NCBI GenBank assembly: GCA_902363125.1
Contig: CABIZD010000008.1
Location: 27,402-91,401, forward strand
Direction of reading: 5' to 3'
Length of the DNA stretch: 64,000 nucleotides
Origin: Coriobacteriaceae bacterium
GTDB taxonomy: Bacteria; Actinomycetota; Coriobacteriia; Coriobacteriales; Coriobacteriaceae
In this document: positions 1 through 64,000 of the stretch, piece by piece
Position numbering within the stretch: position 1 is the first letter of the stretch
Layout: every line of letters begins with the position of its first letter
The notes under the pieces: generated by a model
Databases searched by the model: none
What the model was told of the DNA's origin: nothing
What the model saw: only the letters and a program-made list of their open reading frames with translations
Program-made: the position numbers and the translations under genes

Positions 1-290
1 GCACGGGACACCAGCTCCTTCCGCTTCCTCGACATGCCGAGGAATACGGCGGAGAGCCGTTCGTCCATCCTCCGGCGCTTTGCCCAGGCGCTCCTCACGG
101 TGACGATGCGCGCGGTCGCGTACCCGAGCATCGCGGCGGCGCCGGTCAGGAGGAGGCACGAGGCCGGGTGCTCGGCGAGCATCCGGCGGGCGTCCTCGGC
201 CATCGCGGCGACCGAGCCGAACCCGACCGCGCCCGCGATGGTGACCAGCAGGTCGATGTTCTCCTTCGCGGCTTTGAGCGTCTTGTTCAT
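1..290 (-). CDS. Partial small membrane protein, leftward
   Basis: An open frame on the minus strand starts with ATG at 290 (MNKTLKAAKENIDLLV...) and is still open at the window edge, 96 codons so far. It has two hydrophobic stretches, about residues 14-30 and 45-65, followed by a strongly basic tail rich in Arg and Lys. A GGAAGGG run lies about 8 bases before the start. It diverges from the rightward genes, so it may be the first gene of the leftward lysogeny or immunity module, but that is inference from position only. No family recognised. Confidence 0.5.
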   Translation of the reverse strand, partial: MNKTLKAAKENIDLLVTIAGAVGFGSVAAMAEDARRMLAEHPASCLLLTGAAAMLGYATARIVTVRSAWAKRRRMDERLSAVFLGMSRKRKELVSR

Positions 291-317
291 CTTCGATTCC
301 CTTCCAAGGAGGTTCCC

Positions 318-386
318 ATGGGTTTCATTCTCGCACTTTCCTTCGCGTTCCTGTTCGGGGTCGGGCTCGGCCTCATGCGCCGCTGA
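318..386 (+). CDS. Tiny hydrophobic peptide (22 aa)
   Basis: A 22-residue ORF (MGFILALSFAFLFGVGLGLMRR) is preceded by a perfect AAGGAGG (306-312) five bases before ATG. It is one transmembrane segment ending in two arginines. The strong ribosome binding site argues that it is translated. It is divergent from the leftward gene at 1-290 and is followed by the large inverted repeat at 391-467. Function unknown. Confidence 0.45.
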   Translation: MGFILALSFAFLFGVGLGLMRR

Positions 387-390
387 CGGC

Positions 391-467
391 GGAGTCAGCC
401 CCCGTCGCGCCACGGGTCCCGCACCGCCCCATTCCGCGGGGCCCGTGGCGCGACGGGGCCGGACTCC
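391..467. repeat. Large near-perfect inverted repeat
   Basis: A 17-bp perfect arm pair (400-416 with 442-458, CCCCGTCGCGCCACGGG) extends inward by six more pairs including one G-T (417-422 with 436-441), leaving a 13-base loop. Outer arms GGAGTC (391-396) and GACTCC (462-467) add six pairs. No T-run follows, so it is not a typical terminator. It sits in a gene-free stretch (387-609) that also holds smaller GC-rich hairpins. It could be a protein-binding site, replication feature or RNA structure. Confidence 0.75.
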
Positions 468-609
468 CTACATCCGGCCCACATGGTGTCCGCCGCCGAC
501 TTGGCGGGGCGGCGGCACCGCTCCCTTTGGCGGGGGAGCGCCCTCCGGCTGCATCTATCGGTGCGGCCCTCCGGCAAGGGAATGGCTCAACGAATGAAAG
601 GAGAAGGCC

Positions 610-840
610 ATGTGGATGTCTATAGCCAAGGGCGCGCGTTACGCCTGCTGCGACAACGTCACGTTCCGCGCGATGGTCATGCAGGGGATCATCCCGCGCT
701 ACCCGTCGCTCAACCCCAACAGCTCGCGCGAGGTGGTGAGCAGCGAGGACATCGACGCCGCCATCAAGGCGCGCGGGGCGATGCCGGCGCTGCCCTCGCC
801 CGACTGCGTGCCGGCGCGCCGACCGAGGCGGGTGGCGTGA
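610..840 (+). CDS. Small protein, possible excisionase-like DNA-binding protein
   Basis: 76 residues, with AAAGGAGA about 6-13 bases before ATG. The N-terminal part (about residues 10-56: a Phe-Arg-Ala-Met-Val run, then Gly-Ile-Ile-Pro, a Ser-Arg-Glu-Val-Val segment and an Asp-Ile-Asp-Ala-Ala-Ile helix) has the layout of MerR/excisionase-type winged helices. The basic proline-rich tail looks unstructured. Position before the integrase fits an excisionase or early regulator. The assignment rests on pattern only. Confidence 0.5.
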   Translation: MWMSIAKGARYACCDNVTFRAMVMQGIIPRYPSLNPNSSREVVSSEDIDAAIKARGAMPALPSPDCVPARRPRRVA

Positions 841-998
841 TGGGCGACCTGGTCTGGGAGGCGGGCTGCCGCCTCGGCGCGTGGTGGGACTCGCTTCCCG
901 AGCGCGTGCGCAGCGTCGTGTGCGCCGTGGCGCTCGTCGGCCTGATCGCCGTCGCCGGCGCCATCGAGGGGACCGCCCCGAGCGGGATGTACTACTAG
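840..998 (+). CDS. Small membrane protein (52 aa)
   Basis: The ATG overlaps the stop of the preceding gene (TGATG, 838-842), suggesting translational coupling. The product has an N-terminal amphipathic part with several Trp and one strong transmembrane helix (about residues 25-42, VVCAVALVGLIAVAGAI). No family recognised. Confidence 0.5.
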   Translation: MGDLVWEAGCRLGAWWDSLPERVRSVVCAVALVGLIAVAGAIEGTAPSGMYY

Positions 999-1008
999 GA
1001 GGAATGAC

Positions 1009-2265
1009 ATGCAGTTTGAGAAGAGGGCCGTGCGCCTGGGCGACATCCGCCCGAGCGGGCAGAACCCGCGCGAGGACTTCGGCGACATCGGCGCCCTGGC
1101 CCGCAGCATCGAGGCGACCGGCGGCGAGCCGCTGAACCCGCCCGTGGTCGTGGCGGACGGCAACGTGTTCCGCATCGTGGACGGCGAGCGCCGCTACCGC
1201 GCCCTGTCCTCGATCTACGGGGAGGACCGCGAGGTGTCCGCGCTGGTGGCCGACACCATGGACGAGGCCAACGAGCTCGTGGCCATGCTCGCCACCGACG
1301 ACAAGCGCCAGCTGACCGAGGCCGAGCGCGCCCGCGGCGTGCAGCAGATGCTCGTGCTGGGCATCGACGAGCAGCGCATCGAGCGCGCGAGCCGAGCCAC
1401 CGCCGGGCAGATCCGGGCTGCGCGCAAACTGCGCGGTCGCATCGATGCCGGCGTGCAGGTGACGCTCGACCAGCTGGAGGCCGCGAGCGCCTTCGACGAC
1501 GAGAAGGATATCGAGGCGGTCCTCGCCGCCGGTGACGGCTGGGCGGGCAAGGCCGACCAGATCCGCCGCCGCAACGAGCGCGAGGAGGCCAAGGCCGAGG
1601 ACTACGACGCCTTCGGCGACGCGGGCATCCCGGTGGTGAAGGAGCAGCCGGAGGGTTTCAACTACACGGACTGGGCCAACGTCGGCCTCGCCGCCCAGAA
1701 ACTCGAGGGGAAAGAGTTCGCCGCCGGTACCGTTGCCGTGTGGAAGGGCAACTACTGGGATCTCTACGAGCCGGATGACGGCTCGGGCGCCGAGCCCGAG
1801 AAGACCGAGGAGGAGATCCGGGCCGAGCAGGAGGCCGCGCGCGAGAAGGCGGCGCTCGAGGAGCTGTACAGGAGCCTGATTGGCTTCGTGGCGTCCGGCG
1901 CCTTTGCCATGTCCAAGGACCTCATGATGCATGTGCGCGTGAACCGAGAGGACCCGTCCGCTCTGCTCGCGGCGATGGGCGGCGACAGCCACGTCGAGAA
2001 CGAGGAGCGCTTCGGGCACGTGCGCGAAGAGTTCGCCCGCAACCTCAAGGCGTGCAGGCCCAGCGAGTACGAGGCCGGCTGCTGGCTCATGGCGGCGGCC
2101 AAGGACATGGCCCAGCTCAACAACCGCTGGGGCGGCGACGACGCGGAGGCGTGGCTCGACCACTATGACATCTGCCTCTCCGCGGGCTTCGAGCCCGGCG
2201 AGGAGGACGTGTGGCTCATGGAGAGGGTACAGGCGAGCGCCAAGGAGGAGAAGAAGGATGAGTAG
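1009..2265 (+). CDS. ParB-like nuclease-domain protein (418 aa)
   Basis: The N-terminal 90 residues match the ParB/Sulfiredoxin-like fold: an L-x-D-I-R-P-x-x-x-N-P-R start (about 10-21), then a P-P-V-V-V strand and the I-V-D-G-E-R-R-Y-R-A motif (about 56-65), the nucleotide-binding signature of ParB N domains. A helical, HTH-like middle (about 100-150) resembles the ParB centre. The long acidic C-terminal part is unassigned. ATG follows AGGAGG (997-1002). In phages such proteins act in DNA replication, segregation or nicking; a partner parA is not visible. A second ParB-like domain occurs at 9337-10353. Confidence 0.8.
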   Translation: MQFEKRAVRLGDIRPSGQNPREDFGDIGALARSIEATGGEPLNPPVVVADGNVFRIVDGERRYRALSSIYGEDREVSALVADTMDEANELVAMLATDDKRQLTEAERARGVQQMLVLGIDEQRIERASRATAGQIRAARKLRGRIDAGVQVTLDQLEAASAFDDEKDIEAVLAAGDGWAGKADQIRRRNEREEAKAEDYDAFGDAGIPVVKEQPEGFNYTDWANVGLAAQKLEGKEFAAGTVAVWKGNYWDLYEPDDGSGAEPEKTEEEIRAEQEAAREKAALEELYRSLIGFVASGAFAMSKDLMMHVRVNREDPSALLAAMGGDSHVENEERFGHVREEFARNLKACRPSEYEAGCWLMAAAKDMAQLNNRWGGDDAEAWLDHYDICLSAGFEPGEEDVWLMERVQASAKEEKKDE

Positions 2266-2614
2266 CGAAGAGAAGGTCAGGGTGACGGTGGAGGCGTGCG
2301 GCGAGGTCCGCGCTTTCGAGTGCCGCTGCGCGACGGTCTCGATCGGCAACGGCGACGGCACCGGCGACTCATGCTTCGTGGGCCTGACCGACATCAGCGA
2401 CCTGCTCGCGCTCGCCTGCGAGTGCACTGACACGCTCTGTACGGCCTTCAGCCAGGCGGGCATCCCGGACAGGAACGCGCGCAAGCTCGTACTCATCGCC
2501 GCGCTCGGCGCGAACCCCCATGGGCACGCCGACAGCATCCAGACCACCGACCTGGATGCACGCAGGGAGATCCGCGACATGGCGGCGAAGCTGGGCGTCG
2601 ATGCCGACTTCTAG
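2258..2614 (+). CDS. Hypothetical phage protein (118 aa)
   Basis: ATG at 2258 overlaps the end of the ParB-like gene by 8 bases and follows a purine-rich GGAGGAGAAGAAGG site. The sequence has an N-terminal beta-rich half with three cysteines and a C-terminal helical half with an acidic end. It overlaps the integrase start by 14 bases. No family recognised; operon position suggests a role coupled to integration or early DNA metabolism. Confidence 0.65.
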   Translation: MSSEEKVRVTVEACGEVRAFECRCATVSIGNGDGTGDSCFVGLTDISDLLALACECTDTLCTAFSQAGIPDRNARKLVLIAALGANPHGHADSIQTTDLDARREIRDMAAKLGVDADF

Positions 2615-3794
2615 CGAGCGCCGGGCGGTCGTGCAGCGCGGGGCGGACGGGCGCTGGTTCGCCCGCCCCTACATGGGCACCGACCGCGTGACCGGAAGGC
2701 GGATCAGGCCGTACAGGTCGTGGGACGCGGAGCTGACGCGCGAGCAGGCCCAGGCCGAGTGTGACAGGTGGGCGGCTACGTTCGACCCGTCGTCGGCCCG
2801 GGACAGCTCCAAGCGCCTGTCCTCGATGCTCGAGATGTACATCTCCGACCCCGTCAACGGCCTATCCGACAACTCCGTGGCCACGTACCGCAGTGTGGTC
2901 AGGACGATGGTGGAGCCGACTATCGGGCGGCTGCCCTACGACCAGCTGGAGCCTTGGGACGTGTCGGCGGCTTACCGCCTGCTGCTCGCGCCGAGGACGG
3001 GGAAGGGACTGTCGCCCAAGACGCTGCTCAAGATGCACGCGCTGCTGAAAGGCGCCTACCGCTCGTGGCGCCCGGCGCTGGGCCGAGACATCATGCTCGA
3101 CGTCCCCGCGCCCTCGCCCGACCCCGTCGAGCCCTTCGCGCTCTCCGAATGCGATACCGACGAGCTGTCCCGCGCACTGGTGTCCGCCATGTCCTCGCGC
3201 TCCGCCTCGGGCGCCAACATCTCGCGGCGCACCGAGGCCATGGCGGCCTACCTCGCCCTCAACACGGGGCTGCGCTGCGGGGAGGTCTGCGGGCTGCAGC
3301 GCCGAGACTGGCGCCGGGCGCTGCACGACCTCCACGTGGCGGGGCAGGCGGTCGAGCGCCCCGAGCTGCACCGGCAGGCCTACACCAAGGGCCGGCGCGT
3401 GCGCAACGTGGCGCTCGCCCCGGCGGTGGAGGCGCAGCTGCAGCGCCACCTGGAGTGGCAGGACACGTGGCTCTCGCGCAGGGGCCCGGCGGCGCTGGTG
3501 GTGACCTTCGGGCCGGCAGGCGCCATCGCGCGCCCCTCCACCGTGACGAGCCGCTTCAAGTCGCTCGCGAGGGACCTGGGGCTGCCGGAGGAGACGGTGT
3601 TCCACTCCCTGAGGCACACCCATGCCACCTGGCTGCTCATGCACGGCTTCGACATGCGCACGGTGCAGGAGCGCCTTGGGCACGCCGACGTCAAGACGAC
3701 GCTCGGCACCTACGGCTCGGTCATGCCGGGCCGAGACCAGGCCGCCGCCGCGGCCTTTACCGATTCGATCTGCGGAGGTGATACGGATGAATAA
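2601..3794 (+). CDS. int: Tyrosine integrase (phage integrase)
   Basis: 397 residues from ATG 2601. Residues 5-60 form the arm-type DNA-binding domain (Gly-Arg-Trp-Phe...Arg-Pro-Tyr), about 70-165 the core-binding SAM-like domain, and 205-385 the catalytic domain. Visible catalytic residues are R225 (NTGLRCGEV), K263 (YTKGRR), H335-x-x-R338 (HSLRHTHAT), H361 (LGHADVKTT) and the nucleophile Y371 (GTYGSV). It should recombine attP with the tRNA-Lys attB whose 3' part is at 33667-33710. The first ATG of the open frame (2520) lies deep inside the preceding gene, so 2601 is preferred although its SD is weak. Confidence 0.93.
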   Translation: MPTSSERRAVVQRGADGRWFARPYMGTDRVTGRRIRPYRSWDAELTREQAQAECDRWAATFDPSSARDSSKRLSSMLEMYISDPVNGLSDNSVATYRSVVRTMVEPTIGRLPYDQLEPWDVSAAYRLLLAPRTGKGLSPKTLLKMHALLKGAYRSWRPALGRDIMLDVPAPSPDPVEPFALSECDTDELSRALVSAMSSRSASGANISRRTEAMAAYLALNTGLRCGEVCGLQRRDWRRALHDLHVAGQAVERPELHRQAYTKGRRVRNVALAPAVEAQLQRHLEWQDTWLSRRGPAALVVTFGPAGAIARPSTVTSRFKSLARDLGLPEETVFHSLRHTHATWLLMHGFDMRTVQERLGHADVKTTLGTYGSVMPGRDQAAAAAFTDSICGGDTDE

Positions 3795-4470
3795 CTTCAA
3801 CTTCAATAGGGACTTCTACGAGGGCTGCCGCGCCCTGGGCGACAGGGAGGGCATGGCGCTCGCATGGGCGATGCTGCGCTACGGCTACGAGGGCTGCGAG
3901 CCCAAGCTGAAGCCCACCGCCATGGCGGCTTTCACCTTCGCAAGGGGCCGCATCGACGCCATGGTCAACGGCAGCCTTGGGGGGCAGGCGAGGGCCGCCA
4001 AGGCAGGTAGCAGCGCCACCACCCAAGGGGGTAGCCAAGGGGGTAGCCGACCCAGCGGGCGAGGGGGTAGCCGACCCAGCGGGCGAGGGGGTAGCCAACA
4101 GAAAGAGAAGGAGAAGGAGATAGCCCTAGCGGGCTATAGCGCGGCCCGCCAAGCGCCCGATGACTTCGAGCCCCCGTCGGCCGAGGACGTGGAGGCGTAC
4201 TTCGCCGCCAACTGTCTCCGGGGCGACGCCCGCCAGTTCTTCGACCACTACGCCGCGCAGGGGTGGACGCTGCCGAGCGGCCTGCCCGTGTCCGACGTGT
4301 GGGCGCTCGCCCGCAACTGGAGTCGCAAGCAGGTCGGCTTCGATGCCGACCGCAAGGCACGGGGCGGGCAGACCTCGCAGGAGGTCGAACGCGCGGCGGT
4401 GTGGAAGCCCGTGAAGACCGATGACGAGCTCATAGCCGAGCTCGAGCGCCAGATAGCGGAGGCGTCATGA
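3787..4470 (+). CDS. Phage replication protein (DUF6291-like N-terminus, DnaD-type C-terminus)
   Basis: 227 residues. The first 60 residues (N-F-N-R-D-F-Y-E-G, then A-W-A-M-L-R-Y-G-Y-E-G and P-T-A-M-A-A-F) resemble DUF6291-type N-termini of phage replisome proteins. The C-terminal part (about 125-185, ...DVEAYFAANCLRG..., ...WALARNWSRKQ) resembles the helical C-terminus of phage replication initiators. They are joined by a Gly/Ser/Arg repeat linker (residues 78-103) encoded by tandem DNA repeats that may be the origin. It overlaps the integrase gene by 8 bases, and ATGA couples it to the next gene. Confidence 0.7.
   Translation: MNNFNFNRDFYEGCRALGDREGMALAWAMLRYGYEGCEPKLKPTAMAAFTFARGRIDAMVNGSLGGQARAAKAGSSATTQGGSQGGSRPSGRGGSRPSGRGGSQQKEKEKEIALAGYSAARQAPDDFEPPSAEDVEAYFAANCLRGDARQFFDHYAAQGWTLPSGLPVSDVWALARNWSRKQVGFDADRKARGGQTSQEVERAAVWKPVKTDDELIAELERQIAEAS
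4027..4120. repeat. Iteron-like direct repeats inside the replication gene, candidate origin
   Basis: GGGGGTAGCC occurs four times, at 4027, 4039, 4063 and 4087. The last three lie within a 24-bp unit repeated twice in full (4039-4062 and 4063-4086). They are followed directly by a purine tract (4097-4120) composed almost only of A and G. Iterons followed by an easily melted asymmetric tract inside the initiator gene is the layout of the lambda-type origin. The function is inferred. Confidence 0.6.
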
Positions 4471-4808
4471 TCACCCTCATGGAGATGCTCAGGAACGAGA
4501 AGGCCGACCCCGCCCACGGCCGGCCGCTCGACATAACGCGCATCTACATGGCGAACGTCATGTCGAGCAGGGAGGCCGTTATGCTGGCCAAGAAACAGAA
4601 GCTTGCCGCGGCGCGTGCCAGCCGGAAGCAGAAGGCCGACCTGTACGAGGACATCGCCAAGCTCGCGCGCGGCAAGGAGCCGAGCTGGAGGTATGCCAAA
4701 GGTGTGCCAACGGCGGCCGGGCAGCTGGGCCAGCAGGCGATGGGGTTCCCGCCGCTAGAGGGCGGAAACGACGCCGTCGGGGAAGCCCCCGGCGCAAAGA
4801 ACACCTAA
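4467..4808 (+). CDS. Hypothetical phage protein (113 aa)
   Basis: Start ATG overlaps the previous stop (ATGA, 4467-4470). Basic and largely helical, with a Lys/Arg-rich centre (about 40-60) and a Gly/Pro-rich tail. It lies in the replication operon directly after the replication protein, the position where a helicase loader or DNA-binding partner is often found, but no motif supports a specific function. Confidence 0.55.
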   Translation: MITLMEMLRNEKADPAHGRPLDITRIYMANVMSSREAVMLAKKQKLAAARASRKQKADLYEDIAKLARGKEPSWRYAKGVPTAAGQLGQQAMGFPPLEGGNDAVGEAPGAKNT

Positions 4809-4836
4809 TTCTTTTGAGATTGAGAGGAGAGAGGTT

Positions 4837-5208
4837 TTGGCAGAGATCTCAGCGGTGATGAGGGCCTACCGAGACGCCCTCGACAGGCACCGGATTCCCT
4901 GGGCCGACGACACGTACGACACGGGGCCGGTGGACGGCTACCGGATGCGAATCGAGCGCACCAAGACCATCCTGGACGGGCACGAGGTGAGCGTGATCTG
5001 GGGCTACCAGTGCCTGCCCGTGGACGAGCCCGGCGATTCCGCCGGCGACGGCGAGGAGACCGAGGTGAAGGTCCGGACCGTGGGCATAACCGTCGGCTAT
5101 CCCGACTACCTGGAGGTCATGTACGACCCGATCAGCGCGGATCCGTTCGTGGCCGCGCCCGGCGACATCCTCGCGGAGGTCTTCGGCGTGAAGGGAGGGT
5201 CGCGATGA
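4837..5208 (+). CDS. Hypothetical phage protein (123 aa), TTG start
   Basis: A TTG start at 4837 follows a purine-rich AGGAGAGAGG site. The sequence begins with a helix (AEISAVMRAYRDALDRH), then is beta-rich and acidic (Trp-Gly-Tyr, Val-Gly-Tyr-Pro-Asp-Tyr). No cysteines beyond one, no membrane segment. The stop overlaps the ATG of the next gene. No family recognised. Confidence 0.6.
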   Translation: MAEISAVMRAYRDALDRHRIPWADDTYDTGPVDGYRMRIERTKTILDGHEVSVIWGYQCLPVDEPGDSAGDGEETEVKVRTVGITVGYPDYLEVMYDPISADPFVAAPGDILAEVFGVKGGSR

Positions 5209-5441
5209 GCTACGCGTGCGGCCCCGCCGACTGGATCGACCTCGCCGTCGGCAGGCTCGAGGACGCCAAGAGGTCGCTCAGGGAGCGCGACCGGCTGCGA
5301 CAAGCTGCGACAGGAGTGCGACATGTCGCGACGAGCTGCGACATCTGCGACGAGCTGCGCCAGGCGAGGCGATGCCTCAACAAGGCGCTGATCATGGTCG
5401 CGGAGGAGAAAGTAATCGAGAAGGAATGGAGCACGAAGTGA
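5205..5441 (+). CDS. Hypothetical phage protein (78 aa) with internal DNA repeats
   Basis: ATGA overlap (5205-5208) with the previous gene; AAGGGAGGG precedes the start. Mostly helical and charged, with a C-D-I-C pair near residue 47. The codons for about residues 30-55 contain seven TGCGAC-like units spaced about 10 bp apart (see 5296-5361), which suggests a DNA-level role in addition to coding. GTGA overlap couples it to the next gene. Confidence 0.55.
   Translation: MSYACGPADWIDLAVGRLEDAKRSLRERDRLRQAATGVRHVATSCDICDELRQARRCLNKALIMVAEEKVIEKEWSTK
5296..5361. repeat. Helically phased TGCGAC repeats
   Basis: TGCGAC or close variants start at 5296, 5306, 5317, 5327 (CGCGAC), 5337, 5346 and 5356 (TGCGCC), so the spacing is 9 to 11 bases, about one helical turn. 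A coding constraint alone would favour multiples of 3, not 10. Compare the exact decamer array at 8331-8420, which also has a TGC core. Confidence 0.6.
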
Positions 5442-6013
5442 GTGATGGGAACGAGTGGTTCAAGGACGTTAAGAGGCTCATACGGGGCCTCGAAGTCGAG
5501 ACCGTGGAAGACCCTTTCGCATGTCCGACCGTCAAGAGCGTCACCGACGGGGAGGATGTCCTGCATGCGCTCGGGCTTCATCCGTCCCGTGATGTCTGCG
5601 GCATTGTGAACGTCGACATCGATGAGGTGTATGGACTCATCCGGCACATAGAGCCCGAACCCGTCACGGGCTCCACATCGGACGGGTACCACACGTTCGA
5701 CGAGCTCTACCACCACCGGGCGGTGCTGTTCTCGGTGATCGTGGCCATGTTCCGTGGGCGCTCGTGGAAGTCGCTCCACCACCATGACGGGACGATGTAC
5801 GACGGCATGTTCATCGTGGGCATCGACACGCCCGCCGGCCCCGCCACCTACCACTACGACGTCGAGCCGTACTGGGACATGTTCCCGTGCGAGGTGCTCG
5901 ACCGCGCGCCCGAGTGGGACGGCCACACGCCGGACGACGCCATCGAGCGTATCGGCACCCTGCGGGACGTCCTGCATGCGGAGGTCAAGGCGGAGAAAGG
6001 TGATGACGAGTGA
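5438..6013 (+). CDS. Phage protein with WDGH-type motif (about 191 aa)
   Basis: GTG at 5438 overlaps the previous stop (GTGA) with a GGAG six bases upstream; ATG at 5426 is an alternative start. The C-terminal half carries HHRAVLFSVIV, a His-rich segment with ...HDGTMYDGMF..., and a W-D-G-H-T-P-D-D motif near the end, resembling phage proteins annotated with a WDGH domain. In such proteins the motif follows a conserved region of unknown function. No enzymatic role can be given. TGATG links it to the next gene. Confidence 0.6.
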   Translation: MSDGNEWFKDVKRLIRGLEVETVEDPFACPTVKSVTDGEDVLHALGLHPSRDVCGIVNVDIDEVYGLIRHIEPEPVTGSTSDGYHTFDELYHHRAVLFSVIVAMFRGRSWKSLHHHDGTMYDGMFIVGIDTPAGPATYHYDVEPYWDMFPCEVLDRAPEWDGHTPDDAIERIGTLRDVLHAEVKAEKGDDE

Positions 6014-6447
6014 TGGGGGAGCGTCTCACAGTCGACAACGTGATGACACCGGACGGGGAAGTGATGCCGTTGGGCCCTGTCGACAAGGATGGACGCAAGG
6101 TCTCCCTGTCGACCGCGACGCTCTTTGCGGACAGCGGCATGGAGTGCACGGTCAAGAGATATGAGTATCTGCTCGGCGCTGGCGTTTGGCGTGCCTGCTG
6201 CGATGAGGGGGTCGTGAGGGTGGACGAGATGCACCTGACCTGCCCGGATACGCTCGGGGCCCTGATGAACGATATCGAAGCTGCTATGAACTGCCCTGCC
6301 AGCGAAGAACCGACGCACGCCTACAACGTTGTCTCTGGGATGTGCGATGCCTGTGCTGACAGGTGCGGCGGCACGTTGTGCCAGGCGAGGGCGCTCCACA
6401 GCATCTGCTACCGCATTCACTCCCTGCTCGCGGGTGATGGCGAATGA
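6013..6447 (+). CDS. Hypothetical phage protein (144 aa), Cys-rich C-terminus
   Basis: ATG at 6013 overlaps the previous stop. The N-terminal part is beta-rich (V-K-R-Y-E-Y-L...). The C-terminal part has a cluster of cysteines (C-D-A-C-A-D-R-C-G-G-T-L-C, about residues 113-125), which could bind a metal. ATGA overlap with the next gene. No family recognised. Confidence 0.55.
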   Translation: MGERLTVDNVMTPDGEVMPLGPVDKDGRKVSLSTATLFADSGMECTVKRYEYLLGAGVWRACCDEGVVRVDEMHLTCPDTLGALMNDIEAAMNCPASEEPTHAYNVVSGMCDACADRCGGTLCQARALHSICYRIHSLLAGDGE

Positions 6448-6707
6448 GCTGCTACTTCTGCGGAGGCTCGCGAATCGCGTCCATTCACTCTGCGCCCGAC
6501 CGTGGTGCCCGCAACTGGTCCGTGGGCACCATGACGCTGATGCGCCGATACGACGGCGAGCCGATCGCCAGGGTCGAGCTGGATACCAGCGTGGTGCTCG
6601 ACGTCTCGGTCAACGGCTCGTGCGGAGACACCGTCAGCGCCGACGTGACGGCGGACGCCTACATCGAGGACATCAAGTACTGCCCGTTCTGCGGAGAGGA
6701 GCTTTAG
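6444..6707 (+). CDS. Small zinc-ribbon-like phage protein (87 aa)
   Basis: The protein begins with C-Y-F-C and ends with C-P-F-C-G, two CxxC knuckles flanking a beta-rich core, the layout of a zinc ribbon split across the chain. ATGA overlap with the preceding gene. Likely a small DNA- or protein-binding accessory factor; the exact role is unknown. Confidence 0.6.
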   Translation: MSCYFCGGSRIASIHSAPDRGARNWSVGTMTLMRRYDGEPIARVELDTSVVLDVSVNGSCGDTVSADVTADAYIEDIKYCPFCGEEL

Positions 6708-6929
6708 GTGAACGAGAGCTATAAGGATTTGAAGACATATCTGCTCAACGAGATCGCCGAGGACGCGCGCGGCGTGCTGAATGCAATCGAGGGCAAGGAG
6801 ATGGACAAGGTCGATGACGAGGAAGTCCTCTGCTTCTGCCACAGCATCGCAACCACGATGACTGCGCTGGAGACCGTCGTCATGGTCGGCAGGCTTGTGC
6901 CTTGGTTTCTGGAGGGTGAGAGGGCATGA
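6708..6929 (+). CDS. Hypothetical helical phage protein (73 aa)
   Basis: GTG start directly after the preceding stop, with GGAGAGGAG a few bases upstream. The product is acidic and predicted all-helical (LKTYLLNEIAEDARGVL..., then a hydrophobic helix ...TALETVVMVGRLVPWFL). ATGA overlap with the next gene. Confidence 0.5.
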   Translation: MNESYKDLKTYLLNEIAEDARGVLNAIEGKEMDKVDDEEVLCFCHSIATTMTALETVVMVGRLVPWFLEGERA

Positions 6930-7141
6930 ATTATAACGATGTCGAGTTCAAGGCATGCCCTCGGTGCGGGGCCGAACCCAAAGTGAAGGACGCGCGTGAG
7001 CGTTCCCTGACAAAGCCCAACGTGATGAGCGTGACGTGCCCCGCCTGTGGGATGTCGAACAGCATCGCGTGGGGAAGTATGGACCTGCCGCCGTTCCGCC
7101 AGGCGGTGGCCATGCTCGCGGACAGCTGGAACAGCCGGTGA
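6926..7141 (+). CDS. Lar-like restriction-alleviation family zinc protein
   Basis: 71 residues with CPRCG near residue 11 and CPACG near residue 38, and a C-terminal A-x-x-W-N-S-R. This matches the Lar/restriction alleviation family pattern (CPFCG...C..CG...WN.R). In Rac prophage, Lar modulates host type I restriction; many phage homologues are annotated by similarity only. The start overlaps the previous stop (ATGA). Confidence 0.65.
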   Translation: MNYNDVEFKACPRCGAEPKVKDARERSLTKPNVMSVTCPACGMSNSIAWGSMDLPPFRQAVAMLADSWNSR

Positions 7142-7350
7142 TCAGCTCGGCGGTCGAGCTGTTCCGCGCGACCGCCTGGCGTGCGATGCCCGATCTGGTG
7201 TCGGGTCCCGCGCGCCGGGCGCTCGCGCACGGTCGGGCAGACGCGCCGCGGGTGACGGCGTCGCAGATCGGGGAGACGGAGCGGAGGGCGCGGGCGCTGG
7301 AGCGCGACCGGGCCCGGGCGCTCAAGAGGTCGAGGAAGGCTAGGCGATGA
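7138..7350 (+). CDS. Small basic phage protein (70 aa)
   Basis: GTGA overlap with the previous gene sets the start. The sequence is Arg/Ala-rich and helical, with a C-terminal stretch of mostly Arg, Lys and Ala (about residues 48-70), suggesting nucleic-acid binding or a coiled coil. High-GC composition makes shadow ORFs common here, but the tight overlaps on both sides support it. Confidence 0.45.
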   Translation: MISSAVELFRATAWRAMPDLVSGPARRALAHGRADAPRVTASQIGETERRARALERDRARALKRSRKARR

Positions 7351-7451
7351 GGTTGTTTGAGAAGCTGTGGCGGATGATTATCGAAAACCGCCGCGTGCGC
7401 AAGAGCATCGAGGCGCGCCGCGCCCGCAGGTGCAGGAGGTCGACGAGATGA
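7347..7451 (+). CDS. Very small basic peptide (34 aa)
   Basis: ATG at 7347 overlaps the preceding stop and its own stop overlaps the next ATG (ATGA, 7448-7451). Sequence starts MRLFEKLWRMIIENRRVRKS and is half Arg/Lys. It fills an otherwise empty slot in a chain of overlapping genes, which is the main support. Confidence 0.4.
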   Translation: MRLFEKLWRMIIENRRVRKSIEARRARRCRRSTR

Positions 7452-7696
7452 ACGTGATGTGGGACGTGCAGGAGAGGACGTGCGCGATCTGCGGGAGGGT
7501 CTTCATCCCGAAGGCGCCCCACGCCAAGTACTGCTCGGAGGCGTGCCGGCGCGAGCACGACCTGCGCCGCGTGAAGGAGGCCCGTCGCAAAGGCACCAAG
7601 CCGAAGCGCGACAGGGTCGACCGCTATTTGGCAGGCTCGGGCGCGGCGCACGACGAGATCATGGCCATGCGGCGCGAGGTCGCGATGAGATATTGA
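7448..7696 (+). CDS. Small zinc-finger phage protein (82 aa)
   Basis: Contains C-A-I-C-G-R-V-F-I-P then Y-C-S-E-A-C-R-R-E-H (about residues 12-37), a CxxC...CxxxC finger of the kind found in short actinophage proteins and MYM/FCS-like fingers. A basic helical tail follows. It is the last gene of the early overlapping series and is followed by a hairpin at 7723-7753. Confidence 0.6.
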   Translation: MNVMWDVQERTCAICGRVFIPKAPHAKYCSEACRREHDLRRVKEARRKGTKPKRDRVDRYLAGSGAAHDEIMAMRREVAMRY

Positions 7697-7713
7697 GTTT
7701 CCGCAGGTAGATA

Positions 7714-7753
7714 TATAATTAAGGCCGCTGGCGTTGGAGCGCCGGCGGCCTTT
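7714..7753 (+). terminator. Hairpin after the early operon; TATAAT upstream
   Basis: An 11-bp stem with one G-T pair (7723-7733 with 7740-7750), loop TTGGAG, is followed by only three T. It closes the early gene series. A TATAAT hexamer at 7714-7719 lies just before it, with TTGAGT (7693-7698) 15 bases upstream, so a promoter for the next gene is possible too. Confidence 0.5.
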
Positions 7754-7815
7754 GGCAAAGACGCCTCCCGGCATCCTCTATGTGGCGTAGAGCATGGTAC
7801 CACGCGGGAGGTCAC

Positions 7816-8268
7816 ATGGACGCAAGGGAATACTTCGATACCGTACGGGCCGCCCAGCGCGGCATCGACCGCAGGCTGGCCGTCATCCAGTCGATGCAGG
7901 CGCGCGAGCAGGTGCGCGCGCAGCGCTACGACGCCGTGGGCAAGGGCGCGCACGGCACGGACTTCATGCGCTCGACGGACGACCGCATAGACTACGAGCG
8001 CCGCAGCGGCGCCGAGCTGTCCGAGCTGCGGCGCGAGGTGGAGCGGGGTCGCGAGCTCTGCGCGGGCGTGCGCTCGGCCAACCCCGGCAAGCGCTGGGGC
8101 GACGTGCTGGAGCTGCGCTACTGCGAGGACCGCACGCTGCAGGAGATCGCGGGGACTCTGGGGGTGTCGGTGAGGTCGGTGAACTCCGACCTGTGCGCCG
8201 CCCTGGACTGGACGGACATGGTCGGTCTGGCGGCAGCGCGATCCGGTCTTGGCCGCGCTGCGGTCTGA
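7816..8268 (+). CDS. Sigma-70 region 4-like late transcription regulator (150 aa)
   Basis: The N-terminal 100 residues are helical and charged. The C-terminal part (...GDVLELRYCEDRTLQEIAGT..., then LGVSVRSVNSDL) is a sigma region 4/LuxR-like helix-turn-helix. Proteins of this size with a C-terminal sigma-4 HTH just before the packaging genes are ArpU/RinA-type late regulators in many phages. ATG at 7816 follows CGGGAGG. The nine-unit decamer array at 8331-8420 lies 60 bases downstream and is a plausible target, which is inference. Confidence 0.65.
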   Translation: MDAREYFDTVRAAQRGIDRRLAVIQSMQAREQVRAQRYDAVGKGAHGTDFMRSTDDRIDYERRSGAELSELRREVERGRELCAGVRSANPGKRWGDVLELRYCEDRTLQEIAGTLGVSVRSVNSDLCAALDWTDMVGLAAARSGLGRAAV

Positions 8269-8288
8269 GTTATATATCTCTGTCGTGA

Positions 8289-8319
8289 CCCGTCGGCTCC
8301 GCGCCGGCGGGTTTCTCTC
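8289..8319 (+). terminator. Terminator-like hairpin after the late regulator
   Basis: CCCGTCGGC (8289-8297) pairs with GCCGGCGGG (8303-8311) with one T-G, loop of five bases, followed by TTTCTCTCT. It lies 20 bases after the regulator stop. Confidence 0.55.
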
Positions 8320-8330
8320 TATCTGTGGGC

Positions 8331-8420
8331 TGCACGCGATTGCACACCGTTGCATGCAATTGCACGCGATTGCCTACGATTGCACGCGATTGCACACAAT
8401 TGCACACCGTTGCACGTTGC
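8331..8420. repeat. Nine-unit decamer tandem array
   Basis: Nine contiguous 10-bp units start at 8331, 8341, and so on to 8411, consensus TGCACGCGAT. Units 1, 4 and 6 are identical, units 2 and 8 are identical (TGCACACCGT), and the others differ at a few positions. The array is exactly one helical turn per unit and lies between the late regulator and the HNH/terminase region, with TATAAC (8429-8434) immediately downstream. It is not a CRISPR (no spacers). Likely an operator or iteron array. Confidence 0.85.
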
Positions 8421-8502
8421 GATTGGGATATAACTAGGGTGTCGATTCGCAGCGCCGCCCGCGCGGTGTGCGGGTCGGATGTGCGTGGAAGCACAGATGA
8501 GT

Positions 8503-8546
8503 GGCCGGGGTTCCCTTCAGCAGTTCAGGGACTCCGGCCTTTCTAT
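8503..8546 (+). terminator. Imperfect hairpin with T-rich tail
   Basis: The GGCCGG...CCCT arm (8503-8516) pairs imperfectly with AGGGACTCCGGCC (8527-8539), followed by TTTCTATT. It is a possible attenuator between the decamer array and the next genes. In the 8269-8566 stretch the array, this hairpin and the preceding terminator are the only structure seen; ORFs through the array are repeats of Leu-His-Thr-type codons and not convincing. Confidence 0.4.
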
Positions 8547-8566
8547 TACGTTTAATTCAATAGGGG

Positions 8567-8776
8567 ATGATGTCCGTGGTCAGCCGAGAGTACATCGCGC
8601 GATCCGCCCGCCACCACGACACAGTCATGGCGTGGGCGTTCCGCCGCGCCCTGGGGGTCACGGCGGCGCCTCGCCGCCGACCAGGGGGTGCCGGGGGCGT
8701 GCGCCTGGAGGCGCTGCGCTACGGGGGCATCGAGGCGTGCATGTCCAACCGAGGGCGCTCCCCGGTGGAGTGGTAG
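8567..8776 (+). CDS. Hypothetical small phage protein (69 aa)
   Basis: ATGATG start (8567/8570) preceded by AGGGG. Basic, Arg-rich (SREYIARSARHHDTVMAWAF...), ending 3 bases before the HNH gene. Spacing and RBS are acceptable but there is no recognised domain. Confidence 0.4.
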   Translation: MMSVVSREYIARSARHHDTVMAWAFRRALGVTAAPRRRPGGAGGVRLEALRYGGIEACMSNRGRSPVEW

Positions 8777-8779
8777 GGG

Positions 8780-9187
8780 ATGGGCAACCCGCGCAAGGCC
8801 AACGGCGCCCGCCGTCGCCATGTCGTGCGGTGGCTCCGCTCGCAGGGCAGGCCCTGCTGGATATGTGGGCTACCCATAGACTACGGGGTGCCGCCGGGCA
8901 ACCCCGGGGCCTTCGAGTGCGACGAGCTCGTCCCGGTCAGCCGCGGCGGATCGCCCTTCGACCGCGACAACGTCGCCGCCGCGCACCGCTGCTGCAACAA
9001 CTGGCGCCGCGCCCGCAGCGTCGCCGAGGTCTCGGCCGTCCGCCGCGCCCTCCGCGAGCATCTCGCCGCGTGGAACTCTCCTGAGTCCTTCGTCGAGCTG
9101 TGCAAGGCGCTCAAGTCCGAACGTATTCCCTTTATTAGCCCCCCGTCCGTGCCCGAGAAACAGCCGCGGCAAACGACCTCATGGTAG
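8780..9187 (+). CDS. HNH endonuclease
   Basis: 135 residues: CWICG (about 26-30), then C-D-E-L-V-P-V-S-R-G-G (about 48-58), then D-R-D-N-V and A-H-R-C-C-N-N-W (about 62-75). This is the actinophage HNH pattern, with DE in place of the usual DH, and two zinc-knuckle cysteine pairs. HNH proteins next to terminase genes assist DNA cleavage during packaging in many cos phages. Followed by terminator hairpins at 9207-9225. Confidence 0.82.
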   Translation: MGNPRKANGARRRHVVRWLRSQGRPCWICGLPIDYGVPPGNPGAFECDELVPVSRGGSPFDRDNVAAAHRCCNNWRRARSVAEVSAVRRALREHLAAWNSPESFVELCKALKSERIPFISPPSVPEKQPRQTTSW

Positions 9188-9206
9188 GGGATGCGCCCCG
9201 GCGCTC

Positions 9207-9250
9207 GACCCCACGGGGGTCTTTTGCCGGATGGTGACAGGCCACCATCC
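9207..9250 (+). terminator. Terminator and adjacent inverted repeat after HNH gene
   Basis: GACCCC (9207-9212) pairs with GGGGTC (9216-9221), followed by TTTT. A second perfect 8-bp inverted repeat, GGATGGTG (9229-9236) with CACCATCC (9243-9250), follows immediately. The first is a compact terminator; the second could be a protein site. The rest of 9188-9336 shows nothing else clear. Confidence 0.5.
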
Positions 9251-9336
9251 CGCGCCAGGGCCGCAATACCCCCGAATACGCTTTTTTACGGAAGTCAAGC
9301 CAAAACCGCAGCTAAACCGAGAAAAACTAGGCGGGT

Positions 9337-10353
9337 GTGTACGTGAAGATACACGATATCGTCCCATATGAGCGAAACGCCCGGCACAACGCCTCCGCCG
9401 TCCCCGTGGTCGCCGACTCCATCAAGGAGTTCGGGCTGCGCGGGACCATCGGCCTGGAGAGCCGCGAGCGCCCGGTTATTGTATGGGGGCACACCCGCGT
9501 CGAGGCGTGCAGGAGCCTGGGGTGGGACGAGATTCCCGACTCCAAGATCGAGTATTGCGACGACCTGACCGACGAGCAGATCAAGGCCTTCCGCATCGCC
9601 GACAACAAGACCGGCGAGGTGGCAACCTGGAACAAGTCGATGCTGCGCGAGGAGGTCCGCAGCCTCAAGGACTTCGACATGTCGAGGTTCGGGCTGGACT
9701 TCAAGAGCAAGCGGCTCGACTACGGCCACGAGCGCCTGAGGACGGACGACGCGTATAACCTGCGCCTCGTCAGCCGGTCCGACTGCGGCCGAGACGGCAT
9801 GCCCCGCATGAAGCGGTGCATGGCCAAGCCGGCGGACATGATCGGGTTCAACTACGCCAAGAGCACGCCCGAGGCCGACAAGGCCGGCCGCTGCTGCCAC
9901 TTCTTCATCGACGACTACCAGTTCGAGCGCGTGTGGGCCCGCCCCGCGGCCTACCTCGAGTGCCTGCGCGGCTTCGAGTGCGTGCTCACGCCCGACTTCT
10001 CGCTCTACCTCGACATGCCAGACGCCATGCAGCGGTGGAACCGCTACCGCTCCCAGGCGCTCGGCCACTGGTGGCAGGAGCAGGGCCTCCGTGTAGTCCC
10101 GACCCTGTCGTGGGCGCAGCGCCAGAGCTTCCGCTTCGCGTTCGACGGCGTCCCGCGCCGATCGACCGTCGCCGTGTCGACCGTCGGCGTGAAGGGGGAC
10201 GAGGGCGCCCTGGCCGTCTGGCGCGAGGGCATGGCGGAGGCCATGAGCCGCCTGGAGCCCGCGCGCGTGCTGCTCTACGGCGGCGACATAGGATTCGATT
10301 TCGGCGCCTGCGAGGTCGTCGAGTACAAGGGAGGCGGTTTCCGTGGGAGGTAG
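9337..10353 (+). CDS. ParB-like domain fused to DUF4417
   Basis: 338 residues from GTG 9337 (SD weak). Residues 1-95 are ParB/Srx-like (V-P-Y-x-x-N-A-R-H-N, then P-V-I-V-W-G-H-T-R-V-E-A, then A-D-N-K-T-G-E), as in phage ParB-methyltransferase proteins. The C-terminal 200 residues carry F-T-P/L-T-P-D-F-S-like and D-M-P-x-A-M-Q-x-W-N-x-Y-R-S segments typical of DUF4417, a domain of unknown function in phages. The combination places a DNA-binding/nicking domain beside the packaging region. The stop overlaps the next gene's start. Confidence 0.75.
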   Translation: MYVKIHDIVPYERNARHNASAVPVVADSIKEFGLRGTIGLESRERPVIVWGHTRVEACRSLGWDEIPDSKIEYCDDLTDEQIKAFRIADNKTGEVATWNKSMLREEVRSLKDFDMSRFGLDFKSKRLDYGHERLRTDDAYNLRLVSRSDCGRDGMPRMKRCMAKPADMIGFNYAKSTPEADKAGRCCHFFIDDYQFERVWARPAAYLECLRGFECVLTPDFSLYLDMPDAMQRWNRYRSQALGHWWQEQGLRVVPTLSWAQRQSFRFAFDGVPRRSTVAVSTVGVKGDEGALAVWREGMAEAMSRLEPARVLLYGGDIGFDFGACEVVEYKGGGFRGR

Positions 10354-11005
10354 GGGCTCATACTCTTACTCCGGCAAGCGCTCGGCCAAGGACGGATCGA
10401 CTCTGTCGGCCTACGCGGTCGCATCTCTGAACAGGGGCGCTGCGGGAGGAACGACGGTGGAGTCTGCCATAGACCGCTTTCGCGAGCAGCTGATGGACAA
10501 TAGGTACGAGCACTCGGCCTATATCGATGACGCGGGATATGTCCATGCGCTGGGGTCGACCGGAAAGGAAGGGTCGACCAGAGTCGCGCCGCTGTCCTCC
10601 GTCGCACATGAAAAGGGCGTCTCGACGATTATCCATAACCATCCTCATGGCGGCTCGGACGGCCGCAAATGGGGAGGCCCGCTTTCCGGCGGCGACCTGG
10701 AATACATCGCCTCGGCCTACAACATGAGCGGAGGACGCGTCAAGAGGATCGTCGCGACGTCGAACGAGGGGACCTATTCCGCGCTCGTGACGAAAAGCGT
10801 GAGCGGCAAGGCCGTCAGGTCTGCCGTAAAGCGAGCCGATGCTACGGTCAGGGGGAGGAAATATCAGAGCGAAATCGCGATGTGGAGAGCAGTGAACAAG
10901 GCCTACACCTCGGAGTTTGCTAAAATAGGCATTGAGATCAGCTATGAGAAGCAACCGAAGAAAAGCGGGCTTCTCGTTACCCAGAAGACCGGCACCTATG
11001 CGTGA
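10343..11005 (+). CDS. JAMM/JAB-motif metalloprotease-like phage protein (220 aa)
   Basis: Visible JAMM core: H98-x-H100 followed by S115-x-x-D118 (HNHPHGG...PLSGGD), the zinc-binding HxH-S-D pattern of JAB/MPN peptidases, preceded by beta strands with a Gly-Ser-Thr turn. The N-terminal 30 residues are Ser/Gly-rich; the C-terminal 70 are helical and basic. GTG start at 10343 overlaps the preceding gene. Phage JAB proteins process tail or head proteins or modify host targets; here it lies before terminase, so a packaging/host-takeover role is possible but unproven. Confidence 0.65.
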   Translation: MGGRGSYSYSGKRSAKDGSTLSAYAVASLNRGAAGGTTVESAIDRFREQLMDNRYEHSAYIDDAGYVHALGSTGKEGSTRVAPLSSVAHEKGVSTIIHNHPHGGSDGRKWGGPLSGGDLEYIASAYNMSGGRVKRIVATSNEGTYSALVTKSVSGKAVRSAVKRADATVRGRKYQSEIAMWRAVNKAYTSEFAKIGIEISYEKQPKKSGLLVTQKTGTYA

Positions 11006-11021
11006 TGGGGGTTGATGCCAG

Positions 11022-11237
11022 ATGGCATATGACGTTGACTACGATTTCGAGTTTGACGAGGATGAATTCGGCACGGCGATGATGCCCAAGGGCGTCAAGT
11101 GGCGTGGAAACCTCTGCCTGCTTCCCAACGGCAGGTACCTCCCGCCTGGAAACTACCGCACCGAAGACGGTGGCAACATCATCTACGAACCGAGCGAACT
11201 GAGCCCCTTCGCCGATATGCTCTCGCAGTTCAGATAG
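11022..11237 (+). CDS. Small acidic phage protein (71 aa)
   Basis: ATG at 11022 after a weak site. The N-terminus is extremely acidic and aromatic (DVDYDFEFDEDEFG), then a beta-rich part with L-P-N-G-R-Y-L-P-P-G-N-Y. Such DNA-mimic-like acidity can mark anti-restriction or toxin-inhibitor proteins, but there is no direct support. Followed by a strong terminator. Confidence 0.5.
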   Translation: MAYDVDYDFEFDEDEFGTAMMPKGVKWRGNLCLLPNGRYLPPGNYRTEDGGNIIYEPSELSPFADMLSQFR

Positions 11238-11262
11238 GCCGCGGGTATTCAGGATTTATAAG

Positions 11263-11288
11263 AGCCGTCCCAAGGGGCGGCTTTTTTA
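11263..11288 (+). terminator. Rho-independent terminator before terminase genes
   Basis: AGCCGTCC (11263-11270) pairs with GGGCGGCT (11275-11282) including a T-G pair, loop of four, followed by a T-run. It separates the pre-packaging genes from the structural operon. Confidence 0.75.
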
Positions 11289-11307
11289 TGCCGATTGGAG
11301 GTGGCGG

Positions 11308-11691
11308 ATGCCCCTCGAGAAGCCCGCCGCGGTCGCCGGCGACCCCGTGAAGAGCGCCAAGTGGGACGAGCTCACCGCCGGCCGCTCGTTCACCCAGGCC
11401 GACGCGCCGACGCTCGCGCTGCTTTGCCAGTGGTACAAGATCGTCGAGCTCGCCCAGGACGAGCTCGACAGCTTCGGCGAGCAGACCGCCTACCAGAACG
11501 ACATGGGGGACCTGAAGTCATTCCCGCAGATAGCGACCCTGAAGACCGCTTCGGCGGAGATCAGGCAGCTCAACAAGCAGCTCGGCATAACCGACGGCCA
11601 CGAGGGGGCGCCAGATGTCCGGAACGTCCAGACCAAGCTCTTCTCGATCGCCGAGCGCCACGAGGCGCGGAAGGCAAGAGCCGCGGTATAG
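11308..11691 (+). CDS. terS: Terminase small subunit, P27 family
   Basis: 127 residues with the helical layout of P27-type small terminases: a DAPTLALLCQWY helix, an L-A-Q-D-E-L-D segment, then a K-S-F-P-Q-I-A-T-L-K...E-I-R-Q-L-N-K-Q-L-G-I block that matches the family's conserved end (LG(L/I)TP-like). It recognises packaging DNA and presents it to the large subunit encoded immediately downstream. GGAGG precedes the ATG. Confidence 0.85.
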   Translation: MPLEKPAAVAGDPVKSAKWDELTAGRSFTQADAPTLALLCQWYKIVELAQDELDSFGEQTAYQNDMGDLKSFPQIATLKTASAEIRQLNKQLGITDGHEGAPDVRNVQTKLFSIAERHEARKARAAV

Positions 11692-13126
11692 GGTCGCCGT
11701 GGGCGAGGTCGCCTACTCCGAGGGAGAGGACGCCGCCGAGCTGGGCGGGGACCTGGGCATGGAGCCCATCGAGTGGCAGTCCCTGGTTCTGTCCGACTGG
11801 TGCGCGTGCGATGCCGAGGGCCGCCCCGCCTACGTCACGTGCGGCCTGGACGTGCCCCGCCAGAACGGCAAGAACGCCGTCATCGAGATATACGAGGTGT
11901 TCCGCCTGGCGGTCTGCGGCTGGCACATCCTCCATACCGCGCACCGCGTGAAGACCGCCAAGAAGGCGTTCAACCGACTCGTCCGCTACTTCACGGACAA
12001 GGATCACCCCGAGCTCTCGTGCCTCGTCGAGAGGATCCGCCGCACGAACGGCGAGGAGGCCATCTACCTCACCAACGGCGGCTCCATCGAGTTCTCGGCG
12101 CGCACCAACGGAAGCGCGCGAGGCTTCGATGACATCCAGCTCGTCGTGTTCGACGAGGCACAGGAGCTCACCGACTCCCAGTACGACGCCATCATGTACA
12201 CGCTCGCCGCGTCCGCGACCGGAGAGCGCCAGATCATCTACACGGGCACGCCGCCCAACGAGGACTGCCCCGGCACCGTGTTCGCGCGCACGCGCGCGGC
12301 AATCCTCGCCGGCGACATCCCGAGCACCGAGTGGTGCTCGTGGGCCACGGACGAGTGCCCGCGCCAGGACGCCACGTTCGACGACGTGGTGGACCTCATC
12401 TACGAATCGAACCCGAGCATGGGCATCATCCTGTCGCTCGACTTCACCCGCACGGAGTTCGCCGGCGGCTCCATCACCGGCTTCGCCCACGAGCGCCTGG
12501 GCTGGTTCAGCCCGGCCGCCATGCTCACGAGGGCCATCCCGCGGGAATCGTGGAGCGCCGCCCTCATCGACGCCATCGGCGACCGGTACCGCGGCAAGAA
12601 GGCCTTCGGGGTGAAGTTCTCGAGGGACGGGTCGACCTACGCGCTGTCGGGCTGCAAGCTCGGCCAGCGCGCGCTTAAAGGCAAGGCCGCCGTCGAGCTC
12701 ATCAGGGTCGGAACGACGGCGGGCGGCGCACGCGAGCTCGCCAAGTGGCTCTACGACCGCCGCACGACCGCGTCGGTCGTCGTCATCGACGGCATGTCGG
12801 GCGCCGACGCGCTCATCGACCGCCTCGCGGAGATGAAGCCGCCGCGCGGCTACGTCGTGAGGCCGCAGACGCGCGACGTGGTCGCCGCCGCGGTCGGCTT
12901 CGTGGACGCCCTCAACGACGGCACGCTCGCGCACACCTACGACCCGACCCTCGAGGAGTCGGCGAGGAAGTGCGTCCGCAGGAAGATCGGGTCCAGGGGC
13001 GGGTGGGGCTTCGGCTCCCCCGAGGACGCGACCGTGTCGCCCGAGCCGCTCGAATCATGCTCGCTCGCGCTGTGGGGCGCGAGGACCACCAAGCGCAACC
13101 CGCGCAGGAAGCAGAGGACACTGTGA
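11615..13126 (+). CDS. terL: Terminase large subunit
   Basis: 503 residues from ATG 11615, which overlaps the small subunit by 77 bases; the conserved segment P-R-Y-R-V...Y-S-E-G-E-D-A-A lies upstream of the alternative GTG at 11699, favouring the long form. Walker A-like V-P-R-Q-N-G-K-N (80-87), coupling segment, and Walker B L-V-V-F-D-E-A-Q (176-183). The C-terminal half holds the RNase H-like nuclease with acidic residues (V-V-I-D-G-M-S-G and later). It translocates and cleaves DNA during packaging. GTGA overlap with the portal gene. Confidence 0.93.
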   Translation: MSGTSRPSSSRSPSATRRGRQEPRYRVAVGEVAYSEGEDAAELGGDLGMEPIEWQSLVLSDWCACDAEGRPAYVTCGLDVPRQNGKNAVIEIYEVFRLAVCGWHILHTAHRVKTAKKAFNRLVRYFTDKDHPELSCLVERIRRTNGEEAIYLTNGGSIEFSARTNGSARGFDDIQLVVFDEAQELTDSQYDAIMYTLAASATGERQIIYTGTPPNEDCPGTVFARTRAAILAGDIPSTEWCSWATDECPRQDATFDDVVDLIYESNPSMGIILSLDFTRTEFAGGSITGFAHERLGWFSPAAMLTRAIPRESWSAALIDAIGDRYRGKKAFGVKFSRDGSTYALSGCKLGQRALKGKAAVELIRVGTTAGGARELAKWLYDRRTTASVVVIDGMSGADALIDRLAEMKPPRGYVVRPQTRDVVAAAVGFVDALNDGTLAHTYDPTLEESARKCVRRKIGSRGGWGFGSPEDATVSPEPLESCSLALWGARTTKRNPRRKQRTL

Positions 13127-14634
13127 TCCAGAGAATTGGGCGCGGGACCTCCGTCGAGACTCCGAACCTCGACGCCGTCCCCAAGCCGTACCGATCCGCC
13201 GTGGAGGACATGTTCGACACCTGGGGCGACGTGTCGGCGCGAAACACCGTCCTCAAGCGCTACTACGAGATGAAGAACGAGATGAGGAGCCTCGGCATCT
13301 CCATCCCGCCCATGCTCGAGAAGATCGACTGCGTCACCGGGTGGTGCGCCAAGGCCGTCAAGGCGCACTCCGTGCGCTCCGTCTTCGACGGCTTCGTCTT
13401 CGACGGCGCGGAGGACCAGGACCTCAAGCGCCTCGTGCGCAAGAACCGCCTGAGGTCGCTCTACCGGCAGGCGTGCTCGAGCGCCCTAACCTACGGCGTG
13501 TCGGCCATGACCGTCATGAAGGGCAGACCGGGCCAGCCCGCGGCGATGGTGCGCGTGTTCAGCGCGAACCAGTTCTGCTGCCTGTGGGACAAGGACGAGG
13601 GCCGCATCCGCTGCGGCGTCGTCCTAGCCGACGTCGACCGGTCGGGCAACGCCTCCCGCTACGTGTGCCACTTCCGGGACGCGGTGCTCACGCTGGTGCG
13701 CATCGGCTCGGGCGGCGGCCCCTACGAGTGGGACTGCGAGGTGGAGCCGAACCCCATGGGGCGGCCGCTCATGGAGGTGCTCACCTACGACCCCGACCCC
13801 GACCGCCCACTCGGCCACTCGATGCTCACGCCCGAGGTCCGTGGCATCGTCGACAAGGCCATGCGCGACGTTTTGCGCATGGAGGTCGGCGCGGAGTTCT
13901 TCACGTTCCCGCAGCGATACATCCTCGGCGCCAAGGACGACCTCTTCTCGGTGAAGGACGGGGACGGGGACGAAGGCGAGGACGGGGACGAAGGCGACAG
14001 CGTGCCGTTGCCCATAGCCAAGTTCAACGCATACGTCGGGTCGTTCCTCGCCATCACCAAGGACGAGGACGGCGACGTCCCGACCGTGGGGCAGTTCGCC
14101 GCCCCGACCGCCGACAACTTCACGCGCGTGTTCGAGAACGACGCGCAGCGGTTCTCCGGCGCGACCAACGTGCCGCTGGCGCAGCTGGGCGTGCTGTCGA
14201 ACACCTACACGTCCTCGGACGCCCTGGGCGCGGCGAACGACCCGCTCATCCTCGAGGTGGAGCAGATCAACGAGCACAACGCCGAGGCGCTCGAGACGAT
14301 CGCGCAGATGATGATGGCGATCAAGGACGACGTCCCGATAACCAGACTCACCGACGAGCAGTGCGCCGTCCAGGCGTGCTTCAAGGACCCCTCGATGCCC
14401 ACCATCGCCGCGCGCGCCGACGCCTGGACGAAGCTCGGCGCCGCGGACGAAAGCATGGTGGGCACCCGCGTCTACTACGAGGGCGTGGGCCTGTCCCAGC
14501 CGACCATCGACCGCCTGGAGCGCGAGAAGCAGCAGGGCGGCGCCATCGCGTCGCTCAACGCCATGGCCGACACGATGGCCATCGAGGCCGCGAAGGCCGC
14601 GGTCCTGCCGCCAGCCGGCGGTGAGGCGGAGTGA
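13123..14634 (+). CDS. Portal protein (SPP1 gp6-like)
   Basis: 503 residues from GTG 13123 overlapping the terminase stop. It begins with the Y-x-x-x-N-x-x-R/L-K-R-Y-Y-E-M-K-N-E region, then ...IDCVTGWCAKAVKAHS... and P-x-x-Y-I/Y-I-L-G-A, and a long helical crown-like C-terminus. An internal acidic repeat (DGDGDEGEDGDEGD, about residues 281-294) is encoded by repeated GGGGACG units. The portal ring is the DNA entry gate. The stop overlaps the next start. Confidence 0.9.
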   Translation: MIQRIGRGTSVETPNLDAVPKPYRSAVEDMFDTWGDVSARNTVLKRYYEMKNEMRSLGISIPPMLEKIDCVTGWCAKAVKAHSVRSVFDGFVFDGAEDQDLKRLVRKNRLRSLYRQACSSALTYGVSAMTVMKGRPGQPAAMVRVFSANQFCCLWDKDEGRIRCGVVLADVDRSGNASRYVCHFRDAVLTLVRIGSGGGPYEWDCEVEPNPMGRPLMEVLTYDPDPDRPLGHSMLTPEVRGIVDKAMRDVLRMEVGAEFFTFPQRYILGAKDDLFSVKDGDGDEGEDGDEGDSVPLPIAKFNAYVGSFLAITKDEDGDVPTVGQFAAPTADNFTRVFENDAQRFSGATNVPLAQLGVLSNTYTSSDALGAANDPLILEVEQINEHNAEALETIAQMMMAIKDDVPITRLTDEQCAVQACFKDPSMPTIAARADAWTKLGAADESMVGTRVYYEGVGLSQPTIDRLEREKQQGGAIASLNAMADTMAIEAAKAAVLPPAGGEAE

Positions 14635-15512
14635 TACCGCGCGGGGATTTCGACCGCTACGCCCGCGCACTCGGCATCAACGCCGACCTGCTGCAGGCGG
14701 CGGTCGCACAGGCGATAGACGAGTGCGCGGGCCTCTACGGCGAGGAGCTCTACCGGGCGCTGGCGCGCACCTACGCCGTGCTCGTTGCCAAGTTCGGCTC
14801 GTTCGCGGCCGCCGCGGCCGTCGAGTTCTACGCCGCCATGCGCTCGGGCGCCGGACCGGCGCAGGGATACGAGCCGCGTCAGTTCGACCCCGGCCACGGC
14901 GGGCTCCTCGCGAGCGACGTCGACGAGGCGCTGCGGGCTTCCGCGCCCGCCGTGGCGCTCGCGGCGAGGGCCGTGCAGCGCGCCATGGGCTACGCGGACG
15001 CCACGATCCAGGGCAACGCCATGGCCGACCCCGCGCACCCGCGCTGGGCGCTGGTGCCGCACGCCGGCGCGTGCGACTGGTGCCGGATGATCGGCTCGCG
15101 CGGCTTCGTCTTCAAGAGCTCGGCGACCGCCGGCGCCGAGCGCCACCCGAGCTGCAGGTGCATACCGGTCGCCGACTTCTCCGGCAGCCCCGCGCTCGAC
15201 GGCTACGACCCGGCGGCGCTCTACGACGAGTACCGCGCGAAGCACCCCGAATGGGGGTCCAGGCGCTCGGGGTCCCGCGGCCACCGCAGGGGCGGCAAGG
15301 TAGTCGCCGCGTTCGTTGACGGCAAGAGGTTCGGGAGCATCGGCGACATCCAGAGGTACATGGAGGGGGCGTCGTCCCCGGATGACCTCAAGGCCCGCAT
15401 GGCCACCGCGAACAGGGCGGGGCTGGCCATGGGCTTCAAGCCCGGGAGCCCCTACGCCAAGTCGCTCGCGCAGACCGCGGCGAGCGTGAGCAAGAGGCTC
15501 TCGGCCAAGTGA
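14631..15512 (+). CDS. Minor head protein (MuF/VG15-like)
   Basis: 293 residues from GTG 14631 overlapping the portal stop. The middle part carries V-P-H-A-G-A-C-D-W-C and M-I-G-S-R-G-F-V-F followed by H-P-S-C-R-C-I-P (about 142-180), the zinc-binding-like signature of VG15/MuF head morphogenesis proteins. Location after the portal fits. It is thought to join the procapsid and help head maturation or DNA ejection. Confidence 0.8.
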   Translation: MIPRGDFDRYARALGINADLLQAAVAQAIDECAGLYGEELYRALARTYAVLVAKFGSFAAAAAVEFYAAMRSGAGPAQGYEPRQFDPGHGGLLASDVDEALRASAPAVALAARAVQRAMGYADATIQGNAMADPAHPRWALVPHAGACDWCRMIGSRGFVFKSSATAGAERHPSCRCIPVADFSGSPALDGYDPAALYDEYRAKHPEWGSRRSGSRGHRRGGKVVAAFVDGKRFGSIGDIQRYMEGASSPDDLKARMATANRAGLAMGFKPGSPYAKSLAQTAASVSKRLSAK

Positions 15513-15591
15513 GGACGCCCCGTGGGAGGGCGGGCGCGACGCGCCATCAAGCGTCGCCGGCGAAGACACGCAACGCGCCGGCAGAAACACG

Positions 15592-15624
15592 AGGCCGCAG
15601 CCCGCACGGGAGGCGGCCTTTTCC
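15592..15624 (+). terminator. Terminator-like hairpin between head genes
   Basis: AGGCCGC (15592-15598) pairs with GCGGCCT (15613-15619) around an inner CCCG/CGGG stem, followed by TTT. The 183-base gap 15513-15695 otherwise has no supported gene; ORFs through it are basic shadows. It may adjust expression of scaffold and capsid relative to portal. Confidence 0.6.
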
Positions 15625-15695
15625 ATGCCAAAACACCGCCAGCGCCACCGCACGGGGCGCGAGGCGAGCCCCGCACGGGGCGGAAGGAGTGCAAG

Positions 15696-16256
15696 ATGCC
15701 GACCCAACAGCAAGCCAGCAACGTGACCGATCCCGTCGATCCCCCGCAGCCCGCCGCGCCGGCGGAACCCGGCGCCGGCCAAGAGCCCGGCGCGCCGCAG
15801 GAGCCGCCCGCGATCGACTGGAAGGCCGAGGCCGAGCGATTCAAGAAGGAGTCCCGAAAGTGGGAGGCCCGGGCCAAGGAGAACAAGGGCAAGGCCGACC
15901 TGTGGGACGCCCAGGGCGCGCAGGCGCCCACCGTCGAGTCCCTCAACGACGAGCTCAACGACCTGAAGGGCCGCCTCGCCGCGTCCGAGGCCGAGCGCGA
16001 GCGCGAGCGCACGCTCGCCCGCGTGTCGCAGGCCACCGGCGTGCCGGCCGCGCTCATCCACGGCGACGACGAGGAGTCGATGACGGCATCGGCCAAGGCC
16101 GTCGCCGACTTCGCCGAATCGCGCCAGCCGGGCTACCCGCTCGACAAGGGCGGATCCGGCGGAGGCAAGAAAGTGAACAGGGAGTCCATCGAGTCCATCA
16201 AGGACCCCGCCAAGCGCATCATGGCCCGCGCCGCGCACATGGACCTCTACAAGTAA
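15696..16256 (+). CDS. Capsid scaffolding protein
   Basis: 186 residues: a Pro/Ala/Gln-rich start, then W-K-A-E-A-E-R-F-K-K-E-S-R-K-W-E (about 42-57), a long charged coiled coil (L-N-D-E-L-N-D-L-K-G-R-L...), then V-P-A-A-L-I-H-G-D-D and a short C-terminal helix. This is the standard layout of phage scaffolding proteins immediately upstream of the capsid gene. GGAAGGAG precedes ATG 15696. Confidence 0.85.
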   Translation: MPTQQQASNVTDPVDPPQPAAPAEPGAGQEPGAPQEPPAIDWKAEAERFKKESRKWEARAKENKGKADLWDAQGAQAPTVESLNDELNDLKGRLAASEAERERERTLARVSQATGVPAALIHGDDEESMTASAKAVADFAESRQPGYPLDKGGSGGGKKVNRESIESIKDPAKRIMARAAHMDLYK

Positions 16257-16269
16257 GAAAGGGGCAAGC

Positions 16270-17208
16270 ATGCCCGTACCCGCAAACATCTCCGACTCCA
16301 CGGCCATCAACGCCTCGATGGACCAGGAGTTCATCCGCAACTTCGAGGGCGACCTCGACCGCCTGCTCGAGGTCCTCGGCATCTTCGGCGCCGAGACCAT
16401 CGCCGCCGGCACCACGCTCAAGATGCTCAAGGTGACCGGCGAGCTCAACAACTCCAAGACCGCCGGCTCCAAGGAGTCCGCCACCGGCGATACCGCAGTC
16501 CAGCTGGGATCCAGCTCCGGCACCGCCTACGTCGAGGGCGACGAGGTCGCGCTGTCCAAGTTCACCGCCACCTACGAGCCCGTGGGCGAGGCCGAGGCCT
16601 TCCCGTACCGCCGCATGACCACGCACAAGGCGATCCAGCAGTCCGGCTACGTCAACGCCGTGCTCAAGACCGACAAGCACATGGCCTCGCTCGTGCGCCG
16701 CAGCATCGTCTCGCAGTTCTTCTCCTTCCTGCTCAAGGGAACGGGCGCGGCGACCGGCAAGGGCCTGCAGGCATGCGCCGCCGCGGTCGACGCCAAGCTC
16801 GGCAACACCCTCGAGACCAACGGCGACGCCGCCGAGCGCGTCGTGCACTTCATCAACCGAGACGACGCAGCCGACTACCTCGGCAACGCGACCATCACCG
16901 ACCAGAACCTGTTCGGCCTGACCTACCTCGAGAACTTCCTGGGCCTCTCGGGCGTCTTCCTGACCAACCAGGTCGCCAAGGGAACCATGATCGCCACCCC
17001 CGCCGACAACATCCGCATCTTCGGCGTGGACTTCGGCGAGCTCGCGACCTCGGGCCTCACGTACACGGTATCCGACTCCGGCCTGATCGGCGTCGCGCAC
17101 ACCCCGGCGTACGACCACGTGTCGGTCGAGACGAACGTGCTCGCCGGCGCGACGTTCTTCCCCGAGGTGAAGGACTACATCGTGAAGGGAACCATCACGA
17201 CCAAGTAA
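16270..17208 (+). CDS. Major capsid protein
   Basis: 312 residues. Begins with a helical region (M-D-Q-E-F-I-R-N-F-E-G-D-L-D-R-L-L-E), G-T-T-L-K-M-L-K, then a long E-loop-like segment, P-Y-R-R-M-T-T-H-K-A, and ends with strands (T-Y-T-V-S-D-S-G-L-I-G-V-A-H and F-F-P-E-V-K-D-Y-I). This matches HK97-fold capsid proteins of the type placed after scaffold genes. AAGGGGC lies before the ATG. Confidence 0.88.
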   Translation: MPVPANISDSTAINASMDQEFIRNFEGDLDRLLEVLGIFGAETIAAGTTLKMLKVTGELNNSKTAGSKESATGDTAVQLGSSSGTAYVEGDEVALSKFTATYEPVGEAEAFPYRRMTTHKAIQQSGYVNAVLKTDKHMASLVRRSIVSQFFSFLLKGTGAATGKGLQACAAAVDAKLGNTLETNGDAAERVVHFINRDDAADYLGNATITDQNLFGLTYLENFLGLSGVFLTNQVAKGTMIATPADNIRIFGVDFGELATSGLTYTVSDSGLIGVAHTPAYDHVSVETNVLAGATFFPEVKDYIVKGTITTK

Positions 17209-17218
17209 GGAGGCCACC

Positions 17219-17638
17219 GTGGACGAATACTCGTTCGCGACGGTCGACGAGTACCGCATCGACACCGGCGACGCGGCGACCCCCGACGAGCGCGTGGCCG
17301 CCGAGCTGTCGCGGCAGAGCGCGAAGCTCCGCGCGACGCTCGGCATCGGCCGGGCGCGCACCCTGGAGGGGGACGCGGCGGCGCTGGCGCGGGACCTCGT
17401 GACCGACGCGGCCCGCAAGAAGCTCGTGCAGCCGGCCTGCGCGCCCATGGGCGTGGAGGACCTCACCGGCGTCTCGCAGTCGAGCTTCACGGCCAACGGG
17501 TTCCAGGGGAGCTTCACCTTCCAGAACCCGAGCGGAACGGCCTACTTCGACCGCTCGACCCTCACCGCGCTCAAGAGGCTCCTCGGGCGCGGCCAGCGCA
17601 TCGGCACCGTGTGCCCGAGCTACGGGGGCAGGCCGTGA
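17219..17638 (+). CDS. Head-tail connector (gp6-like)
   Basis: 139 residues from GTG 17219 after TAAGGAGG. N-terminal helices (V-D-E-Y-R-I-D-T-G-D, A-A-E-L-S-R-Q-S-A-K-L-R) followed by a beta-rich C-terminus (S-F-T-F-Q-N-P-S-G-T-A-Y-F). Position after the capsid gene and this helical plan fit the adaptor that docks below the portal. Confidence 0.7.
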   Translation: MDEYSFATVDEYRIDTGDAATPDERVAAELSRQSAKLRATLGIGRARTLEGDAAALARDLVTDAARKKLVQPACAPMGVEDLTGVSQSSFTANGFQGSFTFQNPSGTAYFDRSTLTALKRLLGRGQRIGTVCPSYGGRP

Positions 17639-17988
17639 TGGGCGAGGAGGTGACGGTGCTGTCGAGCACGGTGACGGGCAGGGACGCCATGGGCGAGCCC
17701 ACCGTCGAGTGGGAGGCCACCGTCGTCCCGGGATGCCTCGTGCGGCCCCTGGCCGGCTCGGACGCGGGGGACGCCGCCCGGCCGGACGGCATCGAGGCGA
17801 GCTACTCCATCGCGTTCCCCAAGACGTACGCGGGGCCGCCGCTGGCGCGCTGCCGCATCGCCCTGACGGGGCGCGGCATGCCCGCCGACCCCGACACCGC
17901 GCTGCTGGTCGTCGGCTACCCCGACATCACGGACCCCTGCCCCACGGCGTGGAACATGACGGCGACGGCGGGGAGGGCCCATGGCTGA
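17638..17988 (+). CDS. Head-tail joining/stopper protein
   Basis: 116 residues; ATG overlaps the previous stop (TGATG). Beta-rich (E-E-V-T-V-L-S-S-T-V-T-G-R-D, W-E-A-T-V-V-P-G-C-L-V), like SPP1 gp16/HK97 gp9-type stoppers that prevent DNA leakage. The assignment is mainly by gene order. Confidence 0.65.
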   Translation: MGEEVTVLSSTVTGRDAMGEPTVEWEATVVPGCLVRPLAGSDAGDAARPDGIEASYSIAFPKTYAGPPLARCRIALTGRGMPADPDTALLVVGYPDITDPCPTAWNMTATAGRAHG

Positions 17989-18304
17989 CAAGATCAAGTT
18001 CGGGCGCTTCGTCCACAGCGACGCGGGCGTCATCGCCGTCACGAAGGGCGCGGGAGTCCGCACCTTGGTGGCGGTCGAGACCGCCCGCCTCACGGCGAGG
18101 GCCAACGCCGCGGCCGCGTCGCGCCACGTGCCGTCGGGTTACCGCAGGTCCCTCGAGAGGCTCCATCCCGGGGCCTTCGACGGCGACCCCTACGTGGGCG
18201 TCGTCAAGTCGGGCTCCTGCGACACGCTCGGCGTCGTCCGCGCCGCGACCCCGGCCGGCGCATTCGACCAGAACCGCAACCACACCCTCGACCACCTGCT
18301 CTAA
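17981..18304 (+). CDS. HK97 gp10-like minor tail/head-tail protein (107 aa)
   Basis: Overlaps the preceding gene by 8 bases. An N-terminal strand pair is followed by a helix with many Ala and a Y-R-R-S-L-E-R segment, then V-G-V-V-K-S-G-S. Size and position between stopper and tail completion protein fit gp10-family proteins. Confidence 0.55.
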   Translation: MADKIKFGRFVHSDAGVIAVTKGAGVRTLVAVETARLTARANAAAASRHVPSGYRRSLERLHPGAFDGDPYVGVVKSGSCDTLGVVRAATPAGAFDQNRNHTLDHLL

Positions 18305-18313
18305 GGAGGGACC

Positions 18314-18682
18314 GTGCCGAGACTCAACGTGATGGGCGAGCTCAGGGCGATCCTCGAGTCCTCCCTGGGCGGCGTGCCCGTGCGGATCGACCTGCCCGGG
18401 GAACGGCCGGGTACCGTCGCCGTGGTCCGCCGGTGCGGGGGCGCGCGGCAGGACGCCCTCATCGACTCGCCCCAGGTGGAGGTGCTCATGTGGGCCCCGA
18501 CAGAGGCCAAGGCCGAGGAGCTCGCGGAGCTCGTGGGCGACGCGATGTCGCACCTGCCGTTCGCGCGGGGCTTCTGCGCCTGCGAGGAGCTCGAGATGCG
18601 GACCGACTACGACTACCTCGCCCGGTCCCCGCGCTGGTACGCGCTGTACCGACTGAAGACATACCAACCGAAAGAAGGATAA
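18314..18682 (+). CDS. Tail completion/terminator protein
   Basis: 122 residues from GTG 18314 after AAGGAGG. Alpha/beta pattern (E-L-R-A-I-L-E-S, V-A-V-V-R-R-C-G-G, A-E-E-L-A-E-L-V-G-D-A-M, Y-D-Y-L-A-R) matches tail terminator proteins placed just before the tail tube gene. It caps the tail and binds the head connector. Confidence 0.7.
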   Translation: MPRLNVMGELRAILESSLGGVPVRIDLPGERPGTVAVVRRCGGARQDALIDSPQVEVLMWAPTEAKAEELAELVGDAMSHLPFARGFCACEELEMRTDYDYLARSPRWYALYRLKTYQPKEG

Positions 18683-19315
18683 ATGGCATCTAACAACGAG
18701 GAGAACAAGATCGCCCTCGCCTCCGAGGACGCGACCCCCGCAAACGACATCGACCCCTCGCTCGTCACCACCGGCTCGCCCGTCGAGGGCGGCTGCGTGT
18801 ACACGAGCTTCAAGTCCAACCCGACGCTCCCGACCGACGCCGCGACCAAGATCTCCACGCTCACCGACCTCGTGTCGCTGGGCGACCTGTCGCCCGACGG
18901 CTTCACGGCCTCCAAGAGCGTGACGGTCAACGAGTTCAAGGGCTGGCACCAGTCCATCGTGCTCACCAAGGTCTCCGAGGAGAAGCACCAGTACAAGATG
19001 GTCTTCATCGAGTCCGTCCGCTCCTCCGTCGCCAAGCTGCGCTACGGCGCCGGCAACGTCGAGACGAACGAGGACGGAACGTTCAGCCACATCAAGGTCA
19101 TCGCCAACTCCGACGTGCGCGTCCCGCTCGTCATCGACGAGCTCGAGGACACGGGCAACCTGCGCCGCACCGTCATCCCGCGCATCTCCATCGACTCCTA
19201 CGACGACGTCGAGCACAAGCCCGGCGGCCTGGTCCAGTACGGCTTCACCTTCACGGTCCTCAAGACCGCGGGCAAGCCGCTGTTCGACATCTACCGCGCA
19301 AAGCCCGCCGCGTAG
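18683..19315 (+). CDS. Major tail tube protein
   Basis: 210 residues: beta-rich, with S-L-G-D-L-S-P-D-G, strands around V-T-V-N-E-F-K-G-W, F-I-E-S-V-R-S-S-V-A-K-L-R-Y-G and a C-terminal G-F-T-F-T-V-L-K. It lies between the tail terminator and tail chaperone genes, where the tube protein is always found. Followed by a strong terminator that would limit read-through into chaperone genes and so favour tube-protein excess. Confidence 0.85.
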   Translation: MASNNEENKIALASEDATPANDIDPSLVTTGSPVEGGCVYTSFKSNPTLPTDAATKISTLTDLVSLGDLSPDGFTASKSVTVNEFKGWHQSIVLTKVSEEKHQYKMVFIESVRSSVAKLRYGAGNVETNEDGTFSHIKVIANSDVRVPLVIDELEDTGNLRRTVIPRISIDSYDDVEHKPGGLVQYGFTFTVLKTAGKPLFDIYRAKPAA

Positions 19316-19337
19316 GCGAAGGCGACATAACGAGACC

Positions 19338-19366
19338 GCCGCCCCGGCACTGCCGGGGCGGCCCTT
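19338..19366 (+). terminator. Terminator after tail tube gene
   Basis: A perfect 11-bp stem (19338-19348 with 19352-19362), three-base loop, followed by CTTTATC. Probably partial termination between tube and chaperone genes. Confidence 0.75.
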
Positions 19367-19381
19367 TATCTGGGAGGAAAG

Positions 19382-19771
19382 ATGAACAAGGATTACCTGG
19401 CAATGATGGATGAGGGCGAGCTCGAGGCCTACGCAAAGGTCCTCGGCTTCACGACCGCGGCTGCGCAGACGGCTGCTGACAAGGTGAAGCTCATCGAGCA
19501 GAAGCGAGGACGCTGCGCCGAGCTGACCGTTCTCGGCATCGCCATGAGCATCCCCGTCAAGCGCGCGCACGACCGCCGCTTCATCGACGCCATGAACAAG
19601 GAGGACCGCACGACCGAGGAGCTCGACGGGGCGTTCCGCTTCCTCCTCGGCGACGAGCAGTACGAGAGCCTCATGGAGGCCGTGACCGAGGACGACGGCA
19701 CGCAGGACGACGACGCGCTGGGCTACGCATACAACAAGCTGCTCTACTCGGCCGAACTAAAAAACTTCTAG
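19382..19771 (+). CDS. Tail assembly chaperone, short form (gpG-like)
   Basis: 129 residues, helical and acidic, ending ...GYAYNKLLYSAELKNF. GGGAGGAAAG precedes the ATG. The last codons CTA AAA AAC contain a canonical slippery heptamer, so a fraction of ribosomes continues in the -1 frame to give the long form. The chaperone coats the tape measure protein during tail assembly. Confidence 0.85.
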   Translation: MNKDYLAMMDEGELEAYAKVLGFTTAAAQTAADKVKLIEQKRGRCAELTVLGIAMSIPVKRAHDRRFIDAMNKEDRTTEELDGAFRFLLGDEQYESLMEAVTEDDGTQDDDALGYAYNKLLYSAELKNF

Positions 19772-20139
19772 AGCTCGCCGACCTCGAGGAACGTCACCTG
19801 CCCCTGCTCAGGCACGACTTCAGGGCCTACTACGGCTGCTGCTACGACGAGGTCGGCGCCGCCGAGGCGTACGACCTCGTGAGGACGCTGCCGGACGGGT
19901 CGCTCACCGTGGCGGCACTCCACCCGGAGCGCAGCTGGACGCAGGAGCGGCAATCGGCGGCCGACATCGTAGACAGCGTCTACGCGGCGGCGACCGCGCT
20001 GTGCGGCGGCAAGGCATCGGAAGCCCCGAGGGTGCCCCGCCCGCGGGACGTGGCCGCCGCCGGCGCCGCGGCAGAGCGCGCGGCGTCGGTGCGCGCCCGC
20101 ATCGAGAACACCGAGTGGGCGGAGGTGACGGATGGCTGA
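19382..20139 (+). CDS. Tail assembly chaperone, -1 frameshift form (gpGT-like)
   Basis: After slippage at 19759-19765 the -1 frame is open from 19765 to the TGA at 20137-20139, adding 124 residues (LLELADLEERHLPLLRHDFR..., ...AYDLVRTLPDGS...). The fusion of about 252 residues matches the gpGT arrangement of siphoviruses. The extension has no start codon or ribosome binding site near its beginning, and ends overlapping the tape measure start, which supports frameshifting over a separate gene. Confidence 0.85.
19759..19765 (+). promoter_or_regulatory. Programmed -1 ribosomal frameshift site
   Basis: A AAA AAC spans 19759-19765 in the frame X XXY YYZ of the chaperone gene, six bases before its stop (TAG 19769-19771 begins four bases after). 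This heptamer is among the most efficient bacterial -1 slippery sequences. Confidence 0.88.
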
Positions 20140-23100
20140 GATCGGACGCGCGGACCTGCTGATCGTCCCCAGGTTCGACAACCTCACCAAGTCGGTCGAG
20201 TCCGCGCTCGGCAAGTGCGAGGGGCAGGCGAGCAAGTCCGGCTCAAGCCTCGGCAAGAGCACCGGCTCCGGGTTCGGGAAGGGGCTGGCCGGCTCCGGCG
20301 CGATGATAGGCGCCTTCTCGACGCTCACGTCGAAGGCCATGGACTCCATCTCGTCCCATGTCGGGTCGGCGATCAGCCGCTTCGACACGCTCAACAACTA
20401 CCCGAAGGTCATGCAGTCCCTCGGGTACTCCGCCGATTCCGCCAACGCGTCTATCGGCAAGATGTCCGACCGCCTGTCGACCCTTCCCACCAGGCTCGAC
20501 GACATGGTCTCGGTCGTCCAGGGCATCACCGCCACGGTCGGCGACCTCGACAAGGCCACCGACGTCGGCCTCGCGCTCAACGACATGCTCATCGCCTCGG
20601 GCAGCTCGACCCAGCTGTGCTCGGCGGCGATGGAGCAGTTCCGCCAGATCCTCTCCAAGGGCAAGCCCGAGATGGAGGACTGGCGCTCGCTGACGACGGC
20701 CGCGCCGGGCCAGATGGACCAGCTCGCGAAATCCATGCTCGGACCCACGGCAAACGCCAACGACCTGTACGCCGCGCTCGGCGGCGGGGGCAAGGACCCG
20801 ACCATCACGCTCGACCAGCTCATGGACAAGATGGTCGAGCTCGACACACAGGGCGGCGCGAGCTTCGCGTCCTTCAAGGACCAGGCCGAGACCGCCGCCG
20901 GCGGCGTCCAGACGAGCGTCCAGAACATGTCGAACGCCGTCACGAAGGGCGTCACCGGCACGCTCGAGTCGATCGGCAGGAACAACATCGCCGGGGTGCT
21001 CAATGACGCGAAGGGCGCCGTGAACGGCTTCTTCAAGGTCGTCAACGGCGGAGTCTCCGCGTCGATGCCCCTGGTCAAGCAACTCTACGGCGGGTTCAAG
21101 GGCCTGGCGCCCGAGATCGTCTCGGGTGCGGCAGGCATCGCGGCATGGCAGAAGGCGGTGCCCGTCCTCTCCGGCGTCGCGAGCGGCGTGGGCAAGGCCA
21201 CCGAGGCCTTCAAGCTCGCCCGCGGGGGCGCAGGCACGTTCGCCGAGTCGCTCGAGGCGGTGGGCATCGGCTTCAACCCGGTCGCGATCGGCTGCACCGT
21301 CGCGGCCGCCGGCATCGGCATACTCATCGAGAAGCAGGTCGAGTGGCAGGCCCGCACCGACGCGCTCAACAAGGCCACGACCGGCCTGGTCGACGCGGCC
21401 TCTAACACCGTGGCGCTCGAGTCCTACGCCGGCAGGGTCGAGAACGTGGGCAAGAAGTCCTCTTTCTCGGCGATGTCCGTCGACGAGCTCGCCGAGTCGA
21501 TCGGCAAGCACGTCGACGCCATGAACGAGAACACGAGGGCCGCCGAGTCGCAGATCGCGCAGCTCAACACCGCGCAGCAGATCATCGACAACTACGCCGG
21601 CAAGACCGACCTGTCCACCGACGCCCAGGGCAGGCTCACGTGGGCGCTGCAGCTGCTCAACGATCAGCTCGGGCTCAACATCTCGGCGCAGGACGTGGCG
21701 AACGGGCAGTACGTCGACGCGGACGGCAACGTCAAGAACCTCAAGCAGTCCATCGACGAGCTCGTCGCCTCCAAGAAGAAGGACGCCGAGGTGAGCGCCC
21801 TCACAGCAAACCTCACCGAGGCGTACCAGGCGCAGTCCGAGGCGGCCGACACGCTCGCCTCCAAGACGAAGCCCTACCAGGACCGCCTCAAGGAGCTGGC
21901 GAGGAGCTACCCGGAGCTCACCAAGGGCGAGCTCGAGGCGCTCGCCTGCACCGAGAAGGTCGGCAGGGAGTACAACGAGGCGAAGAAGCAGTTCGACTCC
22001 GCCTCGGAGAGCATCGACGCGCTCAACGGCAAGCTCGGCGACGCGAGCCTGACCACGCAGGAGGCCGGCAGCACCTTCGAGCACTTCGCCCAGGCGCAGC
22101 TCACGCTCTTCCAGGCACAGCTCTCGGCCAACGGCGAGACCCTGTCCGCCATCTCCGGCTCGCTCACGCAGCTCGGCGTCGACACCGAGCAGCTGGCGAG
22201 CCTCAGCGACGACCAGCTCGCCAGGCTGGCGCAGGACTACGACGGCACCGCCCGCTCCATCGTCGACGACCTCGACGGGTGGGGCGTCTCGATGGACGAG
22301 GGCGCCGCCTCGACGGTCCGCGCGGCGAGCCAGATCCAGGCCGCGCTCGAGGACATGGGCGGCAAGCTCAAGAAGGCGTTCTCGAAGGAGAACATCGACT
22401 TCGGCGCGTTCTCGGACGCCTGCGCCGCGGCCGGCGTGTCGACCGAGACGCTCAACAGCATCGGCTCCGCCAACCTCGCCGCGCTCGCCAGCAACTTCAA
22501 CGGCAACATCGACCAGATGGTCTGGGCCGTCCAGAACTACAACGCGCAGCCCATCGTCGACAAGAACGGCAACGTGACCGTCGACCAGGCCCAGCTCATG
22601 GACGCCCAGGGCAACGTGTACACCTGGAACGGCTCGCAGCTGATGGACAAGAGCGGCGTCGTCGACGTGAGCGTCGGCGACCTGCGCGACGCCCAGGGCA
22701 ACCTCGTGACCTGGAACGGCACGGCGCTCCAGTCCAAGAGCGCCAAGACAAAGGTCGACAAGAAGGAAGTCGACAAGGCGCAGACCTCGGTGGACAAGCT
22801 CAACGGCACCAAGCTCAAGAGCAAGGAGATGACCGCCAAGGCGAGCTACGGGACGCTGCCGAAGTGCCAGTCCGCCATGCAGGCGGTGATGAACGAGCCG
22901 TTCCACTCAAGGTCGGCGACGATCACCACGACCTACGTGACCGTCAACAGGACACGCAACGAGAAGGCCGCCGGCGGCATACGCCATGCCGAGGGGGGCA
23001 TCCGCATGCACGCGCACGGCGCCATCGTCGACGCGCCGGTGACCGGCTACCCGCTCGACTGGGTGGGCGAGGACGGCGCCGAGGCCATCGTGCCGCTCAC

Positions 23101-23290
23101 GAACCGCAGGTATTCCGAGCCGTTCGCGGCGACCCTCGCCGAGCAGATGGCGCGGCTCGGCGGCCAGCGCGGCGACGTCTACAACATCTACCTCGACGGG
23201 TCGGCCCTCGAGGTCGACGAGCGCGTCGCGGAGGCGCTCAGGGCGCTGGTCTCCGAACTCAAGAGGACCGTCAGGACCGGAAGGGGGTAG
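20132..23290 (+). CDS. Tape measure protein
   Basis: 1052 residues; the ATG overlaps the frameshift product. Features: N-terminal Gly-rich region with G-L-A-G-S-G-A-M-I-G, a tape-measure domain with S-A-A-M-E-Q-F-R-Q-I-L-S-K-G and Q-M-D-Q-L-A-K-S-M-L-G (about 165-205), hydrophobic segments near 330-400, long coiled coils, and a C-terminal G-G-I-R-H-A-E-G-G-I-R...E-D-G-A-E-A-I-V-P-L-T block. Its length sets tail length. No lytic transglycosylase or peptidase domain is evident. Confidence 0.93.
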   Translation: MAEIGRADLLIVPRFDNLTKSVESALGKCEGQASKSGSSLGKSTGSGFGKGLAGSGAMIGAFSTLTSKAMDSISSHVGSAISRFDTLNNYPKVMQSLGYSADSANASIGKMSDRLSTLPTRLDDMVSVVQGITATVGDLDKATDVGLALNDMLIASGSSTQLCSAAMEQFRQILSKGKPEMEDWRSLTTAAPGQMDQLAKSMLGPTANANDLYAALGGGGKDPTITLDQLMDKMVELDTQGGASFASFKDQAETAAGGVQTSVQNMSNAVTKGVTGTLESIGRNNIAGVLNDAKGAVNGFFKVVNGGVSASMPLVKQLYGGFKGLAPEIVSGAAGIAAWQKAVPVLSGVASGVGKATEAFKLARGGAGTFAESLEAVGIGFNPVAIGCTVAAAGIGILIEKQVEWQARTDALNKATTGLVDAASNTVALESYAGRVENVGKKSSFSAMSVDELAESIGKHVDAMNENTRAAESQIAQLNTAQQIIDNYAGKTDLSTDAQGRLTWALQLLNDQLGLNISAQDVANGQYVDADGNVKNLKQSIDELVASKKKDAEVSALTANLTEAYQAQSEAADTLASKTKPYQDRLKELARSYPELTKGELEALACTEKVGREYNEAKKQFDSASESIDALNGKLGDASLTTQEAGSTFEHFAQAQLTLFQAQLSANGETLSAISGSLTQLGVDTEQLASLSDDQLARLAQDYDGTARSIVDDLDGWGVSMDEGAASTVRAASQIQAALEDMGGKLKKAFSKENIDFGAFSDACAAAGVSTETLNSIGSANLAALASNFNGNIDQMVWAVQNYNAQPIVDKNGNVTVDQAQLMDAQGNVYTWNGSQLMDKSGVVDVSVGDLRDAQGNLVTWNGTALQSKSAKTKVDKKEVDKAQTSVDKLNGTKLKSKEMTAKASYGTLPKCQSAMQAVMNEPFHSRSATITTTYVTVNRTRNEKAAGGIRHAEGGIRMHAHGAIVDAPVTGYPLDWVGEDGAEAIVPLTNRRYSEPFAATLAEQMARLGGQRGDVYNIYLDGSALEVDERVAEALRALVSELKRTVRTGRG

Positions 23291-23293
23291 CAG

Positions 23294-25621
23294 GTGGCCT
23301 ACAAGGAGCTGAGCAGGAACAAAGTCAAGTACTACTCGATCAGCCTCTCCACATCGGTCTCCAACGTCGACGACACCACGGCCCGCATACACTGGACCGC
23401 CACCGTCGACTTCGGCAACTGGTACTACTACGGCGTGCGCCTCCACGTCAAGGTCGGCGGCGTCTGGCGAGCGAGCGGCGACGGCTACACGACCTCCCCC
23501 TACGCATGCGCCGTCACCGTCAGCGGCTATACCGACGCGGCGCGCGCGGACAAGGACTACGACGTCTGGGTCGAGGCCTATACCGAGTCCGTGTCGGTGT
23601 GCGGCTACGGCGCCGTCGGCGCGACGACCTCCTGCGGCGAGGGCGCCAGGATCGGCAAGGTCCCGGCATACGAGCCCGCCGCCCCGACCGACCTCAGGGT
23701 CACGCGCTCGACCGACGACGTCACCGACCTCGAGTGGGCCAACCACCCGGACGACGACGCCAGGAAGTACTACGACGGCATCAACGTGTACCGCCACACC
23801 AACGGCGGACCGACCGAGAACCCGTACAACTCAGGCACGATCTCCAACTGGCGCGACGCCACGACGACGGCGAACAACTACTACGACTACGACGTCCGAG
23901 CGCGCTGGCGCGGAGGAACGTCGGACATGTCGAACTCGGTGCGCGTCTACAAGACGCCAGCGCCGCCGGCATCGGTCTCGCTATCGCGCTCCGGCGACGG
24001 CGAGGTCTCGCTGGTCGTCAGGGGTCCCGATATCCCGTCCTGGATCAGCGGCTTCGATGTCCGCGCGACCTCCGACGGCGGCAGGACCTACAAGCCCCGC
24101 GCCCTTACCGCCGACAGACAGGAGCCGGGCGTCTGGACCATGACCGACCCGTCTGCCGTGGCGGGAGAGAAGGTCGTCTACGAGGTCCGCACCTACCGCG
24201 AGGAGCCCGTGGCGGGCGCGGGGGACACCGTCTTCTCCGCGTGGACGGCATCCAACGCAGTGGCGACGATCTGCCCGCCGTACGCGCCCGCCGTCTCCGG
24301 GGTCGACCCCGCCTACCCGACTGGGTCGACGGCGACCATCGGCTGGACGCGGAACCACCCCGACGGGACAGCCCAGACGGCGGCGCAGATTGAGCTGGTC
24401 GGGCCCGATGGCAAGACCGTCCCGCACCACATCACCGGGTCCGCGTCGACGACATCCCTGAGCCTGTCCGCGAAGGGCACCTACCGGCTACGCGTCCGCA
24501 CCAAGGGCGCCGACCCCTCATGGGGAGCGTGGTCGGAGTACGCGGTGTTCAGGGTCGCCGACCCGCCGCAGGCGTTCTTCACGACCCCCGCGGAGGACGG
24601 CGAGGCCGTCGTCGAGCTCCCGCTGCGCGCCGCCTGGACCGCTGTCGACGAGACCGGCATCACCTACCAGCGCCTGAGGCTGCTGCGCGGCGGCTCCGCG
24701 GTCATCGACACATCGGTCGCCGCGGGCGCGCGGTCGCACGAGATCGCCTCCGGCCTGGAGAACAGGTCCGCGTACGTCCTCGAGCTCACCGTCCGCGGCG
24801 GCTCGAGCCTGTCCACGACCGTCACCCGCTCGTTCTCGACCGACTGGCTCGTGCCCGCCACGCCCATCATCAACGTCTCCTACAGCGACGCGCTCGCAGC
24901 CGTCGTCACGGTGCGCGACGGCATCTCGGAGTTCTCCGTAAGGGACCACAAGCTGCGCGGCCCCATGGCCATGACGCCCGAGGGCAACATCCGCATCAGG
25001 GGCGGCATGTCCATAAAGGGGACGCGCGCAACCGTCCACAGCCTCCCGCCGTGCGCCTCGTTCGATATCGAGCGCGTGCTCGCGGACGGCTCGAGGCTCC
25101 TGCTCGCGAGCGGCCTCAAGTCCGGGCAGAGCGTCATCGACCGCCTGCCGCCGCTCAACGTCGGGTTCTCCTACGTCGCGCGCGGCTACGCGGCCTCCGG
25201 AACCACCTCGACGACCGAGGTGGGGACCGTGTGCCCGTGCGACGGGTTCGCCCTCAACTTCGGGCCGGACGCCTCCGAGGTCGTCGTGGGCGACAGGAAC
25301 ATGGGCGGCCCGCCGCAGTACTCGGCGAGCCCCGAGCGCGAGCGCGACCAGTTCCACTTCGTCGGCGGCGGCCTGCCCATGGGGTTCGAGAGCGGCAACC
25401 TCTCGATGAAGGAGTCGATGGAGTTCACGATCGAGGAGGACGACTACCTGCGCGTCCGCGGCCTGTTCGGCCGCTACGGAAGCGCCTGGGTGCGACCCCA
25501 TCTGGGCGACCGCGGCTTCGCCGCCGTCACGGGGACGCTCACCAGGTGCGCGCCTGAGGACTACAGGGTGTCCGTATCGACGAAGAGGGAGCGATGGAGG
25601 GAGCCCAACGGTGTCGGATGA
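23294..25621 (+). CDS. Tail tip protein with fibronectin-type III-like repeats (775 aa)
   Basis: GTG 23294 follows the tape measure stop by three bases. After a beta N-terminal domain there are several repeats of about 90 residues with the FnIII pattern (P-A-A-P-T-D-L-R-V-T..., P-P-A-S-V-S-L-S..., Y-A-P-A-V-S-G-V-D...), each with Tyr/Val-rich strands, then a C-terminal domain with cysteine pairs (V-C-P-C-D-G-F). Gene order suggests the distal tail/fibre adhesion protein; FnIII modules often bind cell-surface glycans. Confidence 0.7.
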   Translation: MAYKELSRNKVKYYSISLSTSVSNVDDTTARIHWTATVDFGNWYYYGVRLHVKVGGVWRASGDGYTTSPYACAVTVSGYTDAARADKDYDVWVEAYTESVSVCGYGAVGATTSCGEGARIGKVPAYEPAAPTDLRVTRSTDDVTDLEWANHPDDDARKYYDGINVYRHTNGGPTENPYNSGTISNWRDATTTANNYYDYDVRARWRGGTSDMSNSVRVYKTPAPPASVSLSRSGDGEVSLVVRGPDIPSWISGFDVRATSDGGRTYKPRALTADRQEPGVWTMTDPSAVAGEKVVYEVRTYREEPVAGAGDTVFSAWTASNAVATICPPYAPAVSGVDPAYPTGSTATIGWTRNHPDGTAQTAAQIELVGPDGKTVPHHITGSASTTSLSLSAKGTYRLRVRTKGADPSWGAWSEYAVFRVADPPQAFFTTPAEDGEAVVELPLRAAWTAVDETGITYQRLRLLRGGSAVIDTSVAAGARSHEIASGLENRSAYVLELTVRGGSSLSTTVTRSFSTDWLVPATPIINVSYSDALAAVVTVRDGISEFSVRDHKLRGPMAMTPEGNIRIRGGMSIKGTRATVHSLPPCASFDIERVLADGSRLLLASGLKSGQSVIDRLPPLNVGFSYVARGYAASGTTSTTEVGTVCPCDGFALNFGPDASEVVVGDRNMGGPPQYSASPERERDQFHFVGGGLPMGFESGNLSMKESMEFTIEEDDYLRVRGLFGRYGSAWVRPHLGDRGFAAVTGTLTRCAPEDYRVSVSTKRERWREPNGVG

Positions 25622-27185
25622 TATCTGGCTCGCGTCGTTCAGGACCTCCTACCGGTACGCCCGCGTTTCGCGGTCGACCGGCCTGGAGACCGGCGCCATC
25701 GAGTGCTTCACCGGCGGGAGCATCAGCCGCAACCAGGACACGGACACCTATGAGTCCGCATCGCTGGACTACGTCGGCAGGCTCGACATGGGCAACGACT
25801 TCGTGCGCATCTACCTCGACGCGGAGGACCCGATCTCGGGCGCGTCGCGCACCGTGTGCCTGGGGACCTTCGAGTGCTCGACGCCGTCCCGCACGGTGAG
25901 CGGCGAGGTGGCGACCGGCATCGCGACGCTCTACGGCAGACTCCACGACCTCGCGAAGGACGACTTCGACGAGCCGTACACCGTGCCGGCCGGCGCAAAC
26001 GCGGTCTCCGCGGCCAAGGCGATCGCGGAGGGGTGCGGGCTCGAGGTGGTCGCGGAGCCGAGCGACTACACGCTGTCGACGGCATGGGTCTTCGGGATCG
26101 CCGCCACGGCGGACACGCCGGACAACAAGCTGGGCGCGGTCAATAGGCTGCTCTCCGCTGCAGGATTCAGGAGCGCGTCGACCGACACCTACGGGCGCGT
26201 GCTGTTCAGGCGTTACCTGGAACCGGCGGCGAGGCCGATCGACCACACCTTCTCAGAGGGCGAGGACTGCCGGGTGCTTCCCGACCTCACCGACGAGCAG
26301 GACGACTTCGACGCGGTGAACGTGGTGCACGTCGACTTCGCTACCCAGGGCGAGAGCGTCAGGGGAACGGCCTCGGACGACAGCCCGCAGAGCGAGTGGT
26401 CGACCGTCTCCACGGGCCGCCGCATCGTGAAGCGGTACCAGTACAGCGACCTCCCGTCAGGGGAGAGCGTCATCGCCGGCGGCTCCTACCCGCTCGCCGG
26501 AGACGGCACCCACGACAGCGCGACCTTCAGGTGCAGCGGCGGCGGGGGGGCCATCGAGACCGTCGGCGTTTCCGGGTGCCCGATCGGCGGCATCAGCCAG
26601 GCGATCCGCATCACGAAGGGGCCCGGCTCCGGTGAGATCGGCATCGCCCAGGACAAGATATTCCTCAAGAAGGGCCAGCCGTACACCGAGTCCGTTTACC
26701 TCTACGCGTCGCAGAGGGTGCAGGTGAGGGTCCAGCCAATCTGGCGCGAGGACGACGGGGGAGAGACCGCGACGGTCGCCATCGGGCCAGGCTGGACGAG
26801 GCTGTCGCTCACGGCCACCCCGGCCAAGTCCGAGGAATACAGCGCGGGCTACATCTACCTTGCCGCTAGCGCGCCGACCGGATCGTACATCGACGTAGCG
26901 CAGGTCAAGGTCGAGGAGGGCGTTGTGGCAACGCAGTTCGCGGTCGAGGCTGCGAACGAGAAGGCGGCGAGCCTGCTCGCCACCGAGTGCTCGGTCATCC
27001 GCCGCCCGATCATCACGGCGATCTTCAACCCGTCGGCGGACGTCTACTCGGCGTGCGCCATCAGGCTGCCGTCTGTCGGGATCGAGCTCGCCCGCGCCTG
27101 CATCCGGAAGATGGACCTCGAGCTCTCGATGGGATGCCCCATGAGGATCGAGCTCCGCATGTACATGAGGGGTGATGCCTCGTGA
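25611..27185 (+). CDS. Tail-associated (baseplate hub-like) protein with carbohydrate-binding-like insert
   Basis: 524 residues from GTG 25611. The N-terminal 280 residues look like the hub-type fold (C-F-T-G-G-S-I-S-R-N-x-D-T-D-T-Y-E-S, later G-L-E-V-V-A-E and Y-G-R-V-L-F-R-R-Y), the middle (about 290-440) resembles a CBM-type beta sandwich (A-I-R-I-T-K-G-P-G, Y-T-E-S-V-Y-L-Y-A-S, W-T-R-L-S-L-T-A-T) and the tail contains helices. It overlaps both neighbours, and likely forms part of the tail tip that contacts the host wall. Confidence 0.65.
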   Translation: MSDDIWLASFRTSYRYARVSRSTGLETGAIECFTGGSISRNQDTDTYESASLDYVGRLDMGNDFVRIYLDAEDPISGASRTVCLGTFECSTPSRTVSGEVATGIATLYGRLHDLAKDDFDEPYTVPAGANAVSAAKAIAEGCGLEVVAEPSDYTLSTAWVFGIAATADTPDNKLGAVNRLLSAAGFRSASTDTYGRVLFRRYLEPAARPIDHTFSEGEDCRVLPDLTDEQDDFDAVNVVHVDFATQGESVRGTASDDSPQSEWSTVSTGRRIVKRYQYSDLPSGESVIAGGSYPLAGDGTHDSATFRCSGGGGAIETVGVSGCPIGGISQAIRITKGPGSGEIGIAQDKIFLKKGQPYTESVYLYASQRVQVRVQPIWREDDGGETATVAIGPGWTRLSLTATPAKSEEYSAGYIYLAASAPTGSYIDVAQVKVEEGVVATQFAVEAANEKAASLLATECSVIRRPIITAIFNPSADVYSACAIRLPSVGIELARACIRKMDLELSMGCPMRIELRMYMRGDAS

Positions 27186-27427
27186 GCGCCATGCCGTCCC
27201 TGGCCGCGGACCTTGCCGATATCGTCGCCGGCCCTTCGGCGCCCGGCGTCTCGATCGCCTACGGCACCGTCGTCGCGGCGGACTCCAGGACCGTCGACGT
27301 GCGCATCGGGGGCTCGGTCGTGGCCGGCATCTGCATGACGACGTCCTGTCGGGGCGCGGCGCCCGGTCAGCGCGCCATCCTCATCGGGTCGCCGCCGCTC
27401 TGGACGGCGATCGGGATCATCGCTTGA
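27182..27427 (+). CDS. Small baseplate protein (81 aa)
   Basis: GTG overlaps the preceding stop (GTGA). Beta-rich with G-T-V-V-A-A-D-S-R-T-V-D-V-R-I-G-G-S and R-A-I-L-I-G-S-P-P, like OB-fold baseplate/spike components. No other motif. The 37 bases after it hold the RBS of the fibre gene. Confidence 0.5.
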   Translation: MSAMPSLAADLADIVAGPSAPGVSIAYGTVVAADSRTVDVRIGGSVVAGICMTTSCRGAAPGQRAILIGSPPLWTAIGIIA

Positions 27428-27464
27428 TTATCGTGCGGGCGCAGGCCCGCGGAAGGGAAGCCGC

Positions 27465-28103
27465 ATGGCCAACAACAGCGACGGGTCCGCCGTCTACGAG
27501 GTGAAGGTCGGGGAGGACGACTATATCGACGGCCTCGACGTGACGGAGAGCGACGGTAGCATCACCACCTACCTGTTCCGCCCGGCAAACTACGACGAAG
27601 TCGAGGCGGCGCGAAAGAGGGCCGAGAGCGCCGCGTTGCTGGCGCGCAGCGCCGCAGGCACCGCAAAGACTCAGGCATATGACGCCAACGTCGCCGCCGG
27701 AGCTGCCAGAACGGCCTCCGCGGAGTGCTCGACTGCCACCGAGAACGCCAACGCCGCCGTTCAGAAGGCGAATGCCGCGAACGATACCGCAAGCGCCTCG
27801 ACTGCGCTGGCGAGCAATGCGGCCGCCGCGGCCAACGGCGCGGCGTCTCATGCCGAGGCCGCCGCGAACCAGGCGCTGCAGATCGCGAACTCGGTGGCGC
27901 AGGGCGCCGGCGGCGAATCCGATATCGCGGAGCTGCGCCGTCAGAACGGCCAGCTCGCGACGATGCTCGCCGACGCGACGGGGAAGTTCATCTACATGGA
28001 CGGGACCGTCTACTGCCCGGCATCCAAGGCGTCGGTGTCCGGCGACACGGTGTCGTTCGGCGGCACGTGCTCGGTCTCGGGCAGCACGGTAACCCTTGCC
28101 TAA
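27465..28103 (+). CDS. Tail fibre-like coiled-coil protein (212 aa)
   Basis: N-terminal 45 residues form a small beta domain (Y-E-V-K-V-G-E-D-D-Y-I-D-G); residues about 45-140 are a long Ala-rich coiled coil with many Asn/Ala heptad-like repeats; the end is beta (V-S-G-D-T-V-S-F-G-G-T). Such trimeric shafts carry tip proteins. It stands directly before the DGR target gene with an overlap-free AAGGAGG, so it may anchor the diversified tip. Confidence 0.65.
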   Translation: MANNSDGSAVYEVKVGEDDYIDGLDVTESDGSITTYLFRPANYDEVEAARKRAESAALLARSAAGTAKTQAYDANVAAGAARTASAECSTATENANAAVQKANAANDTASASTALASNAAAAANGAASHAEAAANQALQIANSVAQGAGGESDIAELRRQNGQLATMLADATGKFIYMDGTVYCPASKASVSGDTVSFGGTCSVSGSTVTLA

Positions 28104-28112
28104 GGAGGATAA

Positions 28113-29021
28113 ATGGCAAATGCAAAGACACTGGTCGTCGGCGGCCAGTCGCTCAACGTCATCGACGATACCGCGCGCAGCAACGCGCAGACGGCGCTCA
28201 ACAACGCCGAGTACAACCGCCAGGGCCAAATCGGCAAGTACGGCGGGCAGAACATCGCCACCATCCTGGCGGGAGAGATCGGCAGCGGCAGCGTGTACGA
28301 CGCGCTGCACAAGCGAGCGGCGGTCGGCAACTTCGCGGGCCTTCGCGTCGGGGACTACATCGACGTGCCCCTCGTGAGCGCATCCGCCGTCGCGGCCCAG
28401 CAGTCCGTGCGCTTCCTGCTGGCCCACATCGACCCGTATCTTTATTGCGGCGACAACAGCAAGGGCCACCACATCGCGTTCGTGGCGTCCGCCCCAGTGG
28501 CCGTGGCAAAAACAGTGACAGGCGTGGCAAACGACAGCTTCCTGATGTGGAACACCACCAACACGAACCAGGGCACCGCCGACCAGAAATGCCCCTACCT
28601 CAACAGCAACCTCAAGGCGTGGGAGACGGCCTTCGAGGCCTGCCTGCCCGAGGGGCTGACCAAGTACCTGCTTACCCAGCGCGTCCTGCTGGAGGAACGT
28701 TACAGCGCAAGCGGCGCGCTCAACGACTCCAACTCGTGGAGCTGGCAGGATATCGGCAAGGTGTTCTCGCTGTCCGAGATGGAGGTGTACGGATGCCCGG
28801 TGTGGGGAACCAAGGGCTACAGCGTGGGCTTCGACTGCCAGTTCGACCTGTTCCGCGACACGGCGCACCGTCTCAACGGAAATCGGTACACTTGGTGGCT
28901 GCGTTCCGTCATGGGTGGCTCGTCGTCCGGCGTGTGCTGCGTCTACCTCTACGGCTGTGCCAACTACACCTCCCCGACGTCCGTCTGGGTTCGCCCCCGC
29001 CCCGGCTTCCTCGTCGGCTAG
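28113..29021 (+). CDS. DGR target protein, C-type-lectin-like variable tail protein
   Basis: 302 residues, perfect AAGGAGG four bases before the ATG. The N-terminal half is a phage-type domain (G-L-R-V-G-D-Y-I-D-V-P, V-R-F-L-L-A-H-I-D-P, with the N-T-T-N-T-N-Q-G run). The C-terminal half has the S-W-S-W-Q-D-I-G-K-V-F-S-L-S-E-M-E-V-Y-G, W-W-L-R-S and V-R-P-R-P-G-F pattern of DUF6273/formylglycine-type C-type-lectin folds. Residues 257-299 are the VR. Variable positions (Gly, Cys, Tyr, Leu, Tyr, Cys, Thr, Pro, Ser relative to TR Asn/Tyr/Thr codons) lie in the exposed loops between the conserved W-W-L-R-S and W-V-R-P. Likely the phage receptor-binding protein. Confidence 0.9.
   Translation: MANAKTLVVGGQSLNVIDDTARSNAQTALNNAEYNRQGQIGKYGGQNIATILAGEIGSGSVYDALHKRAAVGNFAGLRVGDYIDVPLVSASAVAAQQSVRFLLAHIDPYLYCGDNSKGHHIAFVASAPVAVAKTVTGVANDSFLMWNTTNTNQGTADQKCPYLNSNLKAWETAFEACLPEGLTKYLLTQRVLLEERYSASGALNDSNSWSWQDIGKVFSLSEMEVYGCPVWGTKGYSVGFDCQFDLFRDTAHRLNGNRYTWWLRSVMGGSSSGVCCVYLYGCANYTSPTSVWVRPRPGFLVG
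28882..29010 (+). repeat. DGR variable repeat (VR)
   Basis: 129 bases aligned without gaps to TR 29620-29748. Substitutions are at TR adenine positions 10, 48, 49, 58, 63, 66, 67, 69, 75, 76, 88, 93, 99, 100 and 125 only; all other bases are identical. The 3' end is GC-rich (from CGTCTGGG to CCCCGG), the likely initiation of mutagenic homing. Confidence 0.96.
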
Positions 29022-29029
29022 CCAGCCGA
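29014..29029 (+). promoter_or_regulatory. Hairpin just after VR (retrotransfer element candidate)
   Basis: TCGGCT (29014-29019) and AGCCGA (29024-29029) form a 6-bp stem with a 4-base loop, three bases after the VR ends, and contain the target stop codon. In the BPP-1 DGR a hairpin/cruciform of similar size and spacing stimulates retargeting. Confidence 0.7.
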
Positions 29030-29050
29030 GTGCTCTATACTCTGCTTTTA

Positions 29051-29101
29051 GGCGACCGCCTTGCGCGGTCGCCTCCTGCCCGCGAAGCGGGCCGGTTTTT
29101 T
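29051..29101 (+). terminator. Double hairpin with T-run between target and avd
   Basis: First stem GGCGACCGC (29051-29059) with GCGGTCGCC (29065-29073), second stem GCCCGC (29078-29083) with GCGGGC (29087-29092), then CGG and T6 (29096-29101). Acts as a terminator for the target gene; the first hairpin could also form a cruciform. Confidence 0.75.
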
Positions 29102-29125
29102 CGCCAGTTTCCCCAGGAGGTGCAC

Positions 29126-29596
29126 GTGAGCGGCGTCTACCAGCGCAACCGCGAGGTGTCCGAATACAAGTTCTTCACGCAGGCCATCGCCATCCGCGTG
29201 GAGGTCAACAAGCTGATGGCCTCGTCGTCCGTGGTGCCGAAGGCCTACCGGCTGCTCAACGCCGTGCCAACGGTGGAGACGGCGCGCAGCATCGTGTACA
29301 ACGTCAACCGCGCCGACAGCTTCTACCCCAACAGCTCGTTCAACGCATTGGAGCGCAAGCGGTACCTGACGCTGGCGATAGCCGACTGCGAGCAGCTGAT
29401 GCTGGACATGCAGTGCCTCATGGATATCGGCCTGCCCGTGAACGCCAACCGCTTCGAGGCACTGGCCAACATGGTCGATGAGGAGATCAAGCTGCTCAAG
29501 GGCGCGCGCAAGAACGTGCGCGTCACCGGCAAGAAATCGACCGAGGAGCGCATAGCGGAGGCCGAGGCCGAGCTAGAGCGCCTTCGTTCGCTATAA
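29126..29596 (+). CDS. avd: DGR accessory variability determinant (Avd-like)
   Basis: 156 residues from GTG 29126, AGGAGG 6 bases before. Four long helices are visible: Y-K-F-F-T-Q-A-I-A-I-R-V-E-V, R-S-I-V-Y-N-V-N-R-A, L-T-L-A-I-A-D-C-E-Q-L-M-L-D-M-Q and M-V-D-E-E-I-K-L-L-K-G-A-R-K. This is the four-helix-bundle layout of Avd/23S-rRNA-intervening-sequence proteins, somewhat longer than the 128-residue BPP-1 Avd because of a Lys/Glu tail. Avd forms a pentamer binding RT and the TR RNA, and is needed for cDNA priming. Lying between target and TR fits. Confidence 0.85.
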   Translation: MSGVYQRNREVSEYKFFTQAIAIRVEVNKLMASSSVVPKAYRLLNAVPTVETARSIVYNVNRADSFYPNSSFNALERKRYLTLAIADCEQLMLDMQCLMDIGLPVNANRFEALANMVDEEIKLLKGARKNVRVTGKKSTEERIAEAEAELERLRSL

Positions 29597-29619
29597 TGGG
29601 TGGCGGTCCCGCCTTGTAT

Positions 29620-29748
29620 ATCGGTACAATTGGTGGCTGCGTTCCGTCATGGGTGGCTCGTCGTCCAACGTGTGCTACGTCAACAACAACGGCAATGCCA
29701 ACTACAACTCCACGACGAACGTCTGGGTTCGCCCCCGCCCCGGATTCC
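29620..29748 (+). repeat. DGR template repeat (TR)
   Basis: Non-coding copy rich in AAC/AAT triplets aligned to VR codons, so that A-to-N changes give Asn/Tyr/Thr codons a wide range of amino acids (for example AAC-AAC-AAC becomes TAC-CTC-TAC in the VR). Adenines outside mutable codons are few. It lies 23 bases after the avd stop. The ORF running through it in another frame is not considered a gene. Confidence 0.96.
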
Positions 29749-29960
29749 CTTATTGCCAGACCGAGTAGGCCCCAGAGCCGAAAGCAGAGCGCGAAGAGGA
29801 AGGAAGGCGCGACCGTCGGGCATGCGCCCGTAAATACGCACCCCGCGAGGGTGGCCGGACGCTGCTTGCATGGCGCGGCGCTCCGTGGCTTCGCCGCGTT
29901 TCATGGCCATACCTCAAGCGGCTGCCAGAGCCACACTGAGAGCCGTGCGGGGTGCCTTCG
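29749..29960 (+). ncRNA. TR 3' spacer RNA of the DGR
   Basis: 212 bases without a supported gene separate the TR from the RT start. In BPP-1 the about 140-base spacer downstream of TR is the RNA segment bound by RT-Avd and holds the cDNA priming site; this stretch occupies that place. It is GC-rich with several GGGC/GCCC-type hairpin partners. Assigned by position, not by sequence identity. Confidence 0.6.
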
Positions 29961-31178
29961 ATGAACTCCGAGGAAAGAAGGGCCGCGCGCCGCAAGCGCC
30001 GCGAGGAGAGGCGCGCCAAGGCCAAGGCCGAGCGCGTGAAGCCGTGCACCCTTGAGGCCGTGGCCGACCTCAACAGCCTTTGCAAGGCCTCCAAGCAGGC
30101 GGCGGGCGGCGTGATGTGGAAGTCCTCCACGCAGCGTTATATGAAGGACTATCTGCGAAACGCGGTCAAATCGAGGAACGACCTTCTGGAGGGCCGCGAC
30201 ATATGCCGGGGCTTCATCCGCTACGACCTGTGGGAGCGCGGCAAGCTGCGCCACATCAGCGCCGTGCACTTCCCAGAGCGAGTGATTCAGAAGTCGCTTT
30301 CTCAGAACGCCCTCGTACCCGCGATAGTCCCGACACTCATAACGGCCAACTCCGCCAACATCAAGGGGCGCGGCACCGACTACGCCCTGAAGCTGCTCAA
30401 GCGCCACCTGGCCGACCACTGGCGGCGGCACAGGCGCGAGGGATACATCCTTTTGGGCGACTTCTCAGATTACTTCGCCCGCATAGCCCACGAACCCGTC
30501 AAGCGGCAGGTGGCCGGCGCACTGCTCGATCCGCGCGTGGTCGCCCTCGAGCACCGCCTGATAGACGCACAGGGCGAGGTGGGCCTGGGTCTGGGCAGCG
30601 AGCCGAACCAGATATGCGCGGTGGCCCACCCCAACCGCATCGACCACTACGTGACCGAGATGCTGCGCCCCGAGGCCTACGGGCGCTATATGGACGACTT
30701 CTACCTGATCCACGAGAGCAAGGAGTACCTGCAGGTGTGCCTGCTGCTGATAGGGCGCAAGTGCGCCGAGCTGGGCATAGAGCTGAACCCGCGCAAGACC
30801 CGCGTGGTGAAGCTGTCGCGCGGCTTCACGTGGCTGAAGAAGCGCATCTTCTACACGGAGACGGGCCGCATAGTCGTGAAGCCGTGCCGCGACTCCATCA
30901 CGCGCGAGCGCCGCAAGCTGAAGAAGATGGCCCGCATGGTCGCCGATGGCGTCATGACCCCCGAGCAGGTTGAGCGGAGCTACCAGAGCTGGCGCGGCGG
31001 CATGAAGCGGCTGGACGCGCACCGCAGCGTTTTGGCCATGGACGCGCTGTACCGCAGCCTGTTCGAAAATCTCGCGCGGGAGGGGGGGGTGCTCAATGCA
31101 GGCCAACCCGAGGGACGATTCAAGCGGAGGCAAGCCCTCGCAATAGCGGAGAACCGGCAACTCAAAGCAGCGGCCTAA
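29961..31178 (+). CDS. DGR reverse transcriptase
   Basis: 405 residues from ATG 29961 (GTG 29952 is possible, adding three residues; GGGG 29949-29952 supports 29961). Very basic N-terminus (MNSEERRAARRKRREERRAK). RT motifs: R-G-T-D-Y-A-L-K-L-L-K (motif 2 region), D167 in L-G-D-F-S-D-Y-F (motif A), G-L-G-L-G-S-E-P-N-Q (208-217, motif B), Y243-M-D-D (motif C) and F-T-W-L-K-K-R-I-F (motif E). The C-terminus is helical with a thumb-like R-E-R-R-K-L-K-K-M-A-R-M. It copies TR RNA into mutagenised cDNA. Followed by a terminator. Confidence 0.93.
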   Translation: MNSEERRAARRKRREERRAKAKAERVKPCTLEAVADLNSLCKASKQAAGGVMWKSSTQRYMKDYLRNAVKSRNDLLEGRDICRGFIRYDLWERGKLRHISAVHFPERVIQKSLSQNALVPAIVPTLITANSANIKGRGTDYALKLLKRHLADHWRRHRREGYILLGDFSDYFARIAHEPVKRQVAGALLDPRVVALEHRLIDAQGEVGLGLGSEPNQICAVAHPNRIDHYVTEMLRPEAYGRYMDDFYLIHESKEYLQVCLLLIGRKCAELGIELNPRKTRVVKLSRGFTWLKKRIFYTETGRIVVKPCRDSITRERRKLKKMARMVADGVMTPEQVERSYQSWRGGMKRLDAHRSVLAMDALYRSLFENLAREGGVLNAGQPEGRFKRRQALAIAENRQLKAAA

Positions 31179-31208
31179 GCGAAGCGGCCGCGAAATAACA
31201 GAAGCATC

Positions 31209-31239
31209 GAAGGCGTGCCGCGGTGCGCCTTCTTTCTTT
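31209..31239 (+). terminator. Terminator after the DGR RT
   Basis: GAAGGCG (31209-31215) pairs with CGCCTTC (31226-31232), ten-base loop, followed by TTTCTTT. Isolates DGR expression from the lysis operon. Confidence 0.8.
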
Positions 31240-31316
31240 GCGCCCATCGAAGCGGCCCGGCAATCTCACGGCGCCAATACGATGGCGACACATTCCCCGA
31301 CAAGAGAGGAGTCCGC

Positions 31317-31643
31317 ATGGACACTGAGGAAGACATGCCGCGCCCCAACGAGCTTCAAGACGGCACCATGGCCAAGGTCAACGCCCTGCGCGATCTGCTG
31401 TCGCAGATCGGCGACCCCGACGCGGCGCACGACGCGGGCGTTATCGACGATGACGAGTACGTTGAGCGGAAGGCGCGAAAGCTCGCCTACACCGCGGCCG
31501 TCGCCGCCTACGGAAAGGGTGAGGCCCCGGACGTGGACAAGCTGCTTGAGCAGATGCGCGAGAAGGTCGCCGAGCCCAGCCAAACCGAGACCAACACGGC
31601 AAACATCGACTACCTGATGATGACGGTCGGGGGTGAACAGTAA
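31317..31643 (+). CDS. Hypothetical phage protein upstream of XkdX (108 aa)
   Basis: ATG 31317 with GAGAGGA 6 bases before. Acidic, helical (M-A-K-V-N-A-L-R-D-L-L, V-I-D-D-D-E-Y-V-E-R-K-A-R-K-L). It is followed, by a TAATG overlap, by an XkdX-type gene; proteins of this size in that position are part of the tail/lysis junction but have no known activity. Confidence 0.6.
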   Translation: MDTEEDMPRPNELQDGTMAKVNALRDLLSQIGDPDAAHDAGVIDDDEYVERKARKLAYTAAVAAYGKGEAPDVDKLLEQMREKVAEPSQTETNTANIDYLMMTVGGEQ

Positions 31644-31825
31644 TGGCGGTACGCGTCAAGGCTGCAACCACGGTGGCGCACTCGAAGAACTATGACAAGG
31701 TGAGGCGCTACTACGAGCGCGGCCTCTGGACCAAGGCCATGGTGCATCGAGCCGTGGACTGCAAGTGGATCACATGCGACGAATATGAGGAGATCGTCGG
31801 AGAAGAGTACGCGGAGGAGGTTTAG
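31643..31825 (+). CDS. XkdX family protein
   Basis: 60 residues: Y-D-K-V-R-R-Y-Y-E-R-G-L-W-T-K-A-M-V, then W-I-T-C-D-E-Y-E-E-I-V-G-E-E-Y. This is the conserved YY..GLW....V......IT..EY..I.G..Y pattern of XkdX proteins, found near the end of tail gene clusters before holin genes. TAATG overlap with the preceding gene. Confidence 0.8.
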   Translation: MAVRVKAATTVAHSKNYDKVRRYYERGLWTKAMVHRAVDCKWITCDEYEEIVGEEYAEEV

Positions 31826-31826
31826 G

Positions 31827-32138
31827 GTGCCGGCGCTGAGCATCGGGGAGGCAACGTCGGTCCTCTCGGCCGCCGTTGTGATTGTCACGTTCTTCATCGG
31901 GCGCGTCTCCGTATCCAAAACATCGTCTGCCAAGGAGCAGCGGACCGAAGACAAGCTCGACAGCCTTTGCGGCGACACGAGCGAGATCAAGGACGGCGTC
32001 AAGGAGATCAACCGCAAGCTCGACGACCACGGCGAGCGCCTCACGAAAGTCGAGCAACAGGTCATCACCTTGTTCAACCGGCTCGACCGCGTCGAGAAGA
32101 ATTACGACCTGCATCACGGTATCGGCGGGTCAGATTAG
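31827..32138 (+). CDS. Membrane-anchored coiled-coil protein, hemolysin XhlA-like (103 aa)
   Basis: GTG 31827 after GGAGGAGG (start two bases after the preceding stop). N-terminal transmembrane helix (about residues 10-24, S-V-L-S-A-A-V-V-I-V-T-F-F-I) followed by a charged coiled coil (L-D-S-L-C-G-D...I-K-D-G-V-K-E-I-N-R-K-L-D). This is the organisation of XhlA-type proteins that assist holins. Confidence 0.6.
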   Translation: MPALSIGEATSVLSAAVVIVTFFIGRVSVSKTSSAKEQRTEDKLDSLCGDTSEIKDGVKEINRKLDDHGERLTKVEQQVITLFNRLDRVEKNYDLHHGIGGSD

Positions 32139-32148
32139 GAGCTGAAAA

Positions 32149-32424
32149 ATGAAAATCAACTGGGCCCTTCGCTTCAAGAATAAGCAGACGCTCGCGGCAT
32201 TGGCCGCCACCGTAATCAGCGCAGCCTATCAGGTGCTCGGAATCCTCGGAGTCGTGGCGCCTATCTCCCAGGGGTCGCTCATCCAGCTCGTCGGAATCAT
32301 CCTGACCGTTCTCGCCGGCTTCGGCGTGATCGTCGATCCGACCACCAAGGGCGCGTCGGACTCGAAGCGTGCCATGTCGTACAGCGAGCCCCATGCCGCA
32401 TATGACGCCAAGGCGGTTGAGTAG
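32149..32424 (+). CDS. Phage holin, phi-LC3-type
   Basis: 91 residues. I-N-W-A-L-R-F-K-N-K-Q-T-L start, two transmembrane helices (about 15-35 and 45-63) and the V-D-P-T-T-K-G-x-S-D-S-x-R-A-M-x-Y ending that marks phi-LC3-family holins. It opens the membrane to let endolysin act. AGGAGCTG lies before the ATG. Confidence 0.88.
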   Translation: MKINWALRFKNKQTLAALAATVISAAYQVLGILGVVAPISQGSLIQLVGIILTVLAGFGVIVDPTTKGASDSKRAMSYSEPHAAYDAKAVE

Positions 32425-32427
32425 GCC

Positions 32428-33381
32428 ATGGCCATCACACAGCGCGAGGCCTTCGCGCAGGTCATGGAACACCTCGTCTCCCATGATGGGGGCGGCGGTC
32501 ACGGATACTCGCAGGCCAACCGCATGGGGGACGGAACGACCGAGACGATTTGTCTGTCCGACGGCACCACCGTCACTATTGCCGGTGGCGATCGCGACTG
32601 TTCCTCGGCCGTAGTGACCGCCCTCCGCGCGGTCGGCGTCAATACCTTCGGAGCCTCGTATACCGGAAACATGCGGGAGCAGCTGCTCAAGACGGGCCTT
32701 TTCGGCTGGCGTAAGATGGGCGTCAAGTCCGCCCAGCGTGGAGACATCTACCTCAACGAGAAGTGCCACACCGCCGTGTGCGTCTCTCCCTATGGATCAG
32801 CTCGCGGCGACCTCTTGGCCCAATTCTCCATTTCTGAAAAGGGGACCGTCACCGGCACCAAGGGCGACCAGACCGGGCGCGAGTCCAACATCAAGGCGTA
32901 CTACAGCTACCCATGGGACGGCACGCTCTACTGGCTTGGCGACGGCAAGACACTGAATGGGTCAAATACGGAAGTCGCGGACAATACGGTCCCGAGCCTC
33001 GGAGACACGCGATATTTCGGCCCGAAGATGGCCAAGGAGCTGCAACGCCAGCTCGGCACGACTGCCGATGGCGTGATCTCCGGTCAATGGCCGGCGAATG
33101 AGCGATACCTTTGGGCATGCGACCGCGGCGTAATCGAGTACGTCAAGGGCGGGGTTGGCTCGAATGCCGTCCGCGCCCTGCAGGACAAGGTCGGATGCAA
33201 AGTCTATCCCGTGGTCGGCGGTGTTCAGGCGCGACAGATGGGTTCGGGAACGGTCTTCAAACACCAGCAGTGGCTTATCGCTCAAGGTATCTCGTGCGGA
33301 TCATCGGGTGCGGACGGATACCAGGGCCGCGACACCAACGTCGCCATCGGCCAAGCGCTCGTCAAGCAACTCTATCGATAG
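32428..33381 (+). CDS. Endolysin, peptidoglycan amidase/endopeptidase (NlpC/P60-like)
   Basis: 317 residues, three bases after the holin. N-terminal catalytic domain with D-R-D-C-S-S (C58) and C-H-T-A-V (H114), G-D-I-Y-L-N strand, as in phage Amidase_5/NlpC-P60 peptidases. The C-terminal half (about 190-317) looks like two wall-binding repeats (Y-F-G-P-K-M-A-K-E-L-Q-R-Q-L-G-T-T-A-D-G-V-I-S-G-Q-W and the later D-G-Y-Q-G-R-D-T-N-V-A-I-G-Q-A-L). Lyses the host at the end of the cycle. Confidence 0.85.
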   Translation: MAITQREAFAQVMEHLVSHDGGGGHGYSQANRMGDGTTETICLSDGTTVTIAGGDRDCSSAVVTALRAVGVNTFGASYTGNMREQLLKTGLFGWRKMGVKSAQRGDIYLNEKCHTAVCVSPYGSARGDLLAQFSISEKGTVTGTKGDQTGRESNIKAYYSYPWDGTLYWLGDGKTLNGSNTEVADNTVPSLGDTRYFGPKMAKELQRQLGTTADGVISGQWPANERYLWACDRGVIEYVKGGVGSNAVRALQDKVGCKVYPVVGGVQARQMGSGTVFKHQQWLIAQGISCGSSGADGYQGRDTNVAIGQALVKQLYR

Positions 33382-33389
33382 GTGTGCAT

Positions 33390-33500
33390 ATGAATCCGTT
33401 TGATATCTGTTTTATTGTCGGCGCTGCTGCAGGACTGCTGACCGGTCTTCTCGGATGGGCAATCGTGCGCGTCGGCAGCCAAAAAGACTTTAGAAATTGA
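33390..33500 (+). CDS. Small membrane peptide (36 aa)
   Basis: A short ORF with one transmembrane helix (ICFIVGAAAGLLTGLLGWAIV) and a basic end, starting 8 bases after the endolysin stop. Possibly an antiholin or spanin-like helper; no ribosome binding site of note. Confidence 0.45.
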   Translation: MNPFDICFIVGAAAGLLTGLLGWAIVRVGSQKDFRN

Positions 33501-33508
33501 TAGATGCA

Positions 33509-33546
33509 GCCCCTCCCCGGCATGAACTGACGGGGAGGGGCTTTAT
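33509..33546 (+). terminator. Terminator at the end of the lysis operon
   Basis: GCCCCTCCCCG (33509-33519) pairs perfectly with CGGGGAGGGGC (33531-33541), followed by TTTAT. Ends phage transcription before the attachment site. The bases 33547-33666 carry no supported gene. Confidence 0.85.
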
Positions 33547-33666
33547 GCATTGCCGGGTATCCGTCAATATCCGTTCTGCAATGCAGTTTCAGTGCGGTGA
33601 GAGCGTGTGGAAACATAACTACCTGCGATTTTGCTGCTACAAGGCACTCCATAACATCACGTTCAA

Positions 33667-33710
33667 GACTCTTAATCCCAAGGTCCAGGGTTCGACCCCC
33701 TGACGGCCCA
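33667..33710 (+). other. tRNA-Lys 3' fragment, phage attachment site (attR)
   Basis: GACTCTTAATC is the tRNA-Lys(CTT) anticodon arm, followed by the T-arm GGTTCGACCCC and the acceptor 3' strand ACGGCCC plus discriminator A (33710). The 5' half and complementary acceptor strand GGGCCGT are absent upstream, so this is a partial tRNA created by integration. A Rho-independent terminator follows at 33725-33754. Confidence 0.85.
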
Positions 33711-33798
33711 CCCAAAGATCGTTAAAGCGACTGGCTCAGGCTGGTCGCTTTTTTGTTGACCTTTCATGGGGTCGAACCCGAAAGGGCGCGGAGCTGAG
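33694..33798 (+). repeat. Direct repeat, copy 1 (105 bp, includes tRNA end and terminator)
   Basis: Pairs with 33872-33976, offset 178, with only five mismatches. Includes the tRNA-Lys 3' end (from 33694), a terminator stem (33725-33754, AAGCGAC with GTCGCTT) and a GGGGTCGAACCC motif. Confidence 0.9.
33725..33754 (+). terminator. tRNA-Lys terminator, copy 1
   Basis: Stem AAGCGAC/GTCGCTT plus two G-T pairs and GGC-type inner pairs, then a T-run. Copy 2 has the same structure at about 33903-33932, with a C to T change in the 3' arm. Confidence 0.7.
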
Positions 33799-33871
33799 GA
33801 AATGCGTAAGCATTTACCAGCGCAGCGCGCAAGGCGCCTTGGCGCCGCAGCGGCCGCCTGCGCAGCAGGCT

Positions 33872-33976
33872 GACCCCCTGACGGCCCACCCAAAGATCGT
33901 TAAAGCGACTGGCTTAGGCTGGTCGTTTTTTTGTTAACCTCGCATGGGGTCGAACCCGAAAGGGCGCGGAGCTGAG
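33872..33976 (+). repeat. Direct repeat, copy 2 (105 bp)
   Basis: Second copy of 33694-33798 with five base changes. It carries a tRNA-Lys 3' end but not the anticodon arm. It may mark a second attachment event or a remnant attB; the 73 bases between copies have GC-rich palindromes. Confidence 0.9.
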
Positions 33977-33989
33977 TAATCTGCACCGT

Positions 33990-34060
33990 GATTCCCTTAG
34001 GGAAACACGGCTAAAGCCCCGTAGGCGTGTTCTCCTTAGGGGAATCATGCTTACGGGGCT
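33990..34060. repeat. Two interleaved inverted repeats
   Basis: An imperfect repeat runs from GATTCCC (33990-33996) to GGGGAATC (34039-34046). A perfect 9-bp repeat, AGCCCCGTA (34015-34023) with TACGGGGCT (34052-34060), interleaves with it, so the two stems exclude each other. Downstream of the leftward flavoprotein gene, so one may terminate it. Rest of the gap to 34106 shows nothing. Confidence 0.6.
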
Positions 34061-34106
34061 CGATGCATGTTGAGAAGTTGTGATCAAACTCAAAGTGAGA
34101 ATCGAT

Positions 34107-35633
34107 TTAGTCTGCTCGATAGTGCGAACCTAAGCTTTCAGTTCGCTTGCGCATGGCTTTGACCATTTCCTGTGCTAGTCGAATCTGCGACTGTAGGCGG
34201 GCGAGGGCTGCGATCTCGCTGTCATCGGCATGCGGCTTGCTCAGCGCCATGGCCTTGTCTTGCAGGCTTTCAAGCTGTTGCAGGGCCTCAGATAGGCCTG
34301 TTTCGGTCCTGTTGATCATGCAATAGGTGCTCATCGTGTGCTTAAGGCCGTGTGTCAGGCGTTCGGCATCTGTTGTGGAAATGCCGTAGCGGGGGAGGGC
34401 GATATCCGCCTTCAGGGCTGTCTCAGGCTCTTTCTGCGCTGCAAGGGCTGCCGATGCGCCCGCGATGCGTCCGAACACGATGCCGTTGGCGCTTGACAAG
34501 CCACCAATGCGGTCGGCGCCGTGCATGCCGCCTGTCGCCTCGCCGCAAGCGTAGAGGCCCTCAACGCCCGTGTGCGCGGTCTTATCGATCTTGATGCCGC
34601 CGTTAGCGGCGTGGGCATACATCGCAACGCGCATCTCGTCGGTCGGCGCGATGCCGTGCTCGTCTTGCAGCCAGGTGGCAAAGGTCTGCACAAACTCTGG
34701 GACATCCTCGCGGGGGAAGTCGTAGTGGAGTGCCAGGCCTTCGGCACCTGCCTGTTCGATGACGAGATCGATAGCGCGGGAGGCCAAGCGTGACGTGAAG
34801 GGACCATATCCAGAGCGCTGCTCGAGCAGGTCGTCCAGCTTGTCGTCGGCAATATCTACCGGCTGGTCTACATGCACGTAGCGCCAGGTTTTCTCGTTGA
34901 AGACCAAGTTACGCTTGGGCTCGATGAAGCCAGGCATCATCTGCATGAACTCTATATTAGTAAGTGTTGCGCCGTGCGCCAGTGCGATGGCCTGCGAGGA
35001 GCTGAGCACATCAGCCGACGTAAGGCTGCGCTCGAACAGGCCGCCTGTGCCACCGGCTGCGATGATCGTGGCCTTGGCAGCAAAGGGCACGATTCGATTT
35101 TCGGTAAGGTCGTAGAGTACGGTTCCGGTTATTCTGCCGTTCGTGTCCTCAACAAGGTCGATAAGCTCATGGCGGGGGAGCAGGCGAATGCCGAGCGACT
35201 CGATCCAGGTCGTCAGAGCGTCCTCAAGGGGCTTGCGGGTGAGGCCGCGCCACATGCGCGTCTTGTGGTCAAAGCAGGGGATAAATTGCTTTTGTTGAGC
35301 ACTCTTGGCGCTTTGCGGACGCTGGAGCTCAACGCCCAGGTCTTGCTCGAGCCAGTCAATCGCTTGGGGAATGCCGTGGACGAACGTTTGGACGAGTTCG
35401 GGGTCGGCAACGCCGCCGCCGACGGCCAGGATGGTGTCGATGAGGTCCTGCTCGTCGTCTTCGTCGACGGGACCGATGAGGCCGAGGCCCCAGGTACCCG
35501 GGAAGAAGCTCGATCCACTCATGGTCTTGCCGGCGCTTGCCACAGTGACGGTTGCACCCGTGCGTGCCGCTTCGATGGCGGCACAAAGGCCCGCAATGCC
35601 AGATCCAATTACCAGTACATCAGTCGATTCCAT
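34107..35633 (-). CDS. FAD-dependent oxidoreductase, fumarate-reductase/aspartate-oxidase-like
   Basis: Start chosen at ATG 35633 (MESTDVLVIGSGIAGLCAAIEAA), preceded on the minus strand by AAAGGA; the longer open frame adds an unlikely N-terminus. 508 residues: the Rossmann GxGxxG at 8-13, substrate-binding region, T-I-I-A-A-G-G-T-G-G, H-x-x-x-G-I-K-like ...ANGGIKIDKTAHT..., and G-L-Y-A-C-G-E-A-T-G-G-M-H-G (about 355-370) as in the FAD_binding_2 family. A soluble one-subunit reductase in an anaerobe is plausible; the substrate is not deducible. Confidence 0.85.
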   Translation of the reverse strand: MESTDVLVIGSGIAGLCAAIEAARTGATVTVASAGKTMSGSSFFPGTWGLGLIGPVDEDDEQDLIDTILAVGGGVADPELVQTFVHGIPQAIDWLEQDLGVELQRPQSAKSAQQKQFIPCFDHKTRMWRGLTRKPLEDALTTWIESLGIRLLPRHELIDLVEDTNGRITGTVLYDLTENRIVPFAAKATIIAAGGTGGLFERSLTSADVLSSSQAIALAHGATLTNIEFMQMMPGFIEPKRNLVFNEKTWRYVHVDQPVDIADDKLDDLLEQRSGYGPFTSRLASRAIDLVIEQAGAEGLALHYDFPREDVPEFVQTFATWLQDEHGIAPTDEMRVAMYAHAANGGIKIDKTAHTGVEGLYACGEATGGMHGADRIGGLSSANGIVFGRIAGASAALAAQKEPETALKADIALPRYGISTTDAERLTHGLKHTMSTYCMINRTETGLSEALQQLESLQDKAMALSKPHADDSEIAALARLQSQIRLAQEMVKAMRKRTESLGSHYRAD

Positions 35634-35821
35634 CGGATTCCTTTCTCGTCCGGCGCATTGTCGCACGGGTGATCGGCAATGGGGCCGCAAAGACTCGGCA
35701 AATCGGTAAAGGGCAAATATGGCAGGTGGGCGTCATGGACGCTCTGACGCTCCATCTCATCACATCTTGTATTTCGCCCCAACTGATATATCGGCATTAG
35801 CTACCCTGCGACAGCGCAAAC

Positions 35822-35855
35822 AAAAAGAGCCGCTACCCGGGTGGGTAGCGGCTCC
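35822..35855 (-). terminator. Terminator of the GGGtGRT operon (minus strand)
   Basis: Perfect 12-bp stem 35827-35838 with 35843-35854, loop of four, with an A5 run at 35822-35826 that reads as U-run on the minus strand. Confidence 0.9.
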
Positions 35856-35889
35856 AAAGCTCAACTATATGAGCATCGCGCGGGCGCGA

Positions 35890-36894
35890 TTAGGCCTTGA
35901 GGGCCTCCTCGACGGCGACAGCGCAGGCGACGGTGGCACCGACCATGGGGTTGTTGCCCATGCCGATGAGACCCATCATGTCGACGTGCGCAGGCACGGA
36001 GGAAGAACCGGCGAACTGGGCGTCGGAGTGCATACGGCCCATGGTGTCGGTCATGCCGTAAGAGGCAGGGCCGGCGCCCATGTTGTCCGGGTGCAGGGTA
36101 CGACCAGTGCCGCCACCAGAAGCGACGGAGAAGTACTTCTTGCCAGCCTCGAGGCGCTCCTTCTTGTAGGTGCCAGCGACGGGGTGCTGGAAGCGCGTGG
36201 GGTTGGTGGAGTTACCGGTGATCGAGATGTCGACGTTCTCGTGCCACATGATGGCAACGCCCTCGCGGACGTCGTCGGCGCCGTAGCAGTTGACGGCGGC
36301 GCGGGGACCATCGGAGTAGGGGATGGTCTCGACGACCTTGAGCTCGCCCGTGAAGTAGTCGAACTGGGTCTTCACGTAGGTGAAGCCGTTGATGCGGGCG
36401 ATGATCTGAGCAGCGTCCTTGCCCAGACCGTTGAGGATGACGCGCAGCGGCTTCTTGCGAGCCTTGTTGGCGTTTAGAGCCAGGCCGATAGCACCCTCAG
36501 CGGCAGCGAAGGACTCGTGACCGGCCAGGAAGGCGAAGCACTCGGTGTCGTCGGAGAGCAGCATAGCGCCCAGGTTGCCGTGGCCCAGACCGACCTTGCG
36601 GTCCTCGGCGACGGAGCCGGGAACGGTGAAGGCCTGGATGCCCTCGCCGATGATGGCGGCAGCCTCAGAAGCGGACTTGGCGCCACGCTTGACAGCGAGA
36701 GCGCAACCGAGGGTGTAGGCCCACTCGGCGTTCTGGAAGGCGATGGACTGGGTGTTGTTGACGATCTCACGCGGGTTGAAGCCCTTGTCGGTGCAGATCT
36801 GCAGAGCTTCCTCGAGGGAGGCGATGCCGTTGTCGGCGAGGCACTTGTTGATCTTGTCAGCGCGGCGCTCGTAACCTTCGAACGTAACAGTCAT
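35890..36894 (-). CDS. GGGtGRT protein
   Basis: 334 residues. Carries S-G-G-G-T-G-R-T-L-H-P (the family name motif, about residues 264-274) and an N-terminal F-E-G-Y-E-R-R-A-D-K-I-N. Proteins of this family occur in a two-gene set with IscU-like scaffolds in anaerobes; the biochemical role is not established. It is the second gene of the operon, starting 18 bases after the IscU-like gene ends. Confidence 0.85.
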   Translation of the reverse strand: MTVTFEGYERRADKINKCLADNGIASLEEALQICTDKGFNPREIVNNTQSIAFQNAEWAYTLGCALAVKRGAKSASEAAAIIGEGIQAFTVPGSVAEDRKVGLGHGNLGAMLLSDDTECFAFLAGHESFAAAEGAIGLALNANKARKKPLRVILNGLGKDAAQIIARINGFTYVKTQFDYFTGELKVVETIPYSDGPRAAVNCYGADDVREGVAIMWHENVDISITGNSTNPTRFQHPVAGTYKKERLEAGKKYFSVASGGGTGRTLHPDNMGAGPASYGMTDTMGRMHSDAQFAGSSSVPAHVDMMGLIGMGNNPMVGATVACAVAVEEALKA

Positions 36895-36912
36895 AGTTAT
36901 TTCCCTCCCTTT

Positions 36913-37647
36913 CTACTCGTGAACCGGGAACACGCTGGCGACGGAGTGAGTCTCCTCGTCGGTGCGCGGGTCGATGTACTTGGCAGCGTTCTCCCACTGA
37001 CCATAGTGGCCCATAGCGCCAGCGATGGCCTCCTCGGGGGTCTTGCCGGCCTTGACGGCGTCGGTGAACTTGCCGAGGTTCAGGAACTCGAATGCGATGA
37101 TCTCGTTCTTGTCGTTGAGAGCCATGCGGGTGACGTAGCCCTGAGCGAGCTCGAGGTAACGAGCGCCCTTGGCCTTGGTGCCGAACATGGTGCCGACCTG
37201 AGAGCGAAGGCCCTTGCCGAGGTCGTCGAGGGAGGCGCCCACGGGCAGGCCGCCCTCGGAGAACGCGGTCTGGCTGCGGCCGTAAACGATCTGCAGGAAG
37301 ATCTCGCGCATAGCAACGTTGATGGCGTCGCAGACGAGGTCGGTGTTGAGGGCCTCGAGGATGGTCTTACCGGGAAGGATCTCGGAAGCCATGGCGGCAG
37401 AGTGGGTCATACCCGAGCAGCCGATGGTCTCAACGAGGGCCTCCTCGATGATGCCGTCCTTGACGTTCAGCGTGAGCTTGCAGGCGCCCTGCTGAGGTGC
37501 GCACCAACCCACACCGTGCGTAAGACCGGAGATGTCGGAAATCTCCTTAGCCTGGACCCACTTGCCCTCCTCGGGGATGGGTGCGGGGCCGTGGTATGCA
37601 CCCTTGGCAACGGGGCACATGTTCTCCACTTCCTGTGAGTACTGCAT
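36913..37647 (-). CDS. IscU/NifU-like iron-sulfur scaffold protein
   Basis: 244 residues from ATG 37647 (MQYSQEVENMCPVAKGAYHG), preceded on the minus strand by AGAGAGGAGAG. The candidate scaffold cysteines are present: G-W-C-A-P-Q-Q-G-A-C-K (about 46-56), E-T-I-G-C-S-G-M-T-H (about 74-83) and L-V-C-D-A (about 104). The long form of this family carries extra helical regions. It forms an operon with GGGtGRT and ends at a terminator; a TATTAT hexamer on the minus strand (37741-37746) is a possible -10 of its promoter. Confidence 0.8.
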   Translation of the reverse strand: MQYSQEVENMCPVAKGAYHGPAPIPEEGKWVQAKEISDISGLTHGVGWCAPQQGACKLTLNVKDGIIEEALVETIGCSGMTHSAAMASEILPGKTILEALNTDLVCDAINVAMREIFLQIVYGRSQTAFSEGGLPVGASLDDLGKGLRSQVGTMFGTKAKGARYLELAQGYVTRMALNDKNEIIAFEFLNLGKFTDAVKAGKTPEEAIAGAMGHYGQWENAAKYIDPRTDEETHSVASVFPVHE

Positions 37648-38050
37648 GCCTCTCCTCTCTATCGTGTTGGCGTCCCGTCTGGGGGCCGTGGCTGGCGATT
37701 GCCGGGCGACCCTTCGAAAGGGACATGACATGCAGCCCCTATAATACCGCGAAATGCACGGAATATTCGGCGAACGGCTCAGTTTTCGTAGCGAGATGCG
37801 CGGAACTTTCAATTGAAACGGTTTAACTCTATATTCTGTGGTCGTGCACTTCCGTAGAGGGGGTCCGTCTTGGGCAAGCTTTTGGTCAGCTTTTGTAAGC
37901 GTTGCAGGGGTTGACCTGTTGCAACGGTGCCGTTCGCCGCCTGTTTACTGCCTTTGGCCGCGCGAGCGAATTGTTTTGCGTGAATGTTTTGATGGCACGC
38001 TTCAATCGTGCTGTATTGGATGGCAAGCAGATCCCGGCGAAGGGAGCGCC
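37648..38050. other. Intergenic region between divergent genes
   Basis: 403 bases. The half beside the leftward scaffold gene holds its RBS and a possible -10 (ATAATA on plus, 37741-37746). The half beside the transposase-like gene shows AT-rich bases around 37805-37840 and no convincing ORF; the open frames here have poor starts. No repeats of REP type were recognised. Confidence 0.4.
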
Positions 38051-38860
38051 ATGCAGCGCGTTTGGAGAACGGTTACCGGCTTTTACCATGTCTGTGCCCG
38101 CGGTACGGGCAAGCAGCTCATCTTTGAGGGCGATGAAGACCGGTGGGAGTTCTTGGAGCTGATGCGTGAGTGCTGCCGCAAGGCGGGCGTGACGGTTATC
38201 GCCTGGTGCCTTATGGGCAATCACGTGCGTCTGGTGCTTGCAGATTACGAGGACGCGATGAGCGCGGCGATGCACCGGCTGCTTTTGACGTACGCGCGGC
38301 GGTTCAATAAACGCACGGGGCGCACAGGGCATCTGTTCCAGAACCGTTTTGACCGGCGCTCGCTCGATACCGACTGGCAGGTGATGGAGGCTATTCGCTC
38401 CGTTCACGCCGATCCGCAGGAGGCGGGCATCAGTCTCATTGAGCGTTATCCCTGGAGCAGCTTTCCGGAGCATTTGTGCGCTTACGACGGTGACGCGGCC
38501 GATGTCGCGAGGGGATTTTCTGATCCTTCTTGCGTGCTTGAGCTTTTTGGTTCTGCCGAGGGCTTTATTGCCTATTCGCTTTCGACGCCCGACGGCGGCG
38601 AACCGGCGCTGCGCGATATGAAAGAGACAGAGTGGGAACGCCACGCCTTTGCCGACAAGTTGGCGAAGAGCCTCGGGGCTCCGCTCCATGGGGGTAAAGA
38701 CGCACCGCCTGCGCAGCGCGATACCGTTATTTTTGGATTGCACGATGCCGGTTTTACGGTGCGCCAGATTGAGCGGTATACCGGGATTGGCAAAAGTACC
38801 GTCTCTCGTATCGTGCGCGCTTATGCGCGGGTGAAGGCACAGACTGAGCTCTCGGAATAG
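38051..38860 (+). CDS. REP-associated/IS200-like Y1 transposase-type protein with altered HUH motif
   Basis: 269 residues from ATG 38051 (GAAGGGAG upstream). The N-terminal domain has the Y1_Tnp layout: F-Y-H-V-C-A-R-G-T-G-K-Q, D-E-D-R-W-E-F-L, A-W-C-L-M-G-N-H-V-R (the expected H-x-H is H-x-R), then T-Y-A-R-R-F-N-K-R-T-G-R-T-G-H-L-F-Q-N-R-F with the likely catalytic Tyr. The C-terminus (about 222-262) is a helix-turn-helix (F-T-V-R-Q-I-E-R-Y-T-G-I-G-K-S-T-V-S-R-I). No terminal repeats are visible, so it is a domesticated RAYT-like gene rather than an IS. Confidence 0.75.
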   Translation: MQRVWRTVTGFYHVCARGTGKQLIFEGDEDRWEFLELMRECCRKAGVTVIAWCLMGNHVRLVLADYEDAMSAAMHRLLLTYARRFNKRTGRTGHLFQNRFDRRSLDTDWQVMEAIRSVHADPQEAGISLIERYPWSSFPEHLCAYDGDAADVARGFSDPSCVLELFGSAEGFIAYSLSTPDGGEPALRDMKETEWERHAFADKLAKSLGAPLHGGKDAPPAQRDTVIFGLHDAGFTVRQIERYTGIGKSTVSRIVRAYARVKAQTELSE

Positions 38861-38897
38861 AAAATGGCCGAACCACTCTTGTCAAGCGATTCGGCCA
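38861..38897 (-). terminator. Terminator of the suf operon (minus strand)
   Basis: TGGCCGAA (38865-38872) pairs with TTCGGCCA (38890-38897); the A4 run 38861-38864 reads as a U-run on the minus strand. Lies just downstream of sufU. Confidence 0.75.
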
Positions 38898-38925
38898 ACA
38901 AAAATCTTAAGATTTGGGACAAGTA

Positions 38926-39360
38926 CTACTGATTATTTCGCCCCTCGAGCATGCCGTCGAGGGTGCGCCAGGCGAGCTCGGCGCATTTGACGCGGGCGGG
39001 CATGTGCGAGATGTCCTGGAGCTGGGCGGCTTCGTCCAGGTCTTCCAGGTCCTCCTCGGAGAGCTTCTCGCCGCGGATCATGGCGAGGAAGAGCTCTGCC
39101 AGGCGGCGAGCTTCCTCGACGGTCTCGCCGGTGATGAGATCGGCCATGATGTCGGCACTGGCCTGGCTGATGGCGCAGCCGTGGCCGGTAAAGGAGGCCT
39201 CCTCGATCACGTTGTTCTCGACACGCAGCTGCAGAGTGAGCTCGTCTCCGCAGCTGGGGTTGATGCCGTCGTGCTCGTGCGTGGGAGCATCCATCTCGTA
39301 CTTGTAGTCGGGGTGCGAGTTGTGCTCCATAAATGTGGTGGAGGTGTACAGATTACCCAT
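38926..39360 (-). CDS. sufU: Fe-S assembly scaffold SufU
   Basis: 144 residues from ATG 39360, which overlaps the sufS stop by 8 bases. C37 in N-P-S-C-G-D (with Asp39), C62 in G-H-G-C-A-I-S-Q-A-S, C126 in R-V-K-C-A-E-L-A-W: the three cysteines and Asp of SufU zinc site. SufU accepts sulfur from the SufS persulfide in Gram-positive bacteria. Last gene of the operon sufC-B-D-S-U, read leftward. Confidence 0.93.
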   Translation of the reverse strand: MGNLYTSTTFMEHNSHPDYKYEMDAPTHEHDGINPSCGDELTLQLRVENNVIEEASFTGHGCAISQASADIMADLITGETVEEARRLAELFLAMIRGEKLSEEDLEDLDEAAQLQDISHMPARVKCAELAWRTLDGMLEGRNNQ

Positions 39361-40678
39361 TGAACGTGCTCCAAACGTGATGCAGGCCGGCGATGAACTT
39401 GTCAATGTCGGCCTTGTCGTTGTAGAAGGCCACGCTGGCGCGGCAGCAGGCAAGGTTCTCGACGCCCAGCCAGGTGAGCAGCGGCTGTGCACAGTGGTGA
39501 CCGGCGCGGATGCAGACGCCGTCCATGTCCATGATGCTCGCGACGTCGTGCGGGTGGATGCCGCGGACGTTAAAGCTCACAACGCCGTGGTGGTTGTGCC
39601 AATAGATGGAGCCGATGATCTGGACAAAGTCGAGCTGCATGAGCTCGCCCATCAGGTAGTGGACGAGTGCCTGCTCGCGTGCCTGGATGTTCTCGTAACC
39701 CACCGTGTTGACCAGGTAGTCGAGTGCCGCACCCGTGGCGAAGATGCCGGCGGCGTCCTGTGTGCCGGCCTCGAATTTCTCGGGAACGGGCGCCCAGACG
39801 GCGTCCTGCTCGGTAACAGAGTCGATCATCTCGCCGCCGGTGAGCATGGGCGGCATGGCGTTGAGCAGGTCCATCTTGCCCCACAGCACGCCGATGCCCA
39901 TGGGGCCCATAGCCTTGTGTGCGCTAAAGGCAAAGAAGTCGGCGCCCAGGTCGGCCACATCGACCGGCATGTGCGGCAGCGACTGCGCACCGTCGACGAC
40001 CAGGTAGCCGCCATACTTGTGCACGAGCTTGCCGAGGTTCTTGACTGGGTTCTCGACTCCCAACACGTTGGAGACCTGACCCACGGCCAGAATCTTGGTC
40101 TTGGGACCAACCTTGGCAAGAACCTCCTCGGTGGTGAGCTGACCGGTCTTGGTGGGGTAGAGGTAGACGAGCTTGGCGCCGGTCTCGCGGCAGACCTGCT
40201 GCCACGGAATCAGGTTGGAGTGGTGCTCCATGATGGTGATGACGACCTCGTCGCCCGGCTCGAGGACTGTGGGTGCAAAGCTCTTGGCGACCAGGTTGAG
40301 CGACTCGCTCGTGTTGCGGGTGAAGACGACCTCGTTGGCCTGGGCAGCGCCGATGAGGTCGGCGATCTGCTGGCGCACCTTCGCGATAGCCTCAGTGGCC
40401 TCGACGGACAGCGAGTACAGGCCGCGCAGAGGGTTGGCGTTCATGCGCTGGTAGAAGTCGCGCTCGGCGTCGAGCACACAGGCAGGACGCTGCGCGGTAG
40501 CGGCACTATCGAGGAAGGCGATCTCGGGGTGCTGCTGGAACAGCGGGAACTGCGCCTTGTAGGGATTAGTCTCGATGTCGACGGTAGGCCAGCCGCGCGA
40601 GGCCTCGTCGCTGGCGTCGAGCTCCATAGGCTCCGGTGCGGTACAGGTGTCGCATTTAACGTGCTCGGTGTCGATCAT
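39353..40678 (-). CDS. sufS: Cysteine desulfurase SufS
   Basis: 441 residues. PLP lysine K255 in F-S-A-H-K-A-M-G-P-M-G; catalytic cysteine at C411/C412 (C-C-R-A-S-V-A-F-Y-N); N-terminal R-N-T-S-E-S-L-N-L-V and H-H-S-N-L-I-P-W substrate/PLP contacts. It has a 40-residue N-terminal extension with a C-D-T-C pair. Starts at 40678 with 4-base overlap with sufD. It converts cysteine to alanine, giving sulfur to SufU. Confidence 0.95.
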   Translation of the reverse strand: MIDTEHVKCDTCTAPEPMELDASDEASRGWPTVDIETNPYKAQFPLFQQHPEIAFLDSAATAQRPACVLDAERDFYQRMNANPLRGLYSLSVEATEAIAKVRQQIADLIGAAQANEVVFTRNTSESLNLVAKSFAPTVLEPGDEVVITIMEHHSNLIPWQQVCRETGAKLVYLYPTKTGQLTTEEVLAKVGPKTKILAVGQVSNVLGVENPVKNLGKLVHKYGGYLVVDGAQSLPHMPVDVADLGADFFAFSAHKAMGPMGIGVLWGKMDLLNAMPPMLTGGEMIDSVTEQDAVWAPVPEKFEAGTQDAAGIFATGAALDYLVNTVGYENIQAREQALVHYLMGELMQLDFVQIIGSIYWHNHHGVVSFNVRGIHPHDVASIMDMDGVCIRAGHHCAQPLLTWLGVENLACCRASVAFYNDKADIDKFIAGLHHVWSTFNG

Positions 40679-41946
40679 GCGAGCTCCTCTTCAAAGTTGT
40701 CGATCAGGTTGTTGCCCAGGCGGACGACGGCGGCGCGGGTGCGCTCGTCGGTGGCGGAAAGTGCGGCGTCCTCCAGCTTGGCGCGGACGAACAGGTCCTC
40801 GGCGGCGTTTTGGTCAAGGCCGCGGCAGGCGAGGTAGAACAGTTGCTCGTCGCGGACGTGGCCGATGGTGGCTCCGTGGTTGCCGGCGACGTCGTCCTCG
40901 TCGCAGAGAATGACGGGAACGGTCTTGTTGTCGACGCCCTTGTTGGCCAAAAGCACCGTCTCGCGCTCGGTGCCGGTTGCACCCTTGCAACCGTGCACGA
41001 GGTCGATGGTGCCGCGGTAGACCTTCTTGGACGTGCCGGTCAGCACGCCGTTGGCGTCGATCTCGCACTCGGTCTTGCGACCGCGGTGGCGCAGCTCGTA
41101 GTTAAAGTCGCGCACCTGCTCTCGGGCGCCCAGGTAGTCAGTATCGATGGTGACCTTGGCGGTATCGCCCAGCAGGTCGCCGGCAAGGCCGGTGGCGCTG
41201 GCGCCGGCACCCAGGACGGTGTGCTGCACGTTGACGCGCGCGCCCTCGTCCAGGAACAGGCCGGTGTCGTCGAGCGCGATCCAGCTATCGTCGAGCGTCT
41301 GCGTGCAGGTCACGTTGACGGTGGCGTACTCGTGGGCGCACACGCGCAGCACGGATCCCACGACGCCCTCGCCGGCAACGGGGGAGTCCAGGGCGATCTG
41401 CAGGTCGAGCGTCGACTGGGGACGGACGACGACGTCGATGGCGGCGATGGCCGCGGCGGCATCGACACCGCTCACACGCACGGTAACCGTGGCGTGCTTA
41501 TATGCGGGCACATCGATGACGACGCGCTTGGTGGCGTGGTCGGCCAGGTAGGTGTAGGCAGCCTCGCCCATGCCAGTCTCGAAGGCCTCAGCGGGGGAGA
41601 GCTCCTCCTCCAGCTTAATGGCACCGGCCTGGTAGACGGAGGTGGCGGGCACGTCGAGCTCGGTCTCGGGCGTGATGCGGGCGCGGTCGGCGGCATCGCC
41701 GGGCGCGGAGGCGCGGCGCTCGGGGAAGCGCTCGGCCATGGCGTCCATGGCGGCGTCGAACGCGTCTGCCACGCCAGCAAATTGCTCGTCCAAGCCCTCA
41801 ACCTTAACGGTCTCGGCGGGAGCGGCGGCAAGCTCGTCAGAGAGCTCGAGCTTGGTCTGGTTCATCTTCAGCCAGCCCCATGTGGCAGCCGGCATCGCAT
41901 TGACCTGCTCAAGGGTGGTAGCAGCGGTGTTCGTGGTCTGTTTCAT
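40675..41946 (-). CDS. sufD: Fe-S assembly protein SufD
   Basis: 423 residues, right-handed beta-helix type, with Tyr/Arg-rich F-N-Y-E-L-R-H-R-G-R-K-T-E-C-E-I and the conserved C-terminal V-P-V-I-L-C-D-E-D-D-V-A-G-N-H-G-A-T-I-G, a paralogue of SufB. The ATG (41946) overlaps the sufB stop (TAATG). Forms the SufBC2D scaffold. Confidence 0.93.
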   Translation of the reverse strand: MKQTTNTAATTLEQVNAMPAATWGWLKMNQTKLELSDELAAAPAETVKVEGLDEQFAGVADAFDAAMDAMAERFPERRASAPGDAADRARITPETELDVPATSVYQAGAIKLEEELSPAEAFETGMGEAAYTYLADHATKRVVIDVPAYKHATVTVRVSGVDAAAAIAAIDVVVRPQSTLDLQIALDSPVAGEGVVGSVLRVCAHEYATVNVTCTQTLDDSWIALDDTGLFLDEGARVNVQHTVLGAGASATGLAGDLLGDTAKVTIDTDYLGAREQVRDFNYELRHRGRKTECEIDANGVLTGTSKKVYRGTIDLVHGCKGATGTERETVLLANKGVDNKTVPVILCDEDDVAGNHGATIGHVRDEQLFYLACRGLDQNAAEDLFVRAKLEDAALSATDERTRAAVVRLGNNLIDNFEEELA

Positions 41947-43358
41947 TATCCGATCGCTCCTTCCATCTCGAGCTTGATCAGGTTGTTCATCTCGACGGCG
42001 TACTCCAGCGGTAGCTCCTTGGAGACCGGGTTGGCAAAGCCGTTGACGATCATGGTACGGGCTTCTTCCTCCGAGATACCGCGGCTCATCAGGTAGAACA
42101 CCTTATCGTCGCCGATACGGCCGATGGTGGCCTCGTGGCCGATGTCGACATTCTTGGCGCGGATGTCCATGGCGGGGATGGTGTCGGAGCGGCTCTGGTC
42201 GTCGAGCATGAGCGACTGGCAGCTCACGGTTGCCTTGGAACCCTCGGCCTTGGGCGTGGCCACGATGGAGCTGCGGAAGGTCTGGATGCCGCCGCTCTTG
42301 GAGATGCCCTTGGTCTCGACGGTTGCCGAAGTATCGGGCGCGTTGAGCACGACCTTGCAGCCGGTATCCAGGTTCTGGCCGGCGCCGGCAAAGGTAATGC
42401 CGGTAAAGCTCGAGCGGGCGCGGCGTCCGCTGAGCACGCTCATGGGGTAGAGGTAGCCCACGTGGCTACCGAAGGAGCCGCTGATCCACTCGATGTCGCC
42501 GTCCTCGTCCACGCGCGCACGCTTGGTGTTGAGGTTGTACATGTTCTTGGACCAATTCTCGATGGTAGAGTAGCGCAGGTGCGCACGCTTGCCCACAAAG
42601 AGCTCGACGGCGCCGGCGTGGAGGTTGGCCACGTTGTACTTGGGCGCGGAGCAGCCCTCAATGAAGTGCAGGTCGGCGTCGTCCTCGACAATGATGAGCG
42701 TGTGCTCAAACTGGCCGGCGCCCTTGGCGTTGAGGCGGAAGTAGCTCTGCAGCGGGAAGTCGAGCTTGGTGCCCTTGGGCACGTAGACAAACGAACCGCC
42801 CGACCACACGGCACCATGCAGGGCCGCAAACTTGTGGTCGGTGGGCGGGATGAGCGTCATGAACTTCTCGTGGATGAGCGGCTCCCACTGCGGGTCGTGC
42901 AGGGCCTCCTCGATGCCGGAGTAGACGATGCCCATCTTGGACGCGGTGTCCTGCATGTTGTGGTAGACGAGCTCGGAGTCGTACTGCGCGCCGACGCCCG
43001 CCAGATAGCTGCGCTCGGCCTCGGGGATGCCCAGGCGCTCAAAAGTGTTCTTGATGTCATCGGGCACCGACTCCCAGTCGTGCTTTTGGTCGGTGTTGGG
43101 CTTGACGTAGGTGACGATGTTGTCCATGTCTAGGCCCTCGATGGAGGGGCCCCACGTCGGATCCGGGAAGCGGTTGAAGATCTCGAGGGACTTGAGGCGC
43201 AAGTCTAGCATCCACTGTGGCTCGTCCTTCTTGGCGCTGATCTCGCGTACGATGTCGGGCGTGATGCCGGCGTCGAGACGCTCGAATCCCTCCTCGCCAT
43301 AGGTGAAGTCGTAGAGGCTGCGGTCGATGTCCGCGACCTCGGTGCGGTTCTTGGTCAT
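41946..43358 (-). CDS. sufB: Fe-S assembly protein SufB
   Basis: 470 residues from ATG 43358 (the longer open frame upstream has an unlikely N-terminus). G-Y-L-Y-P-M-S-V-L-S-G-R-R-A-R-S-S, I-P-A-M-D-I-R-A-K-N-V-D-I-G-H-E-A-T-I-G-R-I and M-S-R-G-I-S-E-E-E-A-R are signature blocks, as is the H-N-M-Q-D-T-A-S region. Central subunit of SufBCD. Overlaps sufD by one base. Confidence 0.95.
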   Translation of the reverse strand: MTKNRTEVADIDRSLYDFTYGEEGFERLDAGITPDIVREISAKKDEPQWMLDLRLKSLEIFNRFPDPTWGPSIEGLDMDNIVTYVKPNTDQKHDWESVPDDIKNTFERLGIPEAERSYLAGVGAQYDSELVYHNMQDTASKMGIVYSGIEEALHDPQWEPLIHEKFMTLIPPTDHKFAALHGAVWSGGSFVYVPKGTKLDFPLQSYFRLNAKGAGQFEHTLIIVEDDADLHFIEGCSAPKYNVANLHAGAVELFVGKRAHLRYSTIENWSKNMYNLNTKRARVDEDGDIEWISGSFGSHVGYLYPMSVLSGRRARSSFTGITFAGAGQNLDTGCKVVLNAPDTSATVETKGISKSGGIQTFRSSIVATPKAEGSKATVSCQSLMLDDQSRSDTIPAMDIRAKNVDIGHEATIGRIGDDKVFYLMSRGISEEEARTMIVNGFANPVSKELPLEYAVEMNNLIKLEMEGAIG

Positions 43359-43371
43359 TGCGTCGCCCCTT

Positions 43372-44172
43372 TTACGCCTGCTGCTCGGCAGCGGCGGCCT
43401 CGGCCTTGGCGCGCTGCTCGGCGGCCTCGCGCTCGAAGGTCTCAAAACCGTTCTTGTCGATCCAGGGGATGAGCGAGGCGTCGTCCTCGCGCACGATGTG
43501 GCCCTTGACCATAACGTGGACGCGGTCGACATCCAGGTGCTCCAAGATGCGCGTGTTGTGCGTGATGATGAGCATGGAGCCGTCGCAGCTCTTGCGGTAG
43601 GCGTCCATGCCGTGGCTGACGGTGGACAGGGCGTCGACGTCCAGACCGGAGTCGGTTTCGTCCAGGATGGCGAGCTTGGGCTGCAGCAGCAGGAGCTGGA
43701 GCATCTCGACCTTCTTTTTCTCGCCGCCCGAGAAACCTACGCCCAGCTCGCGGTTGAGGTAGGCGGTATCCATGTTGAGCTCTGCCGCGAGCTCCTTGAC
43801 GCGACGGCGGAACTCCTTGCCCTTCATCTCCAGGCCGGGGCGGCCGGCGATGCTGGCGCGCAAAAAGCTCGACAGCGGCACGCCCGGAATCTCGACCGGG
43901 GCCTGGAAGCTCAGGAACAGGCCGGCGCGCGAGCGCTTGTCGGTGGTGAGCTCAGTGATGTCCTGGCCGTCAAAGACGATGCGGCCGTCGTTGACCGTGT
44001 AAACGGGGTCGCCCATGATCAGGTGGCCGAGGGTGGACTTGCCGGCGCCGTTGGGTCCCATCAGAACGTGGGTCTCGCCGGCGGCGACGTTGAGGTTGAC
44101 GTTGTGGAGGATGGTCTTCTCGTCCACGGAGGCGGTCAGACCTTCGATGGAAAGCAGCGGATTTGCGCTCAT
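43372..44172 (-). CDS. sufC: Fe-S assembly ATPase SufC
   Basis: 266 residues from ATG 44172 (MSANPLLSIEG), preceded by GAGGGA on the minus strand. Walker A M-G-P-N-G-A-G-K-S-T, ABC signature G-F-S-G-G-E-K-K-K-V-E, Walker B L-A-I-L-D-E-T-D-S-G-L-D (SufC-specific ETDSGLD). First gene of the operon, driven from the operator region shared with the Rrf2 gene. Confidence 0.95.
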   Translation of the reverse strand: MSANPLLSIEGLTASVDEKTILHNVNLNVAAGETHVLMGPNGAGKSTLGHLIMGDPVYTVNDGRIVFDGQDITELTTDKRSRAGLFLSFQAPVEIPGVPLSSFLRASIAGRPGLEMKGKEFRRRVKELAAELNMDTAYLNRELGVGFSGGEKKKVEMLQLLLLQPKLAILDETDSGLDVDALSTVSHGMDAYRKSCDGSMLIITHNTRILEHLDVDRVHVMVKGHIVREDDASLIPWIDKNGFETFEREAAEQRAKAEAAAAEQQA

Positions 44173-44302
44173 GCTGTCCCTCTCTGTATATGGTGTACTC
44201 ATAGGTGTACTAAACCCTAGGAATCTTCTCGGAATAAAGTTACTATGGGTTCGGCGTTAGTCAAGGGAAAACCCGACTAATCCACTCGACTTTTCAAATT
44301 CT

Positions 44303-44331
44303 GGGACAAAATAACCTGTTGTGTTTGTCCC
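44303..44331. promoter_or_regulatory. Palindromic operator site 1 upstream of suf and Rrf2 genes
   Basis: GGGACAAA at one end and TTTGTCCC at the other end of a 29-base site; inner sequence includes AACCTG. Between the divergent sufC and Rrf2 genes. Confidence 0.7.
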
Positions 44332-44346
44332 ACTTACTTTAAATTT

Positions 44347-44375
44347 GGGACAAACAAACCTGGTTATGTTGTCCC
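44347..44375. promoter_or_regulatory. Palindromic operator site 2 upstream of suf and Rrf2 genes
   Basis: GGGACAA and TTGTCCC half-sites with the same 29-base span, 44 bases from site 1 (start to start); inner AACCTGG. Two sites in tandem would fit cooperative binding by the adjacent regulator. Confidence 0.7.
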
Positions 44376-44396
44376 AGATGCGATGGGAGGGTAGGT

Positions 44397-44828
44397 ATGC
44401 TCATTTCTTCCAAGGGCCGCTATGCCCTCCGGTTAATGATCTATATCGCGGCGCTGGGCGACGCCGAGGGCAAGATTGCCTTGCGCGAGGTTGCCGACCG
44501 CGAGCATATCTCGCAAAAGTATCTGGAGCAGCTGGTTCGTCCGCTTATGAAGGCGGGCCTGCTTAAGAGCGTGCGCGGCAAGGGCGGCGGCTACATGATG
44601 GCCAAGGACCCGGCCGAGGTGCGTGCCGGCGACATCCTGCGTGCCGTCGAGGGCAGCACGGCTCCGGTGGCGTGCGATGGCATCGACAACAGCTGCACCC
44701 GTAGCGATTTGTGCTCGACCGTCAAGTTCTGGCGCGGTCTGGATGACGTGATCGAAAAGTACGTCGACGGCGTGACGTTGGCCGACCTGGCCGCCGTCCC
44801 CGAGATCAACTTTGACATCAAGCTGTAG
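44397..44828 (+). CDS. Rrf2/IscR-type Fe-S-sensing transcription regulator
   Basis: 143 residues. Winged helix M-L-I-S-S-K-G-R-Y-A-L-R (start), H-I-S-Q-K-Y-L-E-Q-L-V-R-P-L (recognition helix), G-K-G-G-G-Y wing; dimerisation helix later. C93, C100, C106 (V-A-C-D-G-I-D-N-S-C-T-R-S-D-L-C) are the likely [Fe-S] ligands. Divergent from sufC with two operators between, so it probably senses cluster status and controls suf and itself. Confidence 0.9.
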   Translation: MLISSKGRYALRLMIYIAALGDAEGKIALREVADREHISQKYLEQLVRPLMKAGLLKSVRGKGGGYMMAKDPAEVRAGDILRAVEGSTAPVACDGIDNSCTRSDLCSTVKFWRGLDDVIEKYVDGVTLADLAAVPEINFDIKL

Positions 44829-44967
44829 GTTGAGCGCAATTCCTTAAGATTTCGCGGAGGGTTGTTGCCGTTTACCGAGGGGTTGTTGTGCAACAACGGG
44901 TGAGCTGCAATACTTAATTCTATCTTTGCAAACCGCACTTTAACTACACCAATGCAGGGAGGATCTT

Positions 44968-46755
44968 ATGCAGCCCAAGCATTCTGCTATTGTCGCGGGC
45001 CTGACGTTGGCGCTTTCGTTTGGCGCCGTTTCCGCGCCGGCACCCGCCGCTGCCGAGGAGCCCACGCCGGGCGTTGCTTCGGATGCCACCGATATCGATA
45101 AGGGTCTCTACACCCAGCAGTCCTTCTCGGGCGTGCTGAGGTCGGTCCAGGGCGTTTCGTTTGTCAACGTGACTCCCGAGATGAAGTACTTTACCAAGTA
45201 CGAGAGCCATGGCAACTACAACCAGGGCTTTTCGTACGGTGACGGCTATAACGCGCTGGGTTATTACCAGTTCGACCGTCGATGGTCGCTCATTCCGTTT
45301 ATGAAGCAGGCCTACAACTACAACCCCGAAAAATACAGCATGCTCAAGGATGCGATTGATCGCGGCAGCGAGATTTCCAACACGAGCAATGCCATGTACG
45401 AGAATGGCCAGCTCACCGAGTTGGGCCGTATTGCGCAGGAGGCCTTCCAGGGCGCTTATAACACCGACCCTGCTGAGTTTTCGGCTCTGCAGGATGCGTA
45501 TGCGTACAACTCGTACTATGCGGTGACCGAGGCGTGGCTCAAGAGCGGCCTGGGCATTGATATTTCGGGCCGTGCCGATTGCGTTAAGGGCATGGTGTGG
45601 AGCATCACCAACATGTGCGGCACCGGTGGCTGCAGGGACTTCTTCCGTTGGGCGAATCTCTCCAACAATATGTCCGACCGCGAGTTTGTGACGGCGCTTT
45701 CCAACAGTGTGGTCAATAACGTGGCGACCAAGTATTCGAGCCAGCCCCAGTATCATGAGGGCTGGAAGAACCGCTACCGCAACGAGCTGAAGGACTGCTT
45801 GGTTTATATCGCCGAGGACGAGGCCGCTGCCGCTGCGACGCCCGTGCAGCCCGAGCCCACGCCGGCGCCCTCGCCGACGCCTGATTCGAATGACGACTCG
45901 AGCGACGATGCCAACGATGACAGGATGGATGCGCCCTCGACCGATGCTGACGGTGATGGCTCTGCTGGTGGCACTACCAACAACGGCTCTACCTCGAACG
46001 GCTCCGATTCAAACGGCTCTGCTGCGGGCGATTCGTCTTCAAGCTCTGCCGGCAATACGGACAGCGACGCTTCTGGTTCGACCGGCGCTGGCACCTCTAA
46101 CTCATCCACCGGCTCGAGCGATTCGTCCGTTGGCACCGGCTCTAACAACGGCTCCGGCTCTAACGCAACCCCTGGTTCCGATGCTTCCAAGGATGACTCG
46201 AATAAGGCGCCGGACGCTCCCGTTGCTTCGCCGGACAAGAAGCCTTCTTTCTCCGTGCAGCTTGGTTCTACGCTGGGCTCTTCGCTGATGGCTGGCGTCA
46301 ATAACGGCTCGACTCCGAACAAGGACAACTCTGATCAGGTTTCCATGGAAAAGACCGAAGCCGCAAAGGGCGACTCCAAGGACGAGGCTTCCGAGAAGAC
46401 CGAATCCGATAAGGGTTCTAGCTCTGAGGAGAAGAGCGACAAGTCCGAACAGAAGAAGGACGAGGACGAGAGCAAGACCGAGGGCGGAAAGCAGCAGGGC
46501 GAGGACAGCGGTAAGGGCAACACCGATGACCAAGTCCAGGAGCAAAATGGCTCCAAAACGGTGACCACCACGACCACGACGACTACAACTACTAAGTCAT
46601 CTGGCGGCAATATGCCCAAGACGGGCGACCTTATCGTGATGGCGAGCCTGGCCAGTGCAAGTTTGGCCACGCTGGGTGCCACGTCTATCGTAAGTGGTAA
46701 GCATAAGCTCGATCAGCAGAAGAAGGCTTCTGGGGAGGACGGCTCGGAGGAGTAG
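44968..46755 (+). CDS. Secreted lysozyme-like protein with sortase-type anchor
   Basis: 595 residues. Signal peptide (1-29, A-V-S-A-P-A-P-A-A-A-E), a globular domain (about 55-280) with Y-E-S-H-G-N-Y, G-Y-Y-Q-F-D-R-R and A-F-Q-G-A-Y features like VgrG/lysozyme-related hydrolase domains, a long Ser/Asn/Gly/Asp-rich linker, a Lys/Glu-rich segment, a Thr run (about residues 532-544), then M-P-K-T-G (552-556) as LPXTG-like sortase motif, a hydrophobic helix and a charged tail longer than typical. Probably cell-wall attached; the enzymatic target is inferred as peptidoglycan. Confidence 0.7.
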   Translation: MQPKHSAIVAGLTLALSFGAVSAPAPAAAEEPTPGVASDATDIDKGLYTQQSFSGVLRSVQGVSFVNVTPEMKYFTKYESHGNYNQGFSYGDGYNALGYYQFDRRWSLIPFMKQAYNYNPEKYSMLKDAIDRGSEISNTSNAMYENGQLTELGRIAQEAFQGAYNTDPAEFSALQDAYAYNSYYAVTEAWLKSGLGIDISGRADCVKGMVWSITNMCGTGGCRDFFRWANLSNNMSDREFVTALSNSVVNNVATKYSSQPQYHEGWKNRYRNELKDCLVYIAEDEAAAAATPVQPEPTPAPSPTPDSNDDSSDDANDDRMDAPSTDADGDGSAGGTTNNGSTSNGSDSNGSAAGDSSSSSAGNTDSDASGSTGAGTSNSSTGSSDSSVGTGSNNGSGSNATPGSDASKDDSNKAPDAPVASPDKKPSFSVQLGSTLGSSLMAGVNNGSTPNKDNSDQVSMEKTEAAKGDSKDEASEKTESDKGSSSEEKSDKSEQKKDEDESKTEGGKQQGEDSGKGNTDDQVQEQNGSKTVTTTTTTTTTTKSSGGNMPKTGDLIVMASLASASLATLGATSIVSGKHKLDQQKKASGEDGSEE

Positions 46756-46790
46756 CCTCTCGGTTGCCAGATAACTAAAGAGTTGGGACA

Positions 46791-46821
46791 GGGTCCGGTG
46801 CGAATGCATCGGGCCCGTTTT
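46791..46821 (+). terminator. Terminator after the anchored protein gene
   Basis: GGGTCCG (46791-46797) pairs with CGGGCCC (46810-46816) with one T-G, then GTTTTG. Confidence 0.65.
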
Positions 46822-46957
46822 GTTGTGCAACGATTAGTTATGCCCCCTCACACCTCTTGTTGCTACCGTTGCCCGATATGTTTGCGCGGTGACATCGGTA
46901 CATGCGATGCGGTCATTACAATTGGCGTCGTGCTGCGATTTAGGGGGGAACGTTTTG

Positions 46958-48754
46958 GTGCCTGAACAGGCGAATAATGGTTGTGATGCCGGCTTTGGCG
47001 TGCGTTTGATCGGCTGTGCCGACGATGCGGCTTTGCCCATTGGCATGCACGACTATGCGGAGGCCCTTGGTTGCTGCATGCTGGTTGACAAGACCATGTT
47101 TATTGCCGATATGTTGGACTGCGACGCGTCCGTTGTGGTGTGCTGTCGACCCGAGGGTTTTGGCAAGAGCATGAACTTGTCGATGCTCAGGGCTTTTCTG
47201 GAGCGTCCTGCGGTCGGTCGCGCCGGTCGGAGCTCGTTTGCCGATGCTCAGATTTGGGATGCGGACGGCGGACGTTATCGGGATGAGTACGCTTGCTATC
47301 CGGTGATATCGCTGGACTTTTCTGGCGCTGCGAGGCGTGGCGCCGCTGTTGCCGGCGTCGTGCGCGATGCCCTTTCGGGCGAGTGCGCTCGCTTGTTGGC
47401 GCTCTTGGAGGCCCCGGATTTAGCTCGAGGTAAGGTGCGTCACATCGAACGTGTTGCGCGTGGCGCGGCGAGCGAGGACGAGGTCGCCTCGGTGCTTGGC
47501 GTGCTCATTGAGTTGCTGGAGATTGCCTGCGATGAGCAAGTTGTATTGCTCGTTGATGGGTACGACGCGGCGTGGTTGGGCCGTGCGAGCGCAAGGGGCG
47601 CTTCCGGCGCCGATCCGGCAGGGCTATTCGATCGCGTGCTGTTCGACGCCATTGCCACTGCGCGCGATTCGTTGCGGCTGACGTGTCTGATGGGGGAGTG
47701 TCCCGGTCCTGCCGAAGCGGCGCTTTCTTCGCGCGGCTGCTCGTATTGTCTGTCGACGCCGCTTTCGACGTGGTGTGACCGTTGGTTCGGCTTTTCGGAT
47801 GCCGAGGTCCAGGCTCTGTTGAATCATGCTGGGCGCGAGGAATACCTGGATGATGCGCGTGAATGGCTCGAGGGGTATCGGTTTGGCAGGGCCTATTGCT
47901 CGAATCCAGCGCGTGTGATCGGTTTTCTGGACCGAGGCTGCACGGCGCCCGTGCGTGCCGATCTGTATGGATATGCCGATTGCCTGAGTAAGGTAGTTGC
48001 CGGGTGGAATCTCGACCGCCTTTCGGTCTTGTTCGATTTGCTCGAGGCCCATGGGTGCGCTGAGGTCCCGCTTTGTTTGGGCACTGCAGAGCCAGATGTC
48101 TCGCCTGACGATGGCATGTGGACAGCGCTATATCTGTCCGGTTTCCTGACGACGGATATGACTGAGGAGCCAGAGCATGGCGATCGCCTCCGTGCTTTGC
48201 GATTGCCCAATAAAGAGCTTCGCCAGACCTTGCGTCTAGTGATTGTTGAGTGGTTTGAGTGCGCTGCCGAAGACATTCGAGACGTCGATGCGTTTCGCGA
48301 CGGGCTGTGCCGTGGGAACGAGGATACCGTGAAGCGGGCGCTAAGCCGCATCCTGGGGGATGCGGGAATCGGTGAGACCGACCCAGATAAGCCGCTGCCA
48401 TATCATCTGCTCTTGCAGGGGCTCTGCTTTGGCTTGCCGGGCTATGCCAATCCTGCTTCGAGGCGAAAGTGTGGCGCGGGTCGCTGGGACATCCAGGTTT
48501 TTCCTACGGGCGCTGTGTTCGACATAGCCGATACGATTGGCATGCTGGACGAGCGCCCGCTTATAACGATCAATATGATGTATGACCCCGATGTGGATGC
48601 GCTGGGGTTGGAATTGCTGGCCGTGCAGTCGCTACTCGACATAGAGCGCGATGGCATCGACGAAATCCGTGTACCGCGCCCCGGCGTGGGTCGCATGCGC
48701 TGGGGGTTCGGTTTTGATGGGCAGCATGTGGCTACGGTGTGCCAGCGGCTTTAA
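46958..48754 (+). CDS. AAA-ATPase-like protein with degenerate PD-(D/E)XK domain
   Basis: 598 residues from GTG 46958 (AGGGGGGAA 8-9 bases upstream; TTG 46955 is an alternative). Family pattern D-Y-A-E-A-L-G-C-C-M-L-V-D-K-T-M-F, Walker A R-P-E-G-F-G-K-S-M-N-L-S-M-L. Walker B is L-L-V-D-G-Y-D instead of the usual I-D-E-Y-D, so the catalytic Glu is missing. The C-terminal domain (about 475-575) has G-A-G-R-W-D-I where the PD-(D/E)XK family has G-R-x-D, but the E-x-K part is not evident. A member of the AAA-ATPase_like/DUF1703 family common in gut bacteria, probably not an active ATPase/nuclease. Confidence 0.7.
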   Translation: MPEQANNGCDAGFGVRLIGCADDAALPIGMHDYAEALGCCMLVDKTMFIADMLDCDASVVVCCRPEGFGKSMNLSMLRAFLERPAVGRAGRSSFADAQIWDADGGRYRDEYACYPVISLDFSGAARRGAAVAGVVRDALSGECARLLALLEAPDLARGKVRHIERVARGAASEDEVASVLGVLIELLEIACDEQVVLLVDGYDAAWLGRASARGASGADPAGLFDRVLFDAIATARDSLRLTCLMGECPGPAEAALSSRGCSYCLSTPLSTWCDRWFGFSDAEVQALLNHAGREEYLDDAREWLEGYRFGRAYCSNPARVIGFLDRGCTAPVRADLYGYADCLSKVVAGWNLDRLSVLFDLLEAHGCAEVPLCLGTAEPDVSPDDGMWTALYLSGFLTTDMTEEPEHGDRLRALRLPNKELRQTLRLVIVEWFECAAEDIRDVDAFRDGLCRGNEDTVKRALSRILGDAGIGETDPDKPLPYHLLLQGLCFGLPGYANPASRRKCGAGRWDIQVFPTGAVFDIADTIGMLDERPLITINMMYDPDVDALGLELLAVQSLLDIERDGIDEIRVPRPGVGRMRWGFGFDGQHVATVCQRL

Positions 48755-48778
48755 GCGCCGAGATGTTTCCGGCTTCCG

Positions 48779-49798
48779 TTACTCGGTATCCTTCATGGGC
48801 GGCATGGGCTTCCAGTCGGGATCCTTGATGATCTTGCGGGCATCCTTCATGCCGCGGCGCAGCGCCGGAATGCCGGTCTTAAAGCATTTGTCGACCGCGG
48901 CCAGCCGAATGAATTCCTTGCAGAAGGTTGCGGCATTGCCCAAGCGGAACAGCATGGGGTGGTAGTCACCGTAGATCTGCATATAGCGAGCGAGGAAGCC
49001 TCGGTTGCGCATGATGTAGTAGCGGTTGGTGTCGCTCGTGGAGTTGAGCTGTCGTTTGCCGGCGATGTCCCAGTTAGAGACGGCGCGGGCGCGCTTGAGC
49101 ACCACGTCGGCAACAACGGCGGCGGGGAAGTGCTGGCTGGCCACGTAGCCATAGCAGGCATCGTCGCCGTAGATAAAGAAACGCGCGTCGGGCAGGCCAA
49201 TCTTGTCGACCACGCGGCGCGAGAACATGCCGCCCTCAAAGCACAGCTGGTTCATGGCGCGGTAGCCCTCGGGACCCAGATCCCACTTGGCGATGGGGTT
49301 AGGGATGCCGAGCGAAAGGATGAGCTGGTACTGCCAAAAGAAAGCGCCGCCGTCAAAGTCCAGGCGCGAACCCTGGATGACATCGTAGCGGTCGGTCCAC
49401 TTGGCAAGACGCTCGATGCCTTCGGGGATGACGAGCACGTCGTCGTCCATCACCCAGAACCACTGGGCGCCCAGGTCGTAGGCGCATTTGGTGCCGGCGG
49501 AGAAGCCGCCCGCACCGCCGCCGTTTTCGAGCTGCGGGGCGTAGATGACACGGTCGGTGCCGCCCTGCGCGTCGGGCTGCTCGGTGTCGATGCCCCACAG
49601 GTTGGCCAGGCGCTCGTTGAATGCGGTGCACATGGCCTCGGTCTCGCGCGAATTCTCGTTATCGACAATCACGATGCGCCAGGGCGTTGCCGTGAGCTCG
49701 GTCATAGAGTCGAACAAGTTGGCCAGGAGTTCCTGGCGCTTGTACGTAACGACGACGATGGCGAGCTTATCGATGGGAGCGGGAAGGGTTGAAGGCAT
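48779..49798 (-). CDS. GT2 glycosyltransferase, galactofuranosyltransferase-like
   Basis: 339 residues from ATG 49798 (MPSTLPAPIDK). GT-A fold with V-V-T-Y-K-R-Q-E-L-L start, I-V-D-N-E-N-S, then G-G-A-G-G-F-S-A-G-T and the metal-binding W-V-M-D-D-D-V (about 118-124), then F-I-Y-G-D-D-A-C-Y. This resembles GlfT-type Galf transferases and pairs with the Glf gene at 54588. Leftward, opposite to the four GT2 genes that follow. Confidence 0.75.
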   Translation of the reverse strand: MPSTLPAPIDKLAIVVVTYKRQELLANLFDSMTELTATPWRIVIVDNENSRETEAMCTAFNERLANLWGIDTEQPDAQGGTDRVIYAPQLENGGGAGGFSAGTKCAYDLGAQWFWVMDDDVLVIPEGIERLAKWTDRYDVIQGSRLDFDGGAFFWQYQLILSLGIPNPIAKWDLGPEGYRAMNQLCFEGGMFSRRVVDKIGLPDARFFIYGDDACYGYVASQHFPAAVVADVVLKRARAVSNWDIAGKRQLNSTSDTNRYYIMRNRGFLARYMQIYGDYHPMLFRLGNAATFCKEFIRLAAVDKCFKTGIPALRRGMKDARKIIKDPDWKPMPPMKDTE

Positions 49799-50054
49799 GG
49801 GGCAATATATCCTTTCACGCGCGGCGGGCGAGCGCTGCACGGAAGCTATCGAATACGTCCTTGGGACTGTCCTATTGTAAAGGCTCGGCGCACCTTAGCG
49901 GCAAGCTTTGAATAAAACGCAGGAACCTGCCATGGGCCCGCCGCATGACGTGGGGCTGCTTTGCCCGCAAGAGGCTCCATAGATTATATAAACGCCCGCT
50001 GGCACGCTGACCCTTTGATACCATGAAACGACAGGTATTTCCTAAGGAGCACAT
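49799..50054. other. Intergenic promoter region between divergent glycosyltransferases
   Basis: 256 bases; the TTG start of the rightward gene is preceded by AAGGAG (50044-50049). AT-rich sequence around 49985-50000 could hold a promoter; nothing else is evident. Confidence 0.4.
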
Positions 50055-51158
50055 TTGTCTACTAACGCCTCTGGCAGCCCTGTTCTGTCGCTGCTTATTC
50101 CCATTTACAATGTTCAGCGCTACCTGCGCGAGTGTCTCGATTCCGCCCTGGCGCAGACGCTCAAGGATATTGAGATCGTCTGCATTAACGACGGGTCGAC
50201 CGACAACTCGCCGGCGATTATCCGCGAGTATATGGAGCGCGATAGGCGCGTCAAGATGATCGACAAGGCCAACAGCGGCTACGGCGACTCGATGAACCAC
50301 GGTCTGGAGATGGCGCGTGGCAAGTACGTTGGCATCTTGGAGTCCGATGACTTTATGGCGCCCGACGCACTCGAAAAGCTTGTCTCGGCCGCCGATAGCA
50401 ATAATGCCGACTTTGCGAAGGCGAACTTTGATTTCTACTGGTCTAAGCCCGAGGAGCGCCGTTCGCTGCACGAGATGTTTAAGGCCAAGGACTGCGGTAA
50501 GCCGGTGCACCCGAGCGACACGACGCAGTTCTTTAAGCAGAAACCGTCGATTTGGTCGGCTGTGTACCGTCGCGATTTTCTTGAGCGCAACGGCATCAAG
50601 TTCTTGCCGACTCCGGGAGCATCCTTTCAGGACACGTCGTTTGCCTTTAAGGTGATTGCCTGCGCCGACAAGGCCGTTTACCTGCACGATGCCGTGCTTT
50701 CGTATCGTCAGGACAACGAGAACTCCTCGGTCAATTCTTCGGCTAAGGTCTTTTGCGTCAATACCGAGTATGCCGAGATTGAGCGTTGGATTCGTGAGGA
50801 TTATGCCCGCGACCACGTATGCGGCGATGTCGCGCGCATGCTCAAGTTCAATCAGCTCATTAAGTACGATTCGTACATGTGGAACTACGTGCGCCTGGCG
50901 CCTAAGTTCTATAAGGAGTTCCTGGTTCAGATGGCCAAGGAGTTCCAAGCGGCCTTGGACGCCGGGGACTTTTCGCTTGACGACCTCAAGCCGTGGAAGC
51001 GCGCGAATCTCGCTGCCATCCTCAAAGATCCTGAGGGCTGGGTTGACGAGCATCCGAGTTTTGCGACGGATGGTGCCTTGGGGCGTGCTAAGTATTACGC
51101 CTCGGTTGGAGGTCCAGGCGTGGTCGCCGCCTTCCTCTTCGAATCGCTGAGGGGGTAG
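50055..51158 (+). CDS. GT2 glycosyltransferase
   Basis: 367 residues from TTG 50055. GT2 motifs: L-I-P-I-Y-N-V-Q-R-Y-L-R-E-C-L-D-S-A, N-D-G-S-T-D-N-S-P, N-S-G-Y-G-D-S-M-N and E-S-D-D-F-M (D-x-D-like). It is a close paralogue of the gene at 52280 (identical in most of the first 100 residues). Likely adds a hexose in cell-surface polysaccharide synthesis. Start of a four-gene rightward run. Confidence 0.85.
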   Translation: MSTNASGSPVLSLLIPIYNVQRYLRECLDSALAQTLKDIEIVCINDGSTDNSPAIIREYMERDRRVKMIDKANSGYGDSMNHGLEMARGKYVGILESDDFMAPDALEKLVSAADSNNADFAKANFDFYWSKPEERRSLHEMFKAKDCGKPVHPSDTTQFFKQKPSIWSAVYRRDFLERNGIKFLPTPGASFQDTSFAFKVIACADKAVYLHDAVLSYRQDNENSSVNSSAKVFCVNTEYAEIERWIREDYARDHVCGDVARMLKFNQLIKYDSYMWNYVRLAPKFYKEFLVQMAKEFQAALDAGDFSLDDLKPWKRANLAAILKDPEGWVDEHPSFATDGALGRAKYYASVGGPGVVAAFLFESLRG

Positions 51159-51164
51159 GTCGGC

Positions 51165-52205
51165 ATGGGAGAGGCCTCGTGTCCTAAAGCTACCATTGTC
51201 GTTCCCGTTTACAACTCTGCGCGCTCCATTCAGCGATGCCTCGATTCGCTGCTGGCCCAGTCCGAGCGCTCGATTCAGGTTGTCTGCGTCAACGACGGTT
51301 CGACTGATGATTCGTTGAACGTGTTGCACCTGATCGCGCAGGCCGACGATCGCGTACTGGTGATTGACCAGGAAAACGCGGGCGTCTCGTGCGCTCGAAA
51401 TGCCGGTATCGATGCCGCCGAGGGCGAGACCGTCTTCTTTGTGGACGCTGACGATTACATTGATGCCCAGACGGTCGAGCGCGTGCTGCATGCCATGGAG
51501 TCTGCAGATGCCGAGGCCGCCGTCTTTGGCGGCGTCTGTGAACCTGCCGATGCTGCCCCCAAACGCGTCCAGCAACTCATGAGCCCCAAAGCCGGTACCT
51601 TCGGCGCCCGTGATCCCCAACTGCTGTTCCATTCGAATGCGCAGCCCTATGCCTGCCGTGCGGCTTTTTCGTGCGAGCTGCTCAATCGCGAAGGCATTCG
51701 CTTCGCCCCCGGTTTGGCTTTGGGCGAGGACGTCGTCTTCCAATTTGCGGCTTATGCGCTTGCCCGCAGGACCGTCGTCATGCCGGACAAGTTCTACCAC
51801 TACGTGATGGAGAGCGAATCGGCGACGCACGAGTTCAACAGTGCCGAGGCTCGTGCCAAAAAGCTTGACGCCCACATGAGGATGCTCGAGGAGGTCTTGG
51901 AGGACTGGGCGGCCTACGGTCTTTTAGACCTGTGTCCCGGCGAGCTGATAACTTGGATTTTGGACCTAATTGTGTTCGACCTGGCGCGTTTGGATGCCGA
52001 TGACTTCCATCGCGTGGCGGCTCGCGTCAACATGGACCTCGCGACGTTTTTGGGAACGGCGTGGGCGGATATGCCTGCTAAGGGCGCTGTTCGCCGTGTT
52101 GCCCACAAGCTCGTTGTGGCGACCTCGGGCGTTTCGATGGCAGACGCCACGCTGTTCTATCTTTCGACTCGCGGTCTCAAAGCTTGCCTGGAGCGCTTTA
52201 TCTAA
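51165..52205 (+). CDS. GT2 glycosyltransferase
   Basis: 346 residues; six bases after the previous stop. V-P-V-Y-N-S-A-R-S-I-Q-R-C-L-D-S-L, V-N-D-G-S-T-D-D-S, C-A-R-N-A-G-I-D-A-A, F-V-D-A-D-D-Y-I (DxD). Different acceptor specificity from the neighbours is likely but not deducible. Confidence 0.85.
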   Translation: MGEASCPKATIVVPVYNSARSIQRCLDSLLAQSERSIQVVCVNDGSTDDSLNVLHLIAQADDRVLVIDQENAGVSCARNAGIDAAEGETVFFVDADDYIDAQTVERVLHAMESADAEAAVFGGVCEPADAAPKRVQQLMSPKAGTFGARDPQLLFHSNAQPYACRAAFSCELLNREGIRFAPGLALGEDVVFQFAAYALARRTVVMPDKFYHYVMESESATHEFNSAEARAKKLDAHMRMLEEVLEDWAAYGLLDLCPGELITWILDLIVFDLARLDADDFHRVAARVNMDLATFLGTAWADMPAKGAVRRVAHKLVVATSGVSMADATLFYLSTRGLKACLERFI

Positions 52206-52279
52206 TTCCAAGCGTTATCGCCCGCCGCAACTCGGCTGCTAAAATAACCCTGTTACACGCTATTCAACAGGAGGTTCTC

Positions 52280-53398
52280 TTGCAGAACTCTGATACCCCT
52301 AAAGTTTCGCTGCTTGTCCCTATTTGGAATGTCGAACGCTACCTGCGCGAGTGCCTCGATTCCGCCGTGGCACAGACGCTCGAGGACATCGAGATCATTT
52401 GCATCAACGACGGCTCTACCGATAGCTCGCCGGATATCATTCGCGAGTGCATGGAGCGCGATTCTCGTGTGAAGATGATCGACAAAGCCAATAGTGGCTA
52501 TGGGGACTCGATGAACCGTGGCCTGGAGATGGCTCGCGGCGAGTACGTGGGCATTCTGGAGTCCGATGACTTTATGTTTGAGGATTCGCTCCAAAAGCTG
52601 GTCGCCAAGGCCGATGCCGAGCATGCCGATGTCGTAAAGGGCGATTTCTACCTGTATTGGTCCACGCCCGGCGAGCGCCGCGAGCTCTTTGGAATCATCG
52701 ATGAGTACATGACTGGCGCCGCGTATCGTCCTGCCGATCGTCCCGGCATTTTTTACCGCAAGCCTTCTATATGGTCGGCCATCTATCGTCGTGCGTTCCT
52801 TAAAGACAATCAGATTCGTTTCCTTCCCACGCCGGGGGCATCGTATCAGGATGCGGGCTTTAACTTTAAGGTCTGGGCGTGTGCCGATCGTGCCGCGTTT
52901 ATTTCGGATCCCATTTTGTGCTATCGACAGGACAACGAGAAGAGCTCCGTTAATTCGCCCAACAAGGTGTTTTGTGTGTGCGACGAATATGCCGAGATGC
53001 AGCGCTTTTTGGATGAGCGACCCGAGCTCAAGGCTCAACTACAGGGCATTTTAATGCGCATGAAGGTGGATACGTACCGTTGGAATGATGAACGCCTGGT
53101 CGATGAACTGCGCGAGCAATTTTGGGAGAAGGCATCGCCCGAGCTCAAGGCCGACTGGGATGCCGGCCGCTTTGACCTGTCGCTGTTTGATCCGCGTGGC
53201 GAGACCGACTTGCGCCTGATGGTCAAGTCGCCCCGTGCCTATATCGATTCACGCTTTGATTTTAAGAAGCCGGGCAAGCTCAATACGTTTAAGCACTACT
53301 TTAAGATCGGCGGCCTGCCGCTGGTTTGGCGCGTGCTGACGTATCAGCGCGCCTACGGCGACAACCCGCATCCCGATGACGTGCCGGCCCCACAGTAG
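52280..53398 (+). CDS. GT2 glycosyltransferase, paralogue of 50055
   Basis: 372 residues from TTG 52280 with CAGGAGG upstream; the longer open frame would start inside the preceding gene. It shares R-Y-L-R-E-C-L-D-S-A-x-A-Q-T-L and V-K-M-I-D-K-A-N-S-G-Y-G-D-S-M-N with the first gene of the run, indicating duplication. Confidence 0.85.
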   Translation: MQNSDTPKVSLLVPIWNVERYLRECLDSAVAQTLEDIEIICINDGSTDSSPDIIRECMERDSRVKMIDKANSGYGDSMNRGLEMARGEYVGILESDDFMFEDSLQKLVAKADAEHADVVKGDFYLYWSTPGERRELFGIIDEYMTGAAYRPADRPGIFYRKPSIWSAIYRRAFLKDNQIRFLPTPGASYQDAGFNFKVWACADRAAFISDPILCYRQDNEKSSVNSPNKVFCVCDEYAEMQRFLDERPELKAQLQGILMRMKVDTYRWNDERLVDELREQFWEKASPELKADWDAGRFDLSLFDPRGETDLRLMVKSPRAYIDSRFDFKKPGKLNTFKHYFKIGGLPLVWRVLTYQRAYGDNPHPDDVPAPQ

Positions 53399-53404
53399 GA
53401 GCGC

Positions 53405-54478
53405 GTGACTATGGCTACACCTAAGATTTCCGTCGTCGTTCCCATCTATAAGGTAGAGCTGTGCCTGGCCTGGTGCCTGGACGCTCTGCTTGCGCAGGAC
53501 ATGCCCGATTGGGAAGGCGTGCTGATCAACGATGGCTCACCGGATGGGTCGCGCGATATCGCTGCTGCCTACTGCGAAAAGGATGCGCGCTTTACGCTGG
53601 TCGATAAGCCCAACGGCGGCCTGTCGAGCGCGCGCAACGCGGGTATCGCTGCATCCACGGCGCCTATTGTTGCGTTCTTGGACTCCGACGATCGCTTTAC
53701 GCCCGATGCATGCCGCGTGATCGTCGATGCGTTTGAGCGCGAGAACTGCGACGTTTTAACCTTTGGCGCGAACCCGTATCCGCTGGAGGCGGGGTACCCG
53801 TGGCTCAACCATGTGCTGAGCCCACGCGATGTGTTGTTTGAGGGTTATAGCTTCGACCTGCTGTTTAAGGAAGCATCTCGCCCGTTTGCGTGGCGCACTG
53901 CCTGCAGGCGCGCGTTCTTGTTGGACAACAGGATCGTGTTTGATGAGACCGTCAAGTATGGCGAGGATCAGGTCTTTGACTTTGCCGTGTATGGCCGCTC
54001 GCGCAAGACCGCGCTTATCTCCAACAAACTGTATGACTACCGCGTGGCGCGCAAGGGTTCGCTCATGGACACCATGCGCTATGACGACGAAACGCGTCTG
54101 CTAGAGCACGTGAAGATTTACTCCGCGGTGCTGAATGATTGGCATCGCGATGGGCTTGATGCCCAGCATGCGGACGACCTGGCATATTTCCTGTGCGATC
54201 TGGTGTTGTACGACGCACTCAGGTTGCTGGGTTCGGACTGCGGCAGGGTGTTTGCCGCCGCCGCCGCTGCGCTCGCCGGTTCTCCTGTGGGCAGTGATGC
54301 CGCGCTCGCACAGTGCGCACCTTCGGTTGCTGCCATGGTGCGTGCGGCGCTTGCCAGCGAGGCCCCCAATGGCCGTACGTGTAAACAGCTCATGTTCGAT
54401 TACGATGTCCTGAGGGTTGGGCGCCTTCGTGCCTGCAAGCGCATGGCGGCGAACGCCCTGGGAAAGCGAGAAGTGTAG
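53405..54478 (+). CDS. GT2 glycosyltransferase
   Basis: 357 residues from GTG 53405 (ATG 53411 alternative, AGGAG upstream). V-V-V-P-I-Y-K-V-E-L-C-L-A-W-C-L-D-A, N-D-G-S-P-D-G-S, N-G-G-L-S-S-A-R-N-A-G and L-D-S-D-D-R-F (DxD). Ends the run. Confidence 0.85.
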   Translation: MTMATPKISVVVPIYKVELCLAWCLDALLAQDMPDWEGVLINDGSPDGSRDIAAAYCEKDARFTLVDKPNGGLSSARNAGIAASTAPIVAFLDSDDRFTPDACRVIVDAFERENCDVLTFGANPYPLEAGYPWLNHVLSPRDVLFEGYSFDLLFKEASRPFAWRTACRRAFLLDNRIVFDETVKYGEDQVFDFAVYGRSRKTALISNKLYDYRVARKGSLMDTMRYDDETRLLEHVKIYSAVLNDWHRDGLDAQHADDLAYFLCDLVLYDALRLLGSDCGRVFAAAAAALAGSPVGSDAALAQCAPSVAAMVRAALASEAPNGRTCKQLMFDYDVLRVGRLRACKRMAANALGKREV

Positions 54479-54527
54479 ATGAGTATCTAGGTTGAATAGC
54501 GCTACGTCCTCGCGTTCAAGTTCGCAT

Positions 54528-54557
54528 AAAAAGGCGGAGCGCCGAAGCACCCCGCCT
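54528..54557 (-). terminator. Terminator of the glf gene (minus strand)
   Basis: AGGCGG (54532-54537) pairs with CCGCCT (54552-54557), with inner GCG pairs; A5 run at 54528-54532 reads as U-run on the minus strand. Confidence 0.7.
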
Positions 54558-54587
54558 GTACGCGTTGTCGTTGTGGGCCGGCGCCCC

Positions 54588-55712
54588 TTACGCCTGCGTG
54601 GGCTCCACGCCTAGCTCGGCGCGCACCACGTCGAACGCGGCCGCCACGGCTTTGTCCATGTCGTAGTACTTGTAGCCGCCCAGGCGACCGGCGAACACCA
54701 CGCGGCCCTCGCTCGCGGCCAGCTCGGCGTACTTCTCGTAGAGCGCGGAGTTGCGGGCGTCGTTGATGGGGTAGTACGGCTCGTCGCCCGGCTTCCAGTC
54801 AGCCGGGTACTCGCGCGTCACGATGGTGGTCTCCTGCTGGCCAAACTCGAAGTGCTTGTGCTCGATGATGCGCGTGTAGGGTACCTCGCGCTCGGTGTAG
54901 TTCACCACGGCGACGCCCTGGTGGTCGTGCTCGTCGAGCTGCTCGGACTCAAAGCGCAGCGAGCGGTACTCGAGCGTGCCCAGCTTGTAGTCGTAGAACG
55001 CGTCGATGGGGCCGCAGTAGATCACGCGGTCCGCGATGTCGGGCTCGGCTGCCACGAGCTCGGCGTACTCCACGCCGCAGCGGACCTCGGTGCCCTCGAG
55101 CATGTTCTCGATCATCTTGGTGTAACCGCCCATGGGAATGCCCTGGTAGCGGTCGTTGAAGTAGTTGTTGTCGTAGGTGAAGCGGCACGGCAGGCGGCGG
55201 ATGATGCTCGCCGGCAGCTCGGTGCAGTCGCGGCCCCACTGCTTCTCGGTGTAGCCCTTCACGAGCTTCTCGAAGATGTCGCGACCCACGAGCGAGAGCG
55301 CCTGCTCCTCGAGGTTGGCCGGCTCGCCGATGCCCTCGGCGGCGATCTGCTCATCGATTTTAGCGCGCGCGTCGGCGGGCTTCACCACGCCGGGCCACAT
55401 CTTGGAGAAGGTGTTCATGTTGAACGGCATGTTGTACACCTCGCCCTTGTAGTAGGCCACGGGCGAGTTGATGTAGTTGTTGAACTCTGCGAAGCAGTTC
55501 ACGTAGTCCCACACGTCACGCATGGAGGTGTGGAAGATGTGCGCGCCGTACATGTGCACGTTGATGCCGTCGATGTCCTTGGTGTAGATGTTGCCGGCCA
55601 CGTGGTCGCGACGGTCGATGACCAGGCAGGCCTTGCCGGCGCGGCGGGCCTCGTGGGCAAAAATCGCACCGGTGATGCCGGCGCCAACAACGAGGTAATC
55701 GTACTGGGACAT
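54588..55712 (-). CDS. glf: UDP-galactopyranose mutase
   Basis: 374 residues from ATG 55712 (MSQYDYLVVGAGITGAIFAH). FAD-binding GxGxxG at 9-14, D-R-R-D-H-V-A-G-N-I-Y, Y-G-A-H-I-F-H-T, R-R-L-P-C-R-F-T-Y-D-N-N-Y-F and the C-terminal G-R-L-G-G-Y-K-Y-Y-D-M-D (Arg contacts). Produces UDP-galactofuranose for the neighbouring Galf-type transferases. Confidence 0.95.
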   Translation of the reverse strand: MSQYDYLVVGAGITGAIFAHEARRAGKACLVIDRRDHVAGNIYTKDIDGINVHMYGAHIFHTSMRDVWDYVNCFAEFNNYINSPVAYYKGEVYNMPFNMNTFSKMWPGVVKPADARAKIDEQIAAEGIGEPANLEEQALSLVGRDIFEKLVKGYTEKQWGRDCTELPASIIRRLPCRFTYDNNYFNDRYQGIPMGGYTKMIENMLEGTEVRCGVEYAELVAAEPDIADRVIYCGPIDAFYDYKLGTLEYRSLRFESEQLDEHDHQGVAVVNYTEREVPYTRIIEHKHFEFGQQETTIVTREYPADWKPGDEPYYPINDARNSALYEKYAELAASEGRVVFAGRLGGYKYYDMDKAVAAAFDVVRAELGVEPTQA

Positions 55713-55883
55713 AGGTGTGACTCCGTTTCTTGTGCATGCGGGCACAGCGCTCGCACGTGGGGATGCGTGGGCATTCTATCAGGAGCATGTATGTTGCGCG
55801 TGGAGAGAGTGCCGGCGGGACCCCCCTTCTCGCTTGCATCTGCTATATGAAGGAACGTCGATTCTGGTATTTGAGCGAAGGCG

Positions 55884-56828
55884 CTACGCGATGAAATTCT
55901 CCACCAGCGCAACCATGGAGTCCTTCTCGCTTGGGTCGGAGAGGGCGATCATGAGCGTCATGGCCGCGAGCGCGTTACCTTCCACAAGGAGCCTTTCGCC
56001 GTTGCGCAGTATCCCGTTCTTGTCGAGGAAGTGAATGAAGAGCGCCGCCGCAGACCGCTTGTTTCCATCGAGGAACGGATGGTCCTTCACTACGAGGTAG
56101 AGAAGGTTGGCGGCCTTTGATTGAACGGAGGGATATAGGTCTTGGTCTCCAAAGCCCTGATAGAGGCTGCTGATGATTCCGGCGAACTGGTTGTCCCGCT
56201 CCCGTCCGAATAGGCCGGATGACGAGTAGAACGGCAGGCTTCGCACCACGTCGAGGGCCTCCGCGTAGTCGAGCTTCCAGGCGGGGGCGCTGCCTTGGGG
56301 CGCCTGAAGCCTCCCCGTATCGTATTCGTCGAGCAGGGTAAGGCTTGGAAGGTACTTCTGCAGCACCTCTGCCGCGCCGGAGAGCTCCGGCGTGCTTGAT
56401 CGCTCGAGGACTTTGAAGACCGTCCCGAGCGCCTCGAGCCTTTTTTGGTTGATGGAGTAGCCCTGCAGGAGGTGCTGTTTGAGCACTCCGTTTGCCCATC
56501 GGCGGAAGTACACGCCCTGCTGGGACTTCACACGGTAGCCGACCGAGATGATCATGTCGAGGTTGTAGTGCTCGACCTGGCGCTTGACCGTCCTCGTGCC
56601 CTCCAAACGAACTATTTCAAAAAATGAAATAGTTCGAATTCCGGCAAGCTCCTCCTTCGCTGCGGAATGAATGTGCTTGGAGATAGTCGGCACTCCGCGC
56701 CCGAACAGCGTCGCCATCTGCTGCTGGGTCAGCCAAACCGTATCGCCGTCGACGCGCACGTCAAGGTGGACTGCGTGGTCGGGGTCCTCGTACAAAGCGA
56801 TCTGCTGGCTTGTGTTGGAATTGTCCAT
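55884..56828 (-). CDS. RhuM-like N-terminus fused to Fic/Doc-type domain
   Basis: 314 residues. N-terminal half (about 20-130) resembles RhuM virulence-associated proteins (W-L-T-Q-Q-Q-M-A-T-L-F-G-R-G, Y-N-L-D-M-I-I-S-V-G-Y-R-V-K-S). C-terminal half has the Fic/Doc motif H250-P-F-L-D-G-N-K-R258-S-A-A. The core Fic motif HPFxDGNKR is complete, so AMP-transfer or Doc-like activity is possible. No linked antitoxin gene is evident. The gene sits among glycan genes and may be a horizontally acquired insertion. Confidence 0.85.
   Translation of the reverse strand: MDNSNTSQQIALYEDPDHAVHLDVRVDGDTVWLTQQQMATLFGRGVPTISKHIHSAAKEELAGIRTISFFEIVRLEGTRTVKRQVEHYNLDMIISVGYRVKSQQGVYFRRWANGVLKQHLLQGYSINQKRLEALGTVFKVLERSSTPELSGAAEVLQKYLPSLTLLDEYDTGRLQAPQGSAPAWKLDYAEALDVVRSLPFYSSSGLFGRERDNQFAGIISSLYQGFGDQDLYPSVQSKAANLLYLVVKDHPFLDGNKRSAAALFIHFLDKNGILRNGERLLVEGNALAAMTLMIALSDPSEKDSMVALVENFIA
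56608..56636. repeat. Perfect inverted repeat within the RhuM-Fic gene
   Basis: CGAACTATTTC (56608-56618) and GAAATAGTTCG (56626-56636) are perfect arms of 11 bp around a 7-base AT spacer, in otherwise GC-rich coding DNA (it encodes T-I-S-F-F-E-I-V on the minus strand). Confidence 0.8.
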
Positions 56829-57197
56829 GATGTATGCCCCCTCGGTTTGGTCGACATGCCGCGGTCCGCACGCCGGAGGGCGAGTGGTTTCAGCATGCCG
56901 GTATTACGCAGCTTCAACCGGCATCCCGCCGGTCAGCCGGCGTCGCGAGCGCCGGCTAAGCCAGGGTCGGAGCGATGAATGTATCCGCGGCGCCGGCGCT
57001 TCGTACCATTTGGGGCCTCCGAAGCAGCTTTCGCCCTGTCTTGTTCTGGTAGATATAGTGTACCATAAAACGCGAACACACGTACGTGGTTCTGATATAA
57101 TTATTCATGAATGCGGGGTGCGTCGCCCTCTGCCTTACTTTCCGAAGCCCGCGGCAATCCGGGCTGCGGTTCGACGAGGCAGGGGGGGGGGTGGTCA
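56829..57197. other. Intergenic region with hairpins and promoter
   Basis: 369 bases. Holds a GCCGGCG-type stem near 56936-56958, an extended -10 promoter at 57093-57101 and a run of nine G at 57182-57190. ORFs crossing it are not convincing. Confidence 0.45.
57093..57101 (+). promoter_or_regulatory. Extended -10 promoter
   Basis: TGATATAAT gives TGnTATAAT at 57093-57101; no good -35, as is common with extended -10 elements. Would drive the small peptide and rmlB-like genes. Confidence 0.5.
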
Positions 57198-57257
57198 TAT
57201 GGATAAGATCGTCCTTCTCCTACCGCTCTTGACCTTCCTGGTCATCCCGAGCAAGTA
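57198..57257 (+). CDS. Very small hydrophobic peptide (19 aa)
   Basis: MDKIVLLLPLLTFLVIPSK, a single membrane helix, seven bases after a nine-G run that may act as ribosome binding site. Followed by perfect hairpins (57259-57273 and 57282-57311). The arrangement of a short hydrophobic peptide with structured RNA resembles type I toxins, but an antisense RNA promoter was not identified. Confidence 0.4.
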
Positions 57258-57268
57258 GCGGGCTCTAG

Positions 57269-58336
<1,068 letters not shown>

Positions 58337-58441
58337 TCTTATTTACCTTTCGGGGCCTAGCCGTTGCTATTCACGAATCTCTTGTCGACGAGGAATCCTT
58401 CCTAGCATAAAGTGTAATTAACTTCGCGAGAGGGGACAGTT

Positions 58442-61400
58442 ATGGGCAATCGGAAAGCCTTATTAGTTTCGTTGGCTAGTTCGCTTCTGCTGGGAATCTA
58501 TCTTGTTCCTGCGTTTGCTGAAGATGCTGCGATTTCTAATCAAAATGAAAACCCTTCTATAGCTGTTGAACAGTTGAACGTGTCTGATGGTATATCCAGC
58601 ACCGATTTGGTCACAGATGAGGAATCCGATGCGGCGACGTCGGGTTCGGCTGGCGCTACTACGCCGGAGAAGCTCAAGTCTGTCTATGATCTCGCTTCTG
58701 AACATGTCGACGATCTTGCGGACGGCCTGTACACACTTGGTTCATCGGTTAACGGTAAGTTTGTGCTGGATGTTCCTGGTGGAACGGCAAGTGCCGGTAA
58801 AAAACTGCAGCTGTACGGAGTCAACAATACGGATGCTCAGGTCTGGCGTGTGTCTCATGACCAGAACGGCTTCGTTGTCATTTCGTCTGTCAAGGGCTGT
58901 ACGCTGGATGCTTCGGGCGGAAGTGCCAGTAACGGAAATCCTATTCAGCTCTGGTCTGATAACGGAACTCTTGCGCAGCGTTGGATTGCAATTAAGGAAA
59001 CCGACGGCAGCTTTACATTGATCTCGGCGCTCGATCAGTCGTTTGCTATTGATGTGGCGGGAGGGGCCGCCTCAAATGGTTCGGGCATTCAGCTGTATAA
59101 GGCAAACGGAACAGCTGCTCAGCGCTGGGTGCTAGCGCCAACAAAGACTGCGCAGCAACAACTCGACGAAAGGGCCGCGGCGCATCGCAATGACCTTTCC
59201 GACGGAACGTACGCCATTTTGGCCTCGAACGATTCGTTTGCGCTGAAGGTTTCCGGTGGGTCTCTGTCATTTAACAAGTTTGGCTATTCTGGCATTCAAA
59301 CGTTCGATGTCTCAACAACGGAGGACGGTTATCGCACCATTGCAATAAGTGGAACCACCGCGGTCCTAGATGCGGCTGGTGGCAGCGATGCCAATGGCAC
59401 GAGGCTGCAGTCTTACTCCGCCAATGGGACCAAGGCTCAGAAGTGGATTATTGAGAAAGACGGCGAGCGCTACTGTATTGTGTCGACTTTGAATGGGCAA
59501 AAAGTTGTCGACGTCCCTGGTGGATCAATTGCTTCTGGTGCGGGGCTCCAACTCTATAGCGCAAATGGAACGGCGGCTCAATCTTTCTACTTTGTTGATC
59601 CGAAGGCTGTCCGGGCAGAAATCGATAAGCTCGCTTCCGAGAACCGAGGGGTCATTGAGGACGGCGATTACGCTATTGTCGCGGGGCCTGTATCCTCGCG
59701 TATGGTTCTTGATGTCGCCGGCGGCTCGAAAGATAGCGGGGCGAATGTTCAGCTCTATCTATCGAATGCGACCTCTGCACAGCGGTGGACTATTATGCAT
59801 GACGACGGCGGTTACCTGACTATTACAAACGTTAAGTCGGGAAAGGTGCTTGATGTTTCTGCCGGCGTTGTTTCTCCGGGGACTAACGTTCAGCAATATT
59901 CGGCTTGCAGCGATGCGAACTATGCTCAGAAATGGATTGCGCTTCCAAATGGTGACGGCAGCGTTCGGCTTGTTTCTGCTGTTTGGCAACAACGCGCACT
60001 CGATGTTGCCGGCGGAACTCTGAAATCCCAAACGAATGTTCAGCTCTATACCTCGAATGGAACGGCTGCGCAGTGTTTCACATTTATTGCGGCAACTCCC
60101 GAGCCGGTTGGCCCCTGCGAGGACATTTTGAAAGATGCGGGCTGGTGCGTCATCTCGCCGTCTTCTAATAGCACCGTTGCGCTTGACGTTGCCGGCGGTT
60201 CATTAAGCAACGGCGGCAACGTTCAGACATATTCCTGCAACGGCACGCTATCTCAGCTTTTTAAGCCGGAGTATCACGATGGCTATTATGTCCTGCGTAA
60301 TGCTGGTTCTGGCAAAGTGCTTGATGTTGCGGCGGGCGATGTTGTGCCGGGCACGAATATCCAGCAGTGGGATGAATATCCCAATGACAATCAGCTGTTT
60401 AGTGTGGTTGGCAATAAAGATGGAAGCTATACATTCATCAATAAGGGCACGGGGCTCACGCTTGCTTTATCCGGCTCCAATGTGGTTGCCACTACGCCAG
60501 GGGACTCTGTCCAGACATCGTTTGTTTTGACCGAGCAAGAAGATTTGCTGAATGAGGGCATTTACGAGATATATCCGTCTGCAAATTCCTCTTATGTACT
60601 TGATGTTGCGGGAGGATCTGCAGACGCTGGCGCTAATGTCCAGCTGTATGCCTCCAATGGCTCTTTCGCTCAAAAATGGCTGCTTAAAAAGGTGGATGGA
60701 GCTAAGAACACCTATACGATTGAATCCGTATGTTCATCCAACAAGCTTGCTGCCTCGGGATCTAATGCTTGTACGACAACCTCGGCGGATACCAGGGCGC
60801 AGCAGTGGACGGTTCGAATTGACAATACCGGCATCGAGTTCGTTTCCGTGGATAATCAAAACCTATCGCTCGATGTGAAGGGCGGCAATTTCGCTTCGTC
60901 TTCCAATGTCCAAGTCTATACTTCAAACGATTCTGCAGCGCAGAGGTTCCGCCTTCGTTCGACTTCGGCGGATGTCGCAAACGGCACGTATTTTATCCGA
61001 ATGGCGTCTCGTGCAAACTCGGTCTTAGATGTTTCCGGTGGATCGTCTGCTGACGGCGCGAATGTGCAGATTTGGCAAAATAACGATACGGGTGCTCAAA
61101 AATGGAATTTCTCACGCAACGTTGATGGCTCTTACACAATCGTCAACGCCGCCAGTGGCAAAGCTCTTGATGTAAAAGATGCCGCTGCCTCCTCTGGGAC
61201 AAATATCCAACAATGGTCCAGAAACGGCAGTGCTACCCAGCGTTGGTATATTGAGTACGTATCCGGTGGCTTTAGATTGTCATCCGCCCTTAACACGGCA
61301 CTTGTTATTGATGTCTCTGGAGGAAATGCGGCAAACGGTACGAATGTTGCGCTATACGCGAGCAATGATTCAAAGGCGCAGCGGTTTACGTTCAAGGCAA

Positions 61401-61840
61401 CTACGTATGTTCAGCCCTTGCCTGCGGATCAACAGGCAATGTATAACCGTGCGCAGTGGTACAACAGCAACACGGAGTGGTTGATCTTGACTGACACCGT
61501 CGGCTGCCGTACAGGTATTTTTAGGGGCTCTCGTGGCAACTGGAAGTTATGGTCTTTCTGGCAGTGCGCTCCTGGCAAAAATGAGTCGCCGACCGTGCTG
61601 GGCGAGTATTCCGTCTATGGAAAGGGACTTTCGTTTGGGCATGGATATACCTGCTGGTATTATACGCAGTTCTACGGTGACTATTTGTTCCACACACAGC
61701 CTTGCTATACGGGGACGTTTAACGTGATGGACCCCACTATGGGACAACGTGCGTCCGCGGGATGCATCAGGCTTACGACCGACCATGCCAAATGGATTTA
61801 CGACAATATTCCCTATGGAACGAAGGTCGTTAATTACTAA
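58442..61840 (+). CDS. Secreted ricin-repeat L,D-transpeptidase
   Basis: 1132 residues: signal peptide (1-26), low-complexity linker, then about 14 ricin-B-type beta-trefoil repeats with the recurring L-D-V-A-G-G-x-x-x-x-G-x-N-V-Q-L-Y-x-x-N-G-x-x-A-Q-x-W, and a C-terminal YkuD domain (about 1010-1132) with Y-N-S-N-T-E, H-T-Q-P, and S-A-G-C-I-R-L, the catalytic Cys motif. It likely binds wall or host glycans and cross-links peptidoglycan. Codon use is lower in GC than the flanking genes. Confidence 0.85.
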   Translation: MGNRKALLVSLASSLLLGIYLVPAFAEDAAISNQNENPSIAVEQLNVSDGISSTDLVTDEESDAATSGSAGATTPEKLKSVYDLASEHVDDLADGLYTLGSSVNGKFVLDVPGGTASAGKKLQLYGVNNTDAQVWRVSHDQNGFVVISSVKGCTLDASGGSASNGNPIQLWSDNGTLAQRWIAIKETDGSFTLISALDQSFAIDVAGGAASNGSGIQLYKANGTAAQRWVLAPTKTAQQQLDERAAAHRNDLSDGTYAILASNDSFALKVSGGSLSFNKFGYSGIQTFDVSTTEDGYRTIAISGTTAVLDAAGGSDANGTRLQSYSANGTKAQKWIIEKDGERYCIVSTLNGQKVVDVPGGSIASGAGLQLYSANGTAAQSFYFVDPKAVRAEIDKLASENRGVIEDGDYAIVAGPVSSRMVLDVAGGSKDSGANVQLYLSNATSAQRWTIMHDDGGYLTITNVKSGKVLDVSAGVVSPGTNVQQYSACSDANYAQKWIALPNGDGSVRLVSAVWQQRALDVAGGTLKSQTNVQLYTSNGTAAQCFTFIAATPEPVGPCEDILKDAGWCVISPSSNSTVALDVAGGSLSNGGNVQTYSCNGTLSQLFKPEYHDGYYVLRNAGSGKVLDVAAGDVVPGTNIQQWDEYPNDNQLFSVVGNKDGSYTFINKGTGLTLALSGSNVVATTPGDSVQTSFVLTEQEDLLNEGIYEIYPSANSSYVLDVAGGSADAGANVQLYASNGSFAQKWLLKKVDGAKNTYTIESVCSSNKLAASGSNACTTTSADTRAQQWTVRIDNTGIEFVSVDNQNLSLDVKGGNFASSSNVQVYTSNDSAAQRFRLRSTSADVANGTYFIRMASRANSVLDVSGGSSADGANVQIWQNNDTGAQKWNFSRNVDGSYTIVNAASGKALDVKDAAASSGTNIQQWSRNGSATQRWYIEYVSGGFRLSSALNTALVIDVSGGNAANGTNVALYASNDSKAQRFTFKATTYVQPLPADQQAMYNRAQWYNSNTEWLILTDTVGCRTGIFRGSRGNWKLWSFWQCAPGKNESPTVLGEYSVYGKGLSFGHGYTCWYYTQFYGDYLFHTQPCYTGTFNVMDPTMGQRASAGCIRLTTDHAKWIYDNIPYGTKVVNY

Positions 61841-61862
61841 GCCCAAAGTAATTAATAAGCTC

Positions 61863-61896
61863 AAAGGCGGCTCGCTTACGGCGGCCGCCTTTTTTG
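61863..61896 (+). terminator. Terminator after the L,D-transpeptidase gene
   Basis: AAAGGCGGC (61863-61871) pairs with GCCGCCTTT (61884-61892), T-run follows. Gap 61841-62057 is otherwise without features beyond AT-rich promoter sequence. Confidence 0.85.
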
Positions 61897-62057
61897 AGCA
61901 AAGATTTGCATGATGCGCTGGACTGCGATTAAATAACCAAACGCGTAGCATTTTCACTGCATAACAATTCATATGATTTTAGATGGTCAAATGATGCGTT
62001 CGTTTGTGGTGGCAAGTGTTGTGTCGTTGGTGTTGACGAGGCTGTCTGGGGGATGTC

Positions 62058-63916
62058 ATGCGTCATAAAAAGCGCGTTTGCATTGCATTGCAAACAGGGC
62101 TCTTGCTGGGCCTACTTCTAATATTGCCCGTCGTTCTTAAATCGGGTTCGACCGCCTTCGCTGAAATCTCTCCGGCTGGTCCATCGGTGGAAGAGGCTGT
62201 GAAAGCTGAAGACGTGAATGATTCTTTTCGGGATTCGTCTTTGGGCGATTCTGCTCATGACGACAGCGCGACCGATGACGACGCGGGCGTCGAGTCTGAA
62301 TCTTCTGCCGAGGCAGCTGATCTGTCCAGCTACTCGACCCTCGATACGGGCACCTATTTCTTAACCTCGACTTTGTCGGGGCATCGCGTGCTCGACGTCG
62401 CCGGTGGATCGGTGGGTGCCGGCGTGGCTATACAGCTGTATGGAAGAAATGAGACGGCTGCTCAGCAGTTTATTCTTGAAGACCTTGGCGATGCCCGATA
62501 CGCCTTTAAGAACGTTAAATCGGGACTGTATCTTTGCTATCCCAATGATGTTTCTTGTTTCTCGGACCATCCGCGTCTTACGCAGCGCGCTGGCGATAGC
62601 GATGCTTGGGGCTTTGCATGGCATGCTCGACAGGTTGGTAATGGATTCATCTTTTCGCCTGTTATCGATGATGATTATGCGATCGACATCGCCGGTGCAA
62701 ATGATGCCGATGGCACTCAAATTCGTCTATATCAAGCCAATGAGTCTACGGCTCAGATTTTTACGCTTGAAAAACCTAAGGCAACTATCATTGCCGAGCT
62801 CGCGGCTGCTCATGCCTCAGATCTTGCTGACGGTAGCTATCTCCTTCGTTCGGCAAAGAGTCGTTGGCGGACGCTTGATGTCGCCGGCGGATCCAAGTCT
62901 TCGGGTGCGAATGTTCAAATATACGCGCTCAATGCCTCGTCTGCGCAAACATGGACCGTCTCCCATGACTCGGACGGTTTCGTAACGCTTACCTGTAAGG
63001 GCTCTGGGCTTGTTCTCGACGTATCAGGCGGAAGCGCTCAGTCTGGAACGAATGTCCAGCAGTACGCATCTAATGGTTCTGCCGCACAAAAGTGGATTGC
63101 AGTGAAGGATGGCGATTCAATTAAGCTTATCTCTGCCCTTGACTCCTCAATTTGTCTTGATATCGCCGGAGGAAACACAGCTAACGGGACAAACGTGGGC
63201 ACTTGGTCCGATAACGGCACGAGTGCCCAGCGCTGGTCATTTTATGATCTAAACGCCCAGCGTGAAGAGCTGGACATGTTGGCGCAACAGAATGCCGGCA
63301 ATATCGCTGACGGGCGTTATATTCTGGCTCTTGGCGTTGGCAAGACCAAGGTGCTGGACGTATGCGGTGGATCTAAAGACAACGGTGGCAATGTTCAGTC
63401 CCATGCTTCGAATATGACGTCGGCACAACAGTGGGATATTTCTCATGATGAGTCGGCTATTTGATTATCAGAAACGTCTCTTCGGGTAGGGTGCTCGACA
63501 TTGCTGGCGGGTCTTGTTCGTTGGGGACTAATGTTCAACAGTATTCATTCAACGGGTCGCGTGCCCAGCGTTGGATTGCCGTTCCCTCGGCGTCGGCGGG
63601 GTTATTCCGGTTGCAGTCGGCACTTATGTCTGACATTGTTCTAGATGTTGCGGGCGGCTCATCCTCAAATGGCGCCAACATTCAAACCTATGCGAACAAC
63701 GGGACTCCCGCTCAAAACGTTCGTTTTGTTTCGACTGCACCAGACGTAGCGCCGTGCAGTGATCTTGGCCTGGACGGCTGGTTTACCATTTCACTGGCGA
63801 CTGATTTATCGCGTGTATTTTACATTGCCGGTGGCTCCTCTTCCAATGGAGCTAATGTCCAGACCTACGCCGCTAATGGTACGTTTGCGCAGATCGCGCG
63901 CGCGAGCGTGGTGTAA
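62058..63916 (+). pseudogene. Frameshifted and truncated ricin-repeat protein gene
   Basis: Signal peptide and linker, then ricin-type repeats in frame to TGA 63462-63464. The next frame (from about 63453) continues the repeat pattern exactly (G-Y-L-I-I-R-N-V-S-S-G-R-V-L-D-I-A-G-G), so a one-base deletion lies near 63455. The restored frame runs to a stop at 63916 where the repeat pattern stops abruptly, without any catalytic domain. A paralogue of the preceding gene. A sequencing error cannot be excluded for the frameshift. Confidence 0.8.
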
Positions 63917-63952
63917 GAAGGCGCATCGCCTGCTGCCGTCGCCAGCCGAATC

Positions 63953-64000
63953 TTACTCCTTCCTGAGGCCGTAGGTCTCGGTTATCTCCGCGACGATCCG
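63953..64000 (-). CDS. C-terminal fragment of a leftward gene (partial)
   Basis: The minus strand reads R-I-V-A-E-I-T-E-T-Y-G-L-R-K-E then TAA (63953-63955). It is open to the window end. The composition is GC-rich, unlike the ricin gene that it abuts. The family is not deducible from 15 residues. Confidence 0.5.
   Translation of the reverse strand, partial: RIVAEITETYGLRKE

Follow-up and report, generated by a model that had tools for sequence, protein, structure and literature searches.

The 64,000-nucleotide stretch of DNA analysed here, which I call the window, carries a complete diversity-generating retroelement (DGR) in a Collinsella-type gut prophage, consisting of a target gene with a DUF6273 domain, a stem-loop, an avd gene, a TR, a structured RNA and a reverse transcriptase (RT) gene. 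The order target/VR, avd, TR, RT is canonical, and the element is set within the tail/lysis module of a Coriobacteriia-type prophage. Coordinates are positions within the window, and all the features listed lie on the + strand:

20132..23290, +, tape measure gene, tail-module context (Pfam TMP_3, E 1.8e-23; phrog_1686, tail length tape measure)
25611..27185, +, tail protein gene, context (phrog_1887 tail protein, E 1.2e-14)
27465..28103, +, weakly tail-fibre-like gene adjoining the target on its upstream side (phrog_13481 tail fiber, E 5.6e-4, weak; the top PHROG match is phrog_19280, function unknown)
28113..29021, +, DGR target gene, 302 aa (DUF6273 at residues 157-295)
28882..29010, +, VR (ungapped alignment with TR)
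28983..29010, +, GC-rich, undiversified 3' end of VR, putative IMH (function by analogy with BPP-1)
29050..29074, +, putative target stem-loop, a perfect 10-bp inverted repeat with loop CTTGC, 39 nt 3' of VR
29078..29101, +, second hairpin with T-run, where transcription of the target likely terminates (by eye from sequence)
29126..29596, +, avd gene, 156 aa, GTG start, GGAG upstream (predicted helical bundle)
29620..29748, +, TR, 26 adenines (ungapped alignment with VR)
29751..29975, +, Rfam RF03077 RT-2 RNA, overlapping the RT start (138.2 bits, gathering 40)
29961..31178, +, RT gene with YMDD, alternative GTG start at 29952 (RVT_1; phrog_1423)
32149..32424, +, holin gene, lysis-module context (phrog_962 holin, E 7.6e-22)
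32428..33381, +, endolysin gene, context (Pfam ELLD, E 8.5e-17)

The target gene follows the tape measure, tail and weakly tail-fibre-like genes, and the holin and endolysin genes lie after it. The Rfam RNA, the stem-loop after VR and a fixed difference at the 3' end of the repeats are additions to the initial annotation of this DNA.

TR and VR, which are 738 bp apart, align over 129 columns without gaps. Fifteen of the 26 TR adenines differ in VR, where they are replaced by 6 C, 5 T and 4 G, as against none of the 103 other bases, which reproduces exactly the repeat positions and counts of the initial annotation. The chance that 15 mismatches random over 129 sites all fall on the 26 adenines is 5e-13. 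No second VR was found within the window, the next-best ungapped match to TR being 61/129 on the + strand and 58/129 on the - strand. Changing the 24 TR adenines that fall within codons 258-297 cannot produce a stop codon and gives access to about 1e14 protein variants. The adenine bias extends to seven C. aerofaciens-type loci, in which within-locus TR/VR mismatches affect 80 of 172 adenines versus 3 of 731 non-adenine positions. The initial annotation had anticipated that VR variation in relatives would be limited to TR adenines, and had named equal frequencies at other bases as grounds for abandoning its reading; the counts agree with the former and run against the latter. TR and VR also change together between strains: in 12 of the 14 non-adenine columns where TR differs among strains, VR matches its own TR in all seven loci. 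Its second ground, a lack of conservation of RT, avd and TR together, fares no better, 154 RT-related loci having yielded 122 with a TR/VR pair next to the RT (no TR/VR call in the other 32). Relatives conserve the target, the stem-loop, avd, TR, the RNA and the RT. Two similar 129-bp stretches at this spacing might suggest an ordinary duplication, or a truncated second gene copy that drifted, with the RT as a bystander, but this can safely be dismissed given the base-specific pattern (0/103), the tracking of TR by VR in those 12 columns and the pair accompanying the RT in those 122 loci.

One of the 15 differences stands apart. The same A/C difference between TR A29744 and VR C29006 is found in 7/7 C. 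aerofaciens-type loci and in 11 of 13 aligned Coriobacteriia-type loci, TR having a C there in L002 and L086. Judged from the sequence, it looks like an IMH*/IMH difference and not a diversified site, and it would be the form taken here by a usual DGR feature, an IMH at the VR 3' end with a differing IMH* in TR. Since the difference is constant in all seven relatives, genuine diversification in this element amounts to 14 changed positions out of 25 sites; the earlier figure of 15 changed adenines is right as a count, but one of them is this fixed site. The site also contributes 7 of the 80 adenine mismatches given above, leaving 73/165 when it is excluded. Another feature of DGRs, a GC-rich stem-loop 3' of VR, is present at 29050-29074, and a stem of at least 8 bp occurs 3' of VR in 25 of 29 loci versus 2% of randomised flanks. 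Phage DGR stem-loops as described by Guo et al. 2011 have 4-nt GRNA loops and lie 4-34 bp from VR (PMC3240598), whereas the loop is CTTGC here and the distance 39 nt, so that the stem-loop is not of the GRNA type. A CTTG[CT] pentaloop is carried on several different stems in 16/29 loci, and this group of DGRs may use a target hairpin type of its own, distinguished by that pentaloop.

The two protein genes lie on either side of TR in the canonical order, as initially annotated; avd, for which the initial annotation gave no coordinates, occupies 29126-29596, and the YMDD RT extends to 31178. The RT frame spans 29952-31178, and ATG 29961 is the suggested start because several homologs align from residue 4. 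Its product is a DGR-type RT (phrog_1423, RVT_1) whose best PDB relative, 8ub7_A (328 aa, E 7e-13), belongs to an entry entitled DGR ribonucleoprotein reverse transcriptase. The candidate Avd matched no Pfam family, and its only PHROG match was a family of unknown function (E 0.0079); phrog_3206, 'Avd protein of DGR', matches 4 of the 11 members of the Avd alignment, the window's own Avd not being among them. The predicted structure is a helical bundle (model pLDDT 82), and a fold search aligned it with chain C of 8ub7 (TMt 0.83, rmsd 2.6, Foldseek E 0.63) at rank 38, S23-family and other bundles ranking above this DGR chain. Position and predicted fold together qualify it as the putative DGR accessory protein Avd.

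Natural variation of the target was assessed with clustered database proteins, whose residues were compared with the TR of the window; 120 of 830 homologs were listed and 108 were analysed, 12 longer ones being left out. Mean entropy over the 108 was 2.11 bits at the 16 codons with TR adenines, versus 0.19 at the 26 non-A VR codons and 0.31 at the 260 target codons outside VR. The nine most variable of the 302 residues are exactly those at the nine TR AAY codons, where 972/972 residues are NNY-encodable and the natural alphabet comprises 15 residues. Variation of the target in nature is therefore concentrated at TR-adenine codons. A DGR reduced to a non-working relic, with old VR diversity kept by selection or by recombination among phages, could leave a similar mark, and one relative (L166) does have the RT-2 RNA and the RT with no clean TR/VR signal. 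Against this, the RT and avd frames are open, the RNA fits its model end to end, VR follows strain-specific changes in TR, the AAY-site residues are without exception NNY-encodable, and a probable Eggerthella lenta relative with 70% RT identity varied in culture (PMC8778435); a relic is accordingly most improbable.

The gap between TR and RT is filled by RT-2, which matches its full model (1-222), spans 225 nt here and has its first base 3 after the TR end. No other family reached threshold in the Rfam scan of the window, RF03022 Phage_DGR included. In 22 aligned sequences, 26 of the 33 predicted pairs are kept through two-sided changes in at least one sequence. Two genome surveys made with the RNA alone found a TR/VR pair at 27 of 28 hits, and at 26 of the 28 the TR end lies within 30 nt of the RNA. 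On these two counts, the most fitting interpretation of RT-2 is that it forms the spacer segment of the DGR template RNA. Rfam names RF03077 only RT-2 and types it 'Gene; sRNA'; the Rfam 15 paper includes it among the structures tabulated as improved, its main text containing neither 'DGR' nor 'retroelement'. The name and type would suit an independent regulatory or small RNA near RT genes, with no working part in the template RNA, and the overlap with the RT start would suit a leader of the RT message. Several observations argue otherwise. Of 22 Coriobacteriia matches, 21 have the RNA start between -2 and +25 nt from the called TR end, and this phase is kept in distant DGRs, where 33 of 43 weak matches fall within -10 to 40 nt (8 have no TR call and 2 are misfits). 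Four further matches, found beyond the RT loci set by the RNA alone, all have TR/VR and an RT, with the TR end at most 12 nt away. In BPP-1, moreover, the same interval is the Rfam Phage_DGR RNA, and the BPP-1 spacer folds and recruits bRT-Avd (PMC12875486). An independent RNA is thus very unlikely. Going beyond the spacer reading, RT-2 might be the half of the template RNA that loads the enzyme across an entire clade of phage DGRs, with a closing helix that in Coriobacteriia buries the G-rich RBS of the RT; in 15 of 22 RT-2 sequences the GGGG strand has all of its pairs (7/7), with a start codon 2-6 nt beyond the helix. This proposal is tentative, and somewhat doubtful. If true, one transcript would choose between serving as RT message and as template, and every folded RNA would shut off more enzyme.

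As for the target itself, the match to Pfam DUF6273 scores 27.4 bits (cut-off 23.5), and no Ig family was matched in the Pfam scan. There was no NCBIfam match at E 0.1, no PHROG match at E 0.01 and, in a PDB sequence search with target and Avd profiles, no match at E up to 1. The predicted structure is a poor model (pLDDT 53.6) with a weak C-lectin resemblance. Identity with the Tentaclins, in which an N-terminal, VR-bearing C-lectin domain precedes Ig-like domains, was rejected, VR being C-terminal here and no Ig family having matched in the Pfam scan. Position in the tail module and family suggest a protein exposed on the virion that would bind a ligand on the host surface, in which case the varied protein likely lets the phage change what it attaches to. 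The receptor-binding protein named in the initial annotation, by which the phage would switch its host surface specificity, is a candidate identity. It might instead be a virion decoration or mucus-binding protein and not a receptor-binding protein, since some gut-phage DGR targets have Ig-like, Hoc-like layouts (PMC11792537) and the fold model here is poor; this is unlikely, as the gene stands after the tape measure, tail and weakly tail-fibre-like genes and before holin and endolysin, and the Pfam scan gave no Ig domain.

The element is almost certainly a complete phage DGR in which the RT is predicted to make adenine errors in copying TR and the cDNA to take the place of VR in the DUF6273 target, likely altering the face with which a predicted tail protein would bind its ligand. 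The TR transcript would be copied with errors falling at adenines, and the resulting cDNA would swap in for VR at the 3' end of the neighbouring target gene. By analogy with BPP-1, Avd-RT would bind the RT-2 portion of the transcript in its folded form; an adenine inside RT-2 would serve as primer, with cDNA synthesis beginning at the 3' end of TR (IMH*); the cDNA would enter VR by way of the IMH and the downstream stem-loop; and TR, whose 3' end is unlike the IMH, would for that reason be spared.

The element adds to a known kind, the phage DGR, and prophages of the same class are already known to have DGRs. The suggestion that it may be undescribed is weakened: DGRs of the same layout have been published for E. 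lenta (PMC8778435), while a literature search for 'diversity-generating retroelement' and 'Collinsella' gave no Collinsella DGR among the matches listed. The DGR at this locus is well preserved and resides in prophages whose host genus is common in the gut. Reading RT-2 as DGR template RNA supplies a structure, backed by covariation and from a clade unlike BPP-1, for the segment to which BPP-1 work ascribes the recruitment of RT and Avd, and it makes the RNA a quick handle for DGR discovery; the natural alphabet of nine codons and 15 residues offers a clean reference point for the filtering of DGR output by selection in the gut.

Several known systems can be set beside this one. Faecalibacterium phages Roos, Pioen, Lelie and CP11 have, as here, a DGR VR at the C-terminus of DUF6273 (PMC11792537), the RTs of Roos and Pioen being about 31% identical to the present one. 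Among annotated phages the best RT match, at 53.5%, is Roseburia phage Shimadzu (LR596903), which has an annotated tail fibre, Avd and RT and an RT-2 RNA of 144.9 bits; it differs in host and in its baseplate J and P2-type tail genes, none of which was seen among the window proteins scanned. Bordetella phage BPP-1 (AY029185, L177 in the loci set) shares the order target/VR, intervening gene (bbp7), TR, structured spacer and RT; the best PDB match of the present RT has the length of brt (328 aa), and the present Avd fold-matches 8ub7_C. The BPP-1 spacer, however, is RF03022 Phage_DGR (133 nt, 104.7 bits) where RT-2 occupies 225 nt here, and phage GRNA loops 4-34 bp from VR (PMC3240598) contrast with CTTGC at 39 nt. 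For E. lenta prophages, DGRs were published in 2022, one of them shown to be active (PMC8778435). The DSM2243phi4 DGR clade has mtd, a predicted avd, TR and ert, with the same layout in the same class, Coriobacteriia, in a different host family. The 70%-identical RT, the sole RT match in its genome, lies at 3064514-3065656, within the published prophage interval 3,031,719-3,068,586, and is probably that of DSM2243phi4; its locus has RT-2 RNA (126.9 bits) and TR/VR. Whereas the present element is known from sequence, the activity of DSM2243phi4 was observed in culture, where chemostat isolates carried substitutions at 10 VR sites (PMC8778435).

Family matches of the window proteins place the DGR in a prophage structural module with this layout:

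farthest upstream of the DGR: ParB-like nucleases, HNH endonuclease, terminase small subunit, head protease, major head protein, connectors, major tail protein (protein family matches)
then, still upstream of the DGR: tape measure and tail proteins (protein family matches)
28113-29021 (+): target gene, 302 aa, Pfam DUF6273 at residues 157-295, C-terminus encoded by the VR
29126-29596: avd
downstream of the DGR: holin and endolysin (protein family matches)

The RT most likely starts at ATG 29961, since alignments of several homologs begin at residue 4. The nearest RT relative bearing a species name, Collinsella aerofaciens L081, is 99% identical to the window RT, and on this basis the host is regarded as a Collinsella-type bacterium. 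At 33680-33925 the sequence reads like the 3' end of a tRNA and includes a direct repeat (33694 and 33872), and it may mark the right-hand prophage boundary; ARAGORN found no tRNA there, and further upstream the window has no exact partner of 16 bases.

The VR (28882-29010) and the TR (29620-29748) align over 129 gapless columns and differ at 15 of 26 TR adenines and at none of the 103 other bases, so that the adenine-only difference claimed in the initial annotation is recovered with the same counts. If the 15 mismatches were scattered at random across the repeat, all of them would fall on the 26 adenines with a probability of 5e-13. In the VR frame, the adenine-containing TR codons are AAC, AAT, TAC, ACG and ATG, plus GGA at a fixed site; adenine changes therefore cannot create stop codons, and about 1e14 protein variants are encodable via 24 adenines in codons 258-297.

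With the RT as query, the best 80 of 155 viral loci and 74 genome loci were obtained and scanned by a script that tolerated no more than one non-A mismatch in 45 bases and required at least four A mismatches. TR/VR pairs were called in 122 of these 154 loci, as well as in the window, and none in the other 32. The initial annotation had proposed checking VR changes against TR adenines in related prophages. Across seven loci of C. aerofaciens type (the window, L081/L174, L082/L161, L083/L156, L084, L085/L157 and L160), TR and VR of the same locus differ at 80 of 172 adenines versus 3 of 731 other bases, as that proposal anticipated; the fixed 29744 site accounts for seven of the 80. Because it is present in all seven loci, the A29744/C29006 difference is better read as one between IMH* and IMH (3' ends of TR and VR, roles taken from the Bordetella phage BPP-1 DGR) than as a diversified site. 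The TR varies between strains in 22 columns. Of these, 14 contain no A, and in 12 of the 14 the VR matches the TR base of its own strain in all seven loci, as would be expected if the TR had been copied into the VR repeatedly.

Several loci display unusual arrangements. The L157/L085 TR has non-A bases at 29694, 29706, 29718 and 29719 (window numbering), where other strains have A, and its VR shares all four, possibly through slow erosion of template adenines. In L107, two VRs appear to go with the TR at 9733-9837: one lies downstream on its own strand, the other on the complementary strand, at reverse-complement coordinates 5422-5525. The C. aerofaciens contig L082 carries two different DGRs facing each other about 5.5 kb apart, with RTs at 10001-11134 (+) and 17826-16666 (-), 91% and 57% identical to the window RT.

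In the target, natural variation clusters at codons with TR adenines. A search with the target protein gave 830 homologs, 120 of them listed; dropping 12 of more than 310 aa left 108, all referred to the window's TR and not to each homolog's own. Among these 108, the 16 VR codons with A in the TR codon have a mean entropy of 2.11 bits, against 0.19 for the 26 remaining VR codons and 0.31 for the 260 outside residues, which include codon 257, straddling the VR start. The nine AAC/AAT codons of the TR coincide precisely with the nine most variable of the 302 residues, the same nine emerge from all 120 listed proteins, and 972 of 972 residues at these sites in the 108 homologs are among the 15 that NNY encodes. 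Ten of the 120 (P0009, P0016, P0034, P0038, P0053, P0063, P0074, P0091, P0094 and P0106) are 493-494 aa long, since a frame change within the VR or the C-rich 3' end makes the target read into Avd; in the window, the open frame of avd extends back as far as 27725. These changes may be true indels introduced by copying, or errors of sequencing at homopolymers.

The interval between TR and RT (29751-29975) is a full-length match to the Rfam RF03077 RT-2 RNA, at 138.2 bits (cut-off 40). With this RNA as sole query, 22 matches, not all independent since L173 and L176 are near-identical, were found in 19 of 396 Coriobacteriia genomes. An RT homolog lies just downstream of all 22, and 21 have a TR/VR pair whose called TR end ranges from 2 nt beyond the start of the RNA to 25 nt ahead of it; the only match lacking such a pair is L166. 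There, on the reverse complement, a TR near 1380-1500 and a VR near 835-960 accompany both RT-2 and RT, with non-A differences as well and some VR adenines missing from the TR, so that the template has possibly decayed or been self-edited. A second survey, of the class of a Lachnospiraceae genome, gave six matches in 6 of 391 genomes (four above cut-off), all with RT and TR/VR, at TR-RNA gaps of 4, 29, 71, 0, 6 and 3 nt.

Among 77 viral records picked by RT, 42 have an RT-2 match at E up to 0.01 and 12 have one above cut-off. Of 43 matches within the studied loci, 33 start -10 to 40 nt from the TR end, eight have no TR call and two are out of phase (L034, at 96 nt, and the second L014 match, just before a second RT). 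In 38 genomes or records already known to contain RTs of this kind, 21 matches were found, spread over 17 of them. Four lie outside the studied loci, and in each of these four TR/VR precedes the RNA by 2-12 nt and an RT follows; one is a 156-bit match whose RT is only 30% identical. Given these positions (33/43 and 4/4), TR phase is kept even by weak RT-2 matches. The viral contig L014 has tandem DGR-type RTs (5001-6146 and 7591-8697) with RT-2 directly before each, and the DGR-bearing locus L153 has an Rfam Gut-1 RNA (RF01706) at 6897-6971 (52.1 bits, cut-off 50).

In 22 aligned RT-2 sequences, 26 of the 33 predicted pairs survive two-sided changes in at least one sequence. The corresponding interval of BPP-1 is Rfam RF03022 (Phage_DGR), and PMC12875486 states that this spacer adopts a fold, brings in bRT-Avd and primes cDNA at an adenine within it. 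Because of its TR phase, its pair-preserving changes and this BPP-1 parallel, I read RT-2 as the spacer part of the DGR template RNA and, by analogy, as the putative functional counterpart of the BPP-1 spacer in another DGR clade. In a tree of 81 picked RTs, above-cut-off matches fill one large clade that includes the window element; L004, L006, L008, L091 and L094 are nested in it without such a match, and L022 and L062 have one outside it. The outer helix pairs GCACCCC with GGGGTGC just 5' of the RT start; in the alignment used, all seven pairs are present in 17 of 22 sequences, the full helix not forming in five, and 15 of 22 have the GGGG strand with a start codon 2-6 nt past the helix. 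If GGGG is a ribosome-binding site, RT synthesis would be blocked when the transcript folds as template RNA, which makes the helix a possible switch. No statement assigning RT-2 to DGRs was found in the literature searched, the paper first describing RT-2 lying outside that search, and the assignment may be new.

The putative target stem-loop (29050-29074), 39 nt past the VR, is an inverted repeat of 10 bp, free of mismatches, with loop CTTGC. Within 140 nt of the VR, 25 of 29 loci (L001 and L164 probably being one locus) have a stem of 8 bp or longer, versus 2% of 870 randomised flanks that keep dinucleotide frequencies; L081, scored as lacking one, carries this hairpin with a single mismatch. 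The loop is CTTGC or CTTGT in 16 of the 29, carried by several different stems. PMC3240598 describes such a hairpin as required for efficient homing in BPP-1, whose described phage relatives have a GRNA tetraloop 4-34 bp from the VR, loop sequence and size being important. The hairpins of the window's group differ from these in both loop and distance.

A closer precedent comes from Eggerthella lenta. PMC8778435 describes DGRs of the same layout in E. lenta prophages; in that of DSM2243phi4, isolates from a chemostat carried substitutions at 10 sites of the VR. The single RT match in G109, a genome inferred to be the E. lenta type strain, is 70% identical to the window RT and has a position within the prophage interval published there. 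The suggestion in the initial annotation that the element may be undescribed is weakened by this precedent: the DGR kind is already known, and the window element adds another member to it.
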